The translations under genes and the position numbers were made by a program. From Phycisphaerales bacterium (GTDB lineage Bacteria; Planctomycetota; Phycisphaerae; Phycisphaerales; UBA1924): DNA of 64,000 bases. The DNA lies in assembly GCA_020850415.1 (NCBI GenBank), contig JADZER010000040.1, forward strand, positions 1 through 64,000, given 5' to 3'. The notes below the pieces were generated by a model. That model searched no databases and was not told the DNA's origin. It worked only from the letters and a program-made list of their open reading frames with translations. Shown piece after piece: positions 1 to 64,000 of the stretch (its first letter is position 1; each line of letters begins with the position of its first letter).

Positions 1-10
1 CGTTCGCGGC

Positions 11-67
11 GACGCTGGCCGCTGCTCCGGTCGGGGCTGCGCCCCTCCCTCCGCAACGGCCAGCGTC
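11..67. repeat. Inverted repeat / large stem-loop at left edge
   Basis: An 11-bp perfect inverted repeat (GACGCTGGCCG at 11-21, CGGCCAGCGTC at 57-67) encloses a 35-nt interior that can itself fold through GGGGC and GCCCC. There is no T-tract, so a simple terminator is not supported. It could be a REP-like palindrome, the end of a mobile element or a structured RNA. The window edge hides its left flank. Confidence 0.45.
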
Positions 68-151
68 GGTCCCTATCCTTGAACCAAGACCCTCATAGAC
101 ACTGGTACAGAGAATGGGGGCAGGCCAGCCGTACTCGTCGCTTTCACTTAC

Positions 152-820
152 TTGGTGGTCAATCACCACCATAAATTGTATCCCCCGTGGATGTATCGGT
201 CAGAGGATCGGTTCTTCGGACTGCTCACGCCAGCGGAGCGTGCGAAGAAGGAGGAGGAGGAAGTCGCCGCACTCAGTCAAGCCATTGCGGAACTGCCCCA
301 GCCGAGTTCAAGTACCACAACTCCCGGGCCGAGCGAGACTCCTGGGGAGCAGAGGCTGTGGCACCCTGTCGATTCCCAGATTCAGATGATCGAACATCAA
401 AGACGGTTCCTGCGGACGGCCGAAGATCTTGCGATTCGTGCGCTTGAACGTGAGTTTGGTGTGCGTGCAACACGCGATGTCGTGGTGCATCTGCGGCAGC
501 GCGATCGGAACGAGCTTGATGCAATCCTCAAGTCTGAGTCGCACCTCGTGCTCGCAGAAGTGAAGACGGTGCCAAACCCCCTGGCGCAATGGGATTCGAT
601 TGAGGCAGCAGCACGAAAGATCGTCAGCTTTCGTCACAACTTGCTCGATCCGTCGGATCCCCGCGATATTCTGGCACTGCTGGCCCTGGTGTTCGACCGA
701 CAATCCGCATCACACATAAGCGCCATTCGCGGTCGAGTGAGGGAGTTTGAACGCGGCTTGCAATGCCCCATCGAACTGCGCTGCTTCGTTTATGAGGATC
801 TGCTGTCTCAGGAGGACTAA
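152..820 (+). CDS. Hypothetical protein, possible PD-(D/E)XK nuclease-like fold
   Basis: I do not recognise a named family. The 222-residue product has a charged N-terminal part (KKEEEE near residue 33) and a Ser/Thr/Pro-rich linker near 50-65, then about 150 residues that look globular. In that part NELDAIL followed by LAEVKTV places D123 ahead of E136-V-K138, an arrangement typical of the PD-(D/E)XK nuclease fold, where D, E and K coordinate metal and catalyse phosphodiester cleavage. This is a motif-level guess. Another in-frame ATG lies at 191 and no clear ribosome binding site separates the two. Base composition is visibly less GC-rich than in most of the window, and the gene holds the only ACGT tetramer I found in 64 kb (448-451), so recent acquisition is plausible. 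The neighbouring membrane protein is convergent. Confidence 0.6.
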   Translation: MVVNHHHKLYPPWMYRSEDRFFGLLTPAERAKKEEEEVAALSQAIAELPQPSSSTTTPGPSETPGEQRLWHPVDSQIQMIEHQRRFLRTAEDLAIRALEREFGVRATRDVVVHLRQRDRNELDAILKSESHLVLAEVKTVPNPLAQWDSIEAAARKIVSFRHNLLDPSDPRDILALLALVFDRQSASHISAIRGRVREFERGLQCPIELRCFVYEDLLSQED

Positions 821-835
821 GTACGAGAGCGGGAA

Positions 836-866
836 GGCGTCGCCTCGGTGCCGGCGGGGCGACGCA
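836..866. terminator. Hairpin between convergent genes
   Basis: GCGTCGCC at 836-843 pairs with GGCGACGC at 859-866 across a 15-nt loop. It lies just after the stop of the nuclease-like gene and before the end of the convergent membrane-protein gene. No T-run follows, so a terminator role is only suggested by position. Confidence 0.3.
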
Positions 867-1000
867 CAACGCCGCGTACCCCCGCGCCCGCGCGATGCGT
901 AAGTACCTGATATGAGCCGATGGTCGATGCGAAGAAACCGCCGGGATTGCGATATCGCAGCGGGTCGGCGCGGGCCACAAAAGGGCATGAATTCCTGCGC

Positions 1001-1885
1001 CTAAGCAGGGACCGAGCCGAGCAGTTCGGGCGGCTCGGTAGAGTTGGTCGCCATTCCCTCATGCGGATTTTCTTCCGGCCCCGCGTCCGAGTTGCTGCCT
1101 AGGTCTTGCGAGGCGCGCTTTCCTGCCTCAACCGCAATCCACTCGGAGAGCTCCTGAAATAGCAGGCGTGCGCTCGCATCCGCCCAGAAGGCCGCAAGTC
1201 TCTTAAGCTGTCTGCGGCGCCACCGAAGAAAGGCGTTGTCGAGAAGCCGATTGAGAAACGAGTACTGAACAACCCAGGCAATCGCGGAAATCGCAAGTCC
1301 CCAATACCACGCGAAGTACCCGCTCAGGCAGCCCACAATGAGCGTAAGCACCACAAGGCCCCACAATGTCCACCAACCGTGCAACGCAATCCAGTACCGA
1401 AGCATCCCCTTTCGGATGATGTGCCGAATGCTCGTCAAGGCTCCAATCCTGGCGTGAAGTGCCTCATAGGAGAGCATCGCCAGGGATCGTCGGACATCAC
1501 GGAGTAGCTCGTTGCCGCGCGATTCAGTGGGCAGATAGACCTTGCCGAGCTTCTCGTAAACCTCCACCATCATGTGGCGAAACTCCGCGTCTCGCACGAC
1601 ATCTGTCGCGTGCTCATGGTCGATCCGAATGGAATCCCGATGCTTGTCGATATACAGGCGATTCCGGCACTGGGCGATCCGAAGCCGACACTCCGCGTCG
1701 ACCTCGGCCAGGCAGGCTCTTAGCTCGCGCTCCATCTGAAGCGGAGGAAGCTGATTCACATCCAGTGCGAGCAACTCCCATCGGGCCAGCAGTGCCTCGT
1801 ACCTCTGATCGACACCCGATGCGACAAGTGCGTCAGCGTAGTCAGCAAGAAGCTCGAAAATGGACTTGCGGTCTTTGGATCGCAT
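1001..1885 (-). CDS. Hypothetical protein with two C-terminal transmembrane helices
   Basis: The 294-residue product is not from a family I recognise. Residues 1-160 are mostly helical and charged, possibly coiled coil. Two hydrophobic segments follow at about 170-190 (rich in W, L, V, I) and 192-212, then a strongly basic stretch (RWRRRQLKR) and a short acidic tail. This suggests a membrane-anchored protein with a cytosolic N-terminal helical domain. The open frame reaches further upstream to about 2131, but that part is low-complexity Gly/Arg/Pro with shadow-frame composition, so I chose the ATG at 1885, where ordinary protein sequence begins (MRSKDRK). It shares the lower GC of the preceding gene and probably the same accessory origin. 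Function unknown. Confidence 0.6.
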   Translation of the reverse strand: MRSKDRKSIFELLADYADALVASGVDQRYEALLARWELLALDVNQLPPLQMERELRACLAEVDAECRLRIAQCRNRLYIDKHRDSIRIDHEHATDVVRDAEFRHMMVEVYEKLGKVYLPTESRGNELLRDVRRSLAMLSYEALHARIGALTSIRHIIRKGMLRYWIALHGWWTLWGLVVLTLIVGCLSGYFAWYWGLAISAIAWVVQYSFLNRLLDNAFLRWRRRQLKRLAAFWADASARLLFQELSEWIAVEAGKRASQDLGSNSDAGPEENPHEGMATNSTEPPELLGSVPA

Positions 1886-2109
1886 ATCCCAGGACTGTAG
1901 TGTCGATCCTGCTTCGTTTCTCTCGACGAGGTGGGCTGGTCCGCCGGCGTTCAGGAGGTCATGCCTGCCCCACACCCCCGGACAACCCGCCGGTGGCACA
2001 AGGCCGACTGGCACGAAACCCCCACGATCGCCCCACCCCGCCCACCCCCGCGCCCAATCTCCGGTCCCTCCCCCGATCCCGGCTCGGCGCCGCCGCACGG
2101 CCCCGGGCA

Positions 2110-2436
2110 TCAATACGCCTGCGCATCCCAATGCAGCTCTGCCCCCTCACGCCCTCCCCCACGCTCCTCGACCCATAGATACAAGCTGCCGTTGTCCCCC
2201 ATCATCTGGAAGTCCCCGTCGAGACGCCTCGACCCCTGCGGGACCGCGGGGACATTGAGCAACGGGTATCGTGAACCGCCCGGGATGAGCGAGCCCAGCG
2301 TGCACAGATACATGCCCGGGCGCGAGGTCTCGCTGTCCTGGATGAAGTGCGGCACGCCGCCGATCTTCCCGCCCTCCAGGTCTCCGATCTCACGGGCGGG
2401 CAACCCAGGCATAGCCGAGCTTTCCCCCAGCACCAC
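2110..2436 (-). CDS. YwqG/DUF1963-like C-terminal fragment
   Basis: The 108 residues contain KIGGVPHFIQ, then GMYLCTLGS, then a closing MMGDNGSLYLWV. This succession resembles the last third of DUF1963/YwqG proteins (a GG-x-P-x-x-IQ segment, a core strand, then a GD-x-G-x-x-Y/F motif). Family members are usually over 200 residues and the N-terminal half is missing: the frame is closed by a stop at 2485-2487 and only a GTG at 2434-2436 is available as a start. It is either a 5'-truncated remnant or a short standalone version. The divergent DUF6891-like gene begins at 2487, so the truncation point coincides with that gene's start region. Function of the family is unknown. Confidence 0.45.
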   Translation of the reverse strand: MVLGESSAMPGLPAREIGDLEGGKIGGVPHFIQDSETSRPGMYLCTLGSLIPGGSRYPLLNVPAVPQGSRRLDGDFQMMGDNGSLYLWVEERGGGREGAELHWDAQAY

Positions 2437-2459
2437 CTTGCGACTGCGGGCCCCTCCAT

Positions 2460-2465
2460 TACACT
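2460..2465 (+). promoter_or_regulatory. TACACT -10-like element
   Basis: TACACT lies 21 nt before the ATG at 2487, with GGGAG between the two as a ribosome binding site. It fits the TASNNT hexamer that recurs upstream of many genes in this window. Confidence 0.4.
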
Positions 2466-2486
2466 GTCCCCAAACGGGAGCCCCTC

Positions 2487-3104
2487 ATGTTCTCACGCCA
2501 CCGCCGCAAGCGCATACCGCCCCCTACCCCCGAGATGATCAGGGACGCCCGCGCCATGCTCGGGTCCGAGGTCGCGGCCGGCTTCCGCTCCCCCGAGGAG
2601 ATGATCACCTCCGTTCTTGAGTGCTTCGAGGACGAGGCCGACCCCGCCGCTCTCCGCCCCCACCTCGAGACTCACCTCCACGGGGCCCTCGCCGCCCATC
2701 GCGCCGCCCAGGCCTTCTGGCCCGAGACCACCGACTGCGACCGGCTCGACGCCGCCTTCGCCGAGCTCGAGTCCCGCGGCATCCTCGCCCGCCAGAACTA
2801 CTTGTGCTGCGGCACCTGCGGGTGCGCCGCCATCGCCGATGAGATGAGCAAAGCCGGCGCCCAAGTCCGCGGGTACACCTTCTATCACGAGCAGGACACC
2901 GAGTCCGCCGTCGAGGGCTACGGCGTCTATCTCAACTACGGTGCCGCAAACCACGACGACGGCCCCGAAGCCGCGGTCGAGATCGGCGAAGAAATCCGCG
3001 ACACCCTCGAACGCCACGGCCTCCGGGTCGACTGGGACGGCACGATCGAGGAGCGCATCGCCGTCGCTCTCGACTGGAAGCGCCGGGCGGCCCAACGCGG
3101 ATAG
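2487..3104 (+). CDS. DUF6891-like hypothetical protein
   Basis: The 205-residue cytosolic protein has no signal peptide. Its middle carries a Cys-rich motif CCGTCGCAAIADEM, then GYTFYHEQDTESAV and YLNYGA. That order matches my memory of DUF6891, a small domain of unknown function. The CC-x-x-CGC cluster may bind a metal, but no role is established. The ATG at 2487 is preceded by GGGAG at suitable distance and by a TACACT hexamer. The next gene on the same strand starts 66 nt after the stop, so the two may be co-transcribed. The family assignment is from memory of the motif order, not a search. Confidence 0.6.
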   Translation: MFSRHRRKRIPPPTPEMIRDARAMLGSEVAAGFRSPEEMITSVLECFEDEADPAALRPHLETHLHGALAAHRAAQAFWPETTDCDRLDAAFAELESRGILARQNYLCCGTCGCAAIADEMSKAGAQVRGYTFYHEQDTESAVEGYGVYLNYGAANHDDGPEAAVEIGEEIRDTLERHGLRVDWDGTIEERIAVALDWKRRAAQRG

Positions 3105-3170
3105 CAACGGTGCGCGATGTGGCGCCGGTCCGTGGCGGGCCGCCCACGACCGATCCAACGAGACCATCAC

Positions 3171-3764
3171 ATGCCCCTCTTCCGCAAGAAAACCCCCACC
3201 AACCTCCCTCTCGAATCCCAGCTCCAGACCCTCGCCGCCCACGGCATCGCCCTCCGACCCGACCGCAGCATCGACGAACTGCTCGACTCCTGGCCGCGCG
3301 AGGAATACGAGGCCCACCCGTACTCCCTGCTCCTCCTTCGGCTCGGCGGCGAGGTCGAGGACGAGCCCGGCGGCTACCTCACCGACAATGTGTACAGCTT
3401 CGACGCCGAGTGCATCGAGGACTGCTGCGACTACCGGTTCACGGTCGAGCGCCTCGCCGAGATCGCCGGGGGTGACCTCCCCCTCCAGGGCGTGTCCGAC
3501 GCGGTCGACATCGAGGCCCGCACCGCCCACATCGAGTGCCAGCTCGACGGGCGCTCACACCGCTTCGAACCCACCGTCAACGACGACTGGTTCGACCCTG
3601 CGGTCATCGCCTGGCTCGGCGAGCTCCTCGCGGCCCGCGGCAGCCCCCGCCGCTACTTCCTCCACGACATCGGCGACCAGAACATCATCATCGCTTGCAT
3701 CACCCCGGCCCAGGCCAATGGCCTCACCAAGGCGACCGGCCGCAGGTTTCTTCTCCTGGAGTGA
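3171..3764 (+). CDS. Hypothetical protein
   Basis: The 197-residue acidic soluble protein starts MPLFRKKTP. I chose the ATG at 3171 because upstream sequence in the same frame is Arg/Pro-rich and unlike coding sequence. Visible features are a predicted helix with DELLDSWPREEYE, the segment DNVYSFDAECIED, and a C-terminal part RYFLHDIGDQNIIIACIT. It has no signal peptide, membrane segment or metal-binding cluster. Size, acidity and position after a DUF6891-like gene recall stand-alone immunity or SUKH-like proteins, but no motif proves that. Convergent with the flavoprotein gene at 3893. Confidence 0.55.
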   Translation: MPLFRKKTPTNLPLESQLQTLAAHGIALRPDRSIDELLDSWPREEYEAHPYSLLLLRLGGEVEDEPGGYLTDNVYSFDAECIEDCCDYRFTVERLAEIAGGDLPLQGVSDAVDIEARTAHIECQLDGRSHRFEPTVNDDWFDPAVIAWLGELLAARGSPRRYFLHDIGDQNIIIACITPAQANGLTKATGRRFLLLE

Positions 3765-3892
3765 CCGGCACCCCCGCAGCCTCTCCAATCCCCCCCCAGA
3801 GCCCACGCCCGCGCGCAACCTTGCGCACCTCCGCCGATTCACCAGCGGGCCGGGAGCGGGCTCCTTGTCCTACCCCGCCGCCCGCCCGCGGC

Positions 3893-5566
3893 TCATCGCG
3901 ACGCCCCCACCAAGCTCTGGGCCACGGCCTCGGCGACCTTGATCCCGTCGACGCCGGCGGAGAGGATGCCGCCCGCGTAGCCGGCGCCTTCGCCGGCGGG
4001 GTAGAGGCCGCGGGTGTTGACGCTTTGGAGGGTTTCGTCGCGTTTGAGGCGGATGGGTGAGGAGGTGCGGGTTTCGACGCCTGTGAGGATGGCGTCGGGC
4101 ATGTCGTAGCCGCGGATCTGGCGGGCGAAGATGGGGATGGCTTCGCGGATGGCGTCGATCGCGTAGTCGGGGAGGCAGGGGGCCAGGTCGGTCGGGACGA
4201 CGCCCGGGGTGTAGGAGGGGACGACGCTGCCGAGCGAGGCGCTGGGGCGTCGGGCGAGGAAGTCGCCGACGCGTTGGGCGGGGGCGGCGTAGGTGCTGCC
4301 GCCGGCGGCGAAGGCGGCGGATTCCCACCTGCGCTGGAGGGCGACGCCGGCGAGCGGGCCGTCGGGGTAGTCGCGTTCGGGGGTGATGCCGACGACGAGG
4401 CCGGCGTTGGCGTTGCGCTCGGCGCGGGAGTACTGGCTCATGCCGTTGGTGACGACGCAGCCGGCCTCGGAGGTGGCGGCGACGACCGTGCCGCCGGGGC
4501 ACATGCAGAAGCTGTAGACATCCCGCCCGTTCTTGGCGTGGTGCACGAGCTTGTAGTCGGCGGCGCCGAGGATGGGGTTGCCGGCGCTGGGGCCGAACCG
4601 CGCCGCATCGATGAGAGACTGCGGGTGCTCGATGCGGAGGCCGACCGAGAAGGGCTTGGCCTCGATGTGGACCCCGCGCCCGTGGAGCATCTGGAAGGTA
4701 TCGCGCGAGCTGTGGCCGATGGCGAGGACGACATGGTCGGCGGCGATGCGCTCGCCGCCGGCGAGGACGACGGCGCGGACCCGGCGCGTGCCGTCGGGGT
4801 CGCTCTCGATGTCCAGGTCGGTGACGCGGCTCTCGAAGCGGTACTCGCCGCCGAGCGACTCGATGGTGGCCCGCATGTTCTCGACCATCTTGACGAGCCG
4901 GAAGGTGCCGATGTGGGGGTGGGCGTCGACGAGGATCTCGGGCGGGGCGCCGGCCTTGACGAACTCGGTCAAGACCTTGCGGCCGAGGTGGCGGGGGTCC
5001 TTGATCTGGGTGTAGAGCTTGCCGTCGGAGAAGGTGCCGGCGCCGCCCTCGCCGAACTGCACATTGGACTCGGTGTGGAGGACCGAGTCTCGCCAGAGGC
5101 CCCAGGTGTCCTTGGTGCGGTCGCGGACGACCTTGCCGCGTTCGAGGATGATGGGGTTGAACCCCATCTGGGCGAGGAGGAGCGCGGCGAAGAGCCCGCA
5201 GGGCCCGGCGCCGATCACCAGCGGGCGGGGGGAGGGGTGGGTGGATGGGTGGGTGGAGGGCTGGGCGGATGGCTGGGTGGCGGGGTGGGCGGGGGCGCGG
5301 GCGACGATGCGGTACTCGGTGTCCGGCGTCGGGAAGACGCTTGCGTTCTTGGCGCATCGCCCGAGCACGGCGGCCTCGTCCTGCACCTCAACATCGAGGG
5401 AGTAGACGAGCTTGATGGCGTGCTTGTTGCGTGCATCGTGGGCGCGGCGGTAGACGGTGCAGGAGATCAGTTCGCCGGGCGCGATGCGCAGGCGGGCGGC
5501 GGCCGCCCGGGCGATGGCCTCGGGGGGGTGGTCGAGCGGGAGTCTGATCTCGGTCAGGCGGAGCAT
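3893..5566 (-). CDS. FAD-dependent dehydrogenase of the COG2509 type
   Basis: The 557-residue protein resembles the uncharacterised NAD(P)/FAD-dependent oxidoreductases of COG2509. Residues 1-100 form the typical N-terminal domain (LRLTEIRLPLDHPPEAI; RRAHDARNKHAIKLVYS). A Rossmann ADP-binding motif follows, LVIGAGPCGLFAALLLAQ, with LERG closing the second strand. The C-terminal FAD signature is LYPAGEGAGYAGGILSAG. The start at 5566 gives the family's usual beginning; the open frame upstream is non-coding in character. Between the N-terminal domain and the Rossmann motif sits a repetitive Thr/Pro/Ser/His stretch that looks inserted (see the repeat at 5231-5290). TACAGA lies upstream at 5588-5593. 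Substrate unknown. Confidence 0.85.
   Translation of the reverse strand: MLRLTEIRLPLDHPPEAIARAAAARLRIAPGELISCTVYRRAHDARNKHAIKLVYSLDVEVQDEAAVLGRCAKNASVFPTPDTEYRIVARAPAHPATQPSAQPSTHPSTHPSPRPLVIGAGPCGLFAALLLAQMGFNPIILERGKVVRDRTKDTWGLWRDSVLHTESNVQFGEGGAGTFSDGKLYTQIKDPRHLGRKVLTEFVKAGAPPEILVDAHPHIGTFRLVKMVENMRATIESLGGEYRFESRVTDLDIESDPDGTRRVRAVVLAGGERIAADHVVLAIGHSSRDTFQMLHGRGVHIEAKPFSVGLRIEHPQSLIDAARFGPSAGNPILGAADYKLVHHAKNGRDVYSFCMCPGGTVVAATSEAGCVVTNGMSQYSRAERNANAGLVVGITPERDYPDGPLAGVALQRRWESAAFAAGGSTYAAPAQRVGDFLARRPSASLGSVVPSYTPGVVPTDLAPCLPDYAIDAIREAIPIFARQIRGYDMPDAILTGVETRTSSPIRLKRDETLQSVNTRGLYPAGEGAGYAGGILSAGVDGIKVAEAVAQSLVGASR
5231..5290. repeat. Short-period repeat inside the COG2509 gene
   Basis: GGGTGGAT-like units of about 8 nt with T-to-C variants run for about 60 nt and encode a His-Pro-Ser-Thr-Gln repeat on the minus strand. 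It sits exactly at the junction between the N-terminal domain and the Rossmann strand. It resembles one arm of the arm-like inserts seen in purL, without the complementary arm. Confidence 0.5.
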
Positions 5567-5732
5567 GGGTGTGACCTCATCCCGGATTCTGTAGCGCGCC
5601 GGGCGGCACTGGGGAACCCCACCGGCGCCGCTGGCGGGTTGCCCGCCGGAGCCGGGCGTGGCGCGGGGCTGAGGGGCACGGACTCCCACGATCCTCCCCC
5701 GACGCCCGATCCGACAGGCCCAGGGTATCGGA

Positions 5733-6002
5733 TTACCCCCCCACCCTCCCGGCCGCCGCCGCCGACCCGGTGACCGGCCACACCTCGAAATCTACCAGGT
5801 CGTCCCACGCCCGCATCCAGGCGTCCAGGTGCCCGGGCTCGGCCGCACGCATCAGTTGGAAGCAGACCGACACGGTCTCGTCCACCCAGCTGTCCACATA
5901 CTCCACGCCGGGCGGGAGCATGCGCCCTTTCTGGGCGAACCGCGCGTAGACGGCCGGCGCATCCCGGAACCGTTCGACGACCATGTAGAGGCGGTGGGCC
6001 AC
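5733..6002 (-). CDS. DUF3303 family small protein
   Basis: The 89-residue soluble protein shows the pattern of DUF3303: YMVVERFRD at the start, GRMLPPGVEYVDSWVD in the middle, CFQLMRAAEPG, and W-x-x-x-W-x-DLVDFEVWPV near the end. Members are about 80-95 residues, so it is full length. They have a ferredoxin-like dimeric alpha/beta-barrel appearance and no established activity. A TACCCT hexamer lies upstream on the same strand (6047-6052). The COG2509 gene follows after 166 nt. Confidence 0.7.
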   Translation of the reverse strand: MAHRLYMVVERFRDAPAVYARFAQKGRMLPPGVEYVDSWVDETVSVCFQLMRAAEPGHLDAWMRAWDDLVDFEVWPVTGSAAAAGRVGG

Positions 6003-6129
6003 GCGAACCTCCCGGCGCGATCGCGCCCGCCGCGAGCGGCGTCCCCAGGGTACGGGCCCGGCCCGTCAGGTGTTCGGTTCGCCGGGCGGGCGCGGTCGTC
6101 CGCGCCCGTCTCCCGGCGGCCGGGGTCCA

Positions 6130-6783
6130 TCATCGGCGTCGGCGGGACGCCAGACCGGCGAATGCCAGGAGCGCCAAGGACGGCGGCGCCGGCGGGTAGA
6201 TCCAGCCCACCCCGTAGCTGAAGTCGCACGGGTAGATGCCCAGTTGGTCGCCGGCGCGACCATAATTCGAGCCGAAGTAGACGGAGTAGAAAAAGCTGTT
6301 GTCGTCGTTGAACGGCGTGCCCTCCGCGTTGTCGCCGCTGGTGGTCTGCGCAAACACGCGCCCCGTGCCGTCGCCGATCGGCGAGAGCGCCAGCCAGTAC
6401 TCGCCGGCCGGCAAGCGGATCTCGGGAAAGTGCACGGCGATCGTGTACCCGAGAAAGCCGTAGTTGTTGAAGCCGTTGCGCCACATCTCCCACCCGTCAT
6501 CAACCTCGCCGCCGGCGTGCAGCGTGCCGCCGAACCCGTTGGAGACGCCGGAGCGGAGCTCGTACATGCACCCCTGAACATGGGTGCTGATGTAGAAGTT
6601 GCCCCACGCGTCGCTGACGATGCCGGCGTAGAGGTCGAAGTTCTCGAACACGAACGCGTCGGACACGGTCGTGTTGAACTCGGCGGATAGGCCGTTGACA
6701 TTGTCGGGATCGCCGTTGTACCACCTCTGGGCCGTCGCGCCCGACGCGAGCCCGGCAAGGACGATGCAGATCGCGGTATTCAT
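6130..6783 (-). CDS. Secreted protein with PEP-CTERM-like tail
   Basis: The 217-residue protein has an N-terminal Sec signal (MNTAICIVLAGLASGATAQ, cleavage likely after TAQ). The mature part is rich in Asn, Gly, Tyr, Phe and Trp (WYNGDPDNVNGLS; FNNYGFLGYT), consistent with an extracellular beta-sandwich. The C-terminus PPSLALLAFAGLASRRRR is the short tripartite sorting signal (PxP-like motif, hydrophobic helix, Arg cluster) common in Phycisphaerae. It resembles PEP-CTERM anchors processed by exosortase-type enzymes. I chose the ATG at 6783 because it begins the signal peptide. Ligand or role unknown. Confidence 0.75.
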   Translation of the reverse strand: MNTAICIVLAGLASGATAQRWYNGDPDNVNGLSAEFNTTVSDAFVFENFDLYAGIVSDAWGNFYISTHVQGCMYELRSGVSNGFGGTLHAGGEVDDGWEMWRNGFNNYGFLGYTIAVHFPEIRLPAGEYWLALSPIGDGTGRVFAQTTSGDNAEGTPFNDDNSFFYSVYFGSNYGRAGDQLGIYPCDFSYGVGWIYPPAPPSLALLAFAGLASRRRR

Positions 6784-7172
6784 GGCTCGTCTCTCCCTCC
6801 CGCCCCCCGACTCCGTCCCCGTTCCGGGCCCCGGACTCCGCCCCCGGACGCCGGGGGAGGTACCCACGGGGCATCGCCACAAAACAGGATAATCATGTCC
6901 GTCATTTCCGCCAATAGTGCCGTCGGTCCCCCGGCGCCAAGCGAGGCGTGTCGGTCAGCCGCCCTGACCCCAGCCGCAACCGCCCCTGCCCGATTCCCAC
7001 TCATCCCGGTGGGCTCATTCCAAACTTTGTCCAAACCGACCCCCCCCAACCAGACCACCCAAACACACACCGCGCCCATCCCGAGGCCGACCACCTACGA
7101 TCGAGAGCCGCCGTGCCGCACTCCCGGCACGAGCCCCAGGCCACGCGCACCCACAGATCGGAACACCCCCCC
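6784..7172. other. Intergenic region between divergent genes
   Basis: These 389 nt separate the secreted protein (minus) from fabH (plus). A patch less rich in GC lies near 6880-6915. A TACGAT hexamer at 7096-7101 could be the -10 box for fabH, about 70 nt before its GTG. The right half is C-rich with oligo-C runs and no gene was recognised. Confidence 0.4.
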
Positions 7173-8252
7173 GTGTCGACCGCCCAGCCCATCGCCCGCA
7201 CCTCGCCCCCGCCGCTGATCGCCAAGACACCGGGCGCGCCGGTCGGGGCTCACATCGCCTCGTTCGCGTACTACCTGCCCGAGCAGGTGATCACCAACGC
7301 GGAGCTCGCGCGTCTGGTGGACACCTCCGACGAGTGGATCCTCGCGCGCACCGGCATCCGCTCGCGCCGCCGGGCGGCGGACACGGAGGCCACCAGCGAC
7401 CTGGCCATCGCCGCGGCCCGTCGCGCCCTGGCGGACGCACGCACCGACGCCGCCGAGCTTGACACGATCCTCGTCGCGACGGCCACGCCCGACTCGCCGG
7501 TCCCGGCGGTCGCGTGCATCGTCCAGGCGGGGCTGGGGGCGGTGAACGCCGCGGCGATGGACATCGGGGCGGGCTGCTCGGGCTTCCTGTTCGCCCTGCA
7601 CACCGCGGCGTGCTTCACCCGGGCCGGGGCGGCGCAGCGGATTCTGGTGCTCGGCGCGGAGACGCTGACGCGGGTCACCGACTACAGCGACCGTCGCTCG
7701 TGCATTCTTTTCGGCGACGGGGCCGGGGCCGCGATCGTCACCGCGCACCCCGAGCAGCGTGCCGACAACCTCGGGCTCGAGCTGCTCTACTCCCAGCTCG
7801 GCACGGACGGCGAGATGGCCGATCTGATCGAGATCCCCGCGGGCGGCAGCCGCATCCCCGCGAGCGAGGCGTCGATCCGCGACCACGGCCACTTCATCCG
7901 GCTCGACGGCCAGCGCGTCTTCAAGCAGGCGGTCCGGCGCATGGCCGAGGCCGCGGTGGACGCGATGAACGCGCTGAACCTCAAGCCCGCCGATATCGAC
8001 TGGCTGCTCCCCCACCAGGCGAACGCCCGCATCGTGGTCTCGGTCGCCGAGCAGACCGGCATCGCGCCCGCCCGGGCGATGCTGGACATGGCCGAGACCG
8101 GCAACACCTCCGCGGCGTCGATCCCCATCACGCTCGGGCGGGCCCGCGACAGCGGGCAGCTGCAGCCCGGCCAGGTCGTCATGATGCTCGCGTTCGGCGC
8201 GGGTCTCACCTGGGCCTGCCAGGTCTGGCGGGTCTGCGCCCCGGCCAACTGA
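7173..8252 (+). CDS. fabH: 3-oxoacyl-[acyl-carrier-protein] synthase III (FabH)
   Basis: FabH condenses an acyl-CoA primer with malonyl-ACP to start type II fatty acid synthesis in the cytoplasm. The full catalytic triad is present: Cys135 in DIGAGCSGF, His281 in LLPHQAN and Asn311 in GNTSAAS. Other family marks are DEWILARTGIRSRR near the N-terminus and FGDGAGAAI. I took the GTG at 7173, giving 359 residues; the open frame reaches back to 6948 but that part reads as Pro-rich non-coding sequence. About 25 residues precede the family's usual first strand (GAHIASFAYYLP), so a later start is possible. No other fatty acid synthesis gene is adjacent. Confidence 0.93.
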   Translation: MSTAQPIARTSPPPLIAKTPGAPVGAHIASFAYYLPEQVITNAELARLVDTSDEWILARTGIRSRRRAADTEATSDLAIAAARRALADARTDAAELDTILVATATPDSPVPAVACIVQAGLGAVNAAAMDIGAGCSGFLFALHTAACFTRAGAAQRILVLGAETLTRVTDYSDRRSCILFGDGAGAAIVTAHPEQRADNLGLELLYSQLGTDGEMADLIEIPAGGSRIPASEASIRDHGHFIRLDGQRVFKQAVRRMAEAAVDAMNALNLKPADIDWLLPHQANARIVVSVAEQTGIAPARAMLDMAETGNTSAASIPITLGRARDSGQLQPGQVVMMLAFGAGLTWACQVWRVCAPAN

Positions 8253-8408
8253 ACCCGGCGGGCCACCCGCGCGAGCCCCGTGCGCGCACAACGGCGTCGA
8301 TCAAGCAGCAGTTGCTCACCGACACCAGCGCCTGTGCGCGACATCGCGGTGCTGCGCGCTTGCCCCCTTGCCGCCTGCCCCACGCCGGCCGACCCGCCGG
8401 CCGGGGGC

Positions 8409-9032
8409 TCAGTCCACCCGGCGGGGCGCGATGGTGGCGACCATCCGCATGCTGGCCGACTCGAGGTTGGCGGCGATGGCCGCGTCCTCGAGGTCGTCGG
8501 GGTGGATCGTCAGGTCGACCGTCGCGTACTGCAGGCGCGGGCCGACATCGTAGCGCAGGGTGAACAGGACATGCTGCACATTGGTCAGGAGCGGGTACTC
8601 CTCGGGTTCTCCGACGGGCTCGCCGTCGAGCACCTGGGTCTGGACATACCACAGCTCGTAGGGGGCTTCGCCGCCGGGCGAGGCGTCGCGCCGTTCGATG
8701 CGGACCACCGTCTCCTCCCCCGAGTCCTCGTCGCGCGCGGTGACGAACTCGATCTCGGGCGGGTCGGGGATGAGGACCGGGTCCTGGATCGGGTTCAGCG
8801 GGAAGGGCCCGAAGTCCTCGCCGGTCCGGATCATCGTGGTGAGCCGGTGCATGACCATGCGGGCGACGACATGCGAGCTGGCGCTCTCGGTGGTGGCCTT
8901 GTAGCTCTTGAAGCTCGCGTCGAGCGCCGTGAGCGTCGCGGTCAGCAGCATCGAGCTGATCATCAACGCGACCAGGAGCTCGGCGACGCTGAACCCGCGC
9001 CGGGCGCGTCGGGGTGCGGGGCGGTGGTTCAC
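8409..9032 (-). CDS. PilW/GspJ-like prepilin-type protein
   Basis: The 207-residue protein begins with a short basic leader (RRARRGF) followed by SVAELLVALMISSMLL. This is a type III prepilin signal: cleavage after Gly, methylated Phe, Glu at +5, and a hydrophobic assembly helix. The rest is a mixed domain with polar loops. Position and size match a minor pseudopilin of the PilW/GspJ type. The GTG start at 9032 overlaps the stop of the upstream large gene by 4 nt (GTGA), implying translational coupling. It is the last gene of the minus-strand pilus/secretion cluster. The exact minor-pilin class is inferred from order and length only. Confidence 0.75.
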   Translation of the reverse strand: MNHRPAPRRARRGFSVAELLVALMISSMLLTATLTALDASFKSYKATTESASSHVVARMVMHRLTTMIRTGEDFGPFPLNPIQDPVLIPDPPEIEFVTARDEDSGEETVVRIERRDASPGGEAPYELWYVQTQVLDGEPVGEPEEYPLLTNVQHVLFTLRYDVGPRLQYATVDLTIHPDDLEDAAIAANLESASMRMVATIAPRRVD

Positions 9033-12000
9033 AGCTTGCCCTCCCTGTAGCTCGCGGCGACGGGCAACGCCTTCACCGGCAGCATCAGCCCGTCCGGCAG
9101 CGCCGCGTCGCTGTTGAACTGCAGCCGGATGCGCCCGAACCCGTTGAACGGCACCGACACGGCCCCCGCGTCGAACTCGTCCTCTGTCGGCGTCTCGTCG
9201 GGACCCAGATCGGCGAACCCGTCGCCGTTGAGGTCCCAGCCGACGATCTTCACCCCGTCGACCTCCGGGAGGTCCCACGGGTCGTACGACTCCTCGTCCC
9301 CGTCCTCGGGGCCGAAGTATCCCAGGCTGGCGTTGAACCCCGCGGGGTTGCCGACCGGGTTGCCCGACACATCCTTCAGCGGGCCCTCGCCGTAGACCGG
9401 CGCGAAGGTCAGCAGCAGGGACCCCTCGATCTCCGCGTTGCCGCGCACATCGAGCACGCCGGCGACCACCGTCCCGTGCAGCTTGACCTCCTGCTCCGGG
9501 GGGCTGTTGAAGGTCCCGACATCCACCGAGAAGTTCGGCAGCATCATCGAGCTCTTGACCAGCTCCGGCAGGTCGACCTCCTCGGGGTTCAGACCCTCGT
9601 CCGTCGGGTGCTCCTGCAGGAATCGCGTCTTGCCGGTGAACTGGAGCTTGTTGCGCACATGCGTGTACTCGTGCGGGACATCGCTGACGATGGAGCCCAC
9701 GAACAGCGAGTCGTGGAAGCGGATGTTGTTGGAGTAGAGGCGGGTGTCCGTCACGCGTGTGGGGACGATCTCGGGCCCCGAGCCGATATCACGGACCGTC
9801 TCGATGATGAGCGGGTCGGGGAGCGCGTCGTAGTCGCTCGCCGAGTAGCTGCCGACCTCGCTGGCGGGGATATCCCCCTTGTCGATCGGCGTCTCGGCCA
9901 TGAGCATGAGCTGGAAGGGGGGCCTGGCCTCCTCGGGCAGGACCGACTCGTCGAGGGGCGGGCAGTCGCACGAGCCCGAGCCCGAGTCGTACTCGTCCGA
10001 GTCGTCGCCGAAGACCCAGCGCTCGCGCTGGGGGGCGGGGCGCTCGGTGTCGGAGTCCCAGACCATCTTGCCGTACTCGTTCCAGGCGAGCTGGGGCTTG
10101 TCGTCGTCGAGGGCGTTGAAGTTGTCGGCGTGGGCGCGGACATAGGTGGCCCCGACAAAGGTGCACTCGACGAACAGCCCGTTGAGGCCCTCGGGGATCT
10201 GCACATCGCGGAAGACCATGTGCTCGAAGACGGGCCGGTAGTACCAGTCCACGGGGGTCGGGGCGTTGAAGGGCATGGGCTCGAAGTAGGCGGAGTCCCA
10301 GTTGTCGGGCAGGCCGTCGAGGTCGGCGTCCTCGTCGAGGCGGAGGAAGCGGGGGTAGTAGACCTGGTTGCCCGAGCCGTCGTCGTAGGAGTCGCCGGAA
10401 TCGTGGGACTCGTCGTAGGTGTCGAGGTCGCCGGTGTCGACGCCCAGGTTGTCGGCGACCTGCTGCCAGAAGTCGTCGCCGTCGGCGGCGGCCTGGATGG
10501 CGGTCTCCGACTCGGTGAAGCTGTCGGCGGTGATGAGGGGGAGGTCGGACTCGGTGGCCTCGAAGACGCGGGGCGGGTCTCCCTTGTCGGGGTTGACGGC
10601 GCCCATGAGGGACTGGTTGTAGTCGGGGTTGGCGGTGGCCCAGGCGGACTCGGCGACGCTGAAGACGAGCTTGCCGTTCACCTTGGTGTAGCGGTCCATG
10701 AGGTCGATGTAGCCGTCGAGGTAGCCGAGCTCGTTGTCGGCGTAGTGCTTGGTGTTGCCGGTGCCGTCGTCGTACCAGAACCAGTCGAGGAACTCCTCGC
10801 CGTCGTCGGGGTCGTAGCGTCCGTCGCGGTCGATGTCCTCGAAGCCGTAGACGCCGTTGCGGTTGCGGTCGGGGGTGGAGGAGTCGATGAGGTAGGCGAG
10901 GTCCTCGTCGATGATCTCGCCCTCGCCGTCGACGAACTCGGACGCGATCTCGACGCGCCCGTCGCCGTCCTCGTCGAAGTGGTTGATGAAGAGGTCGAAC
11001 TCGTCGACGAAGCCGTCGTCGGTGGCGTCGTAGAAGGCGGACTCGGGGTCGGGGTCGCCGCCGTCCATGCCGTAGCCCTCGGGGATGGCGGGGCCCTCGA
11101 TGGGGTGTTCGGGCCGGAGGCGGTTGTCGCCGTCGATATCGACATCGGGGTCGCTGGCGGCCTCGTAGAACGCCTCGAGCTTGGAGTCGAGCGTGGGGTC
11201 GATGTACATGAAGTCGGACTTGGTGACGAGGGGGTCGCCGTTCTCGAAGTCGAGCGCATCGAAGCGGGCGCCCAGGTCGCCGACGATCTGGACATTCTTC
11301 CCGATGAGGATGCGGCTGGGGCTGACGACGGCCTGGTCGAGCCGCTTGGAGATGCGGTAGTCCCGCATGATCGTCCGCGTCATGGGCGGGCGGTTCTCCT
11401 GGAAGTCGTAGCCGATGACGATGATGCGGACATCGGTGCCGTTGGCGAGGGGGGCGTAGACGATCTGGTAGCCGGCGGGCGGGGGCCCGTCGTCGGCGGG
11501 GGTGTCGATGGCGACGATGGGCGTGATGATCCACTCGTCGGCGGCGTAGACATCGGGGTCGGCCTCGGGCCAGGCGCTGGTCATCTGGGGCTCGGAGATG
11601 TCGGAGTCGGACTCGACGATGATGTTGTCGTCGAGGGCGTGGAGGAACATCAGGGCCTCGGCGAGGTTGGCGGGGACATCCTCGTAGCCGAGGGGGTTGG
11701 CGGTGACGGTGTACTCGCCCCAGCCGCTGAGGCTGCCGCTCCAGAGGGAGTCGACGAAGGAGGCGGACATGTCGCTCTCCTCGACGACGAACCGGCTGGC
11801 GGACATGGCGATGCGTTCCTGGGCGACGATGAGGCCGGTCTCGGCGGCGCCGAGGGCGCAGGTCACCTGGAGGTGGGTGGCGGCGGTGCGGATGTTGCCG
11901 CGGCTGGAGATGGCCATGGCGGCCACGAGCGAGCCGAAGAGCACGAGGAACATCATGGCGAGGACGGAGACCACGCCGCGCCGGTCGAGGCGTGCGGGCC

Positions 12001-12040
12001 TGCGCCTTGCGTTGCGTGGTTGCTGCGAGCGTGCGGACAC
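9029..12040 (-). CDS. Giant PilX/GspK-like protein with calcium-loop motifs
   Basis: The 1003-residue product starts with a basic leader (ARLDRRG) and a long hydrophobic helix (VVSVLAMMFLVLFGSLVAAMA), then THLQVTCALGAAETG, as in PilX/GspK-type membrane-anchored pilus proteins, which are normally 150-350 residues. The following 900 residues are strongly acidic. At least six DxDxDG-type loops are visible: DIDGDNRL near residue 300, DATDDGFVD near 340, DEDGDGRVE near 355, DRNRNG and DRDGRYDPDDG near 390-415, DADLDGLPD near 567, and DLNGDGFADLG near 937. Such loops bind calcium in dockerin and thrombospondin-3 type repeats. A Cys-x-Cys pair lies within a Ser/Gly-rich segment. It is probably an exported, calcium-stabilised tip or adhesion subunit. 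A long opposite-strand frame here is a mirror artefact. Confidence 0.75.
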   Translation of the reverse strand: MSARSQQPRNARRRPARLDRRGVVSVLAMMFLVLFGSLVAAMAISSRGNIRTAATHLQVTCALGAAETGLIVAQERIAMSASRFVVEESDMSASFVDSLWSGSLSGWGEYTVTANPLGYEDVPANLAEALMFLHALDDNIIVESDSDISEPQMTSAWPEADPDVYAADEWIITPIVAIDTPADDGPPPAGYQIVYAPLANGTDVRIIVIGYDFQENRPPMTRTIMRDYRISKRLDQAVVSPSRILIGKNVQIVGDLGARFDALDFENGDPLVTKSDFMYIDPTLDSKLEAFYEAASDPDVDIDGDNRLRPEHPIEGPAIPEGYGMDGGDPDPESAFYDATDDGFVDEFDLFINHFDEDGDGRVEIASEFVDGEGEIIDEDLAYLIDSSTPDRNRNGVYGFEDIDRDGRYDPDDGEEFLDWFWYDDGTGNTKHYADNELGYLDGYIDLMDRYTKVNGKLVFSVAESAWATANPDYNQSLMGAVNPDKGDPPRVFEATESDLPLITADSFTESETAIQAAADGDDFWQQVADNLGVDTGDLDTYDESHDSGDSYDDGSGNQVYYPRFLRLDEDADLDGLPDNWDSAYFEPMPFNAPTPVDWYYRPVFEHMVFRDVQIPEGLNGLFVECTFVGATYVRAHADNFNALDDDKPQLAWNEYGKMVWDSDTERPAPQRERWVFGDDSDEYDSGSGSCDCPPLDESVLPEEARPPFQLMLMAETPIDKGDIPASEVGSYSASDYDALPDPLIIETVRDIGSGPEIVPTRVTDTRLYSNNIRFHDSLFVGSIVSDVPHEYTHVRNKLQFTGKTRFLQEHPTDEGLNPEEVDLPELVKSSMMLPNFSVDVGTFNSPPEQEVKLHGTVVAGVLDVRGNAEIEGSLLLTFAPVYGEGPLKDVSGNPVGNPAGFNASLGYFGPEDGDEESYDPWDLPEVDGVKIVGWDLNGDGFADLGPDETPTEDEFDAGAVSVPFNGFGRIRLQFNSDAALPDGLMLPVKALPVAASYREGKL

Positions 12041-12089
12041 CGTGCTTCTCCTTGTCCCACCCGGTGGGCGCGGCCGTCGAGACCCGCGG

Positions 12090-12761
12090 TTAGGGGACGA
12101 TCCAGCTGACGCGTGCCATCTCGAGCTCCGCGCCGTTGTCGGGGGTGAAGGTCACGACGACGGTGACGCGGAGGGGGAAGTCGTTCATGCCGAGCGGCGG
12201 GAGGCCGCCGGACTCGGACTCGCGCCAGTAGTTGTCGTCGCGGGTGGTCCCGGTGTCGAAGGGCTCGACCTTCTCGACGATGACCTCCTGGGCCCAGCCG
12301 TGCATGGGCTCGGGGTTGCCGTCCTCGTCGGTGCTGACCGAGCCGTCGAGGTTGATCTCGGGGATGATCTCGGCGAGGGCGTTGATGGGCCCGTCCATGT
12401 TGCCCTCGTGCCCGAACCGCATGCCGTCGAGGTCGTCGAGGTCGTCGATGTCGGCGGCGGTCTCCTCGCCGGGCTCGAGGCCGAACGCGTAGCCCATGTC
12501 GGCGTCGAGCCTGCGGACGGGGTCGTGCCTGTGGAGGTCGCGGGTGAACTCGCGGACCTCCTGGGCGAGGAAGGTGCCTGTGGCGGCGTGGGAGGACCAC
12601 AGGTTGCTCTGGATGAAGGCCGACTGGGCCTCGACCATGGCGAGGACGCCGACGCCGAGGATGACGAGCGTGAGGGCGGTCTCGAGGAGGGTGAAGCCTC
12701 TGCGTGCGCGTCGGGGGCGCCGGCGTGTCCTGCGGCTGGTCGGGCTGGCGGTCGGGGTCAT
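12090..12761 (-). CDS. PilV/GspI-like prepilin-type protein
   Basis: The 223-residue protein has the classic N-terminal methylation motif: a basic leader, then GFTLLETALTLVILGVGVLAMVE, with Phe after the cleavage Gly and Glu at +5. The C-terminal domain ends with an immunoglobulin-like or beta segment (LRVTVVVTFTPDNGAELEMARVSWIVP). This is the pattern of minor pilins PilV/GspI. The ATG at 12761 was chosen because it leads directly into the basic leader; the longer frame upstream would place a Pro-rich segment ahead of the leader. It lies between pilC and the giant PilX-like gene and is probably co-transcribed with them. Confidence 0.78.
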   Translation of the reverse strand: MTPTASPTSRRTRRRPRRARRGFTLLETALTLVILGVGVLAMVEAQSAFIQSNLWSSHAATGTFLAQEVREFTRDLHRHDPVRRLDADMGYAFGLEPGEETAADIDDLDDLDGMRFGHEGNMDGPINALAEIIPEINLDGSVSTDEDGNPEPMHGWAQEVIVEKVEPFDTGTTRDDNYWRESESGGLPPLGMNDFPLRVTVVVTFTPDNGAELEMARVSWIVP

Positions 12762-12836
12762 GCTCGGGCTCCACGGGTGCAGGGCGCGGCCCGAGGTCGC
12801 TGGGCTAGCGCGGCCCGACCCCGCCGCAAGCATCGG

Positions 12837-14060
12837 TTACTGCACGAGCTGGCTCATCTTGAAGATCGGGAGAATGATGGCCATCGCGATGAATCCAACG
12901 ACTGAACCCATTACAACGATCATGATGGGCTCGATCATGCTCGTGACGGCCTTGATCTGGTCCTTTAACTGCTTGGAGTAGTAGTCGCTGATCTCGTCGA
13001 GCACCTCTCCGAGCTTTCCGGACTCTTCGCCGGCGGCGACCATCTGGACGACCGAGCGGGGCATGAGGCCGTCCTTGAGGAGCGGCCCGGTGATCTTGCG
13101 TCCCTGCTTGACGGAGGAGTGGACCCGGTGCCACATGCCCTTGTAGAGCTGGTTGCCGGAGATGTCGCCGGTGATGGTGAGCGTGTCGAGCATGGGGACG
13201 CCGGCGTTGATGAGCTGGCCCATGGTCTGGAGCGAGCGGCTGATGTACAGCGACTGGAACATGCCCTTGAAGAGGGGGAGGGTGAGCTTGAGCTTGTCGA
13301 CCCAGAAGGAGCCGACCTCGGTCTTGAGCACGACGAAGATCATGCCGGCGAGGGCGACGACGCCGCCGAGGATGAAGGGCCACTCGGCGGTCATGAAGTG
13401 GCTGAGGCTCATGAGGAACCGGGTGGCCCAGGGGAGGACATCTTCCTTGCCCTCGAAGACGAGGTAGAAGCGCGGGAGGACGAAGGCGAGGAGGAAGACG
13501 GTGACGCCGACGGCGAGTGTCCCGATGATGCCGGGGTAGATGGAGGCGCCGACGACCATCTTGCGGGTCTCGATCTGCTGGCCGATGTACCCGGCGATGC
13601 GGTCGAGCATCTCGCTGAAGGAGCCGGACATCTCGGAGGCGCGGACCATGGAGACATAGAGGGGCCCGAAGAGCTTGGGGAACTTGGTGATGGCCTCGGA
13701 GAACTGCTTGCCGCTCTCGACATCGTCCTTGAGGCTGTTGACGACCTTCCGGAACGCGGCGTGGTTGGTCTGCTCGGCGATGCCGTCGAGCGCGGCCCGG
13801 AGGTTGATGCCGGCCCGGATCATGACGGCGAGCTGGGTGGTGAAGTCGAGGACATTCTTGGTGGTGGGCTTCCGGGAGTTGATCCGGGCGAAGAACTCGC
13901 CGACGCCGGCGCCGGCCTCCTTGGGCGCCGGGGAGAGGGCCATGACATGCATGCCCTGCCCTCGGAGCGCGGAGGCGGCGGCGGCGACGGACTCGGCGTT
14001 GAGTGTCCCCGCGGTGACCTGTCCGGCGCCGTTTCGTGCCTGGTAGCGGTAGGTTGGCAT
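12837..14060 (-). CDS. pilC: Type IV pilus / type II secretion inner-membrane platform protein (PilC/GspF)
   Basis: The 407-residue product is the polytopic inner-membrane platform that couples the cytosolic ATPases to pilin assembly. It begins MPTYRYQARNGAGQVTAGTL, the usual GspF/PilC opening. Two T2SSF domains follow, each ending in hydrophobic segments (for example FLLAFVLPRFYLVF and GGVVALAGMIFVVL). The C-terminal half carries the conserved stretch SLQTMGQLINAGVPMLDTL, and the final membrane segment has EPIMIVVMGSVVGFI. Length is as expected. It starts 15 nt after the pilT stop, so one transcript is likely. Lower synonymous GC at the very 3' end is visible but minor. Confidence 0.93.
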   Translation of the reverse strand: MPTYRYQARNGAGQVTAGTLNAESVAAAASALRGQGMHVMALSPAPKEAGAGVGEFFARINSRKPTTKNVLDFTTQLAVMIRAGINLRAALDGIAEQTNHAAFRKVVNSLKDDVESGKQFSEAITKFPKLFGPLYVSMVRASEMSGSFSEMLDRIAGYIGQQIETRKMVVGASIYPGIIGTLAVGVTVFLLAFVLPRFYLVFEGKEDVLPWATRFLMSLSHFMTAEWPFILGGVVALAGMIFVVLKTEVGSFWVDKLKLTLPLFKGMFQSLYISRSLQTMGQLINAGVPMLDTLTITGDISGNQLYKGMWHRVHSSVKQGRKITGPLLKDGLMPRSVVQMVAAGEESGKLGEVLDEISDYYSKQLKDQIKAVTSMIEPIMIVVMGSVVGFIAMAIILPIFKMSQLVQ

Positions 14061-14075
14061 GGTTTACCTCTGGCC

Positions 14076-15197
14076 TCAGGCCGCGAGCTGCCGGGCGATC
14101 TTGTCGGGGTGGACGGCCTGGGCGATGGCGTCTTCCTTGCTGATCTTGCCGTTGAAGTACAGCTCGCCGATGGCGGTGTCCAGGCTGCACATGCCGATGG
14201 CCCGGTTGGTCTCGATGACATTGGGGATTTCGAAGGTGCGGCTCTCACGGATGAGGTTCCGCACGGCGGGCGTGCAGAGCAGGACCTCCACGGCGGGCAC
14301 CATGCCGGGCTGGTCCTGCCTGGTGAAGAGGGTCTGGGAGACGACGGCCTGGAGGGTTCCGGCGAGCATCGCGCGGATCTGGTTCTGCTGGCCGGCGGGG
14401 TACATGTCGATGATTCGCTCGACCGTCTGCGAGGCGTTGACGGTGTGGAGCGTGGAGAGCACGAGGTGGCCGGTCTCGGCGGCGGAGATGGCCAGGGCGG
14501 TGGTCTCGAGGTCGCGCATCTCACCGACGAGGATGATGTCGGGGTCCTGACGCAGGGCGTGCTTGAGCCCGGAGGCGAATGTGGGCATGTCCTGACCGAG
14601 CTCGCGCTGCTCGATCAGGCACTTGTCGCTGACGAGGGCGTACTCGACGGGGTCCTCGAGGGTGATGATGTGCTTGGCGTAGCGCTCGTTCATGGCCTGG
14701 ATCATGGCCGCGAGCGTGGTGGACTTGCCCGAGCCGGTGTCGCCGGTGACGAGGACCAGGCCGCGGGGCAGGTAGGTGAGGCGGGCGATAACCTCGGGGA
14801 GACTGAGCTTCTCGAGGGGCGGGACCTTGGTCTTGATGGTTCGGAGCGCCATGGCGACGGCGGCCCGCTGCATGTGGGCGTTGACGCGGTAGCGTCCGAA
14901 CTTGGGGTTGGCGAAGGAGAAGTCGGCGTCCTTCTGGCGTTCGAAGATGGACTGCGCCTCGTCGGAGGCGATCTGCTTGAAGTAGCCGGCGACATTGGCC
15001 GGGGTCAGCTCGGGCAGGTCCATGCGTTGGACGACCTGGTGGACCCGCATCGTCGGCTGGTGGCCGGCGACGATGTGGATATCGGAGGCGTCAGACTCGT
15101 GCGCGTACTGCAGGATCTTCTCAAGCTCCACGGGTGTGCCTCCGGCGCCCGCCTGCGCCGCCGGAGCGGCCGCGCGTGGCGGGCCGGTGGCAGTCAT
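14076..15197 (-). CDS. pilT: Type IV pilus retraction ATPase (PilT)
   Basis: The 373-residue protein is a hexameric AAA-like secretion ATPase that powers pilus retraction or recycling of assembled pilins. Seen: Walker A GDTGSGKST at 152-160, an Asp/Glu box HIITLEDPVEY at about 176-186, Walker B IILVGEMRD at 221-229, and the His box GHLVLSTLHT. PilT character is supported by the length and by the N-terminal segment LQYAHESDASDIHIVAG. The start at 15197 adds a 22-residue Ala/Gly/Pro leader before VELEKIL; an in-frame GTG there is an alternative start. First gene of the pilus cluster; no PilB-type assembly ATPase or secretin lies in the window. Confidence 0.93.
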   Translation of the reverse strand: MTATGPPRAAAPAAQAGAGGTPVELEKILQYAHESDASDIHIVAGHQPTMRVHQVVQRMDLPELTPANVAGYFKQIASDEAQSIFERQKDADFSFANPKFGRYRVNAHMQRAAVAMALRTIKTKVPPLEKLSLPEVIARLTYLPRGLVLVTGDTGSGKSTTLAAMIQAMNERYAKHIITLEDPVEYALVSDKCLIEQRELGQDMPTFASGLKHALRQDPDIILVGEMRDLETTALAISAAETGHLVLSTLHTVNASQTVERIIDMYPAGQQNQIRAMLAGTLQAVVSQTLFTRQDQPGMVPAVEVLLCTPAVRNLIRESRTFEIPNVIETNRAIGMCSLDTAIGELYFNGKISKEDAIAQAVHPDKIARQLAA

Positions 15198-15354
15198 CGG
15201 CGCGCGTGCGTCGGCCGTTCACCGGGCCCCCGAGTCGGCGCAGTCGCGCACCGGGTCCCCGCCCGCCGATCCGGCACAGGCCACGCCGGCGGCAGGGTCT
15301 TCGCAACCGGCTCGACCGGTCAGGGCGACCCGACCGGCACAACCGGCACGGGCG

Positions 15355-15828
15355 CTACAGACCGGCGGCGGCGTCCCGGGCGGCGACGGCGAGCTGGTCG
15401 CACCGTTCGTTCTCGGGGTGCTCGCTGTGGCCCCGGACCCAATGGAAACGGACCTGGTGGTCGGCGATGAGCTCGTCCAGCCGGGTCCAAAGGTCCTGGT
15501 TCTTCACGGGCTTCTTGTCGGCCGTCTTCCAGCCCCGTTTCTTCCAGGCGGCCATCCACTCTTTGAGGCCTTTGAGGACATACTGGGAGTCGGAGTAGAG
15601 GTCGACCTCGCTGGGCCGTGTGAGGGCCTCGAGGCCCCGGATGACCGCGGTGAGCTCCATGCGGGTATTGGTCGTGGCGGGGTCGCCGCCGGAGGCCTCG
15701 CGTTCCTTCTTTGTAGAGGGGTGTCTGAGGATGTACGCCCAGCCGCCGGGCCCGGGGTTGCCCGAGCAGGCGCCGTCGGTGTAGAGCTCGACCGTTGCGT
15801 TCTGTTTGGTGGGGCGGGGGTCGGCCAT
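15355..15828 (-). CDS. rnhA: Ribonuclease HI
   Basis: This 157-residue enzyme cleaves the RNA strand of RNA-DNA hybrids during replication and R-loop removal. All four catalytic acidic residues are present: D18 in [12 protein letters not shown]58 in TRMELTA, D80 in LYSDSQYV and D144 in NERCDQL. The basic handle [16 protein letters not shown] is present. The ATG at 15828 is preceded by a TACAGT hexamer 7 nt upstream (15836-15841) and no ribosome binding site, suggesting a leaderless message. It lies between the pilus cluster and purL with no clear functional link to either. Confidence 0.95.
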
Positions 15829-15835
15829 GGGGCGG

Positions 15836-15841
15836 ACTGTA
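15836..15841 (-). promoter_or_regulatory. Leaderless-type -10 element of rnhA
   Basis: TACAGT on the minus strand, 7 nt before the rnhA ATG. With transcription starting about 7 nt after a -10 box, the message would begin at or next to the start codon. Confidence 0.45.
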
Positions 15842-15844
15842 CCC

Positions 15845-15975
15845 GGTGGCACGGCTCTCCGAGCCCCGGGCCCGGCCGGCGGGCCTTGCGGCGCGAGCGG
15901 GGGCACTCATTCCACGGCTCGGAGAGCCGTGCCACCGTGGGGGCCTCGACTCACGGCTCGGAGAGCCGTGCCACC
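15845..15975. repeat. Three copies of a palindromic REP-like element
   Basis: CACGGCTCGGAGAGCCGTG forms an 8-bp hairpin. It occurs complete at 15914-15932 and 15953-15971, each followed by CCACC, and as a partial reverse-orientation copy at 15845-15865 (GGTGGCACGGCTCTCCGAGCC). All three lie between the divergent rnhA and purL genes. Copies of this kind are, from memory, common in planctomycete genomes. They resemble REP elements. Confidence 0.7.
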
Positions 15976-16010
15976 TCGGGAGCCTCGCGGGTTCTCGGAC
16001 AGACGGGCCA

Positions 16011-16016
16011 TACCAT
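16011..16016 (+). promoter_or_regulatory. Leaderless-type -10 element of purL
   Basis: TACCAT with a 5-nt spacer (CGGCC) before the purL ATG at 16022. No ribosome binding site precedes that ATG. Confidence 0.45.
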
Positions 16017-16021
16017 CGGCC

Positions 16022-19000
16022 ATGCCTACCACCGCCGCCCCGTTGCTCGCTGTGCACCGGTTCGAGGTCCACCCTGCGCCCGGCCGGGCCGACCCCCGCG
16101 GGGCGCGGGTGCTGGGCGAGGCGCGGGGGCTGGGGTACGCGCTGGAGTCGGTGGGCGCGACGCGGGTGTATCTGATAGAAGCGGCGATCGACAGCGACGG
16201 CGCGGGCCGGCTGGGGCGGGGGCTGCTGGCCGACCAGGTGGTGGACGAGTGGGCCGAGGGGGCGCGGCGGGCGGCGCCCGGGGCGGTCAGCGTCGAGGTG
16301 CACCCGCTGCCGGGCGTGATGGACCCGGCGGCACAGTCGGTGCGGGACGCCGCGGCGGAGCTGCTCGGGCTGGAGCGAGGGGCAGTCCGGGTCTCAACAG
16401 GGTGGCGGTACGACCTGACGGGGGCCGACGCGGGGAAGGCCGCGGAGATCGCGAGGCGCCTGCTGGCCAACCCGGTGGTCAACGCGATCCACGCCGAGCC
16501 CTTCTGCCCGGCGCGGCTGCCGGTGGGGCACGCGGCGGAGTTCCGTCTGACGCGGGTCGCGGTCCGGGAGCTGGACGACCGGGCGCTGGAGAAGCTCTCG
16601 CGCGAGGCGCACCTGTTCCTGAGCCTGGACGAGATGCGCGCGATCCGGGACGAGTACCGGCGGCTGGAGCGCGAGCCGACGGATATCGAGCTGGAGACGC
16701 TGGCGCAGACCTGGAGCGAGCATTGCGTGCATAAGACGCTGAAGAGCAGGATCCGCTACAGGCACGGAGGCACCGAGGCACGGAGGGACGAGGGGGGAGA
16801 CATCATCGCCTGGGAGGGGCGGCCGGGGCATACGGTGCATGAGGATGGGTCGGTCGAGATCGACAACCTGCTGAAGCGGACGGTGGCGGCGGCGACCTTC
16901 GAGCTGATCGAGGAGGGGGTCGACTGGACGCTGAGCGTGTTCAAGGACAACGCGGGGATCGTGGCGTTCGACGACGAGCACGCGGTGTGCATCAAGGTCG
17001 AGACCCACAACCACCCCTCGGCCATCGAGCCCTACGGCGGGGCGGCGACCGGGATCGGCGGGTGCATCCGCGATGTGATCGGGACGGGGCTGGCGGCCAA
17101 GCCGGTGGCGAACACGGATGTTTTTTGTGTGGCGTTTCCCGGTCACTTCGTGACCCGGAGCGACGAAGCGACGAAGGCACGAAGCGACGAAGGGGTCGAC
17201 CCGGGGGCATTCGCGGGCCCTTCGTCGCTCCGTCTCTCCGTCGCTCCGTCGCTGCTTCCCGCCGGCTGCCTCCCGCCCCGGCGGATCCTCTCGGAGGTCG
17301 TCGCCGGCGTGCGCGACTACGGCAACCGGATGGGGATCCCGACGCTGAACGGGGCGGTGTATTTCGATGACCGGTATGTGGGGAACCCCCTGGTGTTCTG
17401 CGGGTGCGTGGGGGTGATGCCGCGGGACAAGTGCGAGGGGGCGGCGGCGCCTGGTGATCTGATCGTGGCGTTGGGCGGGCGGACGGGGCGTGACGGGATC
17501 CACGGGGCGACCTTCAGCTCGGCCGAGCTGACGGATACGCACGCGGACGAGTTCAGCCACGCGGTGCAGATCGGGAACGCGATCGAAGAGAAGCGGGTTC
17601 TGGACGCGATCCTGCGGGCGAGGGATTGGGGAAGGGACGGAGGCACGGAGGCACGGAGGCACGACGGGGAGACCCAGACTGCCGTCCCTTCGTCCCTTCG
17701 TGCCTCCGTGCCTCCGTGCCTCTTCCGCGCCATCACCGACTGCGGGGCCGGCGGGTTCAGCTCGGCGGTGGGCGAGATGGGGGAGAAGATCGGGGCGACG
17801 GTGCATCTGGAGCGTGCGCCGCTGAAGTACGACGGGCTGAGCTACACGGAGATCTGGATCTCCGAGGCGCAGGAGCGGATGGTGCTGGCCGTGCCGCCGG
17901 AGAACCTGGGGGCGCTGCAGGGGATCTGCGACGAGGAGCATGTGGAGCTGGCGGTGCTGGGGACCTTCGGCACGCCCGGCGCAGACTTGGTGCTGAACTT
18001 CCGGGGCACGGAGGTCGGGCGCCTGCCGATGCGGTTCCTGCATGAGGGGCTGCCGCAGGTGGTGCGGGAGGCGGTGTGGGGGGGGAGAGACGAAGAGACG
18101 GAGAGACGAAGAGACGGAGTGCGCGCGGAAGCGGGCACGATCGCTCAATCCTCCACTTCGTCTCTTCGTCTCTCGGTCTCTTCGTCTCTGGTGGCGCTCC
18201 TCTCCCACCCCAACATCGCGAGCAAGCACTGGATCGTCCGGCAGTACGACCACGAGGTGCAGGGCAACACGGTGCTGCGCCCGCTGGTGGGGCCGGGCGG
18301 GGTGGGGCCGGGCGACGCGAGCGTGATCGAGCCGGTGGCGGGGTCGGGGCGTGGGCTGGCGATCGGGTGCGGGCTGGCGACGGGGTTTGGGGACCCGGCT
18401 CTCGGCGGCGACCCCTACCTGATGGCGATCGCGGGGATCGACGAGTGCGTGCGGAACCTGGTGTGCGTGGGCGCGGACCCGGAGCGGATCGCGATCCTGG
18501 ACAACTTCTGCTGGCCGAGCTGCGGCAAGCCGGAGAACCTTGGTTCGCTGGTGCGGGCGGCGGAGGGGTGTTACGACGGCGCGAAGGCGTACCGGACGCC
18601 GTTCGTCAGCGGGAAGGACTCGCTCAACAACCAGTTCACGACAGAAGACGGCCGCACGATCGAGATCCCGCCGACGCTCCTGATCACCGGGATGGGGATC
18701 GTGCCGGATGTGTCGCGGTGCGTGACGATGGACGCCAAGCGCGTCGGGAATGTGCTGCTGCTGGTGGGGGAGACGACCGGCGCGATGGGCGGGTCGCACT
18801 ACGCGCAGCTGTTCGGCGTGCAGGCGGGCACGCTGGCGGGCGACCCCGACTCGCTGGTGGCCGAGGCCGAGCGTCGGGCGGCGGCGTTGCTGGCGAATGT
18901 GCCGGGCGCGGCGACCAAGCAGGCCCAGGGGCTGATCCGCGCGCTGGCGCCGATGGCGATCGGGAAGCTGGACTCGCTGGTGACGGCGTTCGGGCCCCGG

Positions 19001-19567
19001 GCGAGCCAGACGGCCAAGAACCTCGCGGCGCGGCTGGGGAACCCGGCGGTGGAGAAGCTGGCGGCGGAGATCGGCCCCGAGCGGGTGCAGGAGCTGCTGC
19101 GGATCGTGGCGACGGCCGCGGAGGCGCAGGGACTCTCGGCCCGCGTTCCGGCGTTCGACCCTTCGACCGGGGCGCGGACGGCGCGGGCGGTCGCGGCGTG
19201 CATCGCGGAGGGCCTCGTGGCCAGCGCGCACGACTGCTCGGACGGGGGGATGCTGGTGGCGGTGGCGGAGATGCTGATCGGGGGGCACTCGGGGGCGGCG
19301 CCGATGGGCGCGGAGCTGGCCGATCCGCCCGGCGCGATCCACCCGACGGCGTGGTGCTTCGCGGAGAACGCGGGGCGGTATGTGCTGGAGGCGCCGGCGC
19401 TGCATGTCGACCGCGTGCGGTCGATCATCGGCGAACGGGCGCGCGGGGTGGGGGTCCGGGCGCTGGGCGTGCTCGACGGGTCGGGGCGCCTGCGCTGCGG
19501 GGCCCTGGGGCTGGACGAGCCGGTCGTGGGGCTCACGGGGGTGTGGCGCGGGACGCTGGACTGGTAG
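16022..19567 (+). CDS. purL: Phosphoribosylformylglycinamidine synthase, PurS-PurL fusion with in-frame inserts
   Basis: The enzyme makes FGAM from FGAR, ATP and glutamine-derived ammonia in purine synthesis. It has 1181 residues; small PurL is about 750. Residues 1-170 form two PurS-like halves (VHRFEVHPAPGRADPRG; VSVEVHPLPGVMDPAAQ). PurL marks follow: LSLDEMRAIRDEY, TWSEHCVHKTLK, HNHPSAIEPYGGAATGIGG, ITDCGAGGFSSAVGE, QYDHEVQGNTV, SGKDSLNNQ and SAHDCSDGGM. No glutaminase domain is present, so a separate PurQ is expected. Four repetitive inserts rich in R, E and T or in S, L and P interrupt surface positions without breaking the frame (separate entries). A further segment of about 100 helical, Ala-rich residues sits between GGSHYAQLFG and PSTGARTARAV. 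The ATG at 16022 follows a TACCAT hexamer by 5 nt. Confidence 0.95.
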   Translation: MPTTAAPLLAVHRFEVHPAPGRADPRGARVLGEARGLGYALESVGATRVYLIEAAIDSDGAGRLGRGLLADQVVDEWAEGARRAAPGAVSVEVHPLPGVMDPAAQSVRDAAAELLGLERGAVRVSTGWRYDLTGADAGKAAEIARRLLANPVVNAIHAEPFCPARLPVGHAAEFRLTRVAVRELDDRALEKLSREAHLFLSLDEMRAIRDEYRRLEREPTDIELETLAQTWSEHCVHKTLKSRIRYRHGGTEARRDEGGDIIAWEGRPGHTVHEDGSVEIDNLLKRTVAAATFELIEEGVDWTLSVFKDNAGIVAFDDEHAVCIKVETHNHPSAIEPYGGAATGIGGCIRDVIGTGLAAKPVANTDVFCVAFPGHFVTRSDEATKARSDEGVDPGAFAGPSSLRLSVAPSLLPAGCLPPRRILSEVVAGVRDYGNRMGIPTLNGAVYFDDRYVGNPLVFCGCVGVMPRDKCEGAAAPGDLIVALGGRTGRDGIHGATFSSAELTDTHADEFSHAVQIGNAIEEKRVLDAILRARDWGRDGGTEARRHDGETQTAVPSSLRASVPPCLFRAITDCGAGGFSSAVGEMGEKIGATVHLERAPLKYDGLSYTEIWISEAQERMVLAVPPENLGALQGICDEEHVELAVLGTFGTPGADLVLNFRGTEVGRLPMRFLHEGLPQVVREAVWGGRDEETERRRDGVRAEAGTIAQSSTSSLRLSVSSSLVALLSHPNIASKHWIVRQYDHEVQGNTVLRPLVGPGGVGPGDASVIEPVAGSGRGLAIGCGLATGFGDPALGGDPYLMAIAGIDECVRNLVCVGADPERIAILDNFCWPSCGKPENLGSLVRAAEGCYDGAKAYRTPFVSGKDSLNNQFTTEDGRTIEIPPTLLITGMGIVPDVSRCVTMDAKRVGNVLLLVGETTGAMGGSHYAQLFGVQAGTLAGDPDSLVAEAERRAAALLANVPGAATKQAQGLIRALAPMAIGKLDSLVTAFGPRASQTAKNLAARLGNPAVEKLAAEIGPERVQELLRIVATAAEAQGLSARVPAFDPSTGARTARAVAACIAEGLVASAHDCSDGGMLVAVAEMLIGGHSGAAPMGAELADPPGAIHPTAWCFAENAGRYVLEAPALHVDRVRSIIGERARGVGVRALGVLDGSGRLRCGALGLDEPVVGLTGVWRGTLDW
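16757..16797. repeat. purL insert A: single 9-nt-period arm
   Basis: A run of GGAGGCACG-like units encodes RHGGTEARRDEGG in the PurL frame, between RIRYR and the segment leading to DNLLKRT. Only one arm is present. It sits in the loop before a conserved PurL strand, and the reading frame continues. Confidence 0.7.
17156..17257. repeat. purL insert B: palindromic short-period element
   Basis: The left arm (GCGACGAAG-like units, about 17156-17195) and right arm (CTTCGTCGCTCCGTC-like, about 17218-17255) are near-complementary around a 20-odd-nt centre. The frame reads SDEATKARSDEG, a linker, then SSLRLSVAPSLL. It lies between TDVFCVAFPG and LPPRRILSEVVAGVRDYGN, which are close together in other PurL proteins. 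Confidence 0.75.
17631..17730. repeat. purL insert C: palindromic short-period element
   Basis: Left-arm units GGAGGCACG (about 17631-17671) are answered by CCTCCGTGC units (about 17685-17729). The frame reads GGTEARRHDG, a linker, then SSLRASVPPCL. It splits LDAILRARDWG from FRAITDCGAGG, which are nearly adjacent in the family, so the insertion is unambiguous. Confidence 0.8.
18085..18192. repeat. purL insert D: palindromic short-period element
   Basis: The left arm has GAGACGAA/GAGACGGA units of 8 nt (about 18085-18119) and the right arm has TCTCTTCG-like units (about 18155-18191). The frame reads EETERRRDG, a linker, then SSLRLSVSSSL. It lies in the loop just before LLSHPNIASKHW, a conserved PurL segment. 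Confidence 0.75.
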
Positions 19568-19608
19568 GCGCGGGACCGGTAGGGGCGGGGCTGGTAGGGC
19601 GCGCGGCG

Positions 19609-19631
19609 CCGCCCGCGCGGTGCGCGGGCGG
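19609..19631. terminator. Strong hairpin between convergent purL and secreted-protein genes
   Basis: CCGCCCGCGC at 19609-19618 pairs perfectly with GCGCGGGCGG at 19622-19631 over a 3-nt loop. It is placed between two converging genes, 42 nt after the purL stop. It has no T-run; in so GC-rich a genome such a stem may still act in both directions. Confidence 0.5.
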
Positions 19632-19674
19632 GCCGTCTCCCAGTCTCCTCCGACCCGGGGTTCGTTGCTTTCAC

Positions 19675-20484
19675 TCAGCGGCGGCGGCGTGCGGTGAGGG
19701 CGAGGAGAAGACCCCCCGCGGTCAGGGTGGAGGGCGCCGGGACCGCGCGGTAATTGATGGAGACATTGTCGATGCCCCACGACTCGTCGTTCAGGCTCTG
19801 CAGGCCCACACCCTGGAAGGTGAGGCTGAACGCCTCGGCCTCGTTGGGGAGGGTGAAGTCCAGCGAGATCTCGCGGTAGATGGAGTCGACCCAGGCGGCG
19901 TTGAAGCCGAGCTGCTGGCGGGCGATGTCGGGCTGGCGGAAGCTCTGGTAGGGGTGGTTGTTCGCGAAAGTGTCGCGCATCAGGGTTTCGGTCGCCATGC
20001 CCTGGGCGTCGAGCCTCACCTCGAAGCGGTCGGGGCCGCGGTCCTCGTAGTCGCCGTCCCAGGAGTCGATGGTGTAGAAGTCGAAGCGGAGGGTGTACTC
20101 GATCCAGCCGCAGCGGGAGTTGTTCGAGTCGCCGTGGCCGGTCCCGCCGTGGTGGTTGTGTCCGCCGTTGTCCCCGCCGTCCCCGCCACCATCGCCGCCC
20201 CCGTCCCCGCCGCCATCCCCGCCCCCGTTGTCGTCGTCCCCGCCGCCGCAGTCGCCCCCGGGGGGCGGGACAGCGCCGAGGGTGAGGATCGTCGAGTCGT
20301 TGCCGTAGCGTCCGTTGAATCGTGTGAAGATTCCCTCGCTGACGAGGACGCTGTTGCTGCTCCACTCCGGCCCGATCGGTCCCTGCTGGAAGTCGTTGGT
20401 GTAGAGGATGGTGTCGGCGTTGGCGAGTCCGGCGGCGAGGGTGAGGCAGAGGGCTGCCATGCCACAAAGTCGATCGCGCTTCAT
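19675..20484 (-). CDS. Secreted protein with Gly/Asp repeat and PEP-CTERM-like tail
   Basis: The 269-residue protein begins with a Sec signal (MKRDRLCGMAALCLTLAAGLANA). After about 50 residues comes a low-complexity Gly/Asp tract of about 35 residues (DDDNGGGDGGGDGG pattern), then His/Asn-rich residues. A beta-rich domain with WIEYTLRFDFYTIDSWDGDYED follows and ends SWGIDNVSINYRAVPAP. The tail VPAPSTLTAGGLLLALTARRRR is the PEP-CTERM-like sorting signal, the second in this window. The start at 20484 has AAGGAG at good distance. The domain resembles PEP-CTERM beta-sandwich (choice-of-anchor) proteins; the ligand is unknown. Confidence 0.78.
   Translation of the reverse strand: MKRDRLCGMAALCLTLAAGLANADTILYTNDFQQGPIGPEWSSNSVLVSEGIFTRFNGRYGNDSTILTLGAVPPPGGDCGGGDDDNGGGDGGGDGGGDGGGDGGDNGGHNHHGGTGHGDSNNSRCGWIEYTLRFDFYTIDSWDGDYEDRGPDRFEVRLDAQGMATETLMRDTFANNHPYQSFRQPDIARQQLGFNAAWVDSIYREISLDFTLPNEAEAFSLTFQGVGLQSLNDESWGIDNVSINYRAVPAPSTLTAGGLLLALTARRRR
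20161..20260. repeat. Gly/Asp-coding tandem repeat
   Basis: CCGCCGTCCCCG-like 12-nt units with variants encode the GGGD tract of the secreted protein on the minus strand. Such a tract is prone to slippage and length variation. It has the composition of a flexible or calcium-binding linker. Confidence 0.6.
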
Positions 20485-20844
20485 GCGGTGCTCCTTCTCT
20501 TTGGCTGCGGCCGATGACGCTGGCGCCGGCGTGGTGGCCGGCGGGCGTGCTCGTCTTGCCGCGGATGTGTGGTGCCGGCGTGGCCGACGGGGGAACATGC
20601 CGCGCCGGGGGCGGGCGGCCAGCCCGGGGGTCGCGTGGCGGCGTCCCGGACCCCCGGCGACGCGGTTTCGGCAAGGCGGGTAGGGGCCCGGGCGGGGTTC
20701 GCGGACCTTGGCGATCGTGCGCCTGTGGCCTGCCCGCGGGTGCGCGGGGGCTACGATCCCCCAAGGCTGGCGCACCGGCCCGACCCCCTCAGCTGTGTTT
20801 CACGCCCCCCGCGCCGGCATCCCGGCCGGTACGAGGTCCCCACC
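20485..20844. other. Intergenic region between divergent genes
   Basis: These 360 nt lie between the secreted-protein gene (minus) and typA (plus). AAGGAG for the minus gene lies just inside. A TACGAT hexamer at 20751-20756, 88 nt before the typA ATG, is the likely -10 box on the plus strand. No small gene or structured RNA was recognised. Confidence 0.4.
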
Positions 20845-22743
20845 ATGACCGCACCACAGGCCGACATCCGAAATGTCGCCATCATCGCGCATGTCGACCA
20901 CGGCAAGACGACCCTGGTCGACCACCTGCTCATGCAGTCCGGCAACTTCCGGGCCGGGGAGCTGGAGAAGCTCGCGGGCGGTCAGCACGACCTGATCCTG
21001 GACTCCAACCCGCTGGAGCGGGAGCGGGGGATCACGATCCTGTCCAAGAACTGCGCCGTGAACTACCACCACCGCGACGGCAAGGACTACCGGATCAATA
21101 TCGTGGACACGCCGGGGCACGCCGACTTCGGCGGCGAGGTGGAGCGGGTGCTGCGGATGGCGGACGGCTGCCTGCTGCTGGTGGACGCGTTCGACGGGCC
21201 GATGCCGCAGACCAAGTTCGTGCTGAGCAAAGCGCTCGAGGCGCACCTGCGTCCGGTGGTGGTGATCAACAAGTGCGACCGTCCGGACTCGGAGCCTAAG
21301 CGCGTGATCGACGAGGTGTTCGACCTCCTGATCGACCTGGGGGCGGACGATCACGCGCTGGACTTCCCGGTGGTGTTCTGCTCGGGCCGCGACGGGTGGG
21401 CGAGCGACACGATCGACGCGCCGCTGGAGGAGCTGCGGAAGGGGGACCTCCGGCCCGTGTTCGAGGCGATCGTGCGCCATGTGCCGCCGCCGCTGGCGGC
21501 GCCGGGCAAGCCGCTGCAGATGCTGGTGACGACGCTGGACTACTCGGACTACCTCGGTCGGATCGCGATCGGCCGGGTGTTCGCGGGGACGATCCGGAGC
21601 GGTCAGCAGGTGGCGCTCCTGAAGCGTGACGGGAAGCGGGTGGACGGCCGGATCGGCCGGCTGCTGGGCTTCTCGGGTCTTGGCCGGCTGGAGGTCGAGG
21701 AGATCGAGGCGGGGGACCTGTGCGCGGTGCCGGGGCTGCCGACGGTGGAGATCGGGGACACGATCGCGGACCCCGCGCAGCCGGTGGCGTTGCCGACGGT
21801 GCATGTGGACGAGCCGACGATCTCGATGACCTTCCGCATCAACGACTCGCCGTTCGCGGGGCTCGAGGGCAAGTTCGTGACGAGCCGGCAGATCCGCGAC
21901 CGGCTGGACCGCGAGCTCGAGCACAATGTGGCGTTGCGGGTCGAGACCGGGCGGAGCGCCGACGAGTTCCTGGTCTCCGGGCGCGGGCTGCTGCACCTGG
22001 GCATCCTGCTGGAGACGATGCGTCGGGAGGGTTTCGAGATGTCGGTCGGCCGCCCGATCGTCATCACCAAGGAGATCAAGGGGCATGTGTGCGAGCCGCT
22101 GGAGACGCTGGTGGTCGACTGCCCGAGCGCCTCGCTGGGCGCGGTGATGGAGCTGGTGGGCGCGAGGAAGGGCGAGCTGAAGAAGATGGAGACGCGGGGG
22201 ACGGACACCAGCCACCTGGTGTTCGAGATCACCAGCCGGGCGCTGATCGGCCTGCGCAGCCGGATCCTGACGGCGACGCAGGGCGAGGCGATCATGCACC
22301 ACCGGTTCGAGCGCCATGTGCCCCTGTCGGGCGAGCGTCAGCACCGGCAGCAGGGCGTGCTGATCGCCAACGACAGCGGGCCGGTGACGGGGCACGCGGT
22401 GGAGCTGCTGCACGACCGGGGCTTCCTGTTCGTCGGCCCGGGTGAGCGGGTGTACGCCGGGCAGATCGTCGGCGAGCACAACCGCGAGAACGACCTCGTG
22501 GTGAACATCACGCGCGAGAAGCACCTCTCGAATGTGCGCAACGCCAACAAGGAGGCGACCGTAACGCTCAAGGCGCCGCGCCGGCTCACGCTCGAGGTGG
22601 CGCTGGAGTACATCGACGAGGGCGAGCTGGTCGAGATCACCCCGGGGGCGGTGCGGGTTCGCAAGCACATCCTCAGCGAGAGCGAGCGCAAGCGGGTGGA
22701 GCGCCAGGAGCGGAGCAAGGAAAAGGCCGGGGCGGCGGGGTGA
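20845..22743 (+). CDS. typA: Ribosome-associated GTPase TypA/BipA
   Basis: The 632-residue translational GTPase binds the 70S ribosome and is needed for stress and low-temperature growth and for 50S assembly. Seen: G1 [16 protein letters not shown]2/G3 [10 protein letters not shown] and [17 protein letters not shown]4 NKCDRP. An EF-Tu-like domain 2 (ATRIRSGQ-type segment [14 protein letters not shown]) and an EF-G domain III/V region ([20 protein letters not shown]) follow. The TypA-specific C-terminus includes [22 protein letters not shown]. Length matches the family. I chose the ATG at 20845, which gives the canonical N-terminus. Upstream frame extension is non-coding in character. Confidence 0.96.
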
Positions 22744-22787
22744 TCCGCCGGCGTGCCCGCCCCGGGGAGGCGGGGAGAGGCGCTGCG

Positions 22788-22893
22788 GGCGCGGATAAAC
22801 CCGGATAAGCCCGGATCTGCACCAGCGTGGTGAGGCTCCGCCAAGCCTCGCTCGGCATTGAATCTGAACCGCGTGCATCCGCGTCGATCCGAG
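22788..22893. repeat. Intergenic palindromic short-period element
   Basis: The left arm repeats GGATAARCCC with a 10-nt period (22792 onward, three partial units). The right arm (near 22868-22893) repeats ATCCGCGTCG with the same 10-nt period in the opposite sense. A middle of about 50 nt separates the arms. The design matches the purL inserts, but here it lies between the convergent typA and LOG genes. Confidence 0.55.
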
Positions 22894-22920
22894 GCCCGTC
22901 TCCGCCGCCGCTTCTTCCGG

Positions 22921-23703
22921 TTAACCCGCCTCGCCGAGGACCGGCCGAGCCTGCGGGTGGTCCGTGCTCTCGCGGCTGCCGGTGCGGATGCGCTCGACCG
23001 CCTCGACCGGGTCGTCGGTGGCGGTGAAGAGCTGGAGGTCGACCGCGTCGATGGTGCCGGCGGGCACCATGGTGTCGCGGACGAAATCGGCCAGGGGGCG
23101 GAAGTAGTCGGTGCCCATGACGACGACGGGGAACCGCTCGACCTTGCCGGTCTGGATGAGGGTGCCGACCTCGAAGAGCTCGTCCATCGTGCCGAAGCCG
23201 CCGGGGAGGACGACGAAGGCGGTGCTGTACTTCACCAGCATCACCTTGCGGATGAAGAAGTAGTGGAACTCGATGAACTTGTCGACATAGGGGTTCGGCC
23301 TCTGCTCCATGGGGAGCTGGATGTTGCAGCCGATGGAGAGGCCCCCGGCCTCCTTGGCGCCGCGGTTGGCGGCCTCCATGACGCCCGGCCCGCCGCCGGT
23401 CATGACGGTGTACCCCTCCTGGGCGAGCAGGCGCCCGACCTCGCGGGCGAGCTTGTAGTACTTGTGGTCCTCGCCGAAGCGTGCCGAGCCGAAGACGGTG
23501 ACGCAGGGGCCGGTGAAGTGGAGCGCCCGGAAGCCCTTGATGTACTCGAAGAAGATGCGGACGGCGCGGGCGAACTCCTCGCGCCGGCTGCGCGGGCCCG
23601 AGAGGAAGATCTTCTCGAGCGTGGACCGCGTGCCCTTGCCCCACCTCTCGGGGCGGGGGCCGTGCGGGAGGCGGCCGTTGGGGCGGTGGTTGTGGTCGGA
23701 CAT
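22921..23703 (-). CDS. LOG family protein (TIGR00730-type nucleotide phosphoribohydrolase)
   Basis: The 260-residue protein has both LOG signatures: GGGPGVMEAANRGAKE at about residue 105 and PGGFGTMDELFE at about 170. These form the substrate site in enzymes that release a base from a nucleoside 5'-monophosphate (cytokinin-activating in plants; general nucleotide hydrolysis in bacteria). The N-terminal 60 residues carry the segment EEFARAVRIFFEYIKGFRALHFTGPCVTVFGSAR split by ordinary loops, typical of longer bacterial members. The ATG at 23703 is preceded 7 nt upstream by TACCAT, so a leaderless message is likely. Convergent with typA. Confidence 0.9.
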   Translation of the reverse strand: MSDHNHRPNGRLPHGPRPERWGKGTRSTLEKIFLSGPRSRREEFARAVRIFFEYIKGFRALHFTGPCVTVFGSARFGEDHKYYKLAREVGRLLAQEGYTVMTGGGPGVMEAANRGAKEAGGLSIGCNIQLPMEQRPNPYVDKFIEFHYFFIRKVMLVKYSTAFVVLPGGFGTMDELFEVGTLIQTGKVERFPVVVMGTDYFRPLADFVRDTMVPAGTIDAVDLQLFTATDDPVEAVERIRTGSRESTDHPQARPVLGEAG

Positions 23704-23710
23704 GGGGGGG

Positions 23711-23716
23711 ATGGTA
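23711..23716 (-). promoter_or_regulatory. Leaderless-type -10 element of the LOG gene
   Basis: TACCAT on the minus strand with a 7-nt oligo-C spacer before the ATG; no ribosome binding site lies between. Confidence 0.45.
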
Positions 23717-23738
23717 CGCGGGCTTCCGCGCCGGGGTC

Positions 23739-25166
23739 CTACTCCTGACCGCGCGGTTCGGGGCTCCGGGCTCGTGGCCGCTGATCGACCACCTCGATCT
23801 CCTTGATCTCCACCTCGCCGCTCCAGATGGTCTGCAGCTGATCCCGCTTGCGTGCCGCACGGTCCGGGTTCGTGCGGAGGACGATCGAGATCGGGAGCCC
23901 GGCGTCGGGGTCGAACCCGTCGGCGGTCCCCCCGGACTGGATGCCAAACGCGGCGCCCTTGGGGTCGGCGAAGCCGGTGAACGGCCACTCCCTGTCCCCA
24001 GCGCGGAGGAACATGTCCATGCTCAGGTCGGCGGGTGCGGCATCGCCGAAGAGGGCCACCCTGACCGATGGGCGCGGCCCACCGCTGAACACTGTCACCT
24101 GCGCAGTGGAGACGCTCGACGAGAGAGCCGACGCCACGCTCGTATCGGAGAACGAGCCAGGGAGCCCGGACCCCGAGAGCTCGACGGGCACCGCCAGCTC
24201 GAACGGCCACCGGACCTCGGTCACTCCCGTGTACGGTGTGAGGTCCGCGTTCAGCGCGGCTTGCTGTGCGGCCGCCGCCATCTGGTCCCACTTGGGGGTG
24301 AGCACCACCTCCCCGCGGAGCATCCGGACACCCGCGGCGGCGGGCGTGATCGTGCCGAGCCGCGTGCCGGTGGTGGGCGCGCTCGTCGGGACCTCCCAGG
24401 ACGCCTCCGGATCGTACACGACCCCCTCGGACGCCGACAGCTCGATCTGGATCTCCACGATGACGCCATCCAGGAGCTTGAGCGGCACCGGGCCCGGCGC
24501 GGGGATGTTTCCCGCGCGAAAGCTCGGGTCTATCCACAATTCCACGGACTCGCCAGCCCAGAACGGCCTGGGGCCCTCGACGAACACCGTCGGATCGGCG
24601 AGCCGCTCCAAGAAGCCCCGCATCTCTTCGGGCGTGAGCCGTGATTCCCACATGGCCTGGTAGATGACAGAAGTCAGCGTCGGCGGCCACGATCGGCGCA
24701 GATCCGCGTGTCGGGCGAGAGCACGACGCAGCAGTTCGTCGCGCTGGGCGGCTGAGAGCTCGCCCGCCCCCTGGCGCGCGATCAGCTCCGCCGCCGCGGC
24801 GTCGGCGGTCGCCACGCGGCCCGAGCCGGCTTCAGACAGCAGCAGCCATACGGGCTTATAAGGATTGAGATTGACACCGCTGGCGATCGACCAGACCAAC
24901 CCGGCGCTCAGGGTCAGGACGATCGCCAGGATGACGAGCCCCGCCGCGAGCGGCCCGGCCCGGCGCCGGCGGTCGTAGGGCTTGATCGCCTTGGGGCCTG
25001 CGAGATCGCTCCCGCACTCCGGGCAGGCAGGGGCCCCGGGGGTGCCGATGAGATCGAACCCGCAGCGCCGGCAGTGCGGGTGGCGATCAAGCAGGCGGCC
25101 TCGGAGACCGACGGCGAGCAGCAATAGACCCAGCGCCGCGGTGCTGAGAAGGAGCGTCCCGACCAT
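23739..25166 (-). CDS. Zinc-ribbon membrane-anchored hypothetical protein
   Basis: The 475-residue protein starts with a hydrophobic segment (LLLSTAALGLLLLAVGL) and continues with a zinc ribbon CRRCGFDL ... CPECGSDL (two CxxC pairs about 14 residues apart). A second transmembrane helix follows (GPLAAGLVILAIVLTLSAGLVW). The remaining 370 residues look extracytoplasmic and beta-rich, with no catalytic motif I can name. The layout (TM, zinc ribbon, TM, large variable domain) is common in Phycisphaerae, where such genes are numerous. TACACT lies 6 nt before the ATG. The LOG gene follows 35 nt downstream on the same strand but has its own hexamer. Confidence 0.75.
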   Translation of the reverse strand: MVGTLLLSTAALGLLLLAVGLRGRLLDRHPHCRRCGFDLIGTPGAPACPECGSDLAGPKAIKPYDRRRRAGPLAAGLVILAIVLTLSAGLVWSIASGVNLNPYKPVWLLLSEAGSGRVATADAAAAELIARQGAGELSAAQRDELLRRALARHADLRRSWPPTLTSVIYQAMWESRLTPEEMRGFLERLADPTVFVEGPRPFWAGESVELWIDPSFRAGNIPAPGPVPLKLLDGVIVEIQIELSASEGVVYDPEASWEVPTSAPTTGTRLGTITPAAAGVRMLRGEVVLTPKWDQMAAAAQQAALNADLTPYTGVTEVRWPFELAVPVELSGSGLPGSFSDTSVASALSSSVSTAQVTVFSGGPRPSVRVALFGDAAPADLSMDMFLRAGDREWPFTGFADPKGAAFGIQSGGTADGFDPDAGLPISIVLRTNPDRAARKRDQLQTIWSGEVEIKEIEVVDQRPRARSPEPRGQE

Positions 25167-25172
25167 GGTGGC

Positions 25173-25178
25173 AGTGTA
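25173..25178 (-). promoter_or_regulatory. Leaderless-type -10 element
   Basis: TACACT on the minus strand, 6 nt upstream of the ATG of the zinc-ribbon protein gene. Confidence 0.4.
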
Positions 25179-25209
25179 CTCGAGCGTGGGGGCGCGGCGC
25201 CGGGCGGCC

Positions 25210-26460
25210 TCACTCCTTGCGGACGAACGCCTCCACTTGCTCCGCCGCCGCTCGGGCGCCGTCCTCTTCGCGGACGAGCCCGCCCAGCTCCGCGGCCTTT
25301 CTCCGGATCTCCGCGTCGGAGAGGAGGCGGTCGAGCGATCGGACGAGCCTGCGCGCGGAGAGGGCCGTGAACCGCAGGACCCCGCCCACGCCCAGGCGGT
25401 GCGCGTGGGCGGCGTTGTTGAACTGGTCGTGCGCCCGCGGCACGACGAGCATCGGGCGCCCGGCCCGCAGGGCCTGCGCGACCGACCCCACGCCCCCGTG
25501 GTGGACCGTGAGCGACGCCCGCGGGAACAGCGTGCTGAACGGCGCGTAAGCGCACGCGGCGACGGTGGGCGGCAGCCCGCGCGGGGCGCGGGCGGGGTCG
25601 CCGGTCAGGAGCAACCCGCGGACGCCCAGACGAGCGCACGCCCCGGCCGCGAGCTCGTAGAACCGGCCCGCCGTGTGGTGGGCGGCCGAGCCCATGGCGA
25701 AGACAATCGGCGGCTCGCCGGCGTCGAGGAACCGTTCGAGGCCGGGGTCGGGCCCGACGCCCGGGCGTCCGTCGTAGCAGGCGAAGCCCGTGATGCAGGC
25801 GCCGGGGGGGTCGTCGGCGCAGGGGGCGCGGAAATGCGGCGACCAGAGGCCGAGGTTGAGGTCCCCCGCGCGCATGCTGCCGAAGAAGATGTCCCGAAGC
25901 TCGGTCAGCCCGGCGCCGCGGAGGCCGGGCGCGAAGAGGCGGTCGGTCACGAGCCCGGCGAGGCCCCGAGCGGGGGGCGTCAGCACGCGGGCGACGGCGG
26001 CGTGGATCCGCCCGGGCCGTTGCTGCAGGAGCGGCGTCGGGTCATCCTTGGCGACCCAGGTGCAGGGCGCGAGGGAGGCGTTGATGAAGGGGATCCCCTC
26101 GCGGGCGCACAATTCGCGTCCCCCGAGCATGAGGCAGTGGCTGACCAGGACCTCCGGGCGTCGCTCGGCGAGCATCGCGCGGAAGCTGGCGATGCCGGCG
26201 GGCATAGAGGTCCGGATCCAGCGGAAGACGGTCTTCGTGCCGTGCGGCCCGCGGAAGAGGTCGGGGTCCTTGATGATGGCGTCCATGTCGACCTCGGGGG
26301 CGAGGGGGTAGAAGCCCAGGCCGGCGTGGTCGACATCGCTCTTGAAATACGGATGGACGAGGACGCAAACCTCGTGGCCCCTGGCGCGGAGCTCCCGCCC
26401 GATCGCGAGGAACGGGTTCACATCGCCGTGGGTGCCGTTGGTGGCGAGACAGACGCGCAC
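25210..26460 (-). CDS. GT1-type glycosyltransferase (MGT / UGT-like)
   Basis: The 416-residue GT-B fold enzyme probably moves a sugar from a nucleotide donor to a lipid or natural product. The N-terminal segment VRVCLATNGTHGDVNPFLAIG is the acceptor-side strand and loop of macrolide/sterol glycosyltransferases. The C-terminal donor site is LTVHHGGVGSVAQALRAG followed by PMLVVPRAHDQFNNA, the HGG and D/E-Q signature. I took GTG 26460 because it begins the first beta strand and because TACCAT lies 6 nt before it. The gene is divergent from pdxJ. Acceptor unknown; no other polysaccharide gene is adjacent. Confidence 0.85.
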   Translation of the reverse strand: MRVCLATNGTHGDVNPFLAIGRELRARGHEVCVLVHPYFKSDVDHAGLGFYPLAPEVDMDAIIKDPDLFRGPHGTKTVFRWIRTSMPAGIASFRAMLAERRPEVLVSHCLMLGGRELCAREGIPFINASLAPCTWVAKDDPTPLLQQRPGRIHAAVARVLTPPARGLAGLVTDRLFAPGLRGAGLTELRDIFFGSMRAGDLNLGLWSPHFRAPCADDPPGACITGFACYDGRPGVGPDPGLERFLDAGEPPIVFAMGSAAHHTAGRFYELAAGACARLGVRGLLLTGDPARAPRGLPPTVAACAYAPFSTLFPRASLTVHHGGVGSVAQALRAGRPMLVVPRAHDQFNNAAHAHRLGVGGVLRFTALSARRLVRSLDRLLSDAEIRRKAAELGGLVREEDGARAAAEQVEAFVRKE

Positions 26461-26466
26461 GGGGCG

Positions 26467-26519
26467 ATGGTAGCGGCGGAGGGTGGCCCTGTCGGTGGCC
26501 CTGTTGTCGGTCGTACAAT
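26467..26519. promoter_or_regulatory. Back-to-back -10 elements for the glycosyltransferase and pdxJ
   Basis: TACCAT (minus strand, 26467-26472) lies 6 nt before the glycosyltransferase GTG. TACAAT (plus strand, 26514-26519) lies 5 nt before the pdxJ ATG. Only 41 bp separate the two hexamers, so the -35 regions must overlap. Both spacings predict leaderless transcripts. Confidence 0.5.
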
Positions 26520-26524
26520 CCCCC

Positions 26525-27304
26525 ATGATCGAGCTCGGCGTCAACATCGACCATGTCGCGACTGTCCGTCAGGCCCGGTACCGGGGGGTTGCCCACTCGC
26601 GGGCGGAGCGGCCCGAGCCGGACCCGGTGCGGGCCGCCCACGAGGCCGAGCTAGGCGGGGCCGACGGGATCACGGTGCATCTCCGCGAGGACCGGCGCCA
26701 CATCATCGACCGGGATGTCGAGCTGCTGCGCCGGCTGGTCGCGATCAAGCTGAACCTGGAGATGGCGGCGACGGACGAGATGGTCGAGATCGCCTGCCGC
26801 ATCGGGACCGACACCGCGATGCTGGTGCCCGAGGGTCGGGAAGAGGTGACGACCGAGGGGGGTCTGGATGTCGCGGGCCGGAGGGCCCGCCTGGGGGAGG
26901 CGGTGAAGAAGCTGCGCGGCTCGGGGCTGCTGGTGAGCGCGTTCATCGACGCGGACCTCGCCCAGGTCGAGGCCGCGGCGGACCTGGGGTTCGATGTATG
27001 CGAGGTGCACACCGGGCCGTACGCCAGCGCGTTCGCCGAGGCGGGGGGGGATTTCCGACGCGAGTCGCTCGGGGCGGCGCTGGCGCAGGTGGCGACGGCC
27101 GGGGAGGCGATCCGCGCGGCGGGGATGCGGTTCAACGCGGGGCACGCCCTGAACTACCACAATGTGGACGCGATCGCGGCCTTGCCGGGGATCGAGGAGC
27201 TGCACATCGGGCACGCGATCGTGAGCCGTGCGGTGTTCACGGGCCTGCGCGAGGCGGTGCGGGAGATGAAGGCGCTCATGCGCGGGGCGGCGGGGCGGGG
27301 CTAG
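26525..27304 (+). CDS. pdxJ: Pyridoxine 5'-phosphate synthase (PdxJ)
   Basis: PdxJ joins 1-deoxy-xylulose 5-phosphate and amino-acetone phosphate to give pyridoxine 5'-phosphate in the DXP-dependent vitamin B6 route. The 259-residue TIM-barrel shows the family opening [16 protein letters not shown], the catalytic region [14 protein letters not shown], the segment [10 protein letters not shown], and the C-terminal phosphate-binding part [11 protein letters not shown] and ELHIGHAIV. Length matches. A short insert near residue 20 ([17 protein letters not shown]) is normal for the family. pdxH, which acts next in the pathway, also lies in this window at 55678 but is not linked. Confidence 0.96.
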
Positions 27305-27481
27305 CGGCGGCGGATTGCTTTCACAAGCGGGCCGCGGGGTCAGGGTTTCCACCCATATCGGCCCCTGGTGATCGCCGCATCGGGTTCAGGGCTCGTGCGA
27401 GGCTCGGGCGGCGCGGAGCGGCTAGTTCCCGCTCACATTCGCTTGGGCCGGATGAAGTTCACGCTTAGAATCATGGTGACC

Positions 27482-28957
27482 ATGCCCAAGACTATCCCGG
27501 CCGAGACCCAAACACCGGCCGAAGCTGACATCCAGATCGAGAAGCCCAAGGCGCTGCGTCCCAAGCGTTTCGTGAGCTATGAGACCGCGCTGAAGTTCCT
27601 CGACGGGCACACCAACTTCGAGCGCACCCGCCCGAGCCACATCGACAAGGGGGAGCTCAAGCTCGACCGCATGCGGGCGATTCTCGAGCAGCTCCGAAAC
27701 CCCGAGCGGGAGGTCCCGTTTGTCCATGTCGCGGGAAGCAAGGGCAAGGGGTCGGTCGTCGAGATGACGGCCAGTGCGCTCTCGGCGTGCGGCTACGGCG
27801 TGGGGGTCTACACCAGCCCCCACCTCACCGACATCCGCGAGCGCGTCCGTATCGGCGGCCAGGTGATGAGCGAGGACGACTTTGTCCGGACGCTCGGGCA
27901 TGTGGCCGCGGCGGCGGCGGCCGTCGAGGGCGAGCACGGGACGGCCACCTACTTCGAGCTGATGACGGCGCTGGCGTTCCGTCGCTTCGCGGAGGCGGCG
28001 GTGGATGTGGCGGTGGTCGAGGTGGGGCTGGGCGGCCGGCTGGACTCGACGAATGTGATCACGCCCGAGTGCAGCGCGATCGCGGCGATCCAGCTCGAGC
28101 ACACGCAGATCCTCGGCGACACGCTCGAGAAGATCGCCCGCGAGAAGGCCGGGATCATGAAGCCGGGGGTCACGACCTTCACCTTCCCGCAGGACGAGGC
28201 GGTGATGAAGGTGTTCCGCGAGACGGCGGGCGCTGTGGGGGCGGAGCTCAAGGTGCTGGGGGAGGATGTGGACTTCTCGTGGCGCTTTGAGAGCAGCCCC
28301 GAGCTTGGGCCGCACGCGAGGGTGTGCCTGGCGACCGAGCACTCCAACCACGAGCACCTGCCCGTACCGCTGCCCGGGCAGCACCAGGCGCTCAACTGCG
28401 GGCTGGCGCTGGCGATCCTGGACAAGCTGCGTCAGAAGGGGTTTGACACCAAGGAGCGTCCGGTGGCGGTGGGCCTGGCGCAGACGCCCCGGATGGGGCG
28501 CCTGGAGCAGGTGTGGGACACGCCGCGGATCATGATCGACGGGGCGCACACGCCCGAGAGCATCCACGCGCTGGTGCGGGCGATCGGGGTGCATGTCCGG
28601 TACGACTCGATGGTGGTGATCTTCGGGTGCGCGTCGGACAAGGACATCGCCGGGATGATCGACAAGATCGGGCTGGGGGCCGACAAGATCATCTTCACCA
28701 AGGCGGCGTCGAACCCGCGTGCGGCGGACCCGACGGAGCTGCAGCGCCTGTATGTCGAACGCCACGGCAAGATGGCCTCGGTCGAGCGGACCCTCAAGGA
28801 CGCGATCAACACCGCCGCCAAGAGCGTGGGGCACGGGGACCTGATCCTGGTGACCGGGTCGTTCTACCTGGCGGGGGAGGCCAAGGCGCTGCTGATCGAC
28901 GCGGCCGAGAAGCGCCGGGCGAAGAGCCAGGTCGAGGGCAAGGCGCAGGGCGGGTAG
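27482..28957 (+). CDS. folC: Folylpolyglutamate synthase / dihydrofolate synthase (FolC)
   Basis: The Mur-ligase family enzyme adds glutamate to folates. It has 491 residues. The family P-loop is HVAGSKGKGSV and the next motif is YTSPHLTDIRERV. VVEVGLGGRLDSTNVI and LEHTQILGDTLEKIAREKAGI carry the metal and folate-site residues. DGAHTPESIHALVRAI is the C-terminal D-x-AH-x-P motif. The basic N-terminal stretch of about 35 residues precedes the usual FolC start. The ATG at 27482 follows TAGAAT (27466-27471) by 10 nt; a start at 27473 is possible. Close members of the fold (MurC-F) are distinguished by the folate-type motifs. Confidence 0.93.
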   Translation: MPKTIPAETQTPAEADIQIEKPKALRPKRFVSYETALKFLDGHTNFERTRPSHIDKGELKLDRMRAILEQLRNPEREVPFVHVAGSKGKGSVVEMTASALSACGYGVGVYTSPHLTDIRERVRIGGQVMSEDDFVRTLGHVAAAAAAVEGEHGTATYFELMTALAFRRFAEAAVDVAVVEVGLGGRLDSTNVITPECSAIAAIQLEHTQILGDTLEKIAREKAGIMKPGVTTFTFPQDEAVMKVFRETAGAVGAELKVLGEDVDFSWRFESSPELGPHARVCLATEHSNHEHLPVPLPGQHQALNCGLALAILDKLRQKGFDTKERPVAVGLAQTPRMGRLEQVWDTPRIMIDGAHTPESIHALVRAIGVHVRYDSMVVIFGCASDKDIAGMIDKIGLGADKIIFTKAASNPRAADPTELQRLYVERHGKMASVERTLKDAINTAAKSVGHGDLILVTGSFYLAGEAKALLIDAAEKRRAKSQVEGKAQGG

Positions 28958-28994
28958 ACTGCCGGCGCGGTTCCGCGGCGGAGGGTCTTGTCGT

Positions 28995-30293
28995 ATGCGC
29001 GCCCGATGGGGGATCCTGCTGTCCTTGGCGTCCTGCGTGCCGGCCGGGTGCGGCTCGGGCCCCCAGCGGCTCATGCGAACCCCCAGCGTCGTCGAGATGG
29101 GCATCGTGGACCCGACGGCGGGGGTCGCCGAGTCCCGCCGGTCGGGCGAGTCGGTGGTCTTCATCGCCAGCGGGCGGGTGCCCGCACGCGACGGGGACAA
29201 GGGCGAGCCGCTGACGACCGAGCGGGGCCATGTGCTGCACCTGGGCCTCGCGGGAGTACACCTCGGCGAGGGGCTCTCGTGGGACGAGCTCGCTTCCGCG
29301 ACGATCGGGGGCAAGCACACGGGCAAGCCGGTCGTGGGGATGCGCGGGTACGAGGCGGTCGGCGTGCTGTGGGAGACGGTCCCGCCGGCGGACCTGGCGC
29401 CGATACCCGACGGGGTGCTCGAGGACCCCTCGCGCGAGGCGGCCGACCGCTGGTTCGCCCGGCTCAACGGGGAGCTCAACGCGACCGGGACGCGCGACCT
29501 GGTGATCTATGTCCACGGCTTCAACACCGACTTCGCGGTGAACACGGGGATGGCGGCGGAGGTCTGGCACTACGCCGGGCGCCGGGGGGCGGTGCTGAGC
29601 TTCGCCTGGCCCAGCCGCCACCACCTGCTGGGGTACGGGGCGGACAAGGCGAACGCGGCCTACGCGGTGCGCCACCTGCGGATCCTGCTGGAGCAGCTGG
29701 CCGAGCGTTCGGACGCCGAGCGGATCCACTTCGTCGCGCACAGCGCCGGGTGCCCGATCGTGGTGGACGCGCTGCGCGAGCTGCGCCTGCAGCACGGGGG
29801 GCTCTCGCGCGAGGAGCTGGGGGCGAGGTTCCGGATCGGGCGGGTGGTGCTGGCGGCGCCGGACATGGACCTGATGCAGTTCTTCAACGCCGCCCTCGAC
29901 GGCTTCGACGACCTGCCGGAGCGGATCGCGATCTACGCGTCGCGCGAGGACGGGGCGCTGCGCCTGGCGAGCCTGCTGTTCGAGGCCGACCGGCTGGGGC
30001 GGTCGGTCGGCCACCTCACGGCGTGGGAGCGGGAGGTGGTGCTGGGCTTCGACCACACCGAGGCGGTGGATGTCTCCAACCCCGAGGACCTGCTCGGCGA
30101 CTTCCTGGGGCACGGCTACTACCACCGCGACCCGTGGGTGAGCTCGGACATCCTGCTGTTCCTGGCGTACGGGCTGCGGGCCGCGGAGCGGGGGCTGGTG
30201 CGGAATCTGGAGACGGGGTTCTGGGAGTTCCCGGAGGGGTACCTCGACGGGCTGCGGGCCCTGGACGCCCCAGCGGCGGGCCCGGTGGAGTGA
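28995..30293 (+). CDS. Alpha/beta hydrolase of the DUF900 type, probable lipoprotein
   Basis: The 432-residue protein has a signal-like start with Cys in CVPAGCG, which may be lipidated. The core matches DUF900: LVIYVHGFNTDFAVNT carries the HG oxyanion region, LSFAWPSRHHLLGYGADK follows, and HFVAHSAGCPIVVDAL supplies the GxSxG-type nucleophile elbow with Ser near residue 250. D and H of the triad are probably in VVLAAPDMDLM and the C-terminal HGYYHRD region. Substrate unknown; such proteins are often envelope esterases. A sulfotransferase gene follows on the same strand after 57 nt. Confidence 0.8.
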   Translation: MRARWGILLSLASCVPAGCGSGPQRLMRTPSVVEMGIVDPTAGVAESRRSGESVVFIASGRVPARDGDKGEPLTTERGHVLHLGLAGVHLGEGLSWDELASATIGGKHTGKPVVGMRGYEAVGVLWETVPPADLAPIPDGVLEDPSREAADRWFARLNGELNATGTRDLVIYVHGFNTDFAVNTGMAAEVWHYAGRRGAVLSFAWPSRHHLLGYGADKANAAYAVRHLRILLEQLAERSDAERIHFVAHSAGCPIVVDALRELRLQHGGLSREELGARFRIGRVVLAAPDMDLMQFFNAALDGFDDLPERIAIYASREDGALRLASLLFEADRLGRSVGHLTAWEREVVLGFDHTEAVDVSNPEDLLGDFLGHGYYHRDPWVSSDILLFLAYGLRAAERGLVRNLETGFWEFPEGYLDGLRALDAPAAGPVE

Positions 30294-30350
30294 TCGGAGC
30301 CGGTCTGCCGATGCCTGTGTGGTCGCGTGGTGCGACGCGAGGAGCCCCCC

Positions 30351-31619
30351 ATGCCCGCCGCTTCAAACCAGGCCGCCGAGATCGCCCAGCTCCAGGCCCA
30401 GCTCCCGGCCCTGATCGACCACAACCCCAACGAGCCGCAGCTCCTGCGCGCGGTCGAAGCGTTGATCGACGCGACGGGGGGCTCGGCGGACGCGGTGCGC
30501 CTGCTGTTCCGGGTGTACCTGCACCCGGGCCTGTGCAACGCGGCCCGGGGTATCGCGACGGCGATGATCGTGAAGGTGATCAGGCGTGACGCCGGGCACT
30601 TTGACCCGCGCCCGATGGGGATCGACCCGGACAGCCGGGCGTTCAAGATGATCCACCGGGGGCTGAAGCACCACCTGGACCAGGCGGTCGAGGAGATCGC
30701 GCTCTTGGCCCGCTTTCAGCACGGGCAGGTGGACGGGCTCGCGGCGCCCAAGTTCATCGTCGCGATCCCCAAGAGCGGCTCGTCGCTCCTGGGCATGTGC
30801 CTCGGCGGGATGATCGCCCTGACCCGGGGCGTGGACCCCGGCGCGGAGCCCTTCGCCTTCCGCGGCTACCCGGCGTGGTGGAGCCTGGCGGGCACACACG
30901 ACTGGGACCTCCGCCCGGAGATCGGGGCCGACCCGCTGTTCAAGCGGTTCCCCGGCGGGGTGTACAAGGGGCACATCACGCCGACGGACAAGAACTTCGC
31001 CGTCCTGGATCTCTACGGTTCGTCGCGGTACCTGCTCTGCGTTCGCGACCCGCGCGACCAGATCGTGGCGGCCTACTGCGACACGATCCGGGCCAGGCAG
31101 CGCGCCGGCGAGGCGGGCCCCGGCCCGCGCACCGAGCGGGAGGTGCACGACGATGTGCTCGCCTTCCTCCGGAGCGGGCTGCTGCTCGAGAACCTCTCGT
31201 TCGTGGGCAAGTGGCTGGCGAGGCGCCACGCCGACCGGTCGTTGGTCGTGACCTACGAGCGCCTGATGGCCGAGCCGCGGGAGGTGCTCCGCCAGGTCGC
31301 GGACCACTTCGCGCTGCGGGTGACCGACGCCCAGATCGGGGAGGTCCACGAACGGGCGGCGGGCATCACCGACCGGACCGGCACGCGGGACACCAGCGGG
31401 CACGACCGGGGGATCTACCCCCTGGGCTGGACCGGGCGGGTGGGGGTATGGCGGACCTACTTCTCCGACGAGGCCGCCCGGGTGTTCGGGGCGGCGTTCG
31501 CGGGGTTCGGGGTGGCGTGCCCATGGGGGCGGGAGATCGAGCGCCTGTACCCGGCGCTCGGGGGCCCGGGCCGGGGCGAGCCCAAGCCTGAGGCGTCGGG
31601 GGCCAGGGCGGGGGTGTAG
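30351..31619 (+). CDS. Sulfotransferase domain protein
   Basis: The 422-residue protein has the two PAPS-binding motifs of sulfotransferases: the 5'-phosphosulfate loop VAIPKSGSSLLG at about residues 137-148, and the 3'-phosphate motif YLLCVRDPRDQIVAAYCD at about 225-242. The C-terminal part has the expected TYERLMAEPREVLRQVADHFAL. The N-terminal 130 residues are helical and have no equivalent I recognise. The ATG at 30351 is preceded by GGAG. It could sulfate a polysaccharide or lipid; planctomycetes carry many such genes. The DUF900 hydrolase upstream may be in the same transcript. Confidence 0.88.
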   Translation: MPAASNQAAEIAQLQAQLPALIDHNPNEPQLLRAVEALIDATGGSADAVRLLFRVYLHPGLCNAARGIATAMIVKVIRRDAGHFDPRPMGIDPDSRAFKMIHRGLKHHLDQAVEEIALLARFQHGQVDGLAAPKFIVAIPKSGSSLLGMCLGGMIALTRGVDPGAEPFAFRGYPAWWSLAGTHDWDLRPEIGADPLFKRFPGGVYKGHITPTDKNFAVLDLYGSSRYLLCVRDPRDQIVAAYCDTIRARQRAGEAGPGPRTEREVHDDVLAFLRSGLLLENLSFVGKWLARRHADRSLVVTYERLMAEPREVLRQVADHFALRVTDAQIGEVHERAAGITDRTGTRDTSGHDRGIYPLGWTGRVGVWRTYFSDEAARVFGAAFAGFGVACPWGREIERLYPALGGPGRGEPKPEASGARAGV

Positions 31620-31835
31620 GGGCCGGGGTGTGTTTGGCGGGGCGCCCCAGTTTGCGCCTCCCGAGGGGATTTCCTTGACCACCCCCCGGCACGGCCCGAT
31701 ACTTCGGGCGTGAACGACTCGCCCGCACGCCTCGCCCTTGCGCTTGATACCCCGCTCTGACGCGGGCGCGGCATCCGTGTACCTCTACCGGGCTCCGCAC
31801 ACCGCGGGGCCCGGGTTCGTTTTGGGCCGCCGCTG

Positions 31836-31841
31836 TACGAT
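31836..31841 (+). promoter_or_regulatory. TACGAT -10-like element of leuS
   Basis: TACGAT lies 33 nt before the leuS ATG, leaving a short leader. It is the same hexamer as in front of typA and fabH. Confidence 0.4.
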
Positions 31842-31874
31842 CCCCGAACACCTCACCAAAGACACGAGCACGAC

Positions 31875-34772
31875 ATGGCCACGAAGACCAACTCGGCAGA
31901 CTCCCCCCCCGCCGGTGCTCGCGACGAGAGCGCCCGGTACCGGTACAACGCGGTGCTGGCCGGGCAGATCGAGCTGCGCTGGCAGGCGTGGTGGGAGCAG
32001 CACGGGACCTTCCGCACGCCGAACCCGGGGGAGTCGGGCTTCGACGGGTCGCGTCCGAAGTTCTACTGCCTGGACATGTTCCCCTACCCGTCGGGGGCGG
32101 GCCTGCATGTGGGGCACCCGGAGGGGTACACCGCGACGGACATCATCTGCCGGTACAAGCGCATGCGGGGGTGCAATGTGCTGCACCCGATGGGGTGGGA
32201 CGCGTTCGGGCTGCCGGCCGAGCAGTACGCGATCCAGACCGGCGTGCACCCGGCCCAGACCACGCGCAGGGCGATCGACAACTTCCGGCGTCAGCTCAAG
32301 CGGTTCGGGTTCAGCTACGACTGGTCGCGAGAATTCGGCACGATCGACGAGGGCTACTACCGCTGGACGCAGTGGGTCTTCCTCCAGATCTACAACTCCT
32401 GGTTCGACCACGAGCGCCAGCGGGCGAGGCCCATCGCGGAGCTGATCGAGGAGTTCAAGAGCGGCAAGCGCGTCGTCCGGCTCAACCAGATGGCGACCGA
32501 GTACGCCGGCGCCGGCGACATGCCGGGCGGGACCAATGTCGGCGAGTGGGCGGACCTCGACGACGAAACGCGCCGGATGCTCGTGGACTCCTACCGCCTG
32601 GCGTATGTCTCGCGTCAGACGGTCAACTGGTGCCCCAAGCTGGGCACCGCCCTGGCCAACGAGGAGGTCATCGACGGCAAGAGCGAGCGGGGCGGGTACC
32701 CGGTGTTCCGCAAGCCCATGCGCCAGTGGATGTTCCGCATCACGGCCTACTCGGACAGGCTGCTGGACGCCCTGGCGGAGGTCGACTGGCCCGAGTCGAC
32801 CAAGGCGCTCCAGGCCAACTGGATCGGGCGGAGCGAGGGCGCGGAGATCGACTTCGCGGTGGTGGACGAGGACGGGACCCCCATGGGCCCGGCCGTCCGC
32901 GTGTTCACCACCCGCCCGGACACCATCTTCGGCGCGACCTACATGGTCGTCGCCCCAGAGCACCCGCTGGTCGACGAGGCCGTCGAGATGGGCGCCCACG
33001 GCGTCGACGAGGCGGCCCTGCGGGACTATGTCCACCGGGCCCGAAACCGCCCGGACATCGAACGCATGGAGGGAAAGGACAAGAGCGGCTGCTTCACCGG
33101 CGTCTATGTCCGCAACCCCGCCACGGGCCACCCGATCCCGGTCTGGACCAGCGACTATGTCCTGATGGGCTACGGCACGGGCGCGATCATGGCCGTGCCC
33201 GCCCACGACGAGCGGGACTTCGAGTTCGCCACGAGGTTCGGGCTGCCGATCGTGACCGTCGTCGTGCCCGCCGGCGGCCCACTCCCGCCCGAGCCCCCGA
33301 CCGATCCTCCCGCCGCGCCCATGGTCGCGCCGGGCGTCGGCTGCAACTCGTCGAACACGCATGTCTCGCTCGACGGCCTGCCGACGGCGGAGGCCAAGCA
33401 GGTGATCATCGAGTGGCTCACGGCCCGCGAGCTCGGCATGCGCAAGGTCAACTACCGGCTGCGGGACTGGCTGTTCAGCCGCCAGCGGTACTGGGGCGAG
33501 CCGTTCCCGATCGTCTGGGACTCGCGAGGGGCACACCACCCCGTCGCCGAGGACCGCCTGCCCGTCCGCCTGCCCGACATGGCCGACTACGCGCCCGAGG
33601 AGAGCGAGGACCCGCAGCCCCTGCTGGTCAAGGCGGCCGACTGGCTGCGGACCACGGCGTGCCAGGCGGGCGTGCCGGGGCTCGACCCCGCCACGCCGCT
33701 GACGCGCGAGGCCAACACCATGCCCGGCTGGGCCGGGAGCTGCTGGTACTACCTCCGCTACTGCGACCCGGAGAACCGGGCGCGGTTCGTCGGCAAGGAG
33801 GCCGAGGCGTACTGGATGCGCGGCTCGGTCGACCTGTATGTCGGCGGCGCCGAGCACGCGGTGCTGCACCTGCTCTACGCCCGGTTCTGGCACAAGGTGC
33901 TCTTCGACCTGGGCCATGTGTCGACCGACGAGCCGTTCAAGAAGCTGTTCCACCAGGGGCTCATCACCAGCCACGCGTTCCAGCGGGCGGACCGGTCGCT
34001 CCTGGCGGTCGACGAGGTGGACGCGGCAGAAGACGGCTCGTTCGTCGAGCGAGCGACGGGCCGGCCGGTGGCCCAGATCGTCGCCAAGATGAGCAAGAGC
34101 CTCAAAAATGTCGTCAACCCCGACGAGGTGATCGAGCAGTTCGGGGCCGACACCTTCCGGCTCTACGAGATGTACATGGGCCCGCTCGAGGCGAGCAAGC
34201 CCTGGAACACCAACGACACGATCGGGCTGTACCGGTTCCTCCAGCGGGCCTGGCGTCTGGTGGTGGACGAGGAGTCCGGCGCCATGAAGCTGCGCGACGC
34301 GCCCGACGGGGCCGTCGAGAAGCTGCTGCACCGCACGATCGCCAAGGTCGGCGCCGATATCGAGAAGCTCGCGTTCAACACCGGCATCGCGGCGATGATC
34401 GAGTTCGTCAACGCCGCGACCGGCGCCGGCGGGCTGACCACCGACCAACTCGACCGCTTCGCGCGGATCCTCAGCCCCTTCGCCCCCCACCTGGGCGAGG
34501 AGCTGTGGCACCGGCTCGGGCACAAGACCTCCGTCGCCCACGCCCCGTGGCCCGAGCACGACGGCGCGATGCTGCGCGACGACGAGATCGAGATCGCCGT
34601 GCAGCTCTCGGGCAAGGTCAAGGCCAAGCTCCTGGTCCCGGCCGACGCCGACGCCACGCGCCTGGAGCAGATCGCCCTGGCCGACCCGAAGGTCCGCGAG
34701 CTGCTCGAGGGCAAGACCGTGCGCAAGATCATCGCGGTGCCCGGGCGCCTCGTGAACATCGTGGCGACCTGA
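31875..34772 (+). CDS. leuS: Leucyl-tRNA synthetase
   Basis: The class I aminoacyl-tRNA synthetase charges tRNA-Leu. The HIGH motif is LHVGHPEGY near residue 78, and KMSKSLKNVV near residue 738 is the KMSKS loop. The CP1 editing domain is present with FTTRPDTIFGATYMVVAPEH and GYGTGAIMAVPAHDERD. The protein has 965 residues; typical bacterial LeuS is about 860. The extra length comes partly from about 60 residues near positions 185-245 (GKRVVRLNQMATEYAG and neighbours) and a Pro-rich stretch near 470-485. The C-terminal LVPADADATRLEQIALAD domain is complete. It is flanked by the sulfotransferase (same strand) and the large propeller gene (convergent). Confidence 0.97.
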   Translation: MATKTNSADSPPAGARDESARYRYNAVLAGQIELRWQAWWEQHGTFRTPNPGESGFDGSRPKFYCLDMFPYPSGAGLHVGHPEGYTATDIICRYKRMRGCNVLHPMGWDAFGLPAEQYAIQTGVHPAQTTRRAIDNFRRQLKRFGFSYDWSREFGTIDEGYYRWTQWVFLQIYNSWFDHERQRARPIAELIEEFKSGKRVVRLNQMATEYAGAGDMPGGTNVGEWADLDDETRRMLVDSYRLAYVSRQTVNWCPKLGTALANEEVIDGKSERGGYPVFRKPMRQWMFRITAYSDRLLDALAEVDWPESTKALQANWIGRSEGAEIDFAVVDEDGTPMGPAVRVFTTRPDTIFGATYMVVAPEHPLVDEAVEMGAHGVDEAALRDYVHRARNRPDIERMEGKDKSGCFTGVYVRNPATGHPIPVWTSDYVLMGYGTGAIMAVPAHDERDFEFATRFGLPIVTVVVPAGGPLPPEPPTDPPAAPMVAPGVGCNSSNTHVSLDGLPTAEAKQVIIEWLTARELGMRKVNYRLRDWLFSRQRYWGEPFPIVWDSRGAHHPVAEDRLPVRLPDMADYAPEESEDPQPLLVKAADWLRTTACQAGVPGLDPATPLTREANTMPGWAGSCWYYLRYCDPENRARFVGKEAEAYWMRGSVDLYVGGAEHAVLHLLYARFWHKVLFDLGHVSTDEPFKKLFHQGLITSHAFQRADRSLLAVDEVDAAEDGSFVERATGRPVAQIVAKMSKSLKNVVNPDEVIEQFGADTFRLYEMYMGPLEASKPWNTNDTIGLYRFLQRAWRLVVDEESGAMKLRDAPDGAVEKLLHRTIAKVGADIEKLAFNTGIAAMIEFVNAATGAGGLTTDQLDRFARILSPFAPHLGEELWHRLGHKTSVAHAPWPEHDGAMLRDDEIEIAVQLSGKVKAKLLVPADADATRLEQIALADPKVRELLEGKTVRKIIAVPGRLVNIVAT

Positions 34773-34843
34773 CGGCAGGCTGACGGCGGGCTGACCGGCG
34801 GGCTATTTCCGTGCCATGGCGGACGCGTGCGGGCACGCGCGAG

Positions 34844-37800
34844 TCAGCGCATCGGGACGACCACCGTCGAATCCCCCGCCGTGACCCAGACCGCCCCATC
34901 GAGCAGACCCACGCGCCGAGGCCGGTCCGAAAGAGCGAGGACGCTCGTCGAGATCGCCCGGCCCGTCTCGGTCTCGAGGATGTGCAGCCGGTAGAACCCA
35001 GGCGCCCCCGCCACCGGCTCGCGCTCGACCAGCACCACCCGCCCCGCGCCGGTCGCGGGCTGGACCATGTCGCCCGCGAGGCGCCCGATCGCGTCCGCGG
35101 CCAGCAGCGCGCCGGTGCTCGCGTCGAGCTGGCAATACCCCGCGGGGCTCAGCACGGTGAGCCGCTCGGCGCCGGGGTCCGCCACCGCGTCGGTCGGCTC
35201 CCCGGCCTCGAGGCAGTCCGCGGTGTCCAGGCGGGGCGCCAGCAGCTCGCCGGTGGCCCCGTCGACGAGGGCCAGCTCCCGCAGCGACGATTGCACGAAC
35301 AGACGCGCACCGGCGGGCCACGCGGCGTCGGTCTGCTCCACCGCCATGTCGGCCAGGGCCCACTCGGCCTGGGCGTCGGGCAGGCTCAGGCTGACCAGAC
35401 CCCGCGAGAGCCCGACGACGACGCGCGACGAACCCAGCGCGACATGCACCCAACGCACGCGCCCGCTCGCCCCACCGGACCCCGGCGCGTACCGGCTGAT
35501 CTCCTCGCCTGTCGCCAGGTCCAGCAGCACCACCACCGGCTCGCCCGCGGCGTCGCCCGTCCGCGGCGCGCCGACGCCCCCGATGGCCACGACGCCCTCC
35601 CCCGCGGAAGCGTCGGAGACCTGCTGGCAGTCGGTGCGGACCGTCCAGCCGACGCGCCCGGTGGCCAGGTCGATGCCGGCCACGCGTCCGGCGCGGGAGA
35701 CGACGGCGAGGGTCGCCTCGTCGAGGGCCAGCAGCATGTCGGTCGCGCTCACCTCGCCGTCGAGCGGGGTCTCGAAGCGTTCCTGGCCCGCCACCGCCGC
35801 GGGGCCGCGGGCCAGCGCGAGCACCTCACCGAGCCGCTCGATGCTCCAGAGCTCGCGTCCGTCGGCGGGGGAGAGCGCGCGGAGCGTCCCGCCGCGATCG
35901 TCGGGCTCGAGGAGCAGCACCCGGTCGGGATCGAACCGCAGGAGCACCGGCTTGACCCCGGTCGGGGCGGTCCACTCGGCCACGGGCCGGCCGGCGTCGA
36001 GCGACCAGAGCCCGACGACCCCGGGCCCGAGCATCATGACGCCGGGCCTCGCGGCGAAGGCGTCGCGCCGGTCGAGCGCCCGCATGAGGACCCACCCGTC
36101 GAGCAGCGCGGGCGTGCCGACGGGGGCGTCGCCGATCTCGGGCCGGCGCGAGCGGGCCTCGGCCCGGGCCCGCAGCGTGTCGGCCATCGCCCCGCGGTCG
36201 AGCGCCACGCCGGCGCTGGTGATCGTCACGCCAGGCCAGTCGGCGGCGCTGCGCAGCAGCAGTTCGGCGGCGGTATCGAGCCGGTTGGCCCCCAGCAGCG
36301 CGGTGAGGCGCCGGCCCAGCAGCTCGCCCACCGCGACAGGGTCGGGCGAGATGCCGACGGCCCGCATGGCGGCGGCGGCGTGCAGGCCCCGATCGAGCGC
36401 GCGGTCCAGGGCCAGCGATTCGGCGGCCTCGGCCCTGCCCTCGGCGCCGGCGAGCCAGGCGCGCAGGGCCGCGGGGGCGCGGGGGTAGGCGCGGGCGAAC
36501 GCTTCGAGTGCGCCGGCGTCGGCGTCGGCCATCGCGCCGAGCGTGGCGTCGGCCTCACGCTCGAAGGGGGCGTAGGCCCCGCGTCCGTGCTCGGTGAGCA
36601 GGCGGTCGAGCCGGGCGAGGGCGTCGATCTCCGCCCGCACGCTCGACGGCCCGCGCGCCCACACCGCCCCGGCCAGCGAGGGGTCGGCCAGCACGCCCTG
36701 GCAATCGGCGACCGCCTCGGCCACGCGCCCCAGGTGCTCGTGCACGCGGCTGCGCATCAGCAGGTGCGTCGCGCGCTGGTCGGGTGTCAGGGCAACCATC
36801 GCCATGCGCTCGGTCAGGCCGTCCAGCGTCGCCGGCGAGATGGCCGTCGGGTCGTCGGCCCGCGGGCTGGATAGCCCGCCCCCCTCTGGCTGGCTGGATA
36901 GCCCGCCCCCCTCTGGCTGGCTGGAAAGCCCGCCCCCCTGGGGCTGGCTGGAGAGCCCGCCCCCCTGTTGCTCCGCGCCGTCGAGAGCGGCGCGGAGCGC
37001 GGTCAGCAGCAGGCCGAACAGCCTCGCCTGGGCGGGGGCGACCTGATCGCCCAGCGGGTCGGCGGCCATGGCGGTCATGGCGGCGTCGATCGGCGCGAGC
37101 ATCGCCTCGGGGTGGTTGGCCCGGTGGGCAAGCTCGGCGAACGAGAGCGCCGCCGCCAGATCCGCCGGGTCGGCGTCCAGCCGGGCCTGCAGCACCGCCG
37201 CGGCGTCGGCCCAGACGAGGTAGCTGTGCAGGCTCTCGTTGTCGGCGGTGAGGAGCTGCTTGCCGACGGGGATCAGGTTTCCCGGCGCGCGGAGCGCCAC
37301 GCCCCCCCGGGGCTCGAGGGTGGCCAGGTCGAGCACGCCCATGCCGCCCGAGAGCGGGACCAGCAGGGCGTCGGCGCTGGCGACGACGCGCCCGAGGATG
37401 CCGGGCTCGGCGATGGGGTCGGAGATCCTGGCCGGCGCCGACTCGGCCAGGGCCAGCGGCAGCGTGGCCACCCTCGCGGGCGCCGAGGTCCGCGCGGGCG
37501 CCACCGCCACGAGCAGCCCGTCGTGCTCGAAGATGTACCCGGGGAGGCCGAGCGGTTGGGTGTCGCGCCGGGCCAGGATGCGCCCGCTGTGGCGGTCCAG
37601 GCGGAGCAGCTCCCCCCGGTCGGGCGCCAGCGCCAGCAGCGTGTCGCCGTCGACGATGACCTGCGACGCGCCCCACGGCACTCGCGGGCTGGCGGTGCGG
37701 CTCTCGACGCCGGGCAGGCGGAGCACCCAGCGGAACCGCCCGGTCCCCGCCTCGACCGCGCAGATCACCCCCAGCTCGTCCACCCGGTAGACGATGCCCT

Positions 37801-39184
37801 CGTGGAGCGTGGGCCAGTCGGACCACTGCCCGCGACCGCCGTAGGCCAGCCACCCCGCGCTCCCCGACAGGCTGACCCACTTGGCCGACCCGTCGGCCAG
37901 GTCGATGCCGACGAGGAAGGCGCTGGCGAAGCGTCGGGACTGGGAGATCTTGCGCACGGCGACGACGGCGGTGTCGCCCTCGAAGACCGCGGGCCCGCGC
38001 GAGGAACTCTCGTCCAGCCTCGGGTCGAGCTCGTCGATGTAGCTGGACCAGAGCACGCGCCCGGTCTGCGCGTCCAGCGCGTGCAGACGCGGGTCGCCCT
38101 GGCGGGCGCCGTCGGCCACCACACCCGTCGCCGCGACAAGCAGACGACCGTGCAACGCCACGGCGGTGGGCTCCTCGACATCGCGGCTGCGGTTCCGTCG
38201 GTAGGCGTTGGCGGCGTACATCTCCTCGAGCTGCTCGCGCTCGTTGTCGGCCCCGCGGGGCTTGGTGCGCCACCGGGGCGTCAGCGTGAACCGGTCCCAC
38301 GCGCCGATCCACAGCCCGTCGGTCGCGTAGACCGTGTCGCCGGAGACCAGCGGGAAGAGGAACGGGAACTCCTCGGAGCTGCGCGACCGGCGCGTGACCG
38401 GCTCGGCCTCCTCGATCATGACCTGCCCCGCCCGAAGCTCCGCCGAGCACAGGGGTGTGTCCAGCAGCTCGCCGAGGGCGAAGCCCGGCGACCCCGCGAG
38501 CGGCGAGTACACGGGCGTCCGCAGGGACGCCGGCCACTCGACGGCCCCGACCGGCCCGACGCCGGAGCCCGCGCGATCGGCCCACCGCCGGGCGGCCCCG
38601 ACCACCGGCTCTCGGGCCAGGTACCCCGCGAGCTGCGCCCAGACCGCCGCCGCCGCCCCCGCCCGGGCGGGGTCGTCGCGGTCGGGGTGGTCCTCGAGCT
38701 GCTCGAGCGTGATTCGTGCGGACTCGAACCGCGCACCGGCGAGGTGTGCCGCCGCAACCCGCACCGCCGCGTCAAACCCCGGGGGGGTGAGCAGTCGCGA
38801 CCGCTCGACGGCGTCGGCCCGCCCCTCGGCGAGCAGGCGGGCGCCGGCCTCGGCCTCGACGGTCCGGTAGCGCTCGAGCAGGCGGGCGTCGGCGAGCAGC
38901 ACGCGGTGCACGCGGGCCCGCACCGGCTCGAGCAGGTCGGGGTTGTCGGGCGTGGCGACCAGGCGGCCGCCCTCCTCCTCGAGCAGCCTCTGGAGCAGAC
39001 GGACCGCCTCGCCGGTGTTGTCGGAGGCCAGGAGCCCGGGCAGCCCGGACAGCACATCGGCCGCGAGGGTGGAGTCGTCCACGAAGACCGGGTTGTCCTG
39101 GGCGCGGGCGCCGGGGGCGAGCAGGCAGGCCAGGGCGAGCACCACCCCTGCCGCCACGCGTCGAGTTCTCGGCACTGCCCGCAC
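34844..39184 (-). CDS. Very large exported PQQ-type beta-propeller protein
   Basis: The 1446-residue protein has a signal peptide (RTRRVAAGVVLALACLLAPGARAQ). At least seven propeller blades are marked by the A/D-x-x-TG-x-x-x-W pattern: LDAQTGRVLW, VEAGTGRFRW, LSPADGRELW, IDLATGRVGW, LDLATGEEI, DGATGELL, LDASTGAL. They fall in two groups separated by an Ala-rich helical part of about 400 residues (TPR-like) that contains a 9-residue tandem repeat. Such proteins act as scaffolds or in outer-membrane assembly; no PQQ-binding enzyme residues were identified. I chose GTG 39184 with AGGAGG upstream. An 11-bp inverted repeat lies 22 nt before it. Convergent with leuS. Confidence 0.82.
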   Translation of the reverse strand: MRAVPRTRRVAAGVVLALACLLAPGARAQDNPVFVDDSTLAADVLSGLPGLLASDNTGEAVRLLQRLLEEEGGRLVATPDNPDLLEPVRARVHRVLLADARLLERYRTVEAEAGARLLAEGRADAVERSRLLTPPGFDAAVRVAAAHLAGARFESARITLEQLEDHPDRDDPARAGAAAAVWAQLAGYLAREPVVGAARRWADRAGSGVGPVGAVEWPASLRTPVYSPLAGSPGFALGELLDTPLCSAELRAGQVMIEEAEPVTRRSRSSEEFPFLFPLVSGDTVYATDGLWIGAWDRFTLTPRWRTKPRGADNEREQLEEMYAANAYRRNRSRDVEEPTAVALHGRLLVAATGVVADGARQGDPRLHALDAQTGRVLWSSYIDELDPRLDESSSRGPAVFEGDTAVVAVRKISQSRRFASAFLVGIDLADGSAKWVSLSGSAGWLAYGGRGQWSDWPTLHEGIVYRVDELGVICAVEAGTGRFRWVLRLPGVESRTASPRVPWGASQVIVDGDTLLALAPDRGELLRLDRHSGRILARRDTQPLGLPGYIFEHDGLLVAVAPARTSAPARVATLPLALAESAPARISDPIAEPGILGRVVASADALLVPLSGGMGVLDLATLEPRGGVALRAPGNLIPVGKQLLTADNESLHSYLVWADAAAVLQARLDADPADLAAALSFAELAHRANHPEAMLAPIDAAMTAMAADPLGDQVAPAQARLFGLLLTALRAALDGAEQQGGGLSSQPQGGGLSSQPEGGGLSSQPEGGGLSSPRADDPTAISPATLDGLTERMAMVALTPDQRATHLLMRSRVHEHLGRVAEAVADCQGVLADPSLAGAVWARGPSSVRAEIDALARLDRLLTEHGRGAYAPFEREADATLGAMADADAGALEAFARAYPRAPAALRAWLAGAEGRAEAAESLALDRALDRGLHAAAAMRAVGISPDPVAVGELLGRRLTALLGANRLDTAAELLLRSAADWPGVTITSAGVALDRGAMADTLRARAEARSRRPEIGDAPVGTPALLDGWVLMRALDRRDAFAARPGVMMLGPGVVGLWSLDAGRPVAEWTAPTGVKPVLLRFDPDRVLLLEPDDRGGTLRALSPADGRELWSIERLGEVLALARGPAAVAGQERFETPLDGEVSATDMLLALDEATLAVVSRAGRVAGIDLATGRVGWTVRTDCQQVSDASAGEGVVAIGGVGAPRTGDAAGEPVVVLLDLATGEEISRYAPGSGGASGRVRWVHVALGSSRVVVGLSRGLVSLSLPDAQAEWALADMAVEQTDAAWPAGARLFVQSSLRELALVDGATGELLAPRLDTADCLEAGEPTDAVADPGAERLTVLSPAGYCQLDASTGALLAADAIGRLAGDMVQPATGAGRVVLVEREPVAGAPGFYRLHILETETGRAISTSVLALSDRPRRVGLLDGAVWVTAGDSTVVVPMR
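36867..36970. repeat. 27-bp tandem repeat, four units, in the propeller gene
   Basis: Units start at 36867, 36894, 36921 and 36948, each CTGGATAGCCCGCC-like with one or two variants. On the minus strand they encode GGGLSSQPE repeats. The period is exactly nine codons, so gain or loss of a unit keeps the frame. Confidence 0.8.
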
Positions 39185-39205
39185 CGCGCGGCCCTCCTGG
39201 GTGGG

Positions 39206-39239
39206 GCATGAACCAAGCCCATACAGAGTTGGTTCATGC
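39206..39239. promoter_or_regulatory. 11-bp inverted repeat upstream of the propeller gene
   Basis: GCATGAACCAA at 39206-39216 and TTGGTTCATGC at 39229-39239 form a perfect inverted repeat with a 12-nt spacer. It starts 22 nt before the GTG at 39184, and GGTTGATGAACC recurs near 39374. It could be a repressor operator or an RNA hairpin ahead of the ribosome binding site. Confidence 0.5.
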
Positions 39240-39462
39240 ACCGGTCCCCCTGCCAGGACACCATACCAGGGTCGCGCGCCCGGCACGACCGGCCGAGCCC
39301 CGCCAGACGGCCGGGCGGGGCGTCCGCCCCGGTCCGGGGCCTCATCGTCGCCCTCCCGGGGGCCGATCCGCTTGGTTGATGAACCGGCCCGGCATCCAGC
39401 CCGCCCTTGGTGTCGCCGAATGCCGCGTGCCCTACCGGCTGCGGGAGGGCGTCGCCCGCCGG

Positions 39463-39855
39463 ATGCCCCGCCGCTCGGTCCGCGTGGGCGTCCTGGTCGG
39501 GGTGATCCTGGCATTGAGCCTGGCGGATCTGGCCCTGACCCTGGTGTATGTCACGGAGATCGGGCTCATCGAGGACAACCCGCTGGCCCGGGAAGTCCTC
39601 CGGACCGGCGGCCCGGGTCTCCTGGTGGCGGCCAAGCTCGCGAGCGTCGGGTTCACCACCGGGGTGCTCTTCTGGGCCCGCCGGCGCGGGATCGCGGAGC
39701 TGGCGGCCCTGTTCGGCGCGCTGGTGATGGGCTGGGTGACCGCCCGCTGGATCGGGTACATCGAGACCTCCGCCCAGCTGACCGCCACGATGGAGGAGTG
39801 GGAGCACCACAGCCAGGGGGCGTGGATGACGACCGCCGAGGTGGGCACCGACTGA
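39463..39855 (+). CDS. Small membrane protein, DUF5658-like
   Basis: The 130-residue protein has three predicted transmembrane segments: VGVLVGVILALSLADLALTLV, LLVAAKLASVGFTTGVLFW and ALFGALVMGWVTARWI. Between the first two lies GLIEDNPLAREVL. The pattern A-D-L-x-x-T then N-P-L-A-R recalls DUF5658 small integral membrane proteins of unknown function. The ATG at 39463 was chosen as the closest start before the first helix, after a basic MPRRSVR. The frame upstream is non-coding in character. The gene lies between the divergent propeller gene and the LEA-like lipoprotein gene. Confidence 0.65.
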   Translation: MPRRSVRVGVLVGVILALSLADLALTLVYVTEIGLIEDNPLAREVLRTGGPGLLVAAKLASVGFTTGVLFWARRRGIAELAALFGALVMGWVTARWIGYIETSAQLTATMEEWEHHSQGAWMTTAEVGTD

Positions 39856-39871
39856 CCGGGCGGGGTTGTGC

Positions 39872-39877
39872 TACCCT
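39872..39877 (+). promoter_or_regulatory. TACCCT -10 element of the LEA-like gene
   Basis: TACCCT is 9 nt before the ATG at 39887 and 6 nt before an in-frame GTG at 39884. Either spacing suggests a leaderless message, and GTG 39884 could be the true start. Confidence 0.4.
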
Positions 39878-39886
39878 CCGCGCGTG

Positions 39887-40354
39887 ATGAAGGCGATGCT
39901 CCAGACCGGGGTGCTCGTGTGGATCGGCCTGCTCCTGCCGCTGGCCGGGTGCTCGGGGACCGCCAGGCCGACCGCCACCGTGACCGACGCGACGATCCGG
40001 GACAGGTCAGCCGACGCCGCGGTGGTCGAGTTCGTGATCGAGGCGGCCAACCCCAACGACATCGAGCTGCCGATGCGTGATGTGGTGTACACGCTGACCG
40101 TCGACGGGAAGCGGGTGTTCAGCGGGAAGCGCGACGCCCAGGCCACCATGCCCCGCGACGGCAGCCAGACGATCCGGATCCCCGCGGTGGTGCCCCTGGG
40201 CGAGGGCGGCCTGACGGCCGACCTGCACCGGTACACGCTGCGCGGGACGATCTACTACAGCCTGCCCAGCCAGCTGGCGGATGTGCTCTTCGACGCCAAG
40301 CTCTCGCGCCCCAGCGTGGGCATCAACGACCAGGGCGAGATCGACCTGCGCTAG
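39887..40354 (+). CDS. LEA type 2 (WHy) domain lipoprotein
   Basis: The 155-residue protein has a lipoprotein signal (LLPLAGC, with lipidated Cys). The rest is a single beta-sandwich like the LEA14/WHy domain: VEFVIEAANPNDIELPMRDVVYTLTVDGKRVFSG is the typical N-P-N-x-x-x-x-P core, followed by a strand pair ending LRGTIYYSLPS. Such proteins are thought to help with desiccation or envelope stress, but no bacterial role is proven. The next gene, murA, is convergent and ends 8 nt later. Confidence 0.75.
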   Translation: MKAMLQTGVLVWIGLLLPLAGCSGTARPTATVTDATIRDRSADAAVVEFVIEAANPNDIELPMRDVVYTLTVDGKRVFSGKRDAQATMPRDGSQTIRIPAVVPLGEGGLTADLHRYTLRGTIYYSLPSQLADVLFDAKLSRPSVGINDQGEIDLR

Positions 40355-40362
40355 GCGACGGG

Positions 40363-41679
40363 CTACGCGCTCTCGGGGACCCGCTCGATCCGTGCGCCCA
40401 GCGGGGCCAGACGCTGCTCCAGCCGCTCGTAGCCCCGGTCCAGGTGGTAGACGCGGTTGACGATCGTGGTGCCCTCCGCGGCGAGGCCCGCCAGGACAAG
40501 GCTCGCGCTGGCCCGCAGGTCGCTGGCCATGACCGGAGCCCCCGTCAGACGCTTGACCCCGCTCACCACCACCGTCGGCCCGGCGCGGAACAGGTGCGCC
40601 CCCATACGCCCCAGCTCCGCCACATGCAGGAACCGCTCGGGGAAGATCCGCTCGGTGATCACGCTGTTCCCGTCGGCCAGGGCCAGCAGGGCCATGAACT
40701 GGGCCTGCAGGTCGGTCGGAAACCCCGGGTGCGGCTGGGTGGTGATCTCGATCGGCCGCAGCACGCGGTCCACCGTCACGCGGCAGGTCGCGTGCAGCGG
40801 GTCGGCGCCCGGCGCGGTCTGCACATGGACCCCCGCGTGCGCCAGCCGATCAACAGCCGCAAGCAGCGTGTCGATCGGGCAGTTCTCGATCGTGACCGAC
40901 CCGTTGGTGATGGCGGCGGCACACATGAAGGTCCCGGCCTCGATCCGGTCGGGGATGACGGCGTGGTCGGCGCCGCCGAGCCGCTCGACGCCCTCGATGG
41001 TGATCCGGGGAGAGCCGGCCCCGAAGATCCGGGCGCCCATCTTGGTGAGGAGGTTCGCCAGGTCCACGACCTCCGGCTCGCACGCGGCGGACTCGATGAT
41101 GGTGGTGCCCTCGGCGAGCGTGGCGGCGCTCATGACATTGGCGGTGCCCAGGACCGTGGACCCGAAGGGCCCGCCGAGAAAGATGGTGTCTCCCCGGAGC
41201 CGGCCGCCGGGCGGGGTCTTGGCGAGGATGTCGCCCCCCCGAAGGGTGACCTCGGCGCCGAGGGCCTCCAGGCCTCGCAGGTGGAGATCGACCGGCCTGT
41301 CGCCGATGGCGCACCCCCCGGGCATGGAGATCTGGGCCTGCCCGCGCTTGGCGAGCATGGGCCCGAGGGTGCAGATGCTGGCCCGCATGGTGCGGACGAT
41401 CTCGTACCGGGCGTGGCTCTTGGCCGGGTCGGTCACGCGGAGGGTGAGGGGGTTCTCAACGCCGCCGCCCGGGGCCGGCTCGGACTGACGCCCGCAGCCC
41501 AGCTCGGCGAGCAGGCCGAGCATGTTGCGGATATCCGCCAGGTCGGGGACATCCCTGAGGGTGACGGGTTCGTCGGTGAGCAGCGCCGCCGCCAGCAGGG
41601 GCAGCGAGGCGTTCTTGGAACCGCTGACCCGGATCGACCCTTCCAGCCTCCGACCACCGTGGATGACGAAGCTATCCAT
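40363..41679 (-). CDS. murA: UDP-N-acetylglucosamine 1-carboxyvinyltransferase (MurA)
   Basis: MurA transfers enolpyruvate from PEP to UDP-GlcNAc, the first committed step of peptidoglycan synthesis. The 438-residue protein has the start GGRRLEGSIRVSGSKNA with the catalytic Lys in SGSKNA. The PEP-binding Cys123 sits in PGGCAIGDRPVDLH (fosfomycin-sensitive type). The segments GGSPRITIEGVERL-like and HPGFPTDLQAQFMALL are present. Length fits. The ATG at 41679 gives the family N-terminus; GGAG and a TACGAT hexamer (41702-41707) lie upstream. Presence of a Cys-type MurA supports a peptidoglycan cell wall. Confidence 0.96.
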   Translation of the reverse strand: MDSFVIHGGRRLEGSIRVSGSKNASLPLLAAALLTDEPVTLRDVPDLADIRNMLGLLAELGCGRQSEPAPGGGVENPLTLRVTDPAKSHARYEIVRTMRASICTLGPMLAKRGQAQISMPGGCAIGDRPVDLHLRGLEALGAEVTLRGGDILAKTPPGGRLRGDTIFLGGPFGSTVLGTANVMSAATLAEGTTIIESAACEPEVVDLANLLTKMGARIFGAGSPRITIEGVERLGGADHAVIPDRIEAGTFMCAAAITNGSVTIENCPIDTLLAAVDRLAHAGVHVQTAPGADPLHATCRVTVDRVLRPIEITTQPHPGFPTDLQAQFMALLALADGNSVITERIFPERFLHVAELGRMGAHLFRAGPTVVVSGVKRLTGAPVMASDLRASASLVLAGLAAEGTTIVNRVYHLDRGYERLEQRLAPLGARIERVPESA

Positions 41680-41875
41680 GCCGTCGCTCCTCTCCCGCCC
41701 GATCGTACCGGCGGCGCGTGCCTCCCACGGACGCACCGGCCGCACAGCCGTCACGATCGGCACAACCGGCCCCGCGCCCGCACTCTCACGGACCCGTGGG
41801 TGGCATTCCCCCGCCCTGGATTGGACCTTGCACCAGTCCAGGCGGCGGTGCCGCCGCAAGCGGGAGGGAGTACCC

Positions 41876-42805
41876 ATGCGAAGTTTCCACAACAGGGCGT
41901 TCGGGACCCTGGCAATCGCCGGGCTGGCGTTGAGCCTGCCGGCGGGGACCGCCAGCGCACAGTCGGAGGATGAGTTCTCCGAACTCGCCGGCACGATCAC
42001 CCTCAAGGGCACGGTTCGTGACTTCCTGGGGCGTGACCTCTCCGGCGGGCACGACGACTTCGAGTGGCAGCCCAAGGACACCCGCGGACGCGGCGCCTAC
42101 GGCCACTACATGGACATGGTCGCCGACGAGCTGGACGACGACGGCAAGCCGGTGTTCAAGTCCCAGGGCCGCAAGGTCACCAGCCAATGGACCGACTCGG
42201 GCGGCAACGAGATCTGCCCGCCCAAGTCCTACATCGCCTCGCTCGACGGCGACCGGTCGGGAAGCGCGGAGGCGTCCGGCCTCTCCGTCCACGACGCCGA
42301 GGGCTTCGCCAACTGGTTCCGCGATGTCCCCGGCGTCAATGTGAGCAAGGAGCTCGCGATCACACTCCACCGCGAGGCGGGAGCCAACAAGTATGTCTTC
42401 GACGACAAGAGCGACGACTACTTCGAGTCCCGCGGCGGGTTCTTCCCGATCAACGGCGAGCTCTACGGCGACTACAAGACCACCGGCAAGAACTTCCACT
42501 TCACCTACGAGCTCGCCACCGAGTTCACCTACGACGCCGAGGCCGAGCAGTCCTTCCGCTTCATCGGCGACGACGATGTGTGGGTGTTCATCGACGGCAA
42601 GCTCGTCATCGACCTGGGCGGCGTCCACGGGGCGATGGACCAGACCATCGACCTCAACCGCCTGAGCTGGCTGGAGGACGGCGAGACCTACAGCCTCCGC
42701 TTCTTCTTCGCCGAACGACACACCACCCAGTCGAACTTCCGCGTCGAGACCTCGCTCATGCTCCGGGATGTCAGCGTCCCCACCGTCTCGGCACTCTACG
42801 ACTGA
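41876..42805 (+). CDS. Fibro-slime domain secreted protein
   Basis: The 309-residue protein begins with a Sec signal (MRSFHNRAFGTLAIAGLALSLPAGTASA). The C-terminal 150 residues match the fibro-slime/PA14-like pattern: FHFTYELATEFTY, then FRFIGDDDVWVFIDGKLVIDLGGVHG, then LEDGETYSLRFFFAERHTTQSNFRVETSL (shown here as separate parts of one domain). The DDDVWVFIDG core is the most diagnostic. Such domains are known from slime-mould and bacterial extracellular matrix proteins. AGGGAG lies before the ATG at 41876. A strong terminator follows. Role likely in the extracellular matrix; binding partner unknown. Confidence 0.82.
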   Translation: MRSFHNRAFGTLAIAGLALSLPAGTASAQSEDEFSELAGTITLKGTVRDFLGRDLSGGHDDFEWQPKDTRGRGAYGHYMDMVADELDDDGKPVFKSQGRKVTSQWTDSGGNEICPPKSYIASLDGDRSGSAEASGLSVHDAEGFANWFRDVPGVNVSKELAITLHREAGANKYVFDDKSDDYFESRGGFFPINGELYGDYKTTGKNFHFTYELATEFTYDAEAEQSFRFIGDDDVWVFIDGKLVIDLGGVHGAMDQTIDLNRLSWLEDGETYSLRFFFAERHTTQSNFRVETSLMLRDVSVPTVSALYD

Positions 42806-43129
42806 GCCCCCCCACCGCTCCCACCACCCCCACCACCCTCCGACCCCACCCCACGCCCGTCCGCACCTGTGCGGCGGGCGCTTTTTGTTGGAGGGTCGGG
42901 CCAGATCGCGATCGCCAGAGAAGCGTGGGTCCGACGGGACAAATGGGTCCGATAACTCTCCGGGGTCCCCGGGAGGGTCCGCCCCAAGTGAGCGATCACT
43001 AGTTTTTTCGCAACCGGGCGGCCCCAACCCGGAACCATTCACAGACTGAGAGCGTTGAATACAGAGGAACACACCAGCCCGGCCTTGAGGACCACTCAGG
43101 CGGGCACAAGCACTGACGGGAGGTTGACC
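42806..43129. other. Intergenic region between fibro-slime and glycine-zipper genes
   Basis: These 324 nt hold the terminator at 42855-42886. A direct repeat GGGTCCGA lies at 42927-42934 and 42945-42952 (18 nt apart), and a TTTTTT run lies near 43002. The promoter of the next gene must lie here; GGGAGG precedes its ATG. No further gene was recognised. Confidence 0.4.
42855..42886 (+). terminator. Rho-independent terminator after the fibro-slime gene
   Basis: GCCCGTCCGCAC pairs with GTGCGGCGGGC around a CT loop, then GCTTTTTG follows. This is a classic hairpin plus T-run, 50 nt after the stop at 42805. Confidence 0.8.
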
Positions 43130-43420
43130 ATGAACGCCAAGCTCCACAACGCAACGAACGCCCGCCGGGCCACCTTGATGGCCCTGGCCGCGGGGTCGCT
43201 CGCCTTCGCCTCGCTCGCCGGCGGCTGCAACAACGCCGGAGAGGGCGCCGTGTCGGGCGCCACCCTCGGCGCCCTGGCCGGGATGGGCCTGGGCAGCCTG
43301 ACGGGCGACATGGGCAAGGGCGCCGCCGCGGGCGCGATCATCGGCGGCGTGGGCGGCGCGGTGCTGGGCGACCAGAACCGGCGGTCCGGCCGCCAGACCT
43401 CCTACGGCAACGAGTGGTAA
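43130..43420 (+). CDS. Glycine-zipper small lipoprotein-like protein
   Basis: The 96-residue product has a signal (ATLMALAAGSLAFASLAGGC) with a possible lipidation Cys. The mature part is a glycine zipper: GAVSGATLGALAGMGLGSLTG and GAAAGAIIGGVGGAVLG. It ends with DQNRRSGRQTSYGNEW. The pattern matches the Gly-zipper 2TM / Rickettsia 17-kDa surface antigen family of outer-membrane or periplasmic lipoproteins, which insert or stabilise the envelope. GGGAGG lies 8 nt upstream of the ATG. A bidirectional hairpin terminator follows at 43523. Confidence 0.75.
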   Translation: MNAKLHNATNARRATLMALAAGSLAFASLAGGCNNAGEGAVSGATLGALAGMGLGSLTGDMGKGAAAGAIIGGVGGAVLGDQNRRSGRQTSYGNEW

Positions 43421-43522
43421 GCAATCGCGCCGGGCGAGGGCGACCTCCCCGGCGTGCAACGGACAGACGGGATCGCCCCGTCCTCGAAGCTCCTCACTTC
43501 GGTTTCTTCGAATGCACGACAG

Positions 43523-43550
43523 CCCGCGGGCAACGACGCCCGCGGGTTGT
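43523..43550. terminator. Hairpin terminator between convergent genes
   Basis: CCCGCGGGC at 43523-43531 pairs with GCCCGCGGG at 43538-43546 over a 6-nt loop, followed by TTGTTGTTTG. It serves the glycine-zipper gene (plus) and possibly the M28 peptidase gene (minus), which ends at 43607. Confidence 0.75.
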
Positions 43551-43606
43551 TGTTTGAAGCCTGTCGGTCCGGGCGTCGGCGCGTCCCCGTGCGCCGAGCG
43601 CGTCGA

Positions 43607-45598
43607 TCAGCCGCCGGACGCCTTGAGCGTCCCCTTGCCGGTCATCTCCTGCCCGGCGCGGAGGAACTTGACGGTAACCTCGTCGCCGGGCTTGGCCCCG
43701 CCGAGCAGGGGCATCCAGTCCTCAACGCCGGTGATCGCCGTGCCATTCCACCCGGTCATGATGTCGCCGGGCTGCAGCCCGGCCTCCGCGGCGGTGGTGC
43801 CCGGGAAGACATTCTCGACCAGCACGCCCTTGCCGTCGGTCGTGTAGGCCGGCTGGACGCCGAAGCGGACATTGGACCGGCGCTCGGGCGGGCGGACCGA
43901 CGGGGGCTGCTCGGTCGGACGCCCCGAGCCGTCGTTCTCGACGAAGACGGGCCGCTCAGGCCGCGTCGCCAAGGCGAGCGCCATCTCCTGCACCATGGTG
44001 GAGACGCGCACCGCGCCGACGCGGTTGATGAGCATCGACACATCCTCGGGGGCGTGGTACTGCTCGTGGAAACCGCTGAAGAAGAACAGGCAGGGGACGC
44101 CCTTGCGGAAGAAACTGGCATGGTCGGAGCGCCCGAATACGCCCGGGGGGAGCGGCTGGATGTCGAACCCGGCCGAGCCGAGGAACGGCGCCATCCAGTC
44201 GGCGAGCCCCTCGGCGGTCTGGTCGCCGCCGATCATCAGGGCGTTGTTGGTCACACGCCCCACCATGTCCATGTTGAACATGAACGCGTGGTTCTCCATG
44301 GGCTCGATAGGGTGCTCGGCGTAGTAGCGGCTCCCGAGCAGGCCCGATTCCTCGGCGGAAAAGCCGAGGAACAGGATCGAGCGGGCGTCGGCGTCCTCGG
44401 GGAGCGCCCCGTACCTCTCGGTGAGCCGTGCGGCGGCGAGCAGCATCGCGCTGGTGCCCGAGGCGTTGTCGTCGGCCCCGGGGTGGATGGTGTCCCTCAC
44501 CTTCCCGCCGAACTGCCCGTACCCGGCGTGGTCGAAGTGGGCCCCGATCACGATGATCTCGTCGGCGAGCTCGCCCCTGCCCCTGAGCAGCCCGCCGACA
44601 TTGCGGGTCATGTCCGGCGTGCGGTCGACCCGCGTGGACAGACGCACGCTCGCGCCGGGCATCTCGACGATCGCCGGCGACTCGTCGACGAGCTGGCGCA
44701 GCTCCAGCAGCGAGCGGTGCTCGGGGTCCGCGCTGCTCAGCAGGAAGTCCGCCCGCTCCTGGCTGAGCATGATGACCGGGGCGTCAAACTCGCCCGCGGC
44801 GGTCTCGCGCACGGTCGCGAGCCGATCGGCGTCCTCGCCGGCAACCCCGGGGGGCGTAACGATGATCACAGCCTTGGCCCCGCGCCGCAGCGCCGCCGAG
44901 ACCTTGGCCTCCAGCGTGGCGTACAGCGACCAAGTGTCCCCCTCGGACCACCGGCTCGTCCCGTCCTCCTTGAGCGGCTCGTACCGCAGGGCGACGGCGA
45001 TCTTGCCCTCAAGGTCCGTCCCCGGCGGGTAGCCGAGGTAGCCGCCGGCGCCGGCGGCGATCGAGTAGCCGACGAAGACCAGCTCGCCCTCCACCTCGCC
45101 GCTGCCCGAGCAGCCGAGGACCGCGTAGTCCAGATCGGGGATGAGCGTGGCCCAGTCACCGTCGCCGAGGCGCATGCCCGCCTCGGAGCCCAGAACCTTC
45201 ACCGGGCGCGAGCCCCGCCGGGAGCTGACCTCGCTGGGCGCAAACGGCTGCGAGAACGAGGCGTTGGGCGTGACAACCTCGGCCCCGTCGACCTCGGCGA
45301 CCGTGGAGAACGCGGGGGTGAGGCCGAGCTTCTCAAGGTGCCAGGCGACATAGTCCGCGGCCCGCTCGTTGCCGATCGTGGTCGCCCCGCGCCCCTCGAA
45401 GAAGGGATTCGAGAGGGTCACGACATGCATGTCGTACAGCGCGACATCCGGGCCGAGCCTCTCGAGCAGGGCCGCGATCGGGGCCTCGCCCAGCTCGGCG
45501 AGGGCGTCGGTCGCCTGATCGGCCACGGGGGCCTGGGCGAAGGCCCCGGCCGCGAGCAGCGCTGTGAGCACGGAGACAGTACGGCGTGTGGTCGTCAT
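43607..45598 (-). CDS. Exported M28 family zinc aminopeptidase with PA and PDZ domains
   Basis: The 663-residue protein has a signal peptide ([17 protein letters not shown]), a PA-like insert near residues 100-250 ([25 protein letters not shown]) and an M28 catalytic domain. Zinc ligands are visible: H in [11 protein letters not shown] in [14 protein letters not shown], the E pair in [18 protein letters not shown] in NMDMVGR, and H in [12 protein letters not shown]-terminal PDZ domain (about residues 575-660) begins [18 protein letters not shown]. It probably cleaves peptides in the periplasm. TAGACT lies on the same strand upstream (45654-45659). Divergent from gcvP. Confidence 0.88.
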
Positions 45599-45653
45599 CG
45601 GCGGCCTTTCGGCTTTGAGGGGTGGCGGCGGGCGCGGGGGCCCGCCTCCGGCC

Positions 45654-45747
45654 AGTCTAGGGGAGCATCCGTCTCGCGGGTACCCCCGATACCCCCGTAA
45701 AGGGCGGATGGTTGCGGGATTGGACTCGTGCGCCCCTCCCCTAGAAT
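45654..45747. promoter_or_regulatory. Divergent -10 elements for the M28 gene and gcvP
   Basis: TAGACT on the minus strand (45654-45659) and TAGAAT on the plus strand (45742-45747) point away from each other, with 56 nt and 44 nt to their respective start codons. They follow the same TASNNT pattern. Confidence 0.45.
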
Positions 45748-45791
45748 CCCCTCTCGGGCGCCGTGACGGGCCCCGAGCCGGGAGCCCCCGC

Positions 45792-48749
<2,958 letters not shown>

Positions 48750-48758
48750 CCGGCCCCG

Positions 48759-50453
48759 TCAGCAGTCCGCGGCCCAGGCGTTCAGGAACGCCAGGACATC
48801 GAGCGTGTTCACCGCGCCGTCGCCGTTGATGTCCGCCGACGGGTCGCCCGCCGCCCAGGCGTTCAGGAACGCCAGGACATCGAGCGTGTTGACCGCGCCG
48901 TTGCCGTCGAAGTCGCCGGGGCAGCCCGAGGCGGCGATCGCGTCGCCGATCAGCTTCGCGAGGAACGCCGCCCCCGGCCCCGAGGTGAGGTGCAGGCCGT
49001 CGGTGGTGAACACACCGTCGGCGCCCCCGTCGTCGGCCGACGAGAGGTTGTAGGTGACCCCGCCATAGGTGATCGTCGACCAGCCGTTGGCGTCGAGCCA
49101 GTCGCGGGCCGCCTGCTGGGTCCCGGGGCCGCCGAAATCGTCGGTGGCGAAGAAGACGCCGTCGGTGGCCTGGTAGAGGGAGAAGAACGCGCAGTCCGTC
49201 TCCGCCGCGGCGAGGGCGCCGAAGGCCTCGTCGAGCCGCTCGACCGCCGCGCGGCTGCTCAGCAGGTCCCGCCCGGGGATCTGGTGCATGTACGACCCGA
49301 TGAGCAGGAACCGGGGCTCCGGCGCGCCGATCTGGGCGAACAGCGTGCGGTACCGCTCCCGGATGCGCTGGACCCAGCCCGTCAGCTCCTCCACCGTGCG
49401 CGACTCGGTCGCGATGTGCAGGATGACCACCGGCCGCTGCGCCCGGTCGAGGGTCGTCACATCGAGCCAATGACCCAGCTGCTCGTCGGTGTAGAACTTG
49501 TCCCCCTGGGACTGCCGGTCCAACGCGTGCCCGGCGAACGACCAGGAATCCTCCGTCAGCGCCGTGTGGTAATACCCCGGCTCACGCACGCCCGACGCGT
49601 CCACACGGTAGAACGACGCCCCAGCGAAGCACCAGTAGTCCCCGCTCCCGACCAGAGGGGTCGCCGGGTCCTGGCGCACCACCAGGCGCGGGCCGACCTC
49701 CAGCGAGCCGGCGAGCTCGATATCGAACGGCGCCGCGTTGATCTGCGAGGGGACCGCCGGCGACGGCGGGTCAGCGTCTGGGTTCTGGCCCAGCCGCCAC
49801 ATCGGCCGGGACTCGTCGCGGAGGTGCGCCACGCCCCGCACCGTCACCCCGTCGTCGGTGAGCACCACCCGCTCCACGAGGTCCGACGGGTCCGCCGGCG
49901 CGTAGTACATCACCCGGCAGCGCACCCGCTGGCCCGGGACGCTGAACGGCCCGGAGTCCGTCGCCCCGAACGCCGAGTTGCGGATCCCCAGCCCCTGGAT
50001 CCGGTCGAGCTGCCCGCCGCTCGTCGGCAGAAGCAGCCCGGGGTCGCCGAACACCCGGGTCATATCGTCGACCGGAAGGGCGAAGCGGGCGGGCTCCCCC
50101 TCGTTGGTCTCCACCACCCAGCCGGTGTGGTAGTCCACCTGCTCGAGCGAGCCGGGGCCGCCCGTGTAGTCATCCAGCCGGCCGATGCCGACCCCGACCA
50201 CATGCGCCATCGACACCGCCGAGACGCTGGAGAACGGCCAGGTCGCCAGCGCCCCGTACGGGAGGCGGTCCACCCGGCCCATGCGCCCCCAGCTGTCACC
50301 GAGCCAGATCCCCCGCGCATCGCCCTCGACGAGAAACCGGACCCGGTGCAGCCCACGCGACAGCACCGGCTCGTCGCCGGCCGCCGCGCCCGTGGGAGGG
50401 AGAAGAAACGCCGCCGTCGCGAGGACGGCGGCGTGGAGTGAATATCGGACCAT
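48759..50453 (-). CDS. Exported SGNH hydrolase-like protein with GC-type dockerin pair
   Basis: The 564-residue protein has a signal peptide (AVLATAAFLLPPTGAAAG). IWLGDSWGR puts a GDS motif with Ser54 near the N-terminus, and DGLHLT near residue 485 gives the D-x-x-H pair (D485, H488) that ends SGNH/GDSL hydrolases. In between are VVILHIATESRT and FLLIGSYMHQIPGRD. The middle has a long beta-rich segment. The C-terminus holds two 24-residue repeats, DFDGNGAVNTLDVLAFLNAW and DINGDGAVNTLDVLAFLNAW, both type-I-dockerin-like calcium loops, flanked by CPGD and ADC (GC-type dockerin). These domains are planctomycete hallmarks. Probably an esterase or carbohydrate hydrolase. It is followed by a second dockerin gene at 25 nt. 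Confidence 0.82.
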   Translation of the reverse strand: MVRYSLHAAVLATAAFLLPPTGAAAGDEPVLSRGLHRVRFLVEGDARGIWLGDSWGRMGRVDRLPYGALATWPFSSVSAVSMAHVVGVGIGRLDDYTGGPGSLEQVDYHTGWVVETNEGEPARFALPVDDMTRVFGDPGLLLPTSGGQLDRIQGLGIRNSAFGATDSGPFSVPGQRVRCRVMYYAPADPSDLVERVVLTDDGVTVRGVAHLRDESRPMWRLGQNPDADPPSPAVPSQINAAPFDIELAGSLEVGPRLVVRQDPATPLVGSGDYWCFAGASFYRVDASGVREPGYYHTALTEDSWSFAGHALDRQSQGDKFYTDEQLGHWLDVTTLDRAQRPVVILHIATESRTVEELTGWVQRIRERYRTLFAQIGAPEPRFLLIGSYMHQIPGRDLLSSRAAVERLDEAFGALAAAETDCAFFSLYQATDGVFFATDDFGGPGTQQAARDWLDANGWSTITYGGVTYNLSSADDGGADGVFTTDGLHLTSGPGAAFLAKLIGDAIAASGCPGDFDGNGAVNTLDVLAFLNAWAAGDPSADINGDGAVNTLDVLAFLNAWAADC

Positions 50454-50478
50454 TCTCGGGCCTCTCGTCCGGCCCTGC

Positions 50479-51933
50479 TTACGGGCAGGGACCGTTCCAG
50501 GCGTTAAGGAACGCCAGCACATCCAGCGTGTTCCAGGAGCCGTCCTTATTGATATCGGCCCGCGGGTCCTGGAGGTTCCATGCGTTCAGGAAACTCAGCA
50601 CATCCAGGGTGTTGATCGCCTCGTCGGCGTTGAAATCGCCCGTGCACGGGAAGTAGATCTTGTGGACATACTGGTGCGGGCGGTTGGCCTGGCCCGACAG
50701 GTACAGCGGCCAGAAGTACGACCCGGTCGCGCCCTGGGCCTGGCCCATGCCCAGATAGTCGCCGATGAAGCCGTCGTTGTGGCCGTCGTACTGGCTGCTC
50801 CAGGTCGTCGGGGTCAGCCGGTGCTCGTTCCAGGTCGCGCCGCCGTCCTCGGAGTAGGTGAAGAAGGTGTCGATCAGCGCGGGGTTCTGGCTGTCGTTGC
50901 GGTGCCCGTTGCGCGTGTCGTAGAAGACGATGCCGATGCGACCGGTCTGATCGACCTCCATCCACGGGAAGAACGAGTCGGCCTGCGGGTCGCCCTGCCC
51001 GCCGTTGATCCTCGTCGGGGCCGACCAGCTCGTGCCCCCGTTGGTGCTCTTGGTGAAGTACAGGTCCACATCGCGGTTGCCGCCGACGACCTGCGTCGTG
51101 TCGAAGTAGCAGCAGTACAGCGTGCCGTCGTTGGGATCGACGGCGAAGGTGTTCAGCGGCGGGACGCGGAAGTTGCCCGGGAACCGCGTCCCGTCAACGC
51201 CCCAGACATCCAGCCGGTTGGCGATCAGTGTCGGGCCCGTCACGGTCTGCCCGCCGTTGGTGCTCTTCCACAGCAGGATCTGCGGCGAGCCGTACACCCA
51301 GGTCTCGATGTACACCGTGCCGTCCGGCCCCACCCGCGGGAGGAAACCCAGACCGCTCCCCATGCTCACCGGGCCCTGCCAGGTGGCGCCCCGGTCGGCC
51401 GAGCGGCTGAGACCCTGGTTGTACGCGATGTACAAACGAGAGTTGTTGTTGTTGAACGGGTCGATGCCGACCGCCATCCAGCCCTTGTCAACGCTGCCGT
51501 TGATGCGGGCCATGACCGCGGGCTGGAAGAAGGTGTCGTTGGGCTCCTTGCGAGCCACATAGATCCCGCCGTTGCCGCCGAACGCCATCGCCCCCGCGTA
51601 CAGCGTCCCGTCGCGGTGGTCGTGGGCCATCATGGGATCGCCCTCGACGCTGGTGCGGTACGCGGCCGGCGGGCGGATCTCCTGATCCGTCCAGGTCAGA
51701 CCGCCGTCGAAGCTGCGGGTGAACACCGACCGGATCTGCGTCCGGTAGTCGTTCCAGCCGCCGACGATGTGGCCGGGCTTGGCGTCCGCGACCGACATCG
51801 AGGTCTCGTTGACCGCCGCCGCCGTCGTGTTGTTCGGGTCCACGATGATCTGCGGCCCGATGACGGGCTGGGCGAACGCCGCCCCCGCCCCCGCCACCAC
51901 CGCGAGCACGCTGCACTGATTCATCTTGCGCAT
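50479..51933 (-). CDS. Sialidase-fold (BNR/Asp-box) secreted protein with GC-type dockerin
   Basis: The 484-residue protein has a signal peptide (MNQCSVLAVVAGAGAAFAQ). At least five Asp-box motifs S-x-D-x-G-x-T-W are seen: SFDGGLTW, SADRGATW, STNGGQTV, STNGGTSW and SEDGGATW, which mark a BNR/sialidase six-bladed propeller. No complete set of sialidase catalytic Arg residues was identified, so enzymatic activity is uncertain. The C-terminus has DFNADEAINTLDVLSFLNAW and DINKDGSWNTLDVLAFLNAW, a GC-type dockerin like that of the neighbouring gene, closed by CTGD and GPCP. It lies 25 nt upstream of the SGNH dockerin gene on the same strand, so the two are probably co-expressed. Confidence 0.82.
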   Translation of the reverse strand: MRKMNQCSVLAVVAGAGAAFAQPVIGPQIIVDPNNTTAAAVNETSMSVADAKPGHIVGGWNDYRTQIRSVFTRSFDGGLTWTDQEIRPPAAYRTSVEGDPMMAHDHRDGTLYAGAMAFGGNGGIYVARKEPNDTFFQPAVMARINGSVDKGWMAVGIDPFNNNNSRLYIAYNQGLSRSADRGATWQGPVSMGSGLGFLPRVGPDGTVYIETWVYGSPQILLWKSTNGGQTVTGPTLIANRLDVWGVDGTRFPGNFRVPPLNTFAVDPNDGTLYCCYFDTTQVVGGNRDVDLYFTKSTNGGTSWSAPTRINGGQGDPQADSFFPWMEVDQTGRIGIVFYDTRNGHRNDSQNPALIDTFFTYSEDGGATWNEHRLTPTTWSSQYDGHNDGFIGDYLGMGQAQGATGSYFWPLYLSGQANRPHQYVHKIYFPCTGDFNADEAINTLDVLSFLNAWNLQDPRADINKDGSWNTLDVLAFLNAWNGPCP

Positions 51934-51975
51934 TGTTCAAACCTCCGATGAGCCGCGGAGCACGCGGCGGTGGTG

Positions 51976-52656
51976 TCAGTTGTTGAGCATCCCGCGAAGG
52001 GCCGCCGGCACCGAGCCGCCGAACCGGTCAGCCAGCTCGACCTCGCGCCGGGCCGCGTCCTTGTCGCCCAGGTAGTACCTCGCGACGGCCAGACGGGCGT
52101 GCGCCTCGCCGTGCCCGGGGTCCAGCGTCAGCAACGCCTCCAACTCGCGGGCCCAGCCCTCAAGGTCGCCCGTCGCGTTGGTGGTCTCCGCGAACGCGAG
52201 CCGGTACTCGGTGTTCTGGGGAGCCAGAGCCACCGCCGTGCGGTACGCCGCCAGCGCCGTGTCGTCCTTCTTCTTGCCCAGCAGGGCCCGGCCGATCCCC
52301 GCGTACGCCGCCGCGTTGGTGTCGTCGGACAGCAACGCCGTGCGGTACTCGCCGATCGCGCCGGTGAAGTCGTTCTCGGTCAGCAGCGCGTCGCCCCGCG
52401 ACATCGCCTGGGCGGCATCGCCCACCCGCAGCCCCCGGGCGCCCGCACGGTCCACGACGATCAGCCCCTCGGACACCGCCAAGCCCCGGAACGCCTCCTC
52501 GAATCGGATCTTCCGGTAGTCGTCGGTGCTCCGGGCCACCGGGCCCGCGGCCCCGTCGGCGGTCTCCACATGGGCGGCCTGGCCGGCACAACCGGCAAAC
52601 CACGCCAACCCGGCCGCCGCGAGGACGGTCGACAACACAACCCTGTTCTTCTTCAT
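51976..52656 (-). CDS. TPR lipoprotein
   Basis: The 226-residue protein starts with a lipoprotein signal (VVLSTVLAAAGLAWFAGC, Cys lipidated after AG). The mature part has about three TPR repeats: GDALLTENDFTGAIGEYRTALLSDD, AAAYAGIGRALLGKKKDDTALAAYRT and LAFAETTNATGDLEGWARELEALLTLDPG (each with the W/L-G-Y-A-F-P spacing). TPR lipoproteins serve as assembly scaffolds. AGAGGG precedes the ATG at 52656, and TAGGCT lies upstream on the same strand. It is upstream of the dockerin gene pair on the same strand and might belong to the same export or assembly unit. Confidence 0.78.
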   Translation of the reverse strand: MKKNRVVLSTVLAAAGLAWFAGCAGQAAHVETADGAAGPVARSTDDYRKIRFEEAFRGLAVSEGLIVVDRAGARGLRVGDAAQAMSRGDALLTENDFTGAIGEYRTALLSDDTNAAAYAGIGRALLGKKKDDTALAAYRTAVALAPQNTEYRLAFAETTNATGDLEGWARELEALLTLDPGHGEAHARLAVARYYLGDKDAARREVELADRFGGSVPAALRGMLNN

Positions 52657-52693
52657 GGTTCCCTCTCCTGTGTGGTGGGAAGGTCTTTCACAG

Positions 52694-52699
52694 AGCCTA
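52694..52699 (-). promoter_or_regulatory. TAGGCT -10-like element of the TPR gene
   Basis: TAGGCT on the minus strand, 37 nt upstream of the ATG at 52656, leaving a short leader with a ribosome binding site. Confidence 0.35.
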
Positions 52700-52775
52700 T
52701 CGGATCCGGACTCGACGCTGCAAGCCAAATCTCAGGCCACAACCGAGGATTCACGACCGCCCCCGGCGCGCACGA

Positions 52776-55553
52776 CTAAAACGGCACATCGTCCTCCTCG
52801 TCCTCCCACCCCGCAGGGCCGCCCCCGTCCCGGAACCCCGACACCGGACCGCCCTTCTGTCCCGGCGCAAAGCCCGGGTAATCACTGGCTGGCCGGGGCT
52901 GGGCCTCGGGCGGAGCGCCCGCGGCCTGGGACGGGGATTTGTAGTCGTTGAACCCGCCACCACCCCCGCCACCACCCCCGCGACCAACCCCGCCCCCACC
53001 CCCGCTCCCGGAATACCCCTCCGCGTAGCCCCCCTGGTGGTGCGGGTCGTGGCTCTTGAACCGCGTGGTCTTGCTGTCCCAGGTGAGCTTGACGGTGCCC
53101 GTCGGGCCGTTGCGCTGCTTGGCGATGATGAGCTCGGCCAGGCCGATCTTCTCCTCGTTGTCGGGGTCCGCCAGCCACTCCTCGTCGCCCTTGTGGTAGT
53201 ACTCCTCGCGGTGCAGCAGCATCACCACATCGGCGTCCTGCTCGATCGAGCCCGACTCGCGGAGGTCGGCCATCCGCGGGCGGTTGCCCTCGCGCTGCTC
53301 GGTGCCGCGGTTCAGCTGCGCCAGGCACACCACCGGCACATTCAGCTCCCGGGCGAGCGCCTTGATCCCGCGCGAGATCGTGGCGACCTCGACCTGCCTG
53401 CTCTCGCGCGCCGCCGTCGGGCTGGTGAGCAGCTGCAGGTAGTCGATGATGATGACCTTCACCCCGAACTGGCTCACCATCCGCCGCGCCCGCGCCCGCA
53501 ACTGCAACACCGTCAGCGCCGGCGTGTCGTCGATATACAGCGGCGCCTCGTGCAGCTCGCCGCACGCGGTGTTCAGCCGGTTCCACTCCTCCATCCCCAT
53601 CTGCCCCGTCCGCAGATGGTGCAGATCAATACCCGACCTCGCCGAGATGAGGCGCTGGGCCAGAGAGCCCCGCGACATCTCGAGGCTGAAGATCCCCGTC
53701 GCCGCGGGCTTGCCCAGCGGGCCGCTCCACGGCGTCGCACCGCCGAAGGCGACCTGCTCGGCGATGTTGAGCGCCATGGCGGTGTTGTGCGTGACCGTGT
53801 ACCCGTCGGTGACATACAGGCGTGAGGGGTGCGACACCGCGATACACTGGGTCTGGCAGACCCTCGTCGGCTCGATCGAAACGATGTTCAGCCGGCGCTG
53901 GCGCGTCCGACCGCTCTGCAGGCGCTCGCCCTTCACCGGCGTGAGCGCGAGCGACGCCGGGTCGGGGTGCTGCAGGTCGCACACATACGCCGGCAGCCCC
54001 TCCCGGCGCACGCCCTTGTAGGTGTACCAGGCCCGCTTGCGCGTCCACGAGCCGCTGCCCCCGATCGACCGCATCAGGCGCACGACATCGTCGGCCAGGC
54101 GCCGGCTGGCGGTGGCGTACCGGATGGCCCCAAAGGTCTCGACCCACCCGTCGCTGTCGAGCAGGCCGCCAAGCAGCGCCCGCCGGACCCCCAGCGTCGC
54201 CGCGAACATCCCCTCGGGGATGAACTTCTGATCGGCCCCGCGGTCCCAGAGCCCGAGCTCCTTCAAGGCCTCCTTGAGCGGGTTGGCCACGACGCCGACG
54301 ACACCCTTCCGGTGCGCGCCCTCCGTGTGAATGATCCGGAAGTCGCACCCGCCGATCGCCCGGAGGCGCAGGCCCATCGGCGCGACAGCCCGCTCCAGGC
54401 GCGCGACGACCTCCGGGTTCGCCGCCGAGACCCGGACCGCGCCGCCCTTGATGTTCCCGTCCCCGAGCAGCAGGCCGAGCAGCCACGGGTCGAGCGGGAG
54501 CTCCCCCTCGACGCCGAACGCGCCGGCGAAGGGCTCGACCCAGACCCGGTTGCGGTACCGCGCGTGGCGCAGCTTCTCCCGGAGCTCCGCCGTGCTCAGC
54601 ACGCGCGGACCGTCCCAGCCCCGGTAGCAGACCCGCCACAGGTGCTCGTCGCAGCACTCAGCGCTCCTGCCGTCGGCCAGCGTCACCCGGTACACCTGCC
54701 GCTCGCCCTGCGGGTAGACCCCCACCACCCGCGACGGGGCGCCGTCGACGGACGCCAGCTCGTCGCCGGGACGCAGGTCGCCCATACGCACGAACCCGCC
54801 CGGCGTCAGCACGCCCGCGTCGAGTGGCTGGGCCTTCCCCATCGAGGGCCGCGCCGCGAGGATCAGCATCTCCCCCTGCTGCAGCCCGCTGAGCATCCGG
54901 TCAAGGTCGGTGTACCCGGTGGGCACGCCCGTCAGCCCCTTGCCCTCCAGCGCCTCGAGCCGCTCGATCTCGTCCTGCAGGATGTCCGCCAGCGCCGCGA
55001 CATCGCGGATCGTCTTGTCGTGCGAGATCTCAAAGATCTCCGCCTCCGCACGGTCCAGAAGCGTGGCCACCCCGTCCGGACCGAGGTTCCCGACATTGTG
55101 GGCGTCGTAGATGATCCTCCACGCCGTGTCGATCAGAGACCGGAGCCGGTGCTTGCTCGCCACCAGCCGCGCGTAGTGCGGCGCGTTCACCGCGCTGGGC
55201 ACGCACTCGGCGAGCTGGCGCAGGTAGTCGACGCCCCCGACCCCCTCAAGCTGGCCCCGGTCGCGGAGCGACTCGAGCAGCTGCACCGCGTCCCAGCCCT
55301 CGTGCTGGTCGTACAACGCCAGGATCGCCTTGAAGATCTGCCCGTGGCTCTCGCTGTAAAACAGCTCCGGCCCGTGAAGAACCCCAAGCACCTCCGCCAC
55401 CGCCTTGGGGTCCAGGATCAGCGACCCCAGCAGCGACATCTCCGCCTCGGGCGAGTGCGGCGGCAGCGCGTCCAGCAACTCGCGCAGAACCTCCGCGCTC
55501 GTCGCCTGATCCCGCTCGCGACGCCTCCCCGAACCCGGCTTGGTCTCTTGCAT
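52776..55553 (-). CDS. dnaB: Replicative DNA helicase DnaB, interrupted by an intein
   Basis: DnaB unwinds DNA at the replication fork as a homohexamer. The precursor has 925 residues, of which 350 form an intein (separate entry). N-extein: MSLLGSLILDPKAVAEVL and DYLRQLAECVPSAVNAPHYA are the N-terminal domain, and MLILAARPSMGK is the Walker A beginning. C-extein: TAMALNIAEQ completes the P-loop, and FSLEMSRGSLAQRL, VIIIDYLQLL (Walker B) and MADLRESGSIEQDADV complete the helicase core. The end is a Gly-rich linker and an acidic tip (EDEEDDVPF). ATG 55553 is used; a GTG two codons earlier is in frame and possible. TAGGAT lies upstream. Divergent from pdxH. Confidence 0.95.
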   Translation of the reverse strand: MQETKPGSGRRRERDQATSAEVLRELLDALPPHSPEAEMSLLGSLILDPKAVAEVLGVLHGPELFYSESHGQIFKAILALYDQHEGWDAVQLLESLRDRGQLEGVGGVDYLRQLAECVPSAVNAPHYARLVASKHRLRSLIDTAWRIIYDAHNVGNLGPDGVATLLDRAEAEIFEISHDKTIRDVAALADILQDEIERLEALEGKGLTGVPTGYTDLDRMLSGLQQGEMLILAARPSMGKAQPLDAGVLTPGGFVRMGDLRPGDELASVDGAPSRVVGVYPQGERQVYRVTLADGRSAECCDEHLWRVCYRGWDGPRVLSTAELREKLRHARYRNRVWVEPFAGAFGVEGELPLDPWLLGLLLGDGNIKGGAVRVSAANPEVVARLERAVAPMGLRLRAIGGCDFRIIHTEGAHRKGVVGVVANPLKEALKELGLWDRGADQKFIPEGMFAATLGVRRALLGGLLDSDGWVETFGAIRYATASRRLADDVVRLMRSIGGSGSWTRKRAWYTYKGVRREGLPAYVCDLQHPDPASLALTPVKGERLQSGRTRQRRLNIVSIEPTRVCQTQCIAVSHPSRLYVTDGYTVTHNTAMALNIAEQVAFGGATPWSGPLGKPAATGIFSLEMSRGSLAQRLISARSGIDLHHLRTGQMGMEEWNRLNTACGELHEAPLYIDDTPALTVLQLRARARRMVSQFGVKVIIIDYLQLLTSPTAARESRQVEVATISRGIKALARELNVPVVCLAQLNRGTEQREGNRPRMADLRESGSIEQDADVVMLLHREEYYHKGDEEWLADPDNEEKIGLAELIIAKQRNGPTGTVKLTWDSKTTRFKSHDPHHQGGYAEGYSGSGGGGGVGRGGGGGGGGGFNDYKSPSQAAGAPPEAQPRPASDYPGFAPGQKGGPVSGFRDGGGPAGWEDEEDDVPF
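53784..54833 (-). mobile_element. Class 3-type intein with LAGLIDADG homing endonuclease in DnaB
   Basis: The intein covers 350 residues. It begins with Ala (AQPLDAGVLTPGG) rather than Cys or Ser, and ends VTHN before the Thr of the P-loop. Class 3 marks are present: Trp66 in DEHLWRV (block B), Cys330 in QTQCIAV (block F) and Thr348 just before His349-Asn350 (block G), the W-C-T set that replaces the missing N-terminal nucleophile. The LAGLIDADG endonuclease is intact: LLGLLLGDG at about 118-126 and LLGGLLDSDG further on. The insertion is between GK and T of Walker A, so unspliced DnaB cannot bind ATP. Splicing and homing are inferred from residues only. Confidence 0.93.
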
Positions 55554-55580
55554 GCTCACAGCGGCAGTCTCTCCGGGGCC

Positions 55581-55672
55581 ATCCTAACCCCACGCGCTAC
55601 CGCCATATCCACGGGCCGTCCCCACCGGCCCGGGAGCCTCCGGGAGGCGACAGGCGCCCCGCGGCGTACCCT
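55581..55672. promoter_or_regulatory. Divergent -10 elements for dnaB and pdxH
   Basis: TAGGAT on the minus strand (55581-55586), 27 nt before the dnaB ATG, and TACCCT on the plus strand (55667-55672), 5 nt before the pdxH ATG. The second spacing predicts a leaderless pdxH message. Confidence 0.45.
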
Positions 55673-55677
55673 CCCGC

Positions 55678-56358
55678 ATGACCACCCTCGGCCCCTTCGA
55701 TGTCGGCCCCTCGCTCCCCGAGCCCCTCCCCGAGAGCCCCTTCCCGATCTTCAAGTCCTGGTTCGACGACGCCGCCGAGCGACGAATCACCCCAAACCCC
55801 AACGCCATGACCCTCGCCACCGCCACCCCCGAGGGCATCCCCTCCGCCCGGGTCGTCCTCTGCAAGGGCATCGACCCACGCTCGGGCTCGCTGACCTTCT
55901 ATACCAATCTGGAGTCCCGGAAGGGCGTCGAGATCCGGGAAAACCCCGTAGCCGCGGCGGTCTTTCACTGGGACAGCCTCGAACGCCAGGCCCGCCTGGA
56001 GGGCCCGCTCACCCGCGTGACCGACGCCGAGGCCGACGCGTACTTCGCCACCCGGGCCTGGGAGAGCCGGATCGGCGCGTGGGCGAGCCGGCAGAGCCAG
56101 CCGCTGGACTCCCGCGAGACCCTGCTGCAGCAGGCGGCCGACCGGATCCTCGAACTGGACCTTGATATCGCCGCCGCGGTCCGGGGTGACCCAGTGGAAA
56201 TCCCTCGTCCGCCATTCTGGGGCGGGTTCCGGCTTCTGGCGAGCCGGGTCGAGCTTTGGGTGGGAGGCACGGGGCGGCTGCACGACCGCGCGGCGTGGAC
56301 TCGGACCCTGGGCCGGCCGTCGCCGGGCGCCTGGGTGGGAACCCGACTCCAGCCCTAG
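55678..56358 (+). CDS. pdxH: Pyridoxamine 5'-phosphate oxidase (PdxH)
   Basis: The FMN enzyme oxidises pyridoxine or pyridoxamine 5'-phosphate to pyridoxal 5'-phosphate. It has 226 residues. Family segments: NAMTLATATPEGIPSARVVLCKGID, then LTFYTNLESRKGVEI, then AAVFHWDSLERQARLEG. In the C-terminal part are RIGAWASRQSQPL and PFWGGFRL, which match the family's substrate-binding C-terminus (usually W-G-G-x-R). No signal peptide. The ATG at 55678 is preceded 5 nt upstream by TACCCT. With pdxJ at 26525 it covers the first and last steps of DXP-dependent B6 synthesis, though the genes are not linked. Confidence 0.95.
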   Translation: MTTLGPFDVGPSLPEPLPESPFPIFKSWFDDAAERRITPNPNAMTLATATPEGIPSARVVLCKGIDPRSGSLTFYTNLESRKGVEIRENPVAAAVFHWDSLERQARLEGPLTRVTDAEADAYFATRAWESRIGAWASRQSQPLDSRETLLQQAADRILELDLDIAAAVRGDPVEIPRPPFWGGFRLLASRVELWVGGTGRLHDRAAWTRTLGRPSPGAWVGTRLQP

Positions 56359-56454
56359 GTGGTTTCCCCTCAAGGGGAGCCGACAGGCCGCCGATGCAGG
56401 GGGGGAATCTCCGCTCTCCTCGGGGCGGCGTGGTCATCGCCCGCCGGAATACCC

Positions 56455-57675
56455 ATGAAGGCCCGCAGCGAACTCACCGCCTCGGAGCTGACGGCCCTCT
56501 ACGAGGACCTGAATCATCGTTTGAGCGGCATCGGGATCGAGACGCAGCCGGCGGTGGCCGCGAGCATCCTGGACCTGACGCAGAACCCCGACGCGGGCAT
56601 GCAGGACTACGCGCGGATCATCCGCAACGACCCGGGGCTGACCGGGCGGTTGATCCGGCTGTCCAACTCCGCGTTCTTCGCGCAGCGCAAGCCGGTCACC
56701 AGCATCGACCGCGCGTGCGTGCTGCTGGGCATGGCGCGCGTCCGCTCGATCGCGCTGGGGTTCTACCTGTCGCGGGCCGCGGCCGGAGAGGAGCTGCGCG
56801 AGCGGATCTGCCGCGAGACCTGGGGCCGGTCGGTGTTCCGGGCGTGCCTGGCCGCCGAGCTGGCGCGGGCGCTGATGCCCGCCGTCGCGCCCGAGGCCTT
56901 CGTGGTCGGTCTCATGCTCGACGCGGGGATCCCCCTGGCGCACAGGCTGCTGGGCCCGGCGTTCGAGGCGCTCTACGCCGAGGAATACCCGCCGACCAAG
57001 TGCTTCAACCTGGAGTTCTCGGGCCACCCGTTCACGCATGTGGACATCATCGCGACGATGGTCCGCCGGTGGAAGTTCCCCGAGCTCCTCGCCAAGCCGA
57101 TCGCGTGGCACCACACCCCGCCGCCGAAGACCGCCCGCTCCGCCGACCCGCTGCAGGTGCTGTACCGGATCGCGTACTACACCGGCGCCGTGTCGCTCCG
57201 CCCCGACGGGAAGCCGATGCAGGACGCGCCGATCCCCGCGACGGCCGAGTCGCACCTCTCCGTGGGGGCATCCGACCTCGGCACGATCGTGACGAGGGCG
57301 ACCGACGAGTACGATGTGGTGCTGGACCTGTTCGCCGATGTCGCCGAGCCGCTGACCGCGCCCGACCTGGCCGACCGTGTCCACGCCCAGCTCATCGGGG
57401 TCCTCGACGGCCACATCGAGCAGGGGCTGGCCGACGCCACCAAGCCCAAGCCCCAGCAGTTCAGGCTCGGCGGGCTGACGGTCATGCTCCGGCCGGAGGA
57501 GGACGGGCAGGGGATGGCGTTCTCCTACGACTCGGCGGGCGAGCCCCTGTCGGTCCACCGGTTCCGCTTCGCCGAGGAATCGGCCGACTCGCTCCGGGAA
57601 GCCCTGGGGCTCGAGCCGGGCGAGGGCGACGATCTCGAGGGCGTCACGGCCTATCTCCAGCAGCTCGCGGCGTGA
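56455..57675 (+). CDS. HDOD domain signalling protein
   Basis: The 406-residue soluble protein has the HDOD core: ILDLTQNPDAGMQDYARIIRNDPGLTGRLIRLSNSAFF (early part, residues 30-70), then ACVLLGMARVRSIALGFYLS, then FVVGLMLDAGIPLAHRLLG, and HVDIIATMVRRWKFPELLAKPIAWHHTPP near residues 200-230. HDOD resembles HD phosphohydrolases but usually lacks their full metal site. Proteins of this kind take part in signal control, often of motility or cell division. The C-terminal 120 residues have a mixed domain I do not recognise. Start ATG 56455 follows a short gap after pdxH; the frame upstream is non-coding in character. Confidence 0.8.
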   Translation: MKARSELTASELTALYEDLNHRLSGIGIETQPAVAASILDLTQNPDAGMQDYARIIRNDPGLTGRLIRLSNSAFFAQRKPVTSIDRACVLLGMARVRSIALGFYLSRAAAGEELRERICRETWGRSVFRACLAAELARALMPAVAPEAFVVGLMLDAGIPLAHRLLGPAFEALYAEEYPPTKCFNLEFSGHPFTHVDIIATMVRRWKFPELLAKPIAWHHTPPPKTARSADPLQVLYRIAYYTGAVSLRPDGKPMQDAPIPATAESHLSVGASDLGTIVTRATDEYDVVLDLFADVAEPLTAPDLADRVHAQLIGVLDGHIEQGLADATKPKPQQFRLGGLTVMLRPEEDGQGMAFSYDSAGEPLSVHRFRFAEESADSLREALGLEPGEGDDLEGVTAYLQQLAA

Positions 57676-57760
57676 GCGGGGCCGCGCAGCCACGCCGCCG
57701 GCCCCGCACCCGGGACTGCGCCCGCGAAACCCGCGGGGCCCGGCCGGGCACCAATGGGCG

Positions 57761-58870
57761 ATGCCCCACCCACCCGCCGCCGTCGCCGCTGCGCCCGCCC
57801 GCCACCCCCTGCTCCGCGTCGCCGAGCACTTCAGCCCGGCGTGGTTCGCGTCGGTGATGGGGACGGCGGTGATCCCGGTCGCCCTGTCGTTCCTGGACCA
57901 GCCGTGGGTCCGGCCGGTGGCGATGGGGTTCATGATCCTGGCGATCGTGATGTTCCTGCTGGCGCTGGGGCCATGGCTGACCAAGTTCATCCTGTTCCCC
58001 GGGCAGGTGAGGCACGACCTGAACCACCCGATCGCGGGGAGCTTCCTGCCGACGATGCCGATCGCGCTGATCGTGATCGCGCTGGACTTCCTGAAGTACC
58101 CCGACATGCTGGCCAGCCCGGAGGTCTCGCGCCGGATCGCGCTGTGGCTGTGGCTGGTGGGCTCGGCGGGCATCTACGCGATGGGCATGACCATCCTGCT
58201 CCACATCTTCCGGCACAAGGAGATCCGGATGGAGCACGCCAACTTCGGGTGGTACATCCCGCCGGTCTCCAAGCTGCTGATCCCGGTGGCCGGGCTCGAG
58301 CTCGCGCAGCTGTTCCCGGGGTGGTTCGACCTGGCGTTCGGCCTCTCGATCGCCAGCCTGGGGATCGGCTTCTTCCTGTTCCTGTTCGTCGGCTCGACGG
58401 TGTACGCCCGGTATGTCTACCACCACCTGCCGATGAGCAAGATCGCGGCGACCTTCTTCGTCGGCATCGCCCCGACGGCCATCATCTCGGTCGGGCTCTT
58501 CAAGCTCATGCAGCTCCTCCAGCACCAGAGCGTGATGGGGATCGACCCCGTCGCGGTGGTCCCCATGCTCAAGCTGCTCATCCTCGCCAACTGGGGTCTC
58601 GCGGCGTGGTGGTTCGTGATGGGCGTGCTCCTCATGACCCTCTACATCCGCAGCATGGACCTGCCCTACGCCCTCTCGTGGTGGGCCTTCACCTTCCCCA
58701 GCGGGGCCCTCGCCGTCTCCACGGGCGTAGCCTGGAAGGCCACGGGGCTGGGCTTCCTGTTCTGGTTCTATGTCGGCGTGATCTGCTTCCTGCTCGCGGC
58801 GTGGGCGATCGTGGCCTTCCGCACCGGGATGGGCATCGTCAGCGGGAAGGTGTTCCAGCCGGCGCACTGA
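57761..58870 (+). CDS. TDT/SLAC1 family transporter
   Basis: The 369-residue integral membrane protein has about ten hydrophobic helices. FSPAWFASVMGTAVIPVALSF is the diagnostic opening of the tellurite-resistance/dicarboxylate transporter (TDT) family. Later segments are FLPTMPIALIVIALDFL, WYIPPVSKLLIPVAGLELAQLF and GLFKLMQLL. Members are SLAC1 anion channels, TehA and malate transporters. Which anion is carried cannot be told from sequence. The start at 57761 is the first ATG with hydrophobic sequence soon after. Neighbours are HDOD (same strand) and Gfo/Idh (convergent). Confidence 0.85.
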   Translation: MPHPPAAVAAAPARHPLLRVAEHFSPAWFASVMGTAVIPVALSFLDQPWVRPVAMGFMILAIVMFLLALGPWLTKFILFPGQVRHDLNHPIAGSFLPTMPIALIVIALDFLKYPDMLASPEVSRRIALWLWLVGSAGIYAMGMTILLHIFRHKEIRMEHANFGWYIPPVSKLLIPVAGLELAQLFPGWFDLAFGLSIASLGIGFFLFLFVGSTVYARYVYHHLPMSKIAATFFVGIAPTAIISVGLFKLMQLLQHQSVMGIDPVAVVPMLKLLILANWGLAAWWFVMGVLLMTLYIRSMDLPYALSWWAFTFPSGALAVSTGVAWKATGLGFLFWFYVGVICFLLAAWAIVAFRTGMGIVSGKVFQPAH

Positions 58871-58928
58871 GATGCGTTGGAGCGGGATCGCGGACCACAG
58901 CGCGCTTCGGGACCAGCCGGCGCCGTGC

Positions 58929-60215
58929 TCAGACCAGCTTCTCCTGGCCCGGGATGCGCACGAACGGCGTGGGGGCCTGGGATTCCTCGGTGAGGTTGTC
59001 GGGCATGAGGTTGAGTGTGGACTGCTTCTCGACGAAGTCCCAGGTCACCTCCTGCCCGGTGTACGCCGCCATGCGGGCCATGACGGCGGCCAGGGAGCTC
59101 TTGGCGACCTGCTCGGCCTCGTTGATGTTCCGCCCGGCCCAGACGGCGTCGATGAGGTGAGAGTGCTCGAGCTTGTAGGGGTAGGGCCCCTTGTGGACCT
59201 TCTCGAAGAGGACCTTGCCGTCGTGGGTGACGACCTTGGAGCCGCCGGGGTTCACGAAGGCGACGCCCTTGGTGCCGACGATCGTGTTGGTCACGGTGGA
59301 CTTGGCGCCGGGGATCTGCCAGCACTTGAAGGAGAGGTCGATCCCCTCGCCCCAGTTGAAGTCCACCTGGAGGTTGTCGTAGATCTCGGAGTCGGCGGGG
59401 CGTGTGAACTGGCCGCCGGAGCCGAAGGCTGAGCGCGGCGGGCCGCCCATGGCCCAGACCACGGCGTCGATGTTGTGGACGGCCTGCTCGACGACCTGGT
59501 CGCCGGAGAGCCAGACGAAGTGGTACCAGTTGGAGAGCTGGTAGTCGAGGTCGGTCATCCCCTCCTGGCGGGGCCGGTACCAGATGCCGTTGGAGCAGTA
59601 GCGGGCGGTGCCGCCGACGGGCTGGCCGATGGCGCCCGAGTGGATCATGTCGATCGCGCCGATGTAGCTCTCCTGCCTGCGGAACATGGTGCCGGCGACG
59701 ATGCAGAGTCCCTTCTCGGCGGCGAGCCGCCCGCTCTCCACGACGGAGCGGTAGCCGGCGGGGCACACGCAGACGGGCTTCTCCATGAAGACATGCTTGC
59801 CGGCGCGGACGGCCTCGGCGAGGTGGAGGGGGCGGAAGCCGGGGGAGGTGGTGAGGATGACGAGGTTGACCTCGGGGTGGTTGATGACCTGCTTGTAGGC
59901 GTCGAGGCCGCCGAAGAGGTTCTCGTCGGCGACGGTGATCTGGGCGCCGATGTCGGTATCGAGCAGTTCCTGGCGGGCGCTGGTGGAGATCTCGCGGGTG
60001 AGGTCGCCGATGGCGACGAGCCGCACGCCCTCGGAGTGGCTGAGGCAGTCGTAGGCGGCCCCCTTGCCGCGCCCGCCGACGCCGACAACACCGACGCGGA
60101 TCTCGTCGCTCCCGGCGGCGAAGGCGCGGAGCGGGATGGCCGAGGCGAGGCTGGCGGCGGTGGCCGTCGCCGCGGATGCTTTGATGAAGTCGCGGCGGGT
60201 CGGGTGATATGCCAT
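58929..60215 (-). CDS. Tat-exported Gfo/Idh/MocA family oxidoreductase
   Basis: The 428-residue protein has a twin-arginine signal (TRRDFIKASAATATAASLASAIPLRAFA). The Rossmann start RVGVVGVGGRGKGAAYDCL binds NAD(P). VNLVILTTSPGFRPLHLAEAVRAGKHVFMEKPVCV carries the E-K-P motif (catalytic Lys in EKP, shown here in parts). A C-terminal alpha/beta domain includes the substrate site (DYQLSNWYHFVWL). Such Tat-exported members act on sugars or inositols in the planctomycete periplasm; the substrate is unknown. The ATG at 60215 has AAGGAG upstream and TACCCT at 60244-60249. Convergent with the TDT transporter and divergent from pckA. Confidence 0.9.
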   Translation of the reverse strand: MAYHPTRRDFIKASAATATAASLASAIPLRAFAAGSDEIRVGVVGVGGRGKGAAYDCLSHSEGVRLVAIGDLTREISTSARQELLDTDIGAQITVADENLFGGLDAYKQVINHPEVNLVILTTSPGFRPLHLAEAVRAGKHVFMEKPVCVCPAGYRSVVESGRLAAEKGLCIVAGTMFRRQESYIGAIDMIHSGAIGQPVGGTARYCSNGIWYRPRQEGMTDLDYQLSNWYHFVWLSGDQVVEQAVHNIDAVVWAMGGPPRSAFGSGGQFTRPADSEIYDNLQVDFNWGEGIDLSFKCWQIPGAKSTVTNTIVGTKGVAFVNPGGSKVVTHDGKVLFEKVHKGPYPYKLEHSHLIDAVWAGRNINEAEQVAKSSLAAVMARMAAYTGQEVTWDFVEKQSTLNLMPDNLTEESQAPTPFVRIPGQEKLV

Positions 60216-60676
60216 TGTGGTGCTCCTTGGCTGGTGCATTGACAGGGTAGCCTCCGGCCCCGCGCCGGATCGGTGTTCGCTCGCCCCGCGCGGGCGTGCG
60301 GGCGCGGCTGCGGGGGGCGCGGACGGGGTTGGGGACGCGGGCCCGGGGCGGTCTGCCGGGAGGGGCTCCCAGCCCGGGCGGGGGCAGGCCGGGTGGGTGT
60401 CGGAGGGCGCTTCGGACCGGCGCGGGTCGACCGGGGCGGCGCGATGGGCGGCGGGCGGCCGGGGCAGGCCATGGGGGTGACGCGACGCCGAGCGGACGAT
60501 CGCAGAGTGTGCTCTGACAATGGTTTAAATCGGCGCGACGGGAGCGCCCTCGCAAAGCCCAAACCTGTGGGGCATTTGGTATCTCGGCGGGTGTTGATGC
60601 TGGAGAAGCCGCGAGGCCGAAACCTACGCTTGCGGTCCACAATCGCTTTTTCGGCCTCCGGCCAGGGAGACGCACC
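60216..60676. other. Intergenic region between divergent genes
   Basis: These 461 nt hold the promoters of the oxidoreductase (TACCCT, minus, 60244-60249) and probably of pckA (TACGCT, plus, 60625-60630, 46 nt before the GTG). An inverted repeat GAGGCCGAAA (60613-60622) with TTTCGGCCTC (60649-60658) flanks the TACGCT hexamer, so an operator is as likely as an RNA hairpin. AT-rich sequence lies near 60520-60535. No gene was recognised. Confidence 0.45.
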
Positions 60677-62275
60677 GTGACGCGAATCGCCAATGTGCCC
60701 ACACTGGACCTCTCCGAGCAGCGCTGCCTGAGGAACCTGCCGACGGCGGCGTTGATCGAGTACGCGGTGGCGGGCGGCGAGGGCCGGCTGGCGGCGAACG
60801 GGGCGCTGGTGTGCATGACGGGCGATCGGACCGGCCGGAGTCCCAAGGACAAGTACCTGGAGGACACGGCGGAGATCCACGACAAGATCGACTGGGGGAA
60901 GGTGAACCAGCCGATGCGTCCGGAGCTGTTCGATCGGGCGTACCAGATCGCGGTCGAGCACCTCAACGGGCAGCCCCGGCTGTACGCGTTCGAGGGCTGG
61001 GCGGGCGCGGATGTGAAGCACCGGCTCGGGGTGCGGGTGGTGGCCGAGCAGGCGTGGCACGCGCTGTTCGCGAGCACGCTGTTCATCCGGCAGGGGTCGG
61101 CCAGCGACGCGGGCGACGGGACCTGGCGGCACGACTGGACGGTGATCAACGCCGGTCGGCGTCGTCTGACGGAGGCCGAGCAGGCCGAGTTCGGGGTGAA
61201 GAGCCCGGTCTTGATCATGCAGAGCCTGACGCGGAAGATGGTGGTGATCCTGGGCAGCGAGTACGCCGGGGAGATGAAGAAGAGCATTTTCTACGCGCTG
61301 AACTTCGACCTGCCGGAGCAGGGCGTGTTCCCGATGCACTGTTCGGCGAATGTGGCGAACCATGACGCGCGCAATATCTCGCTGTTCTTCGGGCTGAGCG
61401 GGACGGGCAAGACGACGCTGTCGGCCGACCCGGAGCGGGCGCTGATCGGCGACGACGAGCACGGGTGGGGCAACAGCGGGGTGTTCAACTTCGAGGGCGG
61501 GTGCTACGCCAAGTGCATCAAGCTGAGCCGGGAGGGCGAGCCGCAGATCTGGGACGCGATCCGGTTCGGGAGCGTGCTGGAGAACACGGTCATCGACGGG
61601 GCGACGCGGGTGCCGGACTACGACGACGGGTCGGTGACGGAGAACACGCGGGTGACCTACCCGGTGGATTTCATCCCCGGGGCGCGGATCCCCAGCGCGG
61701 GGGGGCACCCGACGAATGTGGTGTTCCTGACGGCGGACGCGTTCGGGGTGCTGCCGCCGGTGTCGAGGCTGACGGCGGAGCAGGCGGCGTACTACTTCAT
61801 CAACGGGTACACGAGCAAGCTGGCGGGGACGGAGGCGGGCGTGACGGAGCCTCAGCCGAACTTCTCGACCTGCTTCGGGGCGCCGTTCATGCCGCGCCGT
61901 CCGACCGAGTACGCGCGGATGCTGACCGACAAGATCGCCAAGCACGGCGCGCAGGTGTGGCTGCTGAACACGGGCTGGACGGGCGGGGCGTACGGGACGG
62001 GCAAGCGCTTCAGCCTGAAGTACACGCGGGCGATGGTGCACGCGATCCAGAACGGCACGCTGCTGGAGGGCCGGTTCTCGCAGGACCCGATCTTCGGGCT
62101 GCACATCCCGTACTCGGTGCCCGGCGTTCCGAGCGATGTGCTGCACCCGCGGAATACCTGGAAGAACGGGGGCGCGTACGACACGCAGGCGCGGAAGCTG
62201 GCGGCGATGTTCCGGGAGAACGACGCGAAGTTCGAGATGCGGGACGAGGTGCGGGCGAGCGGGCCGAGGGGGTGA
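60677..62275 (+). CDS. pckA: Phosphoenolpyruvate carboxykinase (ATP)
   Basis: PckA interconverts oxaloacetate and PEP with ATP, a gluconeogenic control point. It has 532 residues. Motifs: GDRTGRSPKDK early, NVANHDARNISLFFGLSGTGKTTLS with the kinase-1a P-loop near residue 240, ADPERALIGDDEHGW as kinase 2 (metal-binding D), and the segment PYSVPGVPSDVLHPRNTW near the end. The start GTG 60677 has AGGGAGA upstream. The last 80 nt recur in direct orientation at 63880-63958. The open frame of the next, opposite-strand gene runs 266 nt into this coding end. Confidence 0.95.
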   Translation: MTRIANVPTLDLSEQRCLRNLPTAALIEYAVAGGEGRLAANGALVCMTGDRTGRSPKDKYLEDTAEIHDKIDWGKVNQPMRPELFDRAYQIAVEHLNGQPRLYAFEGWAGADVKHRLGVRVVAEQAWHALFASTLFIRQGSASDAGDGTWRHDWTVINAGRRRLTEAEQAEFGVKSPVLIMQSLTRKMVVILGSEYAGEMKKSIFYALNFDLPEQGVFPMHCSANVANHDARNISLFFGLSGTGKTTLSADPERALIGDDEHGWGNSGVFNFEGGCYAKCIKLSREGEPQIWDAIRFGSVLENTVIDGATRVPDYDDGSVTENTRVTYPVDFIPGARIPSAGGHPTNVVFLTADAFGVLPPVSRLTAEQAAYYFINGYTSKLAGTEAGVTEPQPNFSTCFGAPFMPRRPTEYARMLTDKIAKHGAQVWLLNTGWTGGAYGTGKRFSLKYTRAMVHAIQNGTLLEGRFSQDPIFGLHIPYSVPGVPSDVLHPRNTWKNGGAYDTQARKLAAMFRENDAKFEMRDEVRASGPRG

Positions 62276-62846
62276 TTCGGGCGGTCGGCGCCGGGCGCTC
62301 GGGCTCCTGCGGCTGACCGGGGCTTTCACTCCCCCGCGCCGGTGAGGCGGGGGCGGGCTCTTGGGCGCTGCGGAGGGACTGGTAGGCGGCTTTGCGGCGT
62401 GACTCGCGGGAGGCGGGGGACTCTTCGGGCTCGGCGAGAGTCGCGAGGTGGGTGAGGGTCTGGCGGGCCTGGGTTATGGCCTCGGCGCGGATGGCCTTGT
62501 CGCGCTCCATGGTGAGGCGGTGGATGATGCGGAGGCGCTGTTGGGTCTGGTCGGAGTCGAACCAGGCTTCGAGGTCTTCGAGGGAGATCTCGGCGTATTC
62601 GCAGATCTCGATGAGGGTGAGGGTGCCGTCGAGGAACCAGCGGAAGAGGAGGGTGGGGTGAATGGGTGATTGGGTGAGTGGGTGAGGGGGTGATGCGGGA
62701 TCGGGCGTGGAGGGATGATCGGGGGTTGGGGGCGCGGGATGGGACGCCTGGCCTCCGGTCGGGGGGGCAGCGGGCGGGCGGGCGTCGGTGCGTGCGGGGG
62801 CGTGGATGGCCGGGGCGATGGTCTGGGTGAGGCAGGCTGTCGTCAT
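62010..62846 (-). CDS. Hypothetical protein overlapping pckA on the opposite strand
   Basis: The open frame gives 278 residues. Residues 1-75 are Ala/Thr/Pro-rich low-complexity sequence with a short-period TQSP/HP stretch. A compact helical part follows: LLFRWFLDGTLTLIEICEYAEISLEDLEAWF, then QTQQRLRIIHRLTMERDKAIRAEAITQARQTL (shown as parts). I recall proteins with this segment being frequent in Phycisphaerae, possibly DNA-binding. Residues 190-278 are antisense to pckA, Arg/Ser/Pro-rich and unlike real protein, so the native stop was probably lost or lies elsewhere. The sequence change falls at about 62276, the boundary of the pckA tail repeat. No motif assigns a function. Confidence 0.55.
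   Translation of the reverse strand: MTTACLTQTIAPAIHAPARTDARPPAAPPTGGQASHPAPPTPDHPSTPDPASPPHPLTQSPIHPTLLFRWFLDGTLTLIEICEYAEISLEDLEAWFDSDQTQQRLRIIHRLTMERDKAIRAEAITQARQTLTHLATLAEPEESPASRESRRKAAYQSLRSAQEPAPASPARGSESPGQPQEPERPAPTARITPSARSPAPRPASRTSRRSPGTSPPASAPACRTRPRSSRYSAGAAHRSERRAPSTGCAARRSGPARTGPPAACRSGSRAPSPACTSG
62196..62275 (+). repeat. Direct repeat copy 1 (pckA 3' end)
   Basis: This 80-nt stretch is the end of pckA (AGCTGGCGGCGATG ... to the stop). It is repeated, by eye, at 63880-63958 with a 1-nt deletion and about ten substitutions. Copy 1 is intact coding sequence. Confidence 0.75.
62650..62740. repeat. Short-period repeat inside the hypothetical gene
   Basis: GGGTGATT/GGGTGAAT units of about 8 nt encode a HPLTQSPIHP-like stretch on the minus strand, preceded by degenerate units. 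It is one arm only. It resembles the repeats in the COG2509 gene and the purL inserts. Confidence 0.5.
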
Positions 62847-62927
62847 GGTGTTCCCCTGTGTGTCCGGCTGCATTGTCGCACGCGGCCTCGCGGCGTAAAG
62901 GGGGAATCTCCGTAGGACCGCGATGTA

Positions 62928-62976
62928 GCGCACAGGCGCGGACATCGGGCTCCAAGTGGCGCACAAGCGTGGACAT
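62928..62976. repeat. 18-bp imperfect direct repeat upstream of the hypothetical gene
   Basis: GCGCACAGGCGCGGACAT at 62928-62945 and GCGCACAAGCGTGGACAT at 62959-62976 differ at two positions and lie 31 nt apart. They sit between two minus-strand genes, where they could be regulator binding sites or remnants of an element. Confidence 0.4.
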
Positions 62977-63034
62977 GCGCGGGGCGTGACGGGGGGCGCG
63001 GTGTGGGTGGGTCGGCCCGGCGCGGGTGGCGGCC

Positions 63035-63868
63035 TCACCGATCGTCGGGCAGGCCTTCCATCGCTTCGAGCATGAGCGCTTGCCTGGCCTGCTCGGGCGT
63101 CAGGCCCGGGAAGCGGGCCTCCAGCTCTGCTTCGACCTTCGCCCGGGCGGCCCGGTCTTCTTCGGCGGCCTGCTCGGGGGTGAGGGAGATGCGGTGCTCG
63201 ACATACTCCAGGGTGCCGGCGAACTGTTCGTCGATGCCGCCGGCGGCGTAGGCATCGCGGATGGCGGGCAGCGCCTCCGCGGCGTGGAGGCATTGGAGGG
63301 CGTCGACGACACAGCTGTTGATCCTCGGATCGGTGAGGGCGGCGTACCTGAGCAGGTCGGCGAGGATGGCCACGATCCTGGCGCGTTCGGGCGGGTGGTC
63401 GGCGGCGAGCTGCTCGAGCGCGTCGATGAAGAAGAGCCTCGCGCCGAAGGGCTCGCGGCTGTCGCGGGCCACGCGGGCGAGGGGCTCGATGGCCGGCTCG
63501 CCGATGCGGGCGAAGAGGTTGGTGGTGTCCTCGAGCCACCCATCGAGGTCAAGGCGGTCGGCCTTGCGGGTCAGCTCGATGAAGTCGGCGAGGGCGCCGG
63601 GGGGTGCGAGGACGGCGAGCGCGCGGGCGGCGTGGACCGGGCCGTAGCCGCGGGGGCCGAGGTCTCGCTCGTGCAGGTCGGTGTCGAACATCAGGCGGCG
63701 GAGTTCCTGGGTGTGGTCCGCGGTGATGCCGATGGCGGCGTAGTCGTCGAAGGGGGCGGTACTCCAGGGCCCGTCCTCGCCGCCGGGACAGCCGAGGGTG
63801 AGGAGGTGGGCCACGGGTTCGGACCACGCGGCGGGGGGCTTGGGTGCTTTGCGTTTGGGCTTGGGCAT
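63035..63868 (-). CDS. Hypothetical HEAT-like helical protein
   Basis: The 277-residue soluble protein starts MPKPKRKAPKPP. Several pairs of amphipathic helices suggest HEAT-like repeats: HAARALAVLAPPGALADFIEL, FARIGEPAIEPLARVARDS, ALEQLAADHPPERARIVAIL and ALQCLHAAEALPAIRDAY. The end is a charged helix (LTPEQAAEEDRAARAKVEAELE). Repeat proteins of this type usually serve as protein-binding scaffolds; partner unknown. The ATG at 63868 was chosen since upstream residues in the same frame are Pro/Arg-rich and run into the pckA tail copy, which starts 12 nt away. The preceding minus-strand hypothetical lies downstream of it. Confidence 0.65.
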   Translation of the reverse strand: MPKPKRKAPKPPAAWSEPVAHLLTLGCPGGEDGPWSTAPFDDYAAIGITADHTQELRRLMFDTDLHERDLGPRGYGPVHAARALAVLAPPGALADFIELTRKADRLDLDGWLEDTTNLFARIGEPAIEPLARVARDSREPFGARLFFIDALEQLAADHPPERARIVAILADLLRYAALTDPRINSCVVDALQCLHAAEALPAIRDAYAAGGIDEQFAGTLEYVEHRISLTPEQAAEEDRAARAKVEAELEARFPGLTPEQARQALMLEAMEGLPDDR

Positions 63869-63879
63869 GGGCGCAGGAT

Positions 63880-63958
63880 AGCTGGCGGCGATGGCATGGG
63901 AGAACGATGCGGGTTCGAGATGCGGGACGGGGTGCGGGCGAGCTGGCCGAAAGGGTGG
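63880..63958 (+). repeat. Direct repeat copy 2 (decayed pckA 3' end)
   Basis: This is the second copy of the pckA tail, degenerate and frameshifted relative to pckA by one deleted base near 63911. It shares AGCTGGCGGCGATG, GGGAGAACGA, TTCGAGATGCGGGACG and GGTGCGGGCGAG with the intact gene end. Together with copy 1 it brackets about 1.6 kb containing two minus-strand genes. Confidence 0.7.
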
Positions 63959-64000
63959 ACGGACCTCACCTGCTGGCCCTGATCGCCCACTCAAAGCTGT

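Follow-up and report, generated by a model that had tools for sequence, protein, structure and literature searches.

We analysed a window of 64,000 nucleotides from a Phycisphaerales bacterium (contig JADZER010000040.1, positions 1 to 64,000), in which the gene called X here lies in a minus-strand cluster of pilus-type genes (Table 1). The reading frame of X (9029–12040, minus) contains no internal stops, and we consider it real because 44 orthologues align with the window protein, at 31–75% identity in sub-alignments and 33–75% overall. As the first-pass annotation had stated, X is coupled to the pilW-like gene, by a 4-nt overlap (GTGA) that we verified, and sits with pilT and pilC, both upstream on the same strand. 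That annotation did not mention a pilV-like gene lying between pilC and X, which contains a further in-frame ATG at 12761. The neighbours of X are prepilins by PF07963, and their matches to subunit-type models are weak: TIGR02523 stays below cut-off for the PilV-like protein, and the PilW-like protein reaches PF11612 (T2SSJ) at E 0.18 only. For the PilC-type protein, GspF is the best-scoring model, at a score below that model's cut-off. On the window's contig no match to pilB (a second T2SSE ATPase) or to a secretin was found, and scans for promoters (0 sites versus 0.5 in shuffles) and terminators (3 versus 2.8) gave no signal.

Table 1. Features of the X locus (window coordinates; residues are those of X; a slash marks the prepilin cleavage site; counts refer to the 45 aligned rows)
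Feature	Position	Strand	Remarks
PilW/GspJ-like minor pilin, 207 aa, G/FSVAE	8409..9032	-	PF07963 over cut-off
Gene X, candidate K-type modular minor pilin	9029..12040	-	1003 aa, GTG start
Loop DLNGDGFAD, residues 936-944	9209..9235	-	part of family; aligned in 33-34/45 rows
Solenoid-like rungs, residues 760-880 (SNNIRFHDSLFVGSIV ... GTVVAGVLDVRGNAEIEGSLLLTF)	9401..9763	-	alignment A4
Solenoid-like rungs, residues 590-645 (RPVFEHMVFRDVQIPEGLNGLFVECTFVGATYV)	10106..10273	-	alignment A4
Loop DADLDG, residues 571-582	10295..10330	-	not conserved, 0.38-0.49 of rows
Half-loop DGxIDxxDxYxK, residues 442-453	10682..10717	-	D449, K453 invariant; D442 42/45, D446 44/45
Overlapping loops 3+4, residues 391-413	10802..10870	-	0.71-0.87 of rows have D/E/N
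EF-hand-type loop 2, residues 356-368 (DEDGDGRVEIASE)	10937..10975	-	D/N/E/S at 1/3/5: 45/43/44 of 45
EF-hand-type loop 1, residues 338-349 (DATDDGFVDEFD)	10994..11029	-	D at 1/5/9/12: 44/44/44/45 of 45
Acidic motif DxDxDNRLR, residues 301-309	11114..11140	-	D301, D305, R307 invariant; 303 = D/N 45/45
First solenoid-like strands, residues 237-257 (AVVSPSRILIGKNVQIVGDLG)	11270..11332	-	conserved; short homologues have a counterpart, judged by eye
Probable pilin globular part, residues 76-236	11333..11815	-	proposed from location and a strand-like pattern
Hydrophobic N-terminal helix, residues 23-75	11816..11974	-	mature position 5 = L27, no Glu
Leader peptide, residues 1-22, RRG end	11975..12040	-	G22 45/45, R21 44/45
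PilV/GspI-like minor pilin, G/FTLLE	12090..12833	-	PF07963 over cut-off; TIGR02523 E 4.1e-6, below cut-off
pilC/gspF-type platform protein	12837..14060	-	PF00482 E 1.6e-58
pilT retraction ATPase	14076..15197	-	TIGR01420 430 bits, cut-off 319.1

The N-terminus of X reads RRG/VVSVLAMMFLVLFGSLVAAMAI, and TM-like windows start only within residues 20–30, giving a single TM-like region ahead of an exported part of ∼950 residues. Leader, helix and TM-like region support, at the level of sequence, the earlier view of X as a PilX/GspK-type membrane-anchored pilin. Our alignment (A1) holds 45 of 49 extracted sequences (the window and 48 loci); L032, with a frame broken near its start, and L056, L065 and L067, whose starts are doubtful, appear in the tree but not in A1, and some X-bearing genomes lie outside every alignment (e.g. 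G010, G027, G028, G047, G055, G059, G060). The homologues share the prepilin-type N-terminus, with the cleavage-site Gly in 45/45 aligned rows, a count that is not blind because 8 of these rows were located via the leader motif and the 4 extracted rows with doubtful starts or a broken frame were omitted. Residue 27 (mature position 5) is Leu in 43 rows, Val in two and Glu in none of the 45; in the window, both neighbours (PilV-like and PilW-like) do carry Glu5. K subunits of pilus-tip complexes are described as lacking Glu5 (PMC9934059), and X resembles the K pilins of the H-I-J-K tip complex (GspK/XcpX and PilX-type) in its Gly at −1, hydrophobic helix, missing Glu5 and prepilin neighbours. 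GspK is reported to have an inserted domain and calcium sites (PMC8179133, PMC6211770, PMC9934059). X differs from these proteins in its ∼1000 aa, its EF-hand-type loops and its solenoid-like repeats, and the window protein matches neither the GspK nor the PilX_N model; among its relatives the former matched 9/45 weakly (best 0.0013) and the latter one class member at E 0.28.

A match to X was found in 56 of the 61 genomes searched, the window's own included; a single-protein search gave 12 matches in 199 genomes of the phylum, and a shorter profile 48 matches in 150 genomes of the class. Of 26 stretches on viral contigs that fit a pattern none was a relative. Homologues adjoin pilT and pilC in 39 of the 40 loci read, always in the order pilT-pilC-pilV-X-pilW on one strand; the exception, L055, ends at a contig edge. 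PilT of the operon type (67–100% identity) was present in all four X-bearing genomes tested and in one of eight genomes without X, where absence of X or pilT from a draft assembly may reflect a gap (the eight are 91–98% complete); G375 carries an orphan operon-type PilT with X absent. PilT above its cut-off and the constant gene order argue for a type IVa pilus rather than a type II secretion system. X could instead serve a type II-like secretion pseudopilus as its K subunit, with the bulky calcium module plugging or gating a secretin: GspK/XcpX is reported to bind calcium (PMC6211770), the PilC-type protein leans towards GspF, and the weak GspK matches point the same way. However, the operon begins with a gene for a PilT-family ATPase that 7/8 genomes without X lack, a finding that weakens this option, and the contig offers no secretin match; we consider the pseudopilus quite improbable. 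From the first-pass interpretation the anchor, the calcium-type loops and the pilT/pilC adjacency are retained, while its secretion alternative loses ground.

The pattern D.[DN].[DN]G occurs six times in X (at 299, 356, 391, 402, 571 and 936), compared with a mean of 0.29 and a maximum of 4 in 5000 shuffled versions, in agreement with the at least six DxDxDG-like loops noticed before. The loops are not equivalent: among the aligned members of the order the one at 338 is nearly invariant and the one at 356 mostly retained, whereas 571 and 936 are not general. The loop at 338 is missed by the pattern; it conforms to the EF consensus at positions 1, 3, 5, 6, 9 and 12, with Thr, Asn, Asp and Ser at position 3 in 28, 11, 4 and 1 of 45 rows and Gly at position 6 in 40/45. 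The end of loop 356 varies in length between rows, loops 3–4 are absent from part of the family (alignment gaps), and 301 and 442–449 are conserved acidic motifs. In loops 338 and 356, D/E/N occupies the seven ligand positions in 97% of rows on average, compared with a median of 44% at 136 other Asp/Asn positions (0/20000 random draws reach the two loops), a comparison that is a description and not a blind test because both loops were selected with their conservation already known. The two loops start 18 residues apart, closer together than a standard two-helix EF-hand pair allows. Only about six residues lie between them, so at most one short helix fits. X nevertheless resembles EF-hand and dockerin proteins in the pattern of loop 338 and in model matches of some members: EF-hand_5 in 6/45 (best 5.4e-7), EF-hand_7 in 9/45 and Dockerin_1 in 2/45 (Pfam, E up to 0.1). 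In a PDB profile search the loop block matched best an engineered calmodulin sensor (E 0.0021; 0.11 for the best single stretch); other matches, at E ≥ 0.067, were mostly EF-hand proteins, plus a hyaluronidase and a mannanase. We regard the conserved loops as putative calcium-binding sites. They might serve as a structural spacer only, with X initiating assembly and PilY1 or another protein adhering, as loop number varies, part of the family lacks loops 3–4 and 11 class homologues are loop-free; but the near-invariant ligands of loop 338 across aligned order members make this decidedly unlikely. The PilY1 model matched 0/61 relatives but equally 0/14 control genomes, which gives this count little weight, and a claim of PilY1 absence was dropped for that reason.

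Sequence patterns suggest that X contains a beta-solenoid bearing the loop block. Pentapeptide_3 matches 6/45 members (best 0.00093), and Cys626, within the rungs at 590–645, is present in 45/45 rows. Searches with the window protein itself found no Pfam (E up to 1) or NCBIfam model. PDB profile searches gave no significant solved relative for whole X (best E 0.55) and a best E of 1.8 for the solenoid part; AlphaFold models had low confidence (pLDDT 27.6 for whole X run together with one relative, 34.2 for the loop block) and were both discarded. The ComZ paper notes that hydrolytic activity usually goes with beta-solenoids (PMC6561018), and many polar residues of X are invariant (e.g. N771, N772, R774, N797, K798). 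X might be a tip-borne carbohydrate-active enzyme, a solenoid lyase or hydrolase using calcium for catalysis or stability; yet no enzyme family gave a match to the window protein or a convincing one to any other member, and neither a catalytic motif nor a ligand-binding or catalytic domain was recognised in X, so that we rate this the least probable of the readings considered. Among known systems, ComZ of Thermus thermophilus is one of the closest. This minor pilin bears a large beta-solenoid module for which, it was argued, there is room at the tip alone, and DNA binding by ComZ was shown (PMC6561018); in X the solenoid is a sequence pattern. X differs from it by the conserved loop block and the lack of a sequence match, and the main text of PMC6561018 does not mention calcium. 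By analogy X could be a DNA receptor for natural transformation, and ComEC is indeed present in the window's genome and the 11 others tested. Eight of these 12 genomes lack X, so X does not track ComEC and a link to competence was dropped; in addition ComZ is missing from the PDB profile matches of whole X and of its solenoid part, and the acidity of X (calculated pI 4.05; family median 4.33) is unfavourable to DNA binding, though calcium could bridge. We therefore regard a DNA receptor as unlikely. ComZ is shorter than X.

Taken together, we favour X as a minor pilin of the K type (GspK/PilX-type) that belongs to a retractable type IV pilus and has grown into a modular tip protein, calcium-stabilised and used for adhesion, and give this reading a probability of roughly one half. 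X probably sits at the pilus tip and grips something; the tip position is argued from the missing Glu5 and the bulk of the protein. Prepilin peptidase would cleave X after RRG, and X, because it lacks Glu5, would be the outermost pilin, with two subunits from its own operon, PilV-like (I) and PilW-like (J), joining beneath. Pilus extension would push X outward and PilT would retract it. The outer 770 residues would form a beta-solenoid-like module from which the EF-hand-type loop block projects; calcium in the conserved loops would fold or stiffen this block, and the tip could then resist the retraction force while gripping a ligand, which may be a particle, a polysaccharide or a neighbouring cell. 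Bacteria of this group often live on particles and algae.

Similar architectures are known. The tip adhesin PilY1/PilC has ∼1000 aa and an EF-hand-like Dx[DN]xDGxxD motif (PMC8833165), and pilus function is reported to need calcium (PMC8833165, PMC3248442); PilY1, however, does not belong to the pilins and carries a beta-propeller at its C-terminus, whereas X starts like a pilin and gave no match to PF05567 (Pfam, E up to 1). Streptococcus sanguinis PilB and PilC likewise combine a pilin module with a bulky adhesive one, which models place at the tip, and a PilB metal site (modelled as Mg) is described as important for adhesion; their vWA and lectin modules are recognised by databases, unlike those of X. 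Modular pilins and calcium-dependent tip adhesins are thus each known but treated apart in the literature consulted here, and our searches of open-licence PMC papers turned up none on a Phycisphaerae tip pilin. What this analysis adds is X without Glu5, unequal loop conservation, solenoid-type patterns and the joint absence of X and pilT. If our reading is correct, X is a widely kept, genetically linked candidate adhesin. A bolder version, which we put forward tentatively and think doubtful, is that X merges the jobs of K pilin and PilY1 adhesin in Phycisphaerales as a pilin-anchored solenoid tip adhesin, its EF-type block being a calcium attachment switch acquired by a solenoid pilin that was shorter and had no loops, a form that persists elsewhere in the class.

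The loop history was read from a tree of 71 rows with a midpoint root. Eleven rows are the shorter class homologues, with the solenoid part present and loops in 0/11; the other 60 form the loop-bearing clade. Gain of the loops rather than loss is the direction we infer, and it stays an inferred one because three of the 11 loop-free rows sit on long branches and the root is the midpoint. If true, a natural series from short loop-free forms through one loop pair to many loops would make the addition of a calcium module to a pilus tip testable. Within the clade 53 rows fit the strict loop pattern, a label that alone needs 6 changes on the tree, not 1; five more (L129, L137, L138, L130 and L070) have the loop by a relaxed pattern or by eye, and two carry an altered loop, L128 without the Gly and L055 with its first loop changed.

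The giant pilin-like protein X is encoded within a pil operon, whose coordinates are collected in the table below. Its reading frame is certain because 44 orthologues, 33–75% identical to the protein of the window, align along it. The first-pass annotation had placed the gene with pilT and pilC and coupled it to a PilW-like gene by a 4-nt overlap; both statements hold, as the two pil genes lie upstream on the same strand and the bases GTGA are shared. RNase HI and a divergent purL abut the operon (15355-19567), and an RNase HI match was found on the same fetched stretch as the pil operon in 15 of 40 loci. At 6130-6783 (minus strand) lies a gene for a small, apparently secreted protein; it has an N-terminal signal and, at its C-terminus, a hydrophobic stretch that ends in RRRR, a tail that we take to resemble a PEP-CTERM/MYXO-CTERM sorting tail.

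Genes of the X operon in the window
Gene	Position	Strand	Remark
pilT	15197-14076	minus	upstream of X
pilC	14060-12837	minus	upstream of X
PilV-like gene	12833-12090	minus	upstream of X
X	12040 down to 9029	minus	GTG start, 1003 codons
PilW-like gene	9032-8409	minus	downstream of X, four-base overlap GTGA

The N-terminus of X (RRG/VVSVLAMMFLVLFGSLVAAMAI) is its sole membrane-like region. At mature position 5, 43 of the 45 aligned family members have Leu, 2 have Val and none has Glu; the PilV-like (GFTLLE) and PilW-like (GFSVAE) neighbours in the window carry Glu5. An H-I-J-K complex capped by a bulky K subunit is described in an excerpt of PMC9934059, and a K subunit without Glu5 fits this top position. 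X is classed as K-type by such features and not by a model, because the GspK model gives weak matches in 9/45 members (best E 0.0013) and the window protein matches none of the Pfam or NCBIfam models. Relatives show only scattered EF-hand, Pentapeptide or GspK matches, plus singletons. We consider it likely that X is a pilin of the K type to which a module has been added. In one further locus (L032, genome G001) the X frame is broken near 6861, close to the N-terminus, probably by a sequencing error, and this row was excluded from the alignment.

The count of at least six DxDxDG loops in the first-pass annotation was borne out: the exported part contains six D.[DN].[DN]G motifs, whereas 5000 shuffles of this D-rich sequence averaged 0.29 and never exceeded 4. 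At the seven ligand positions of the loops starting at residues 338 and 356, an average of 97% of rows have D/E/N; for 136 other Asp/Asn positions the median is 44%, and 0 of 20000 random draws matched this conservation, a statistic that is descriptive rather than a blind test because the loops were picked after conservation had been seen. Loop 338-349 has Asp at positions 1, 5, 9 and 12 in 44, 44, 44 and 45 of 45 rows, respectively. Members with short loops have textbook-like sequences, such as DANNDGYVDTYDMFVLKYDSNNDGALSESEFS in L059. Loops 391 and 402 are absent from part of the family, as seen in half of the alignment rows, and those at 571 and 936 are not a general feature. With E allowed up to 1, a profile of the loop block retrieved 18 PDB sequences; the best had E 0.0021 and the others at least 0.067. 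Most are EF-hand proteins, with a hyaluronidase and a mannanase also present. X probably binds calcium.

Solenoid-like rungs start at residue 237 and recur at 590-645 and 760-880, with patterns such as F.NV.IP.G.NALF.NCTF.GV, NNIRF.NCTF.GSIV and GTIVAGVLDVRGNA.I.G. Pentapeptide_3 matches were obtained for 6/45 members (best 0.00093), and a PDB profile search with the solenoid part returned SV2 chains only, at E of at least 1.8; SV2 is presumably pentapeptide-like. The rungs and these matches are suggestive, not proof, of a beta-solenoid as the outer module.

X was matched in 56 of 61 genomes searched, the window's own included. A single X protein matches 12 genomes in an even draw of 199 from the phylum; the solenoid-part profile matches 48 in an even draw of 150 from the class, 18 of them among the 24 order members counted. 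A Phycisphaerales MAG is among the records carrying a relative. The order pilT-pilC-pilV-X-pilW on one strand is kept in 39 of 40 widely fetched loci, and the fortieth reaches a contig edge. At the thresholds used, X is missing from eight genomes, five of the 61-genome search (G023, G042, G048, G049 and G054) and three of the class profile search (G327, G348 and G375). In seven of these the pilT of this operon is absent as well: their best PilT is 42-46% identical and so resembles the second PilT (41-45%) of the four X-bearing genomes tested, in which the first PilT is 67-100% identical. G375 retains an orphan operon-type pilT (69% identical) despite missing X; pilC, pilV, X and pilW were not found in the 17 kb read there (L146). 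This pattern links X to a single retractable pilus locus, and 12/12 genomes show a second, separate one. Single absences of X or PilT can be gaps, since the genomes are mostly draft. The window's genome contains 14 T2SSE-type ATPase matches (contigs C4, C10, C20, C38, C40, C44, C50, C54, C58, C59 and C60), counting the pilT of this operon and a partial match where a contig ends. Of 6 secretin matches, 5 exceed the cut-off. The genome thus probably houses several type IV filament systems; on C44, a pilB-like gene and a second pilT lie near a contig end.

We favor a role of X as a tip-located modular pilin, the outer module of which would be stabilized by calcium and serve adhesion; for this whole chain we estimate a probability of about 0.5. 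The closest working analogues are ComZ, a solenoid protein with an argued tip position that binds DNA, PilY1, with an EF-like loop and roles in adhesion and pilus function, and the modular pilins of S. sanguinis. PilY1 was found in 0/61 genomes, yet the control also gave 0/14. Two findings make DNA uptake, as for ComZ, less likely: X is acidic, with a calculated pI of 4.33 as the family median, and its distribution does not follow ComEC, which occurs in 12/12 genomes with X present or absent. The PilT of the operon likewise makes a part in a secretion pseudopilus less likely. X may also be an enzyme. Modular pilins are already known and said to be underestimated (PMC8179133), and K subunits with calcium are known too (excerpt of PMC6211770); a search of the open-licence PMC literature found nothing on an X-type pilin.

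In a solenoid-part tree of 71 rows, 11 short rows (open frames of 533-745 aa; families f7, f9, f91 and f97) split from the other 60 with 100/100 support. Loops occur in none of the short rows; among the 60, 53 fit the strict loop pattern, a relaxed pattern or inspection by eye adds 5, and the remaining 2 have altered loops. Strict labels alone, counted before relabelling, require 6 changes on the tree. The short form in L096 lies within the same pilT-pilC-pilV-X-pilW order. The loop block seems to have been added to a solenoid pilin that is older, a direction that we only infer because of the midpoint root and three long-branched short rows. Just upstream of the homologue in L097 (G199), a 487-aa ORF (5374-6834) has a PilX-like start and no Pfam match. 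L132 (G363) carries two X-like genes in one locus (4252-6486 and 8052-9794), and in L138 (G381) the X homologue lies inside an open frame of 1207 codons (4414-8034).
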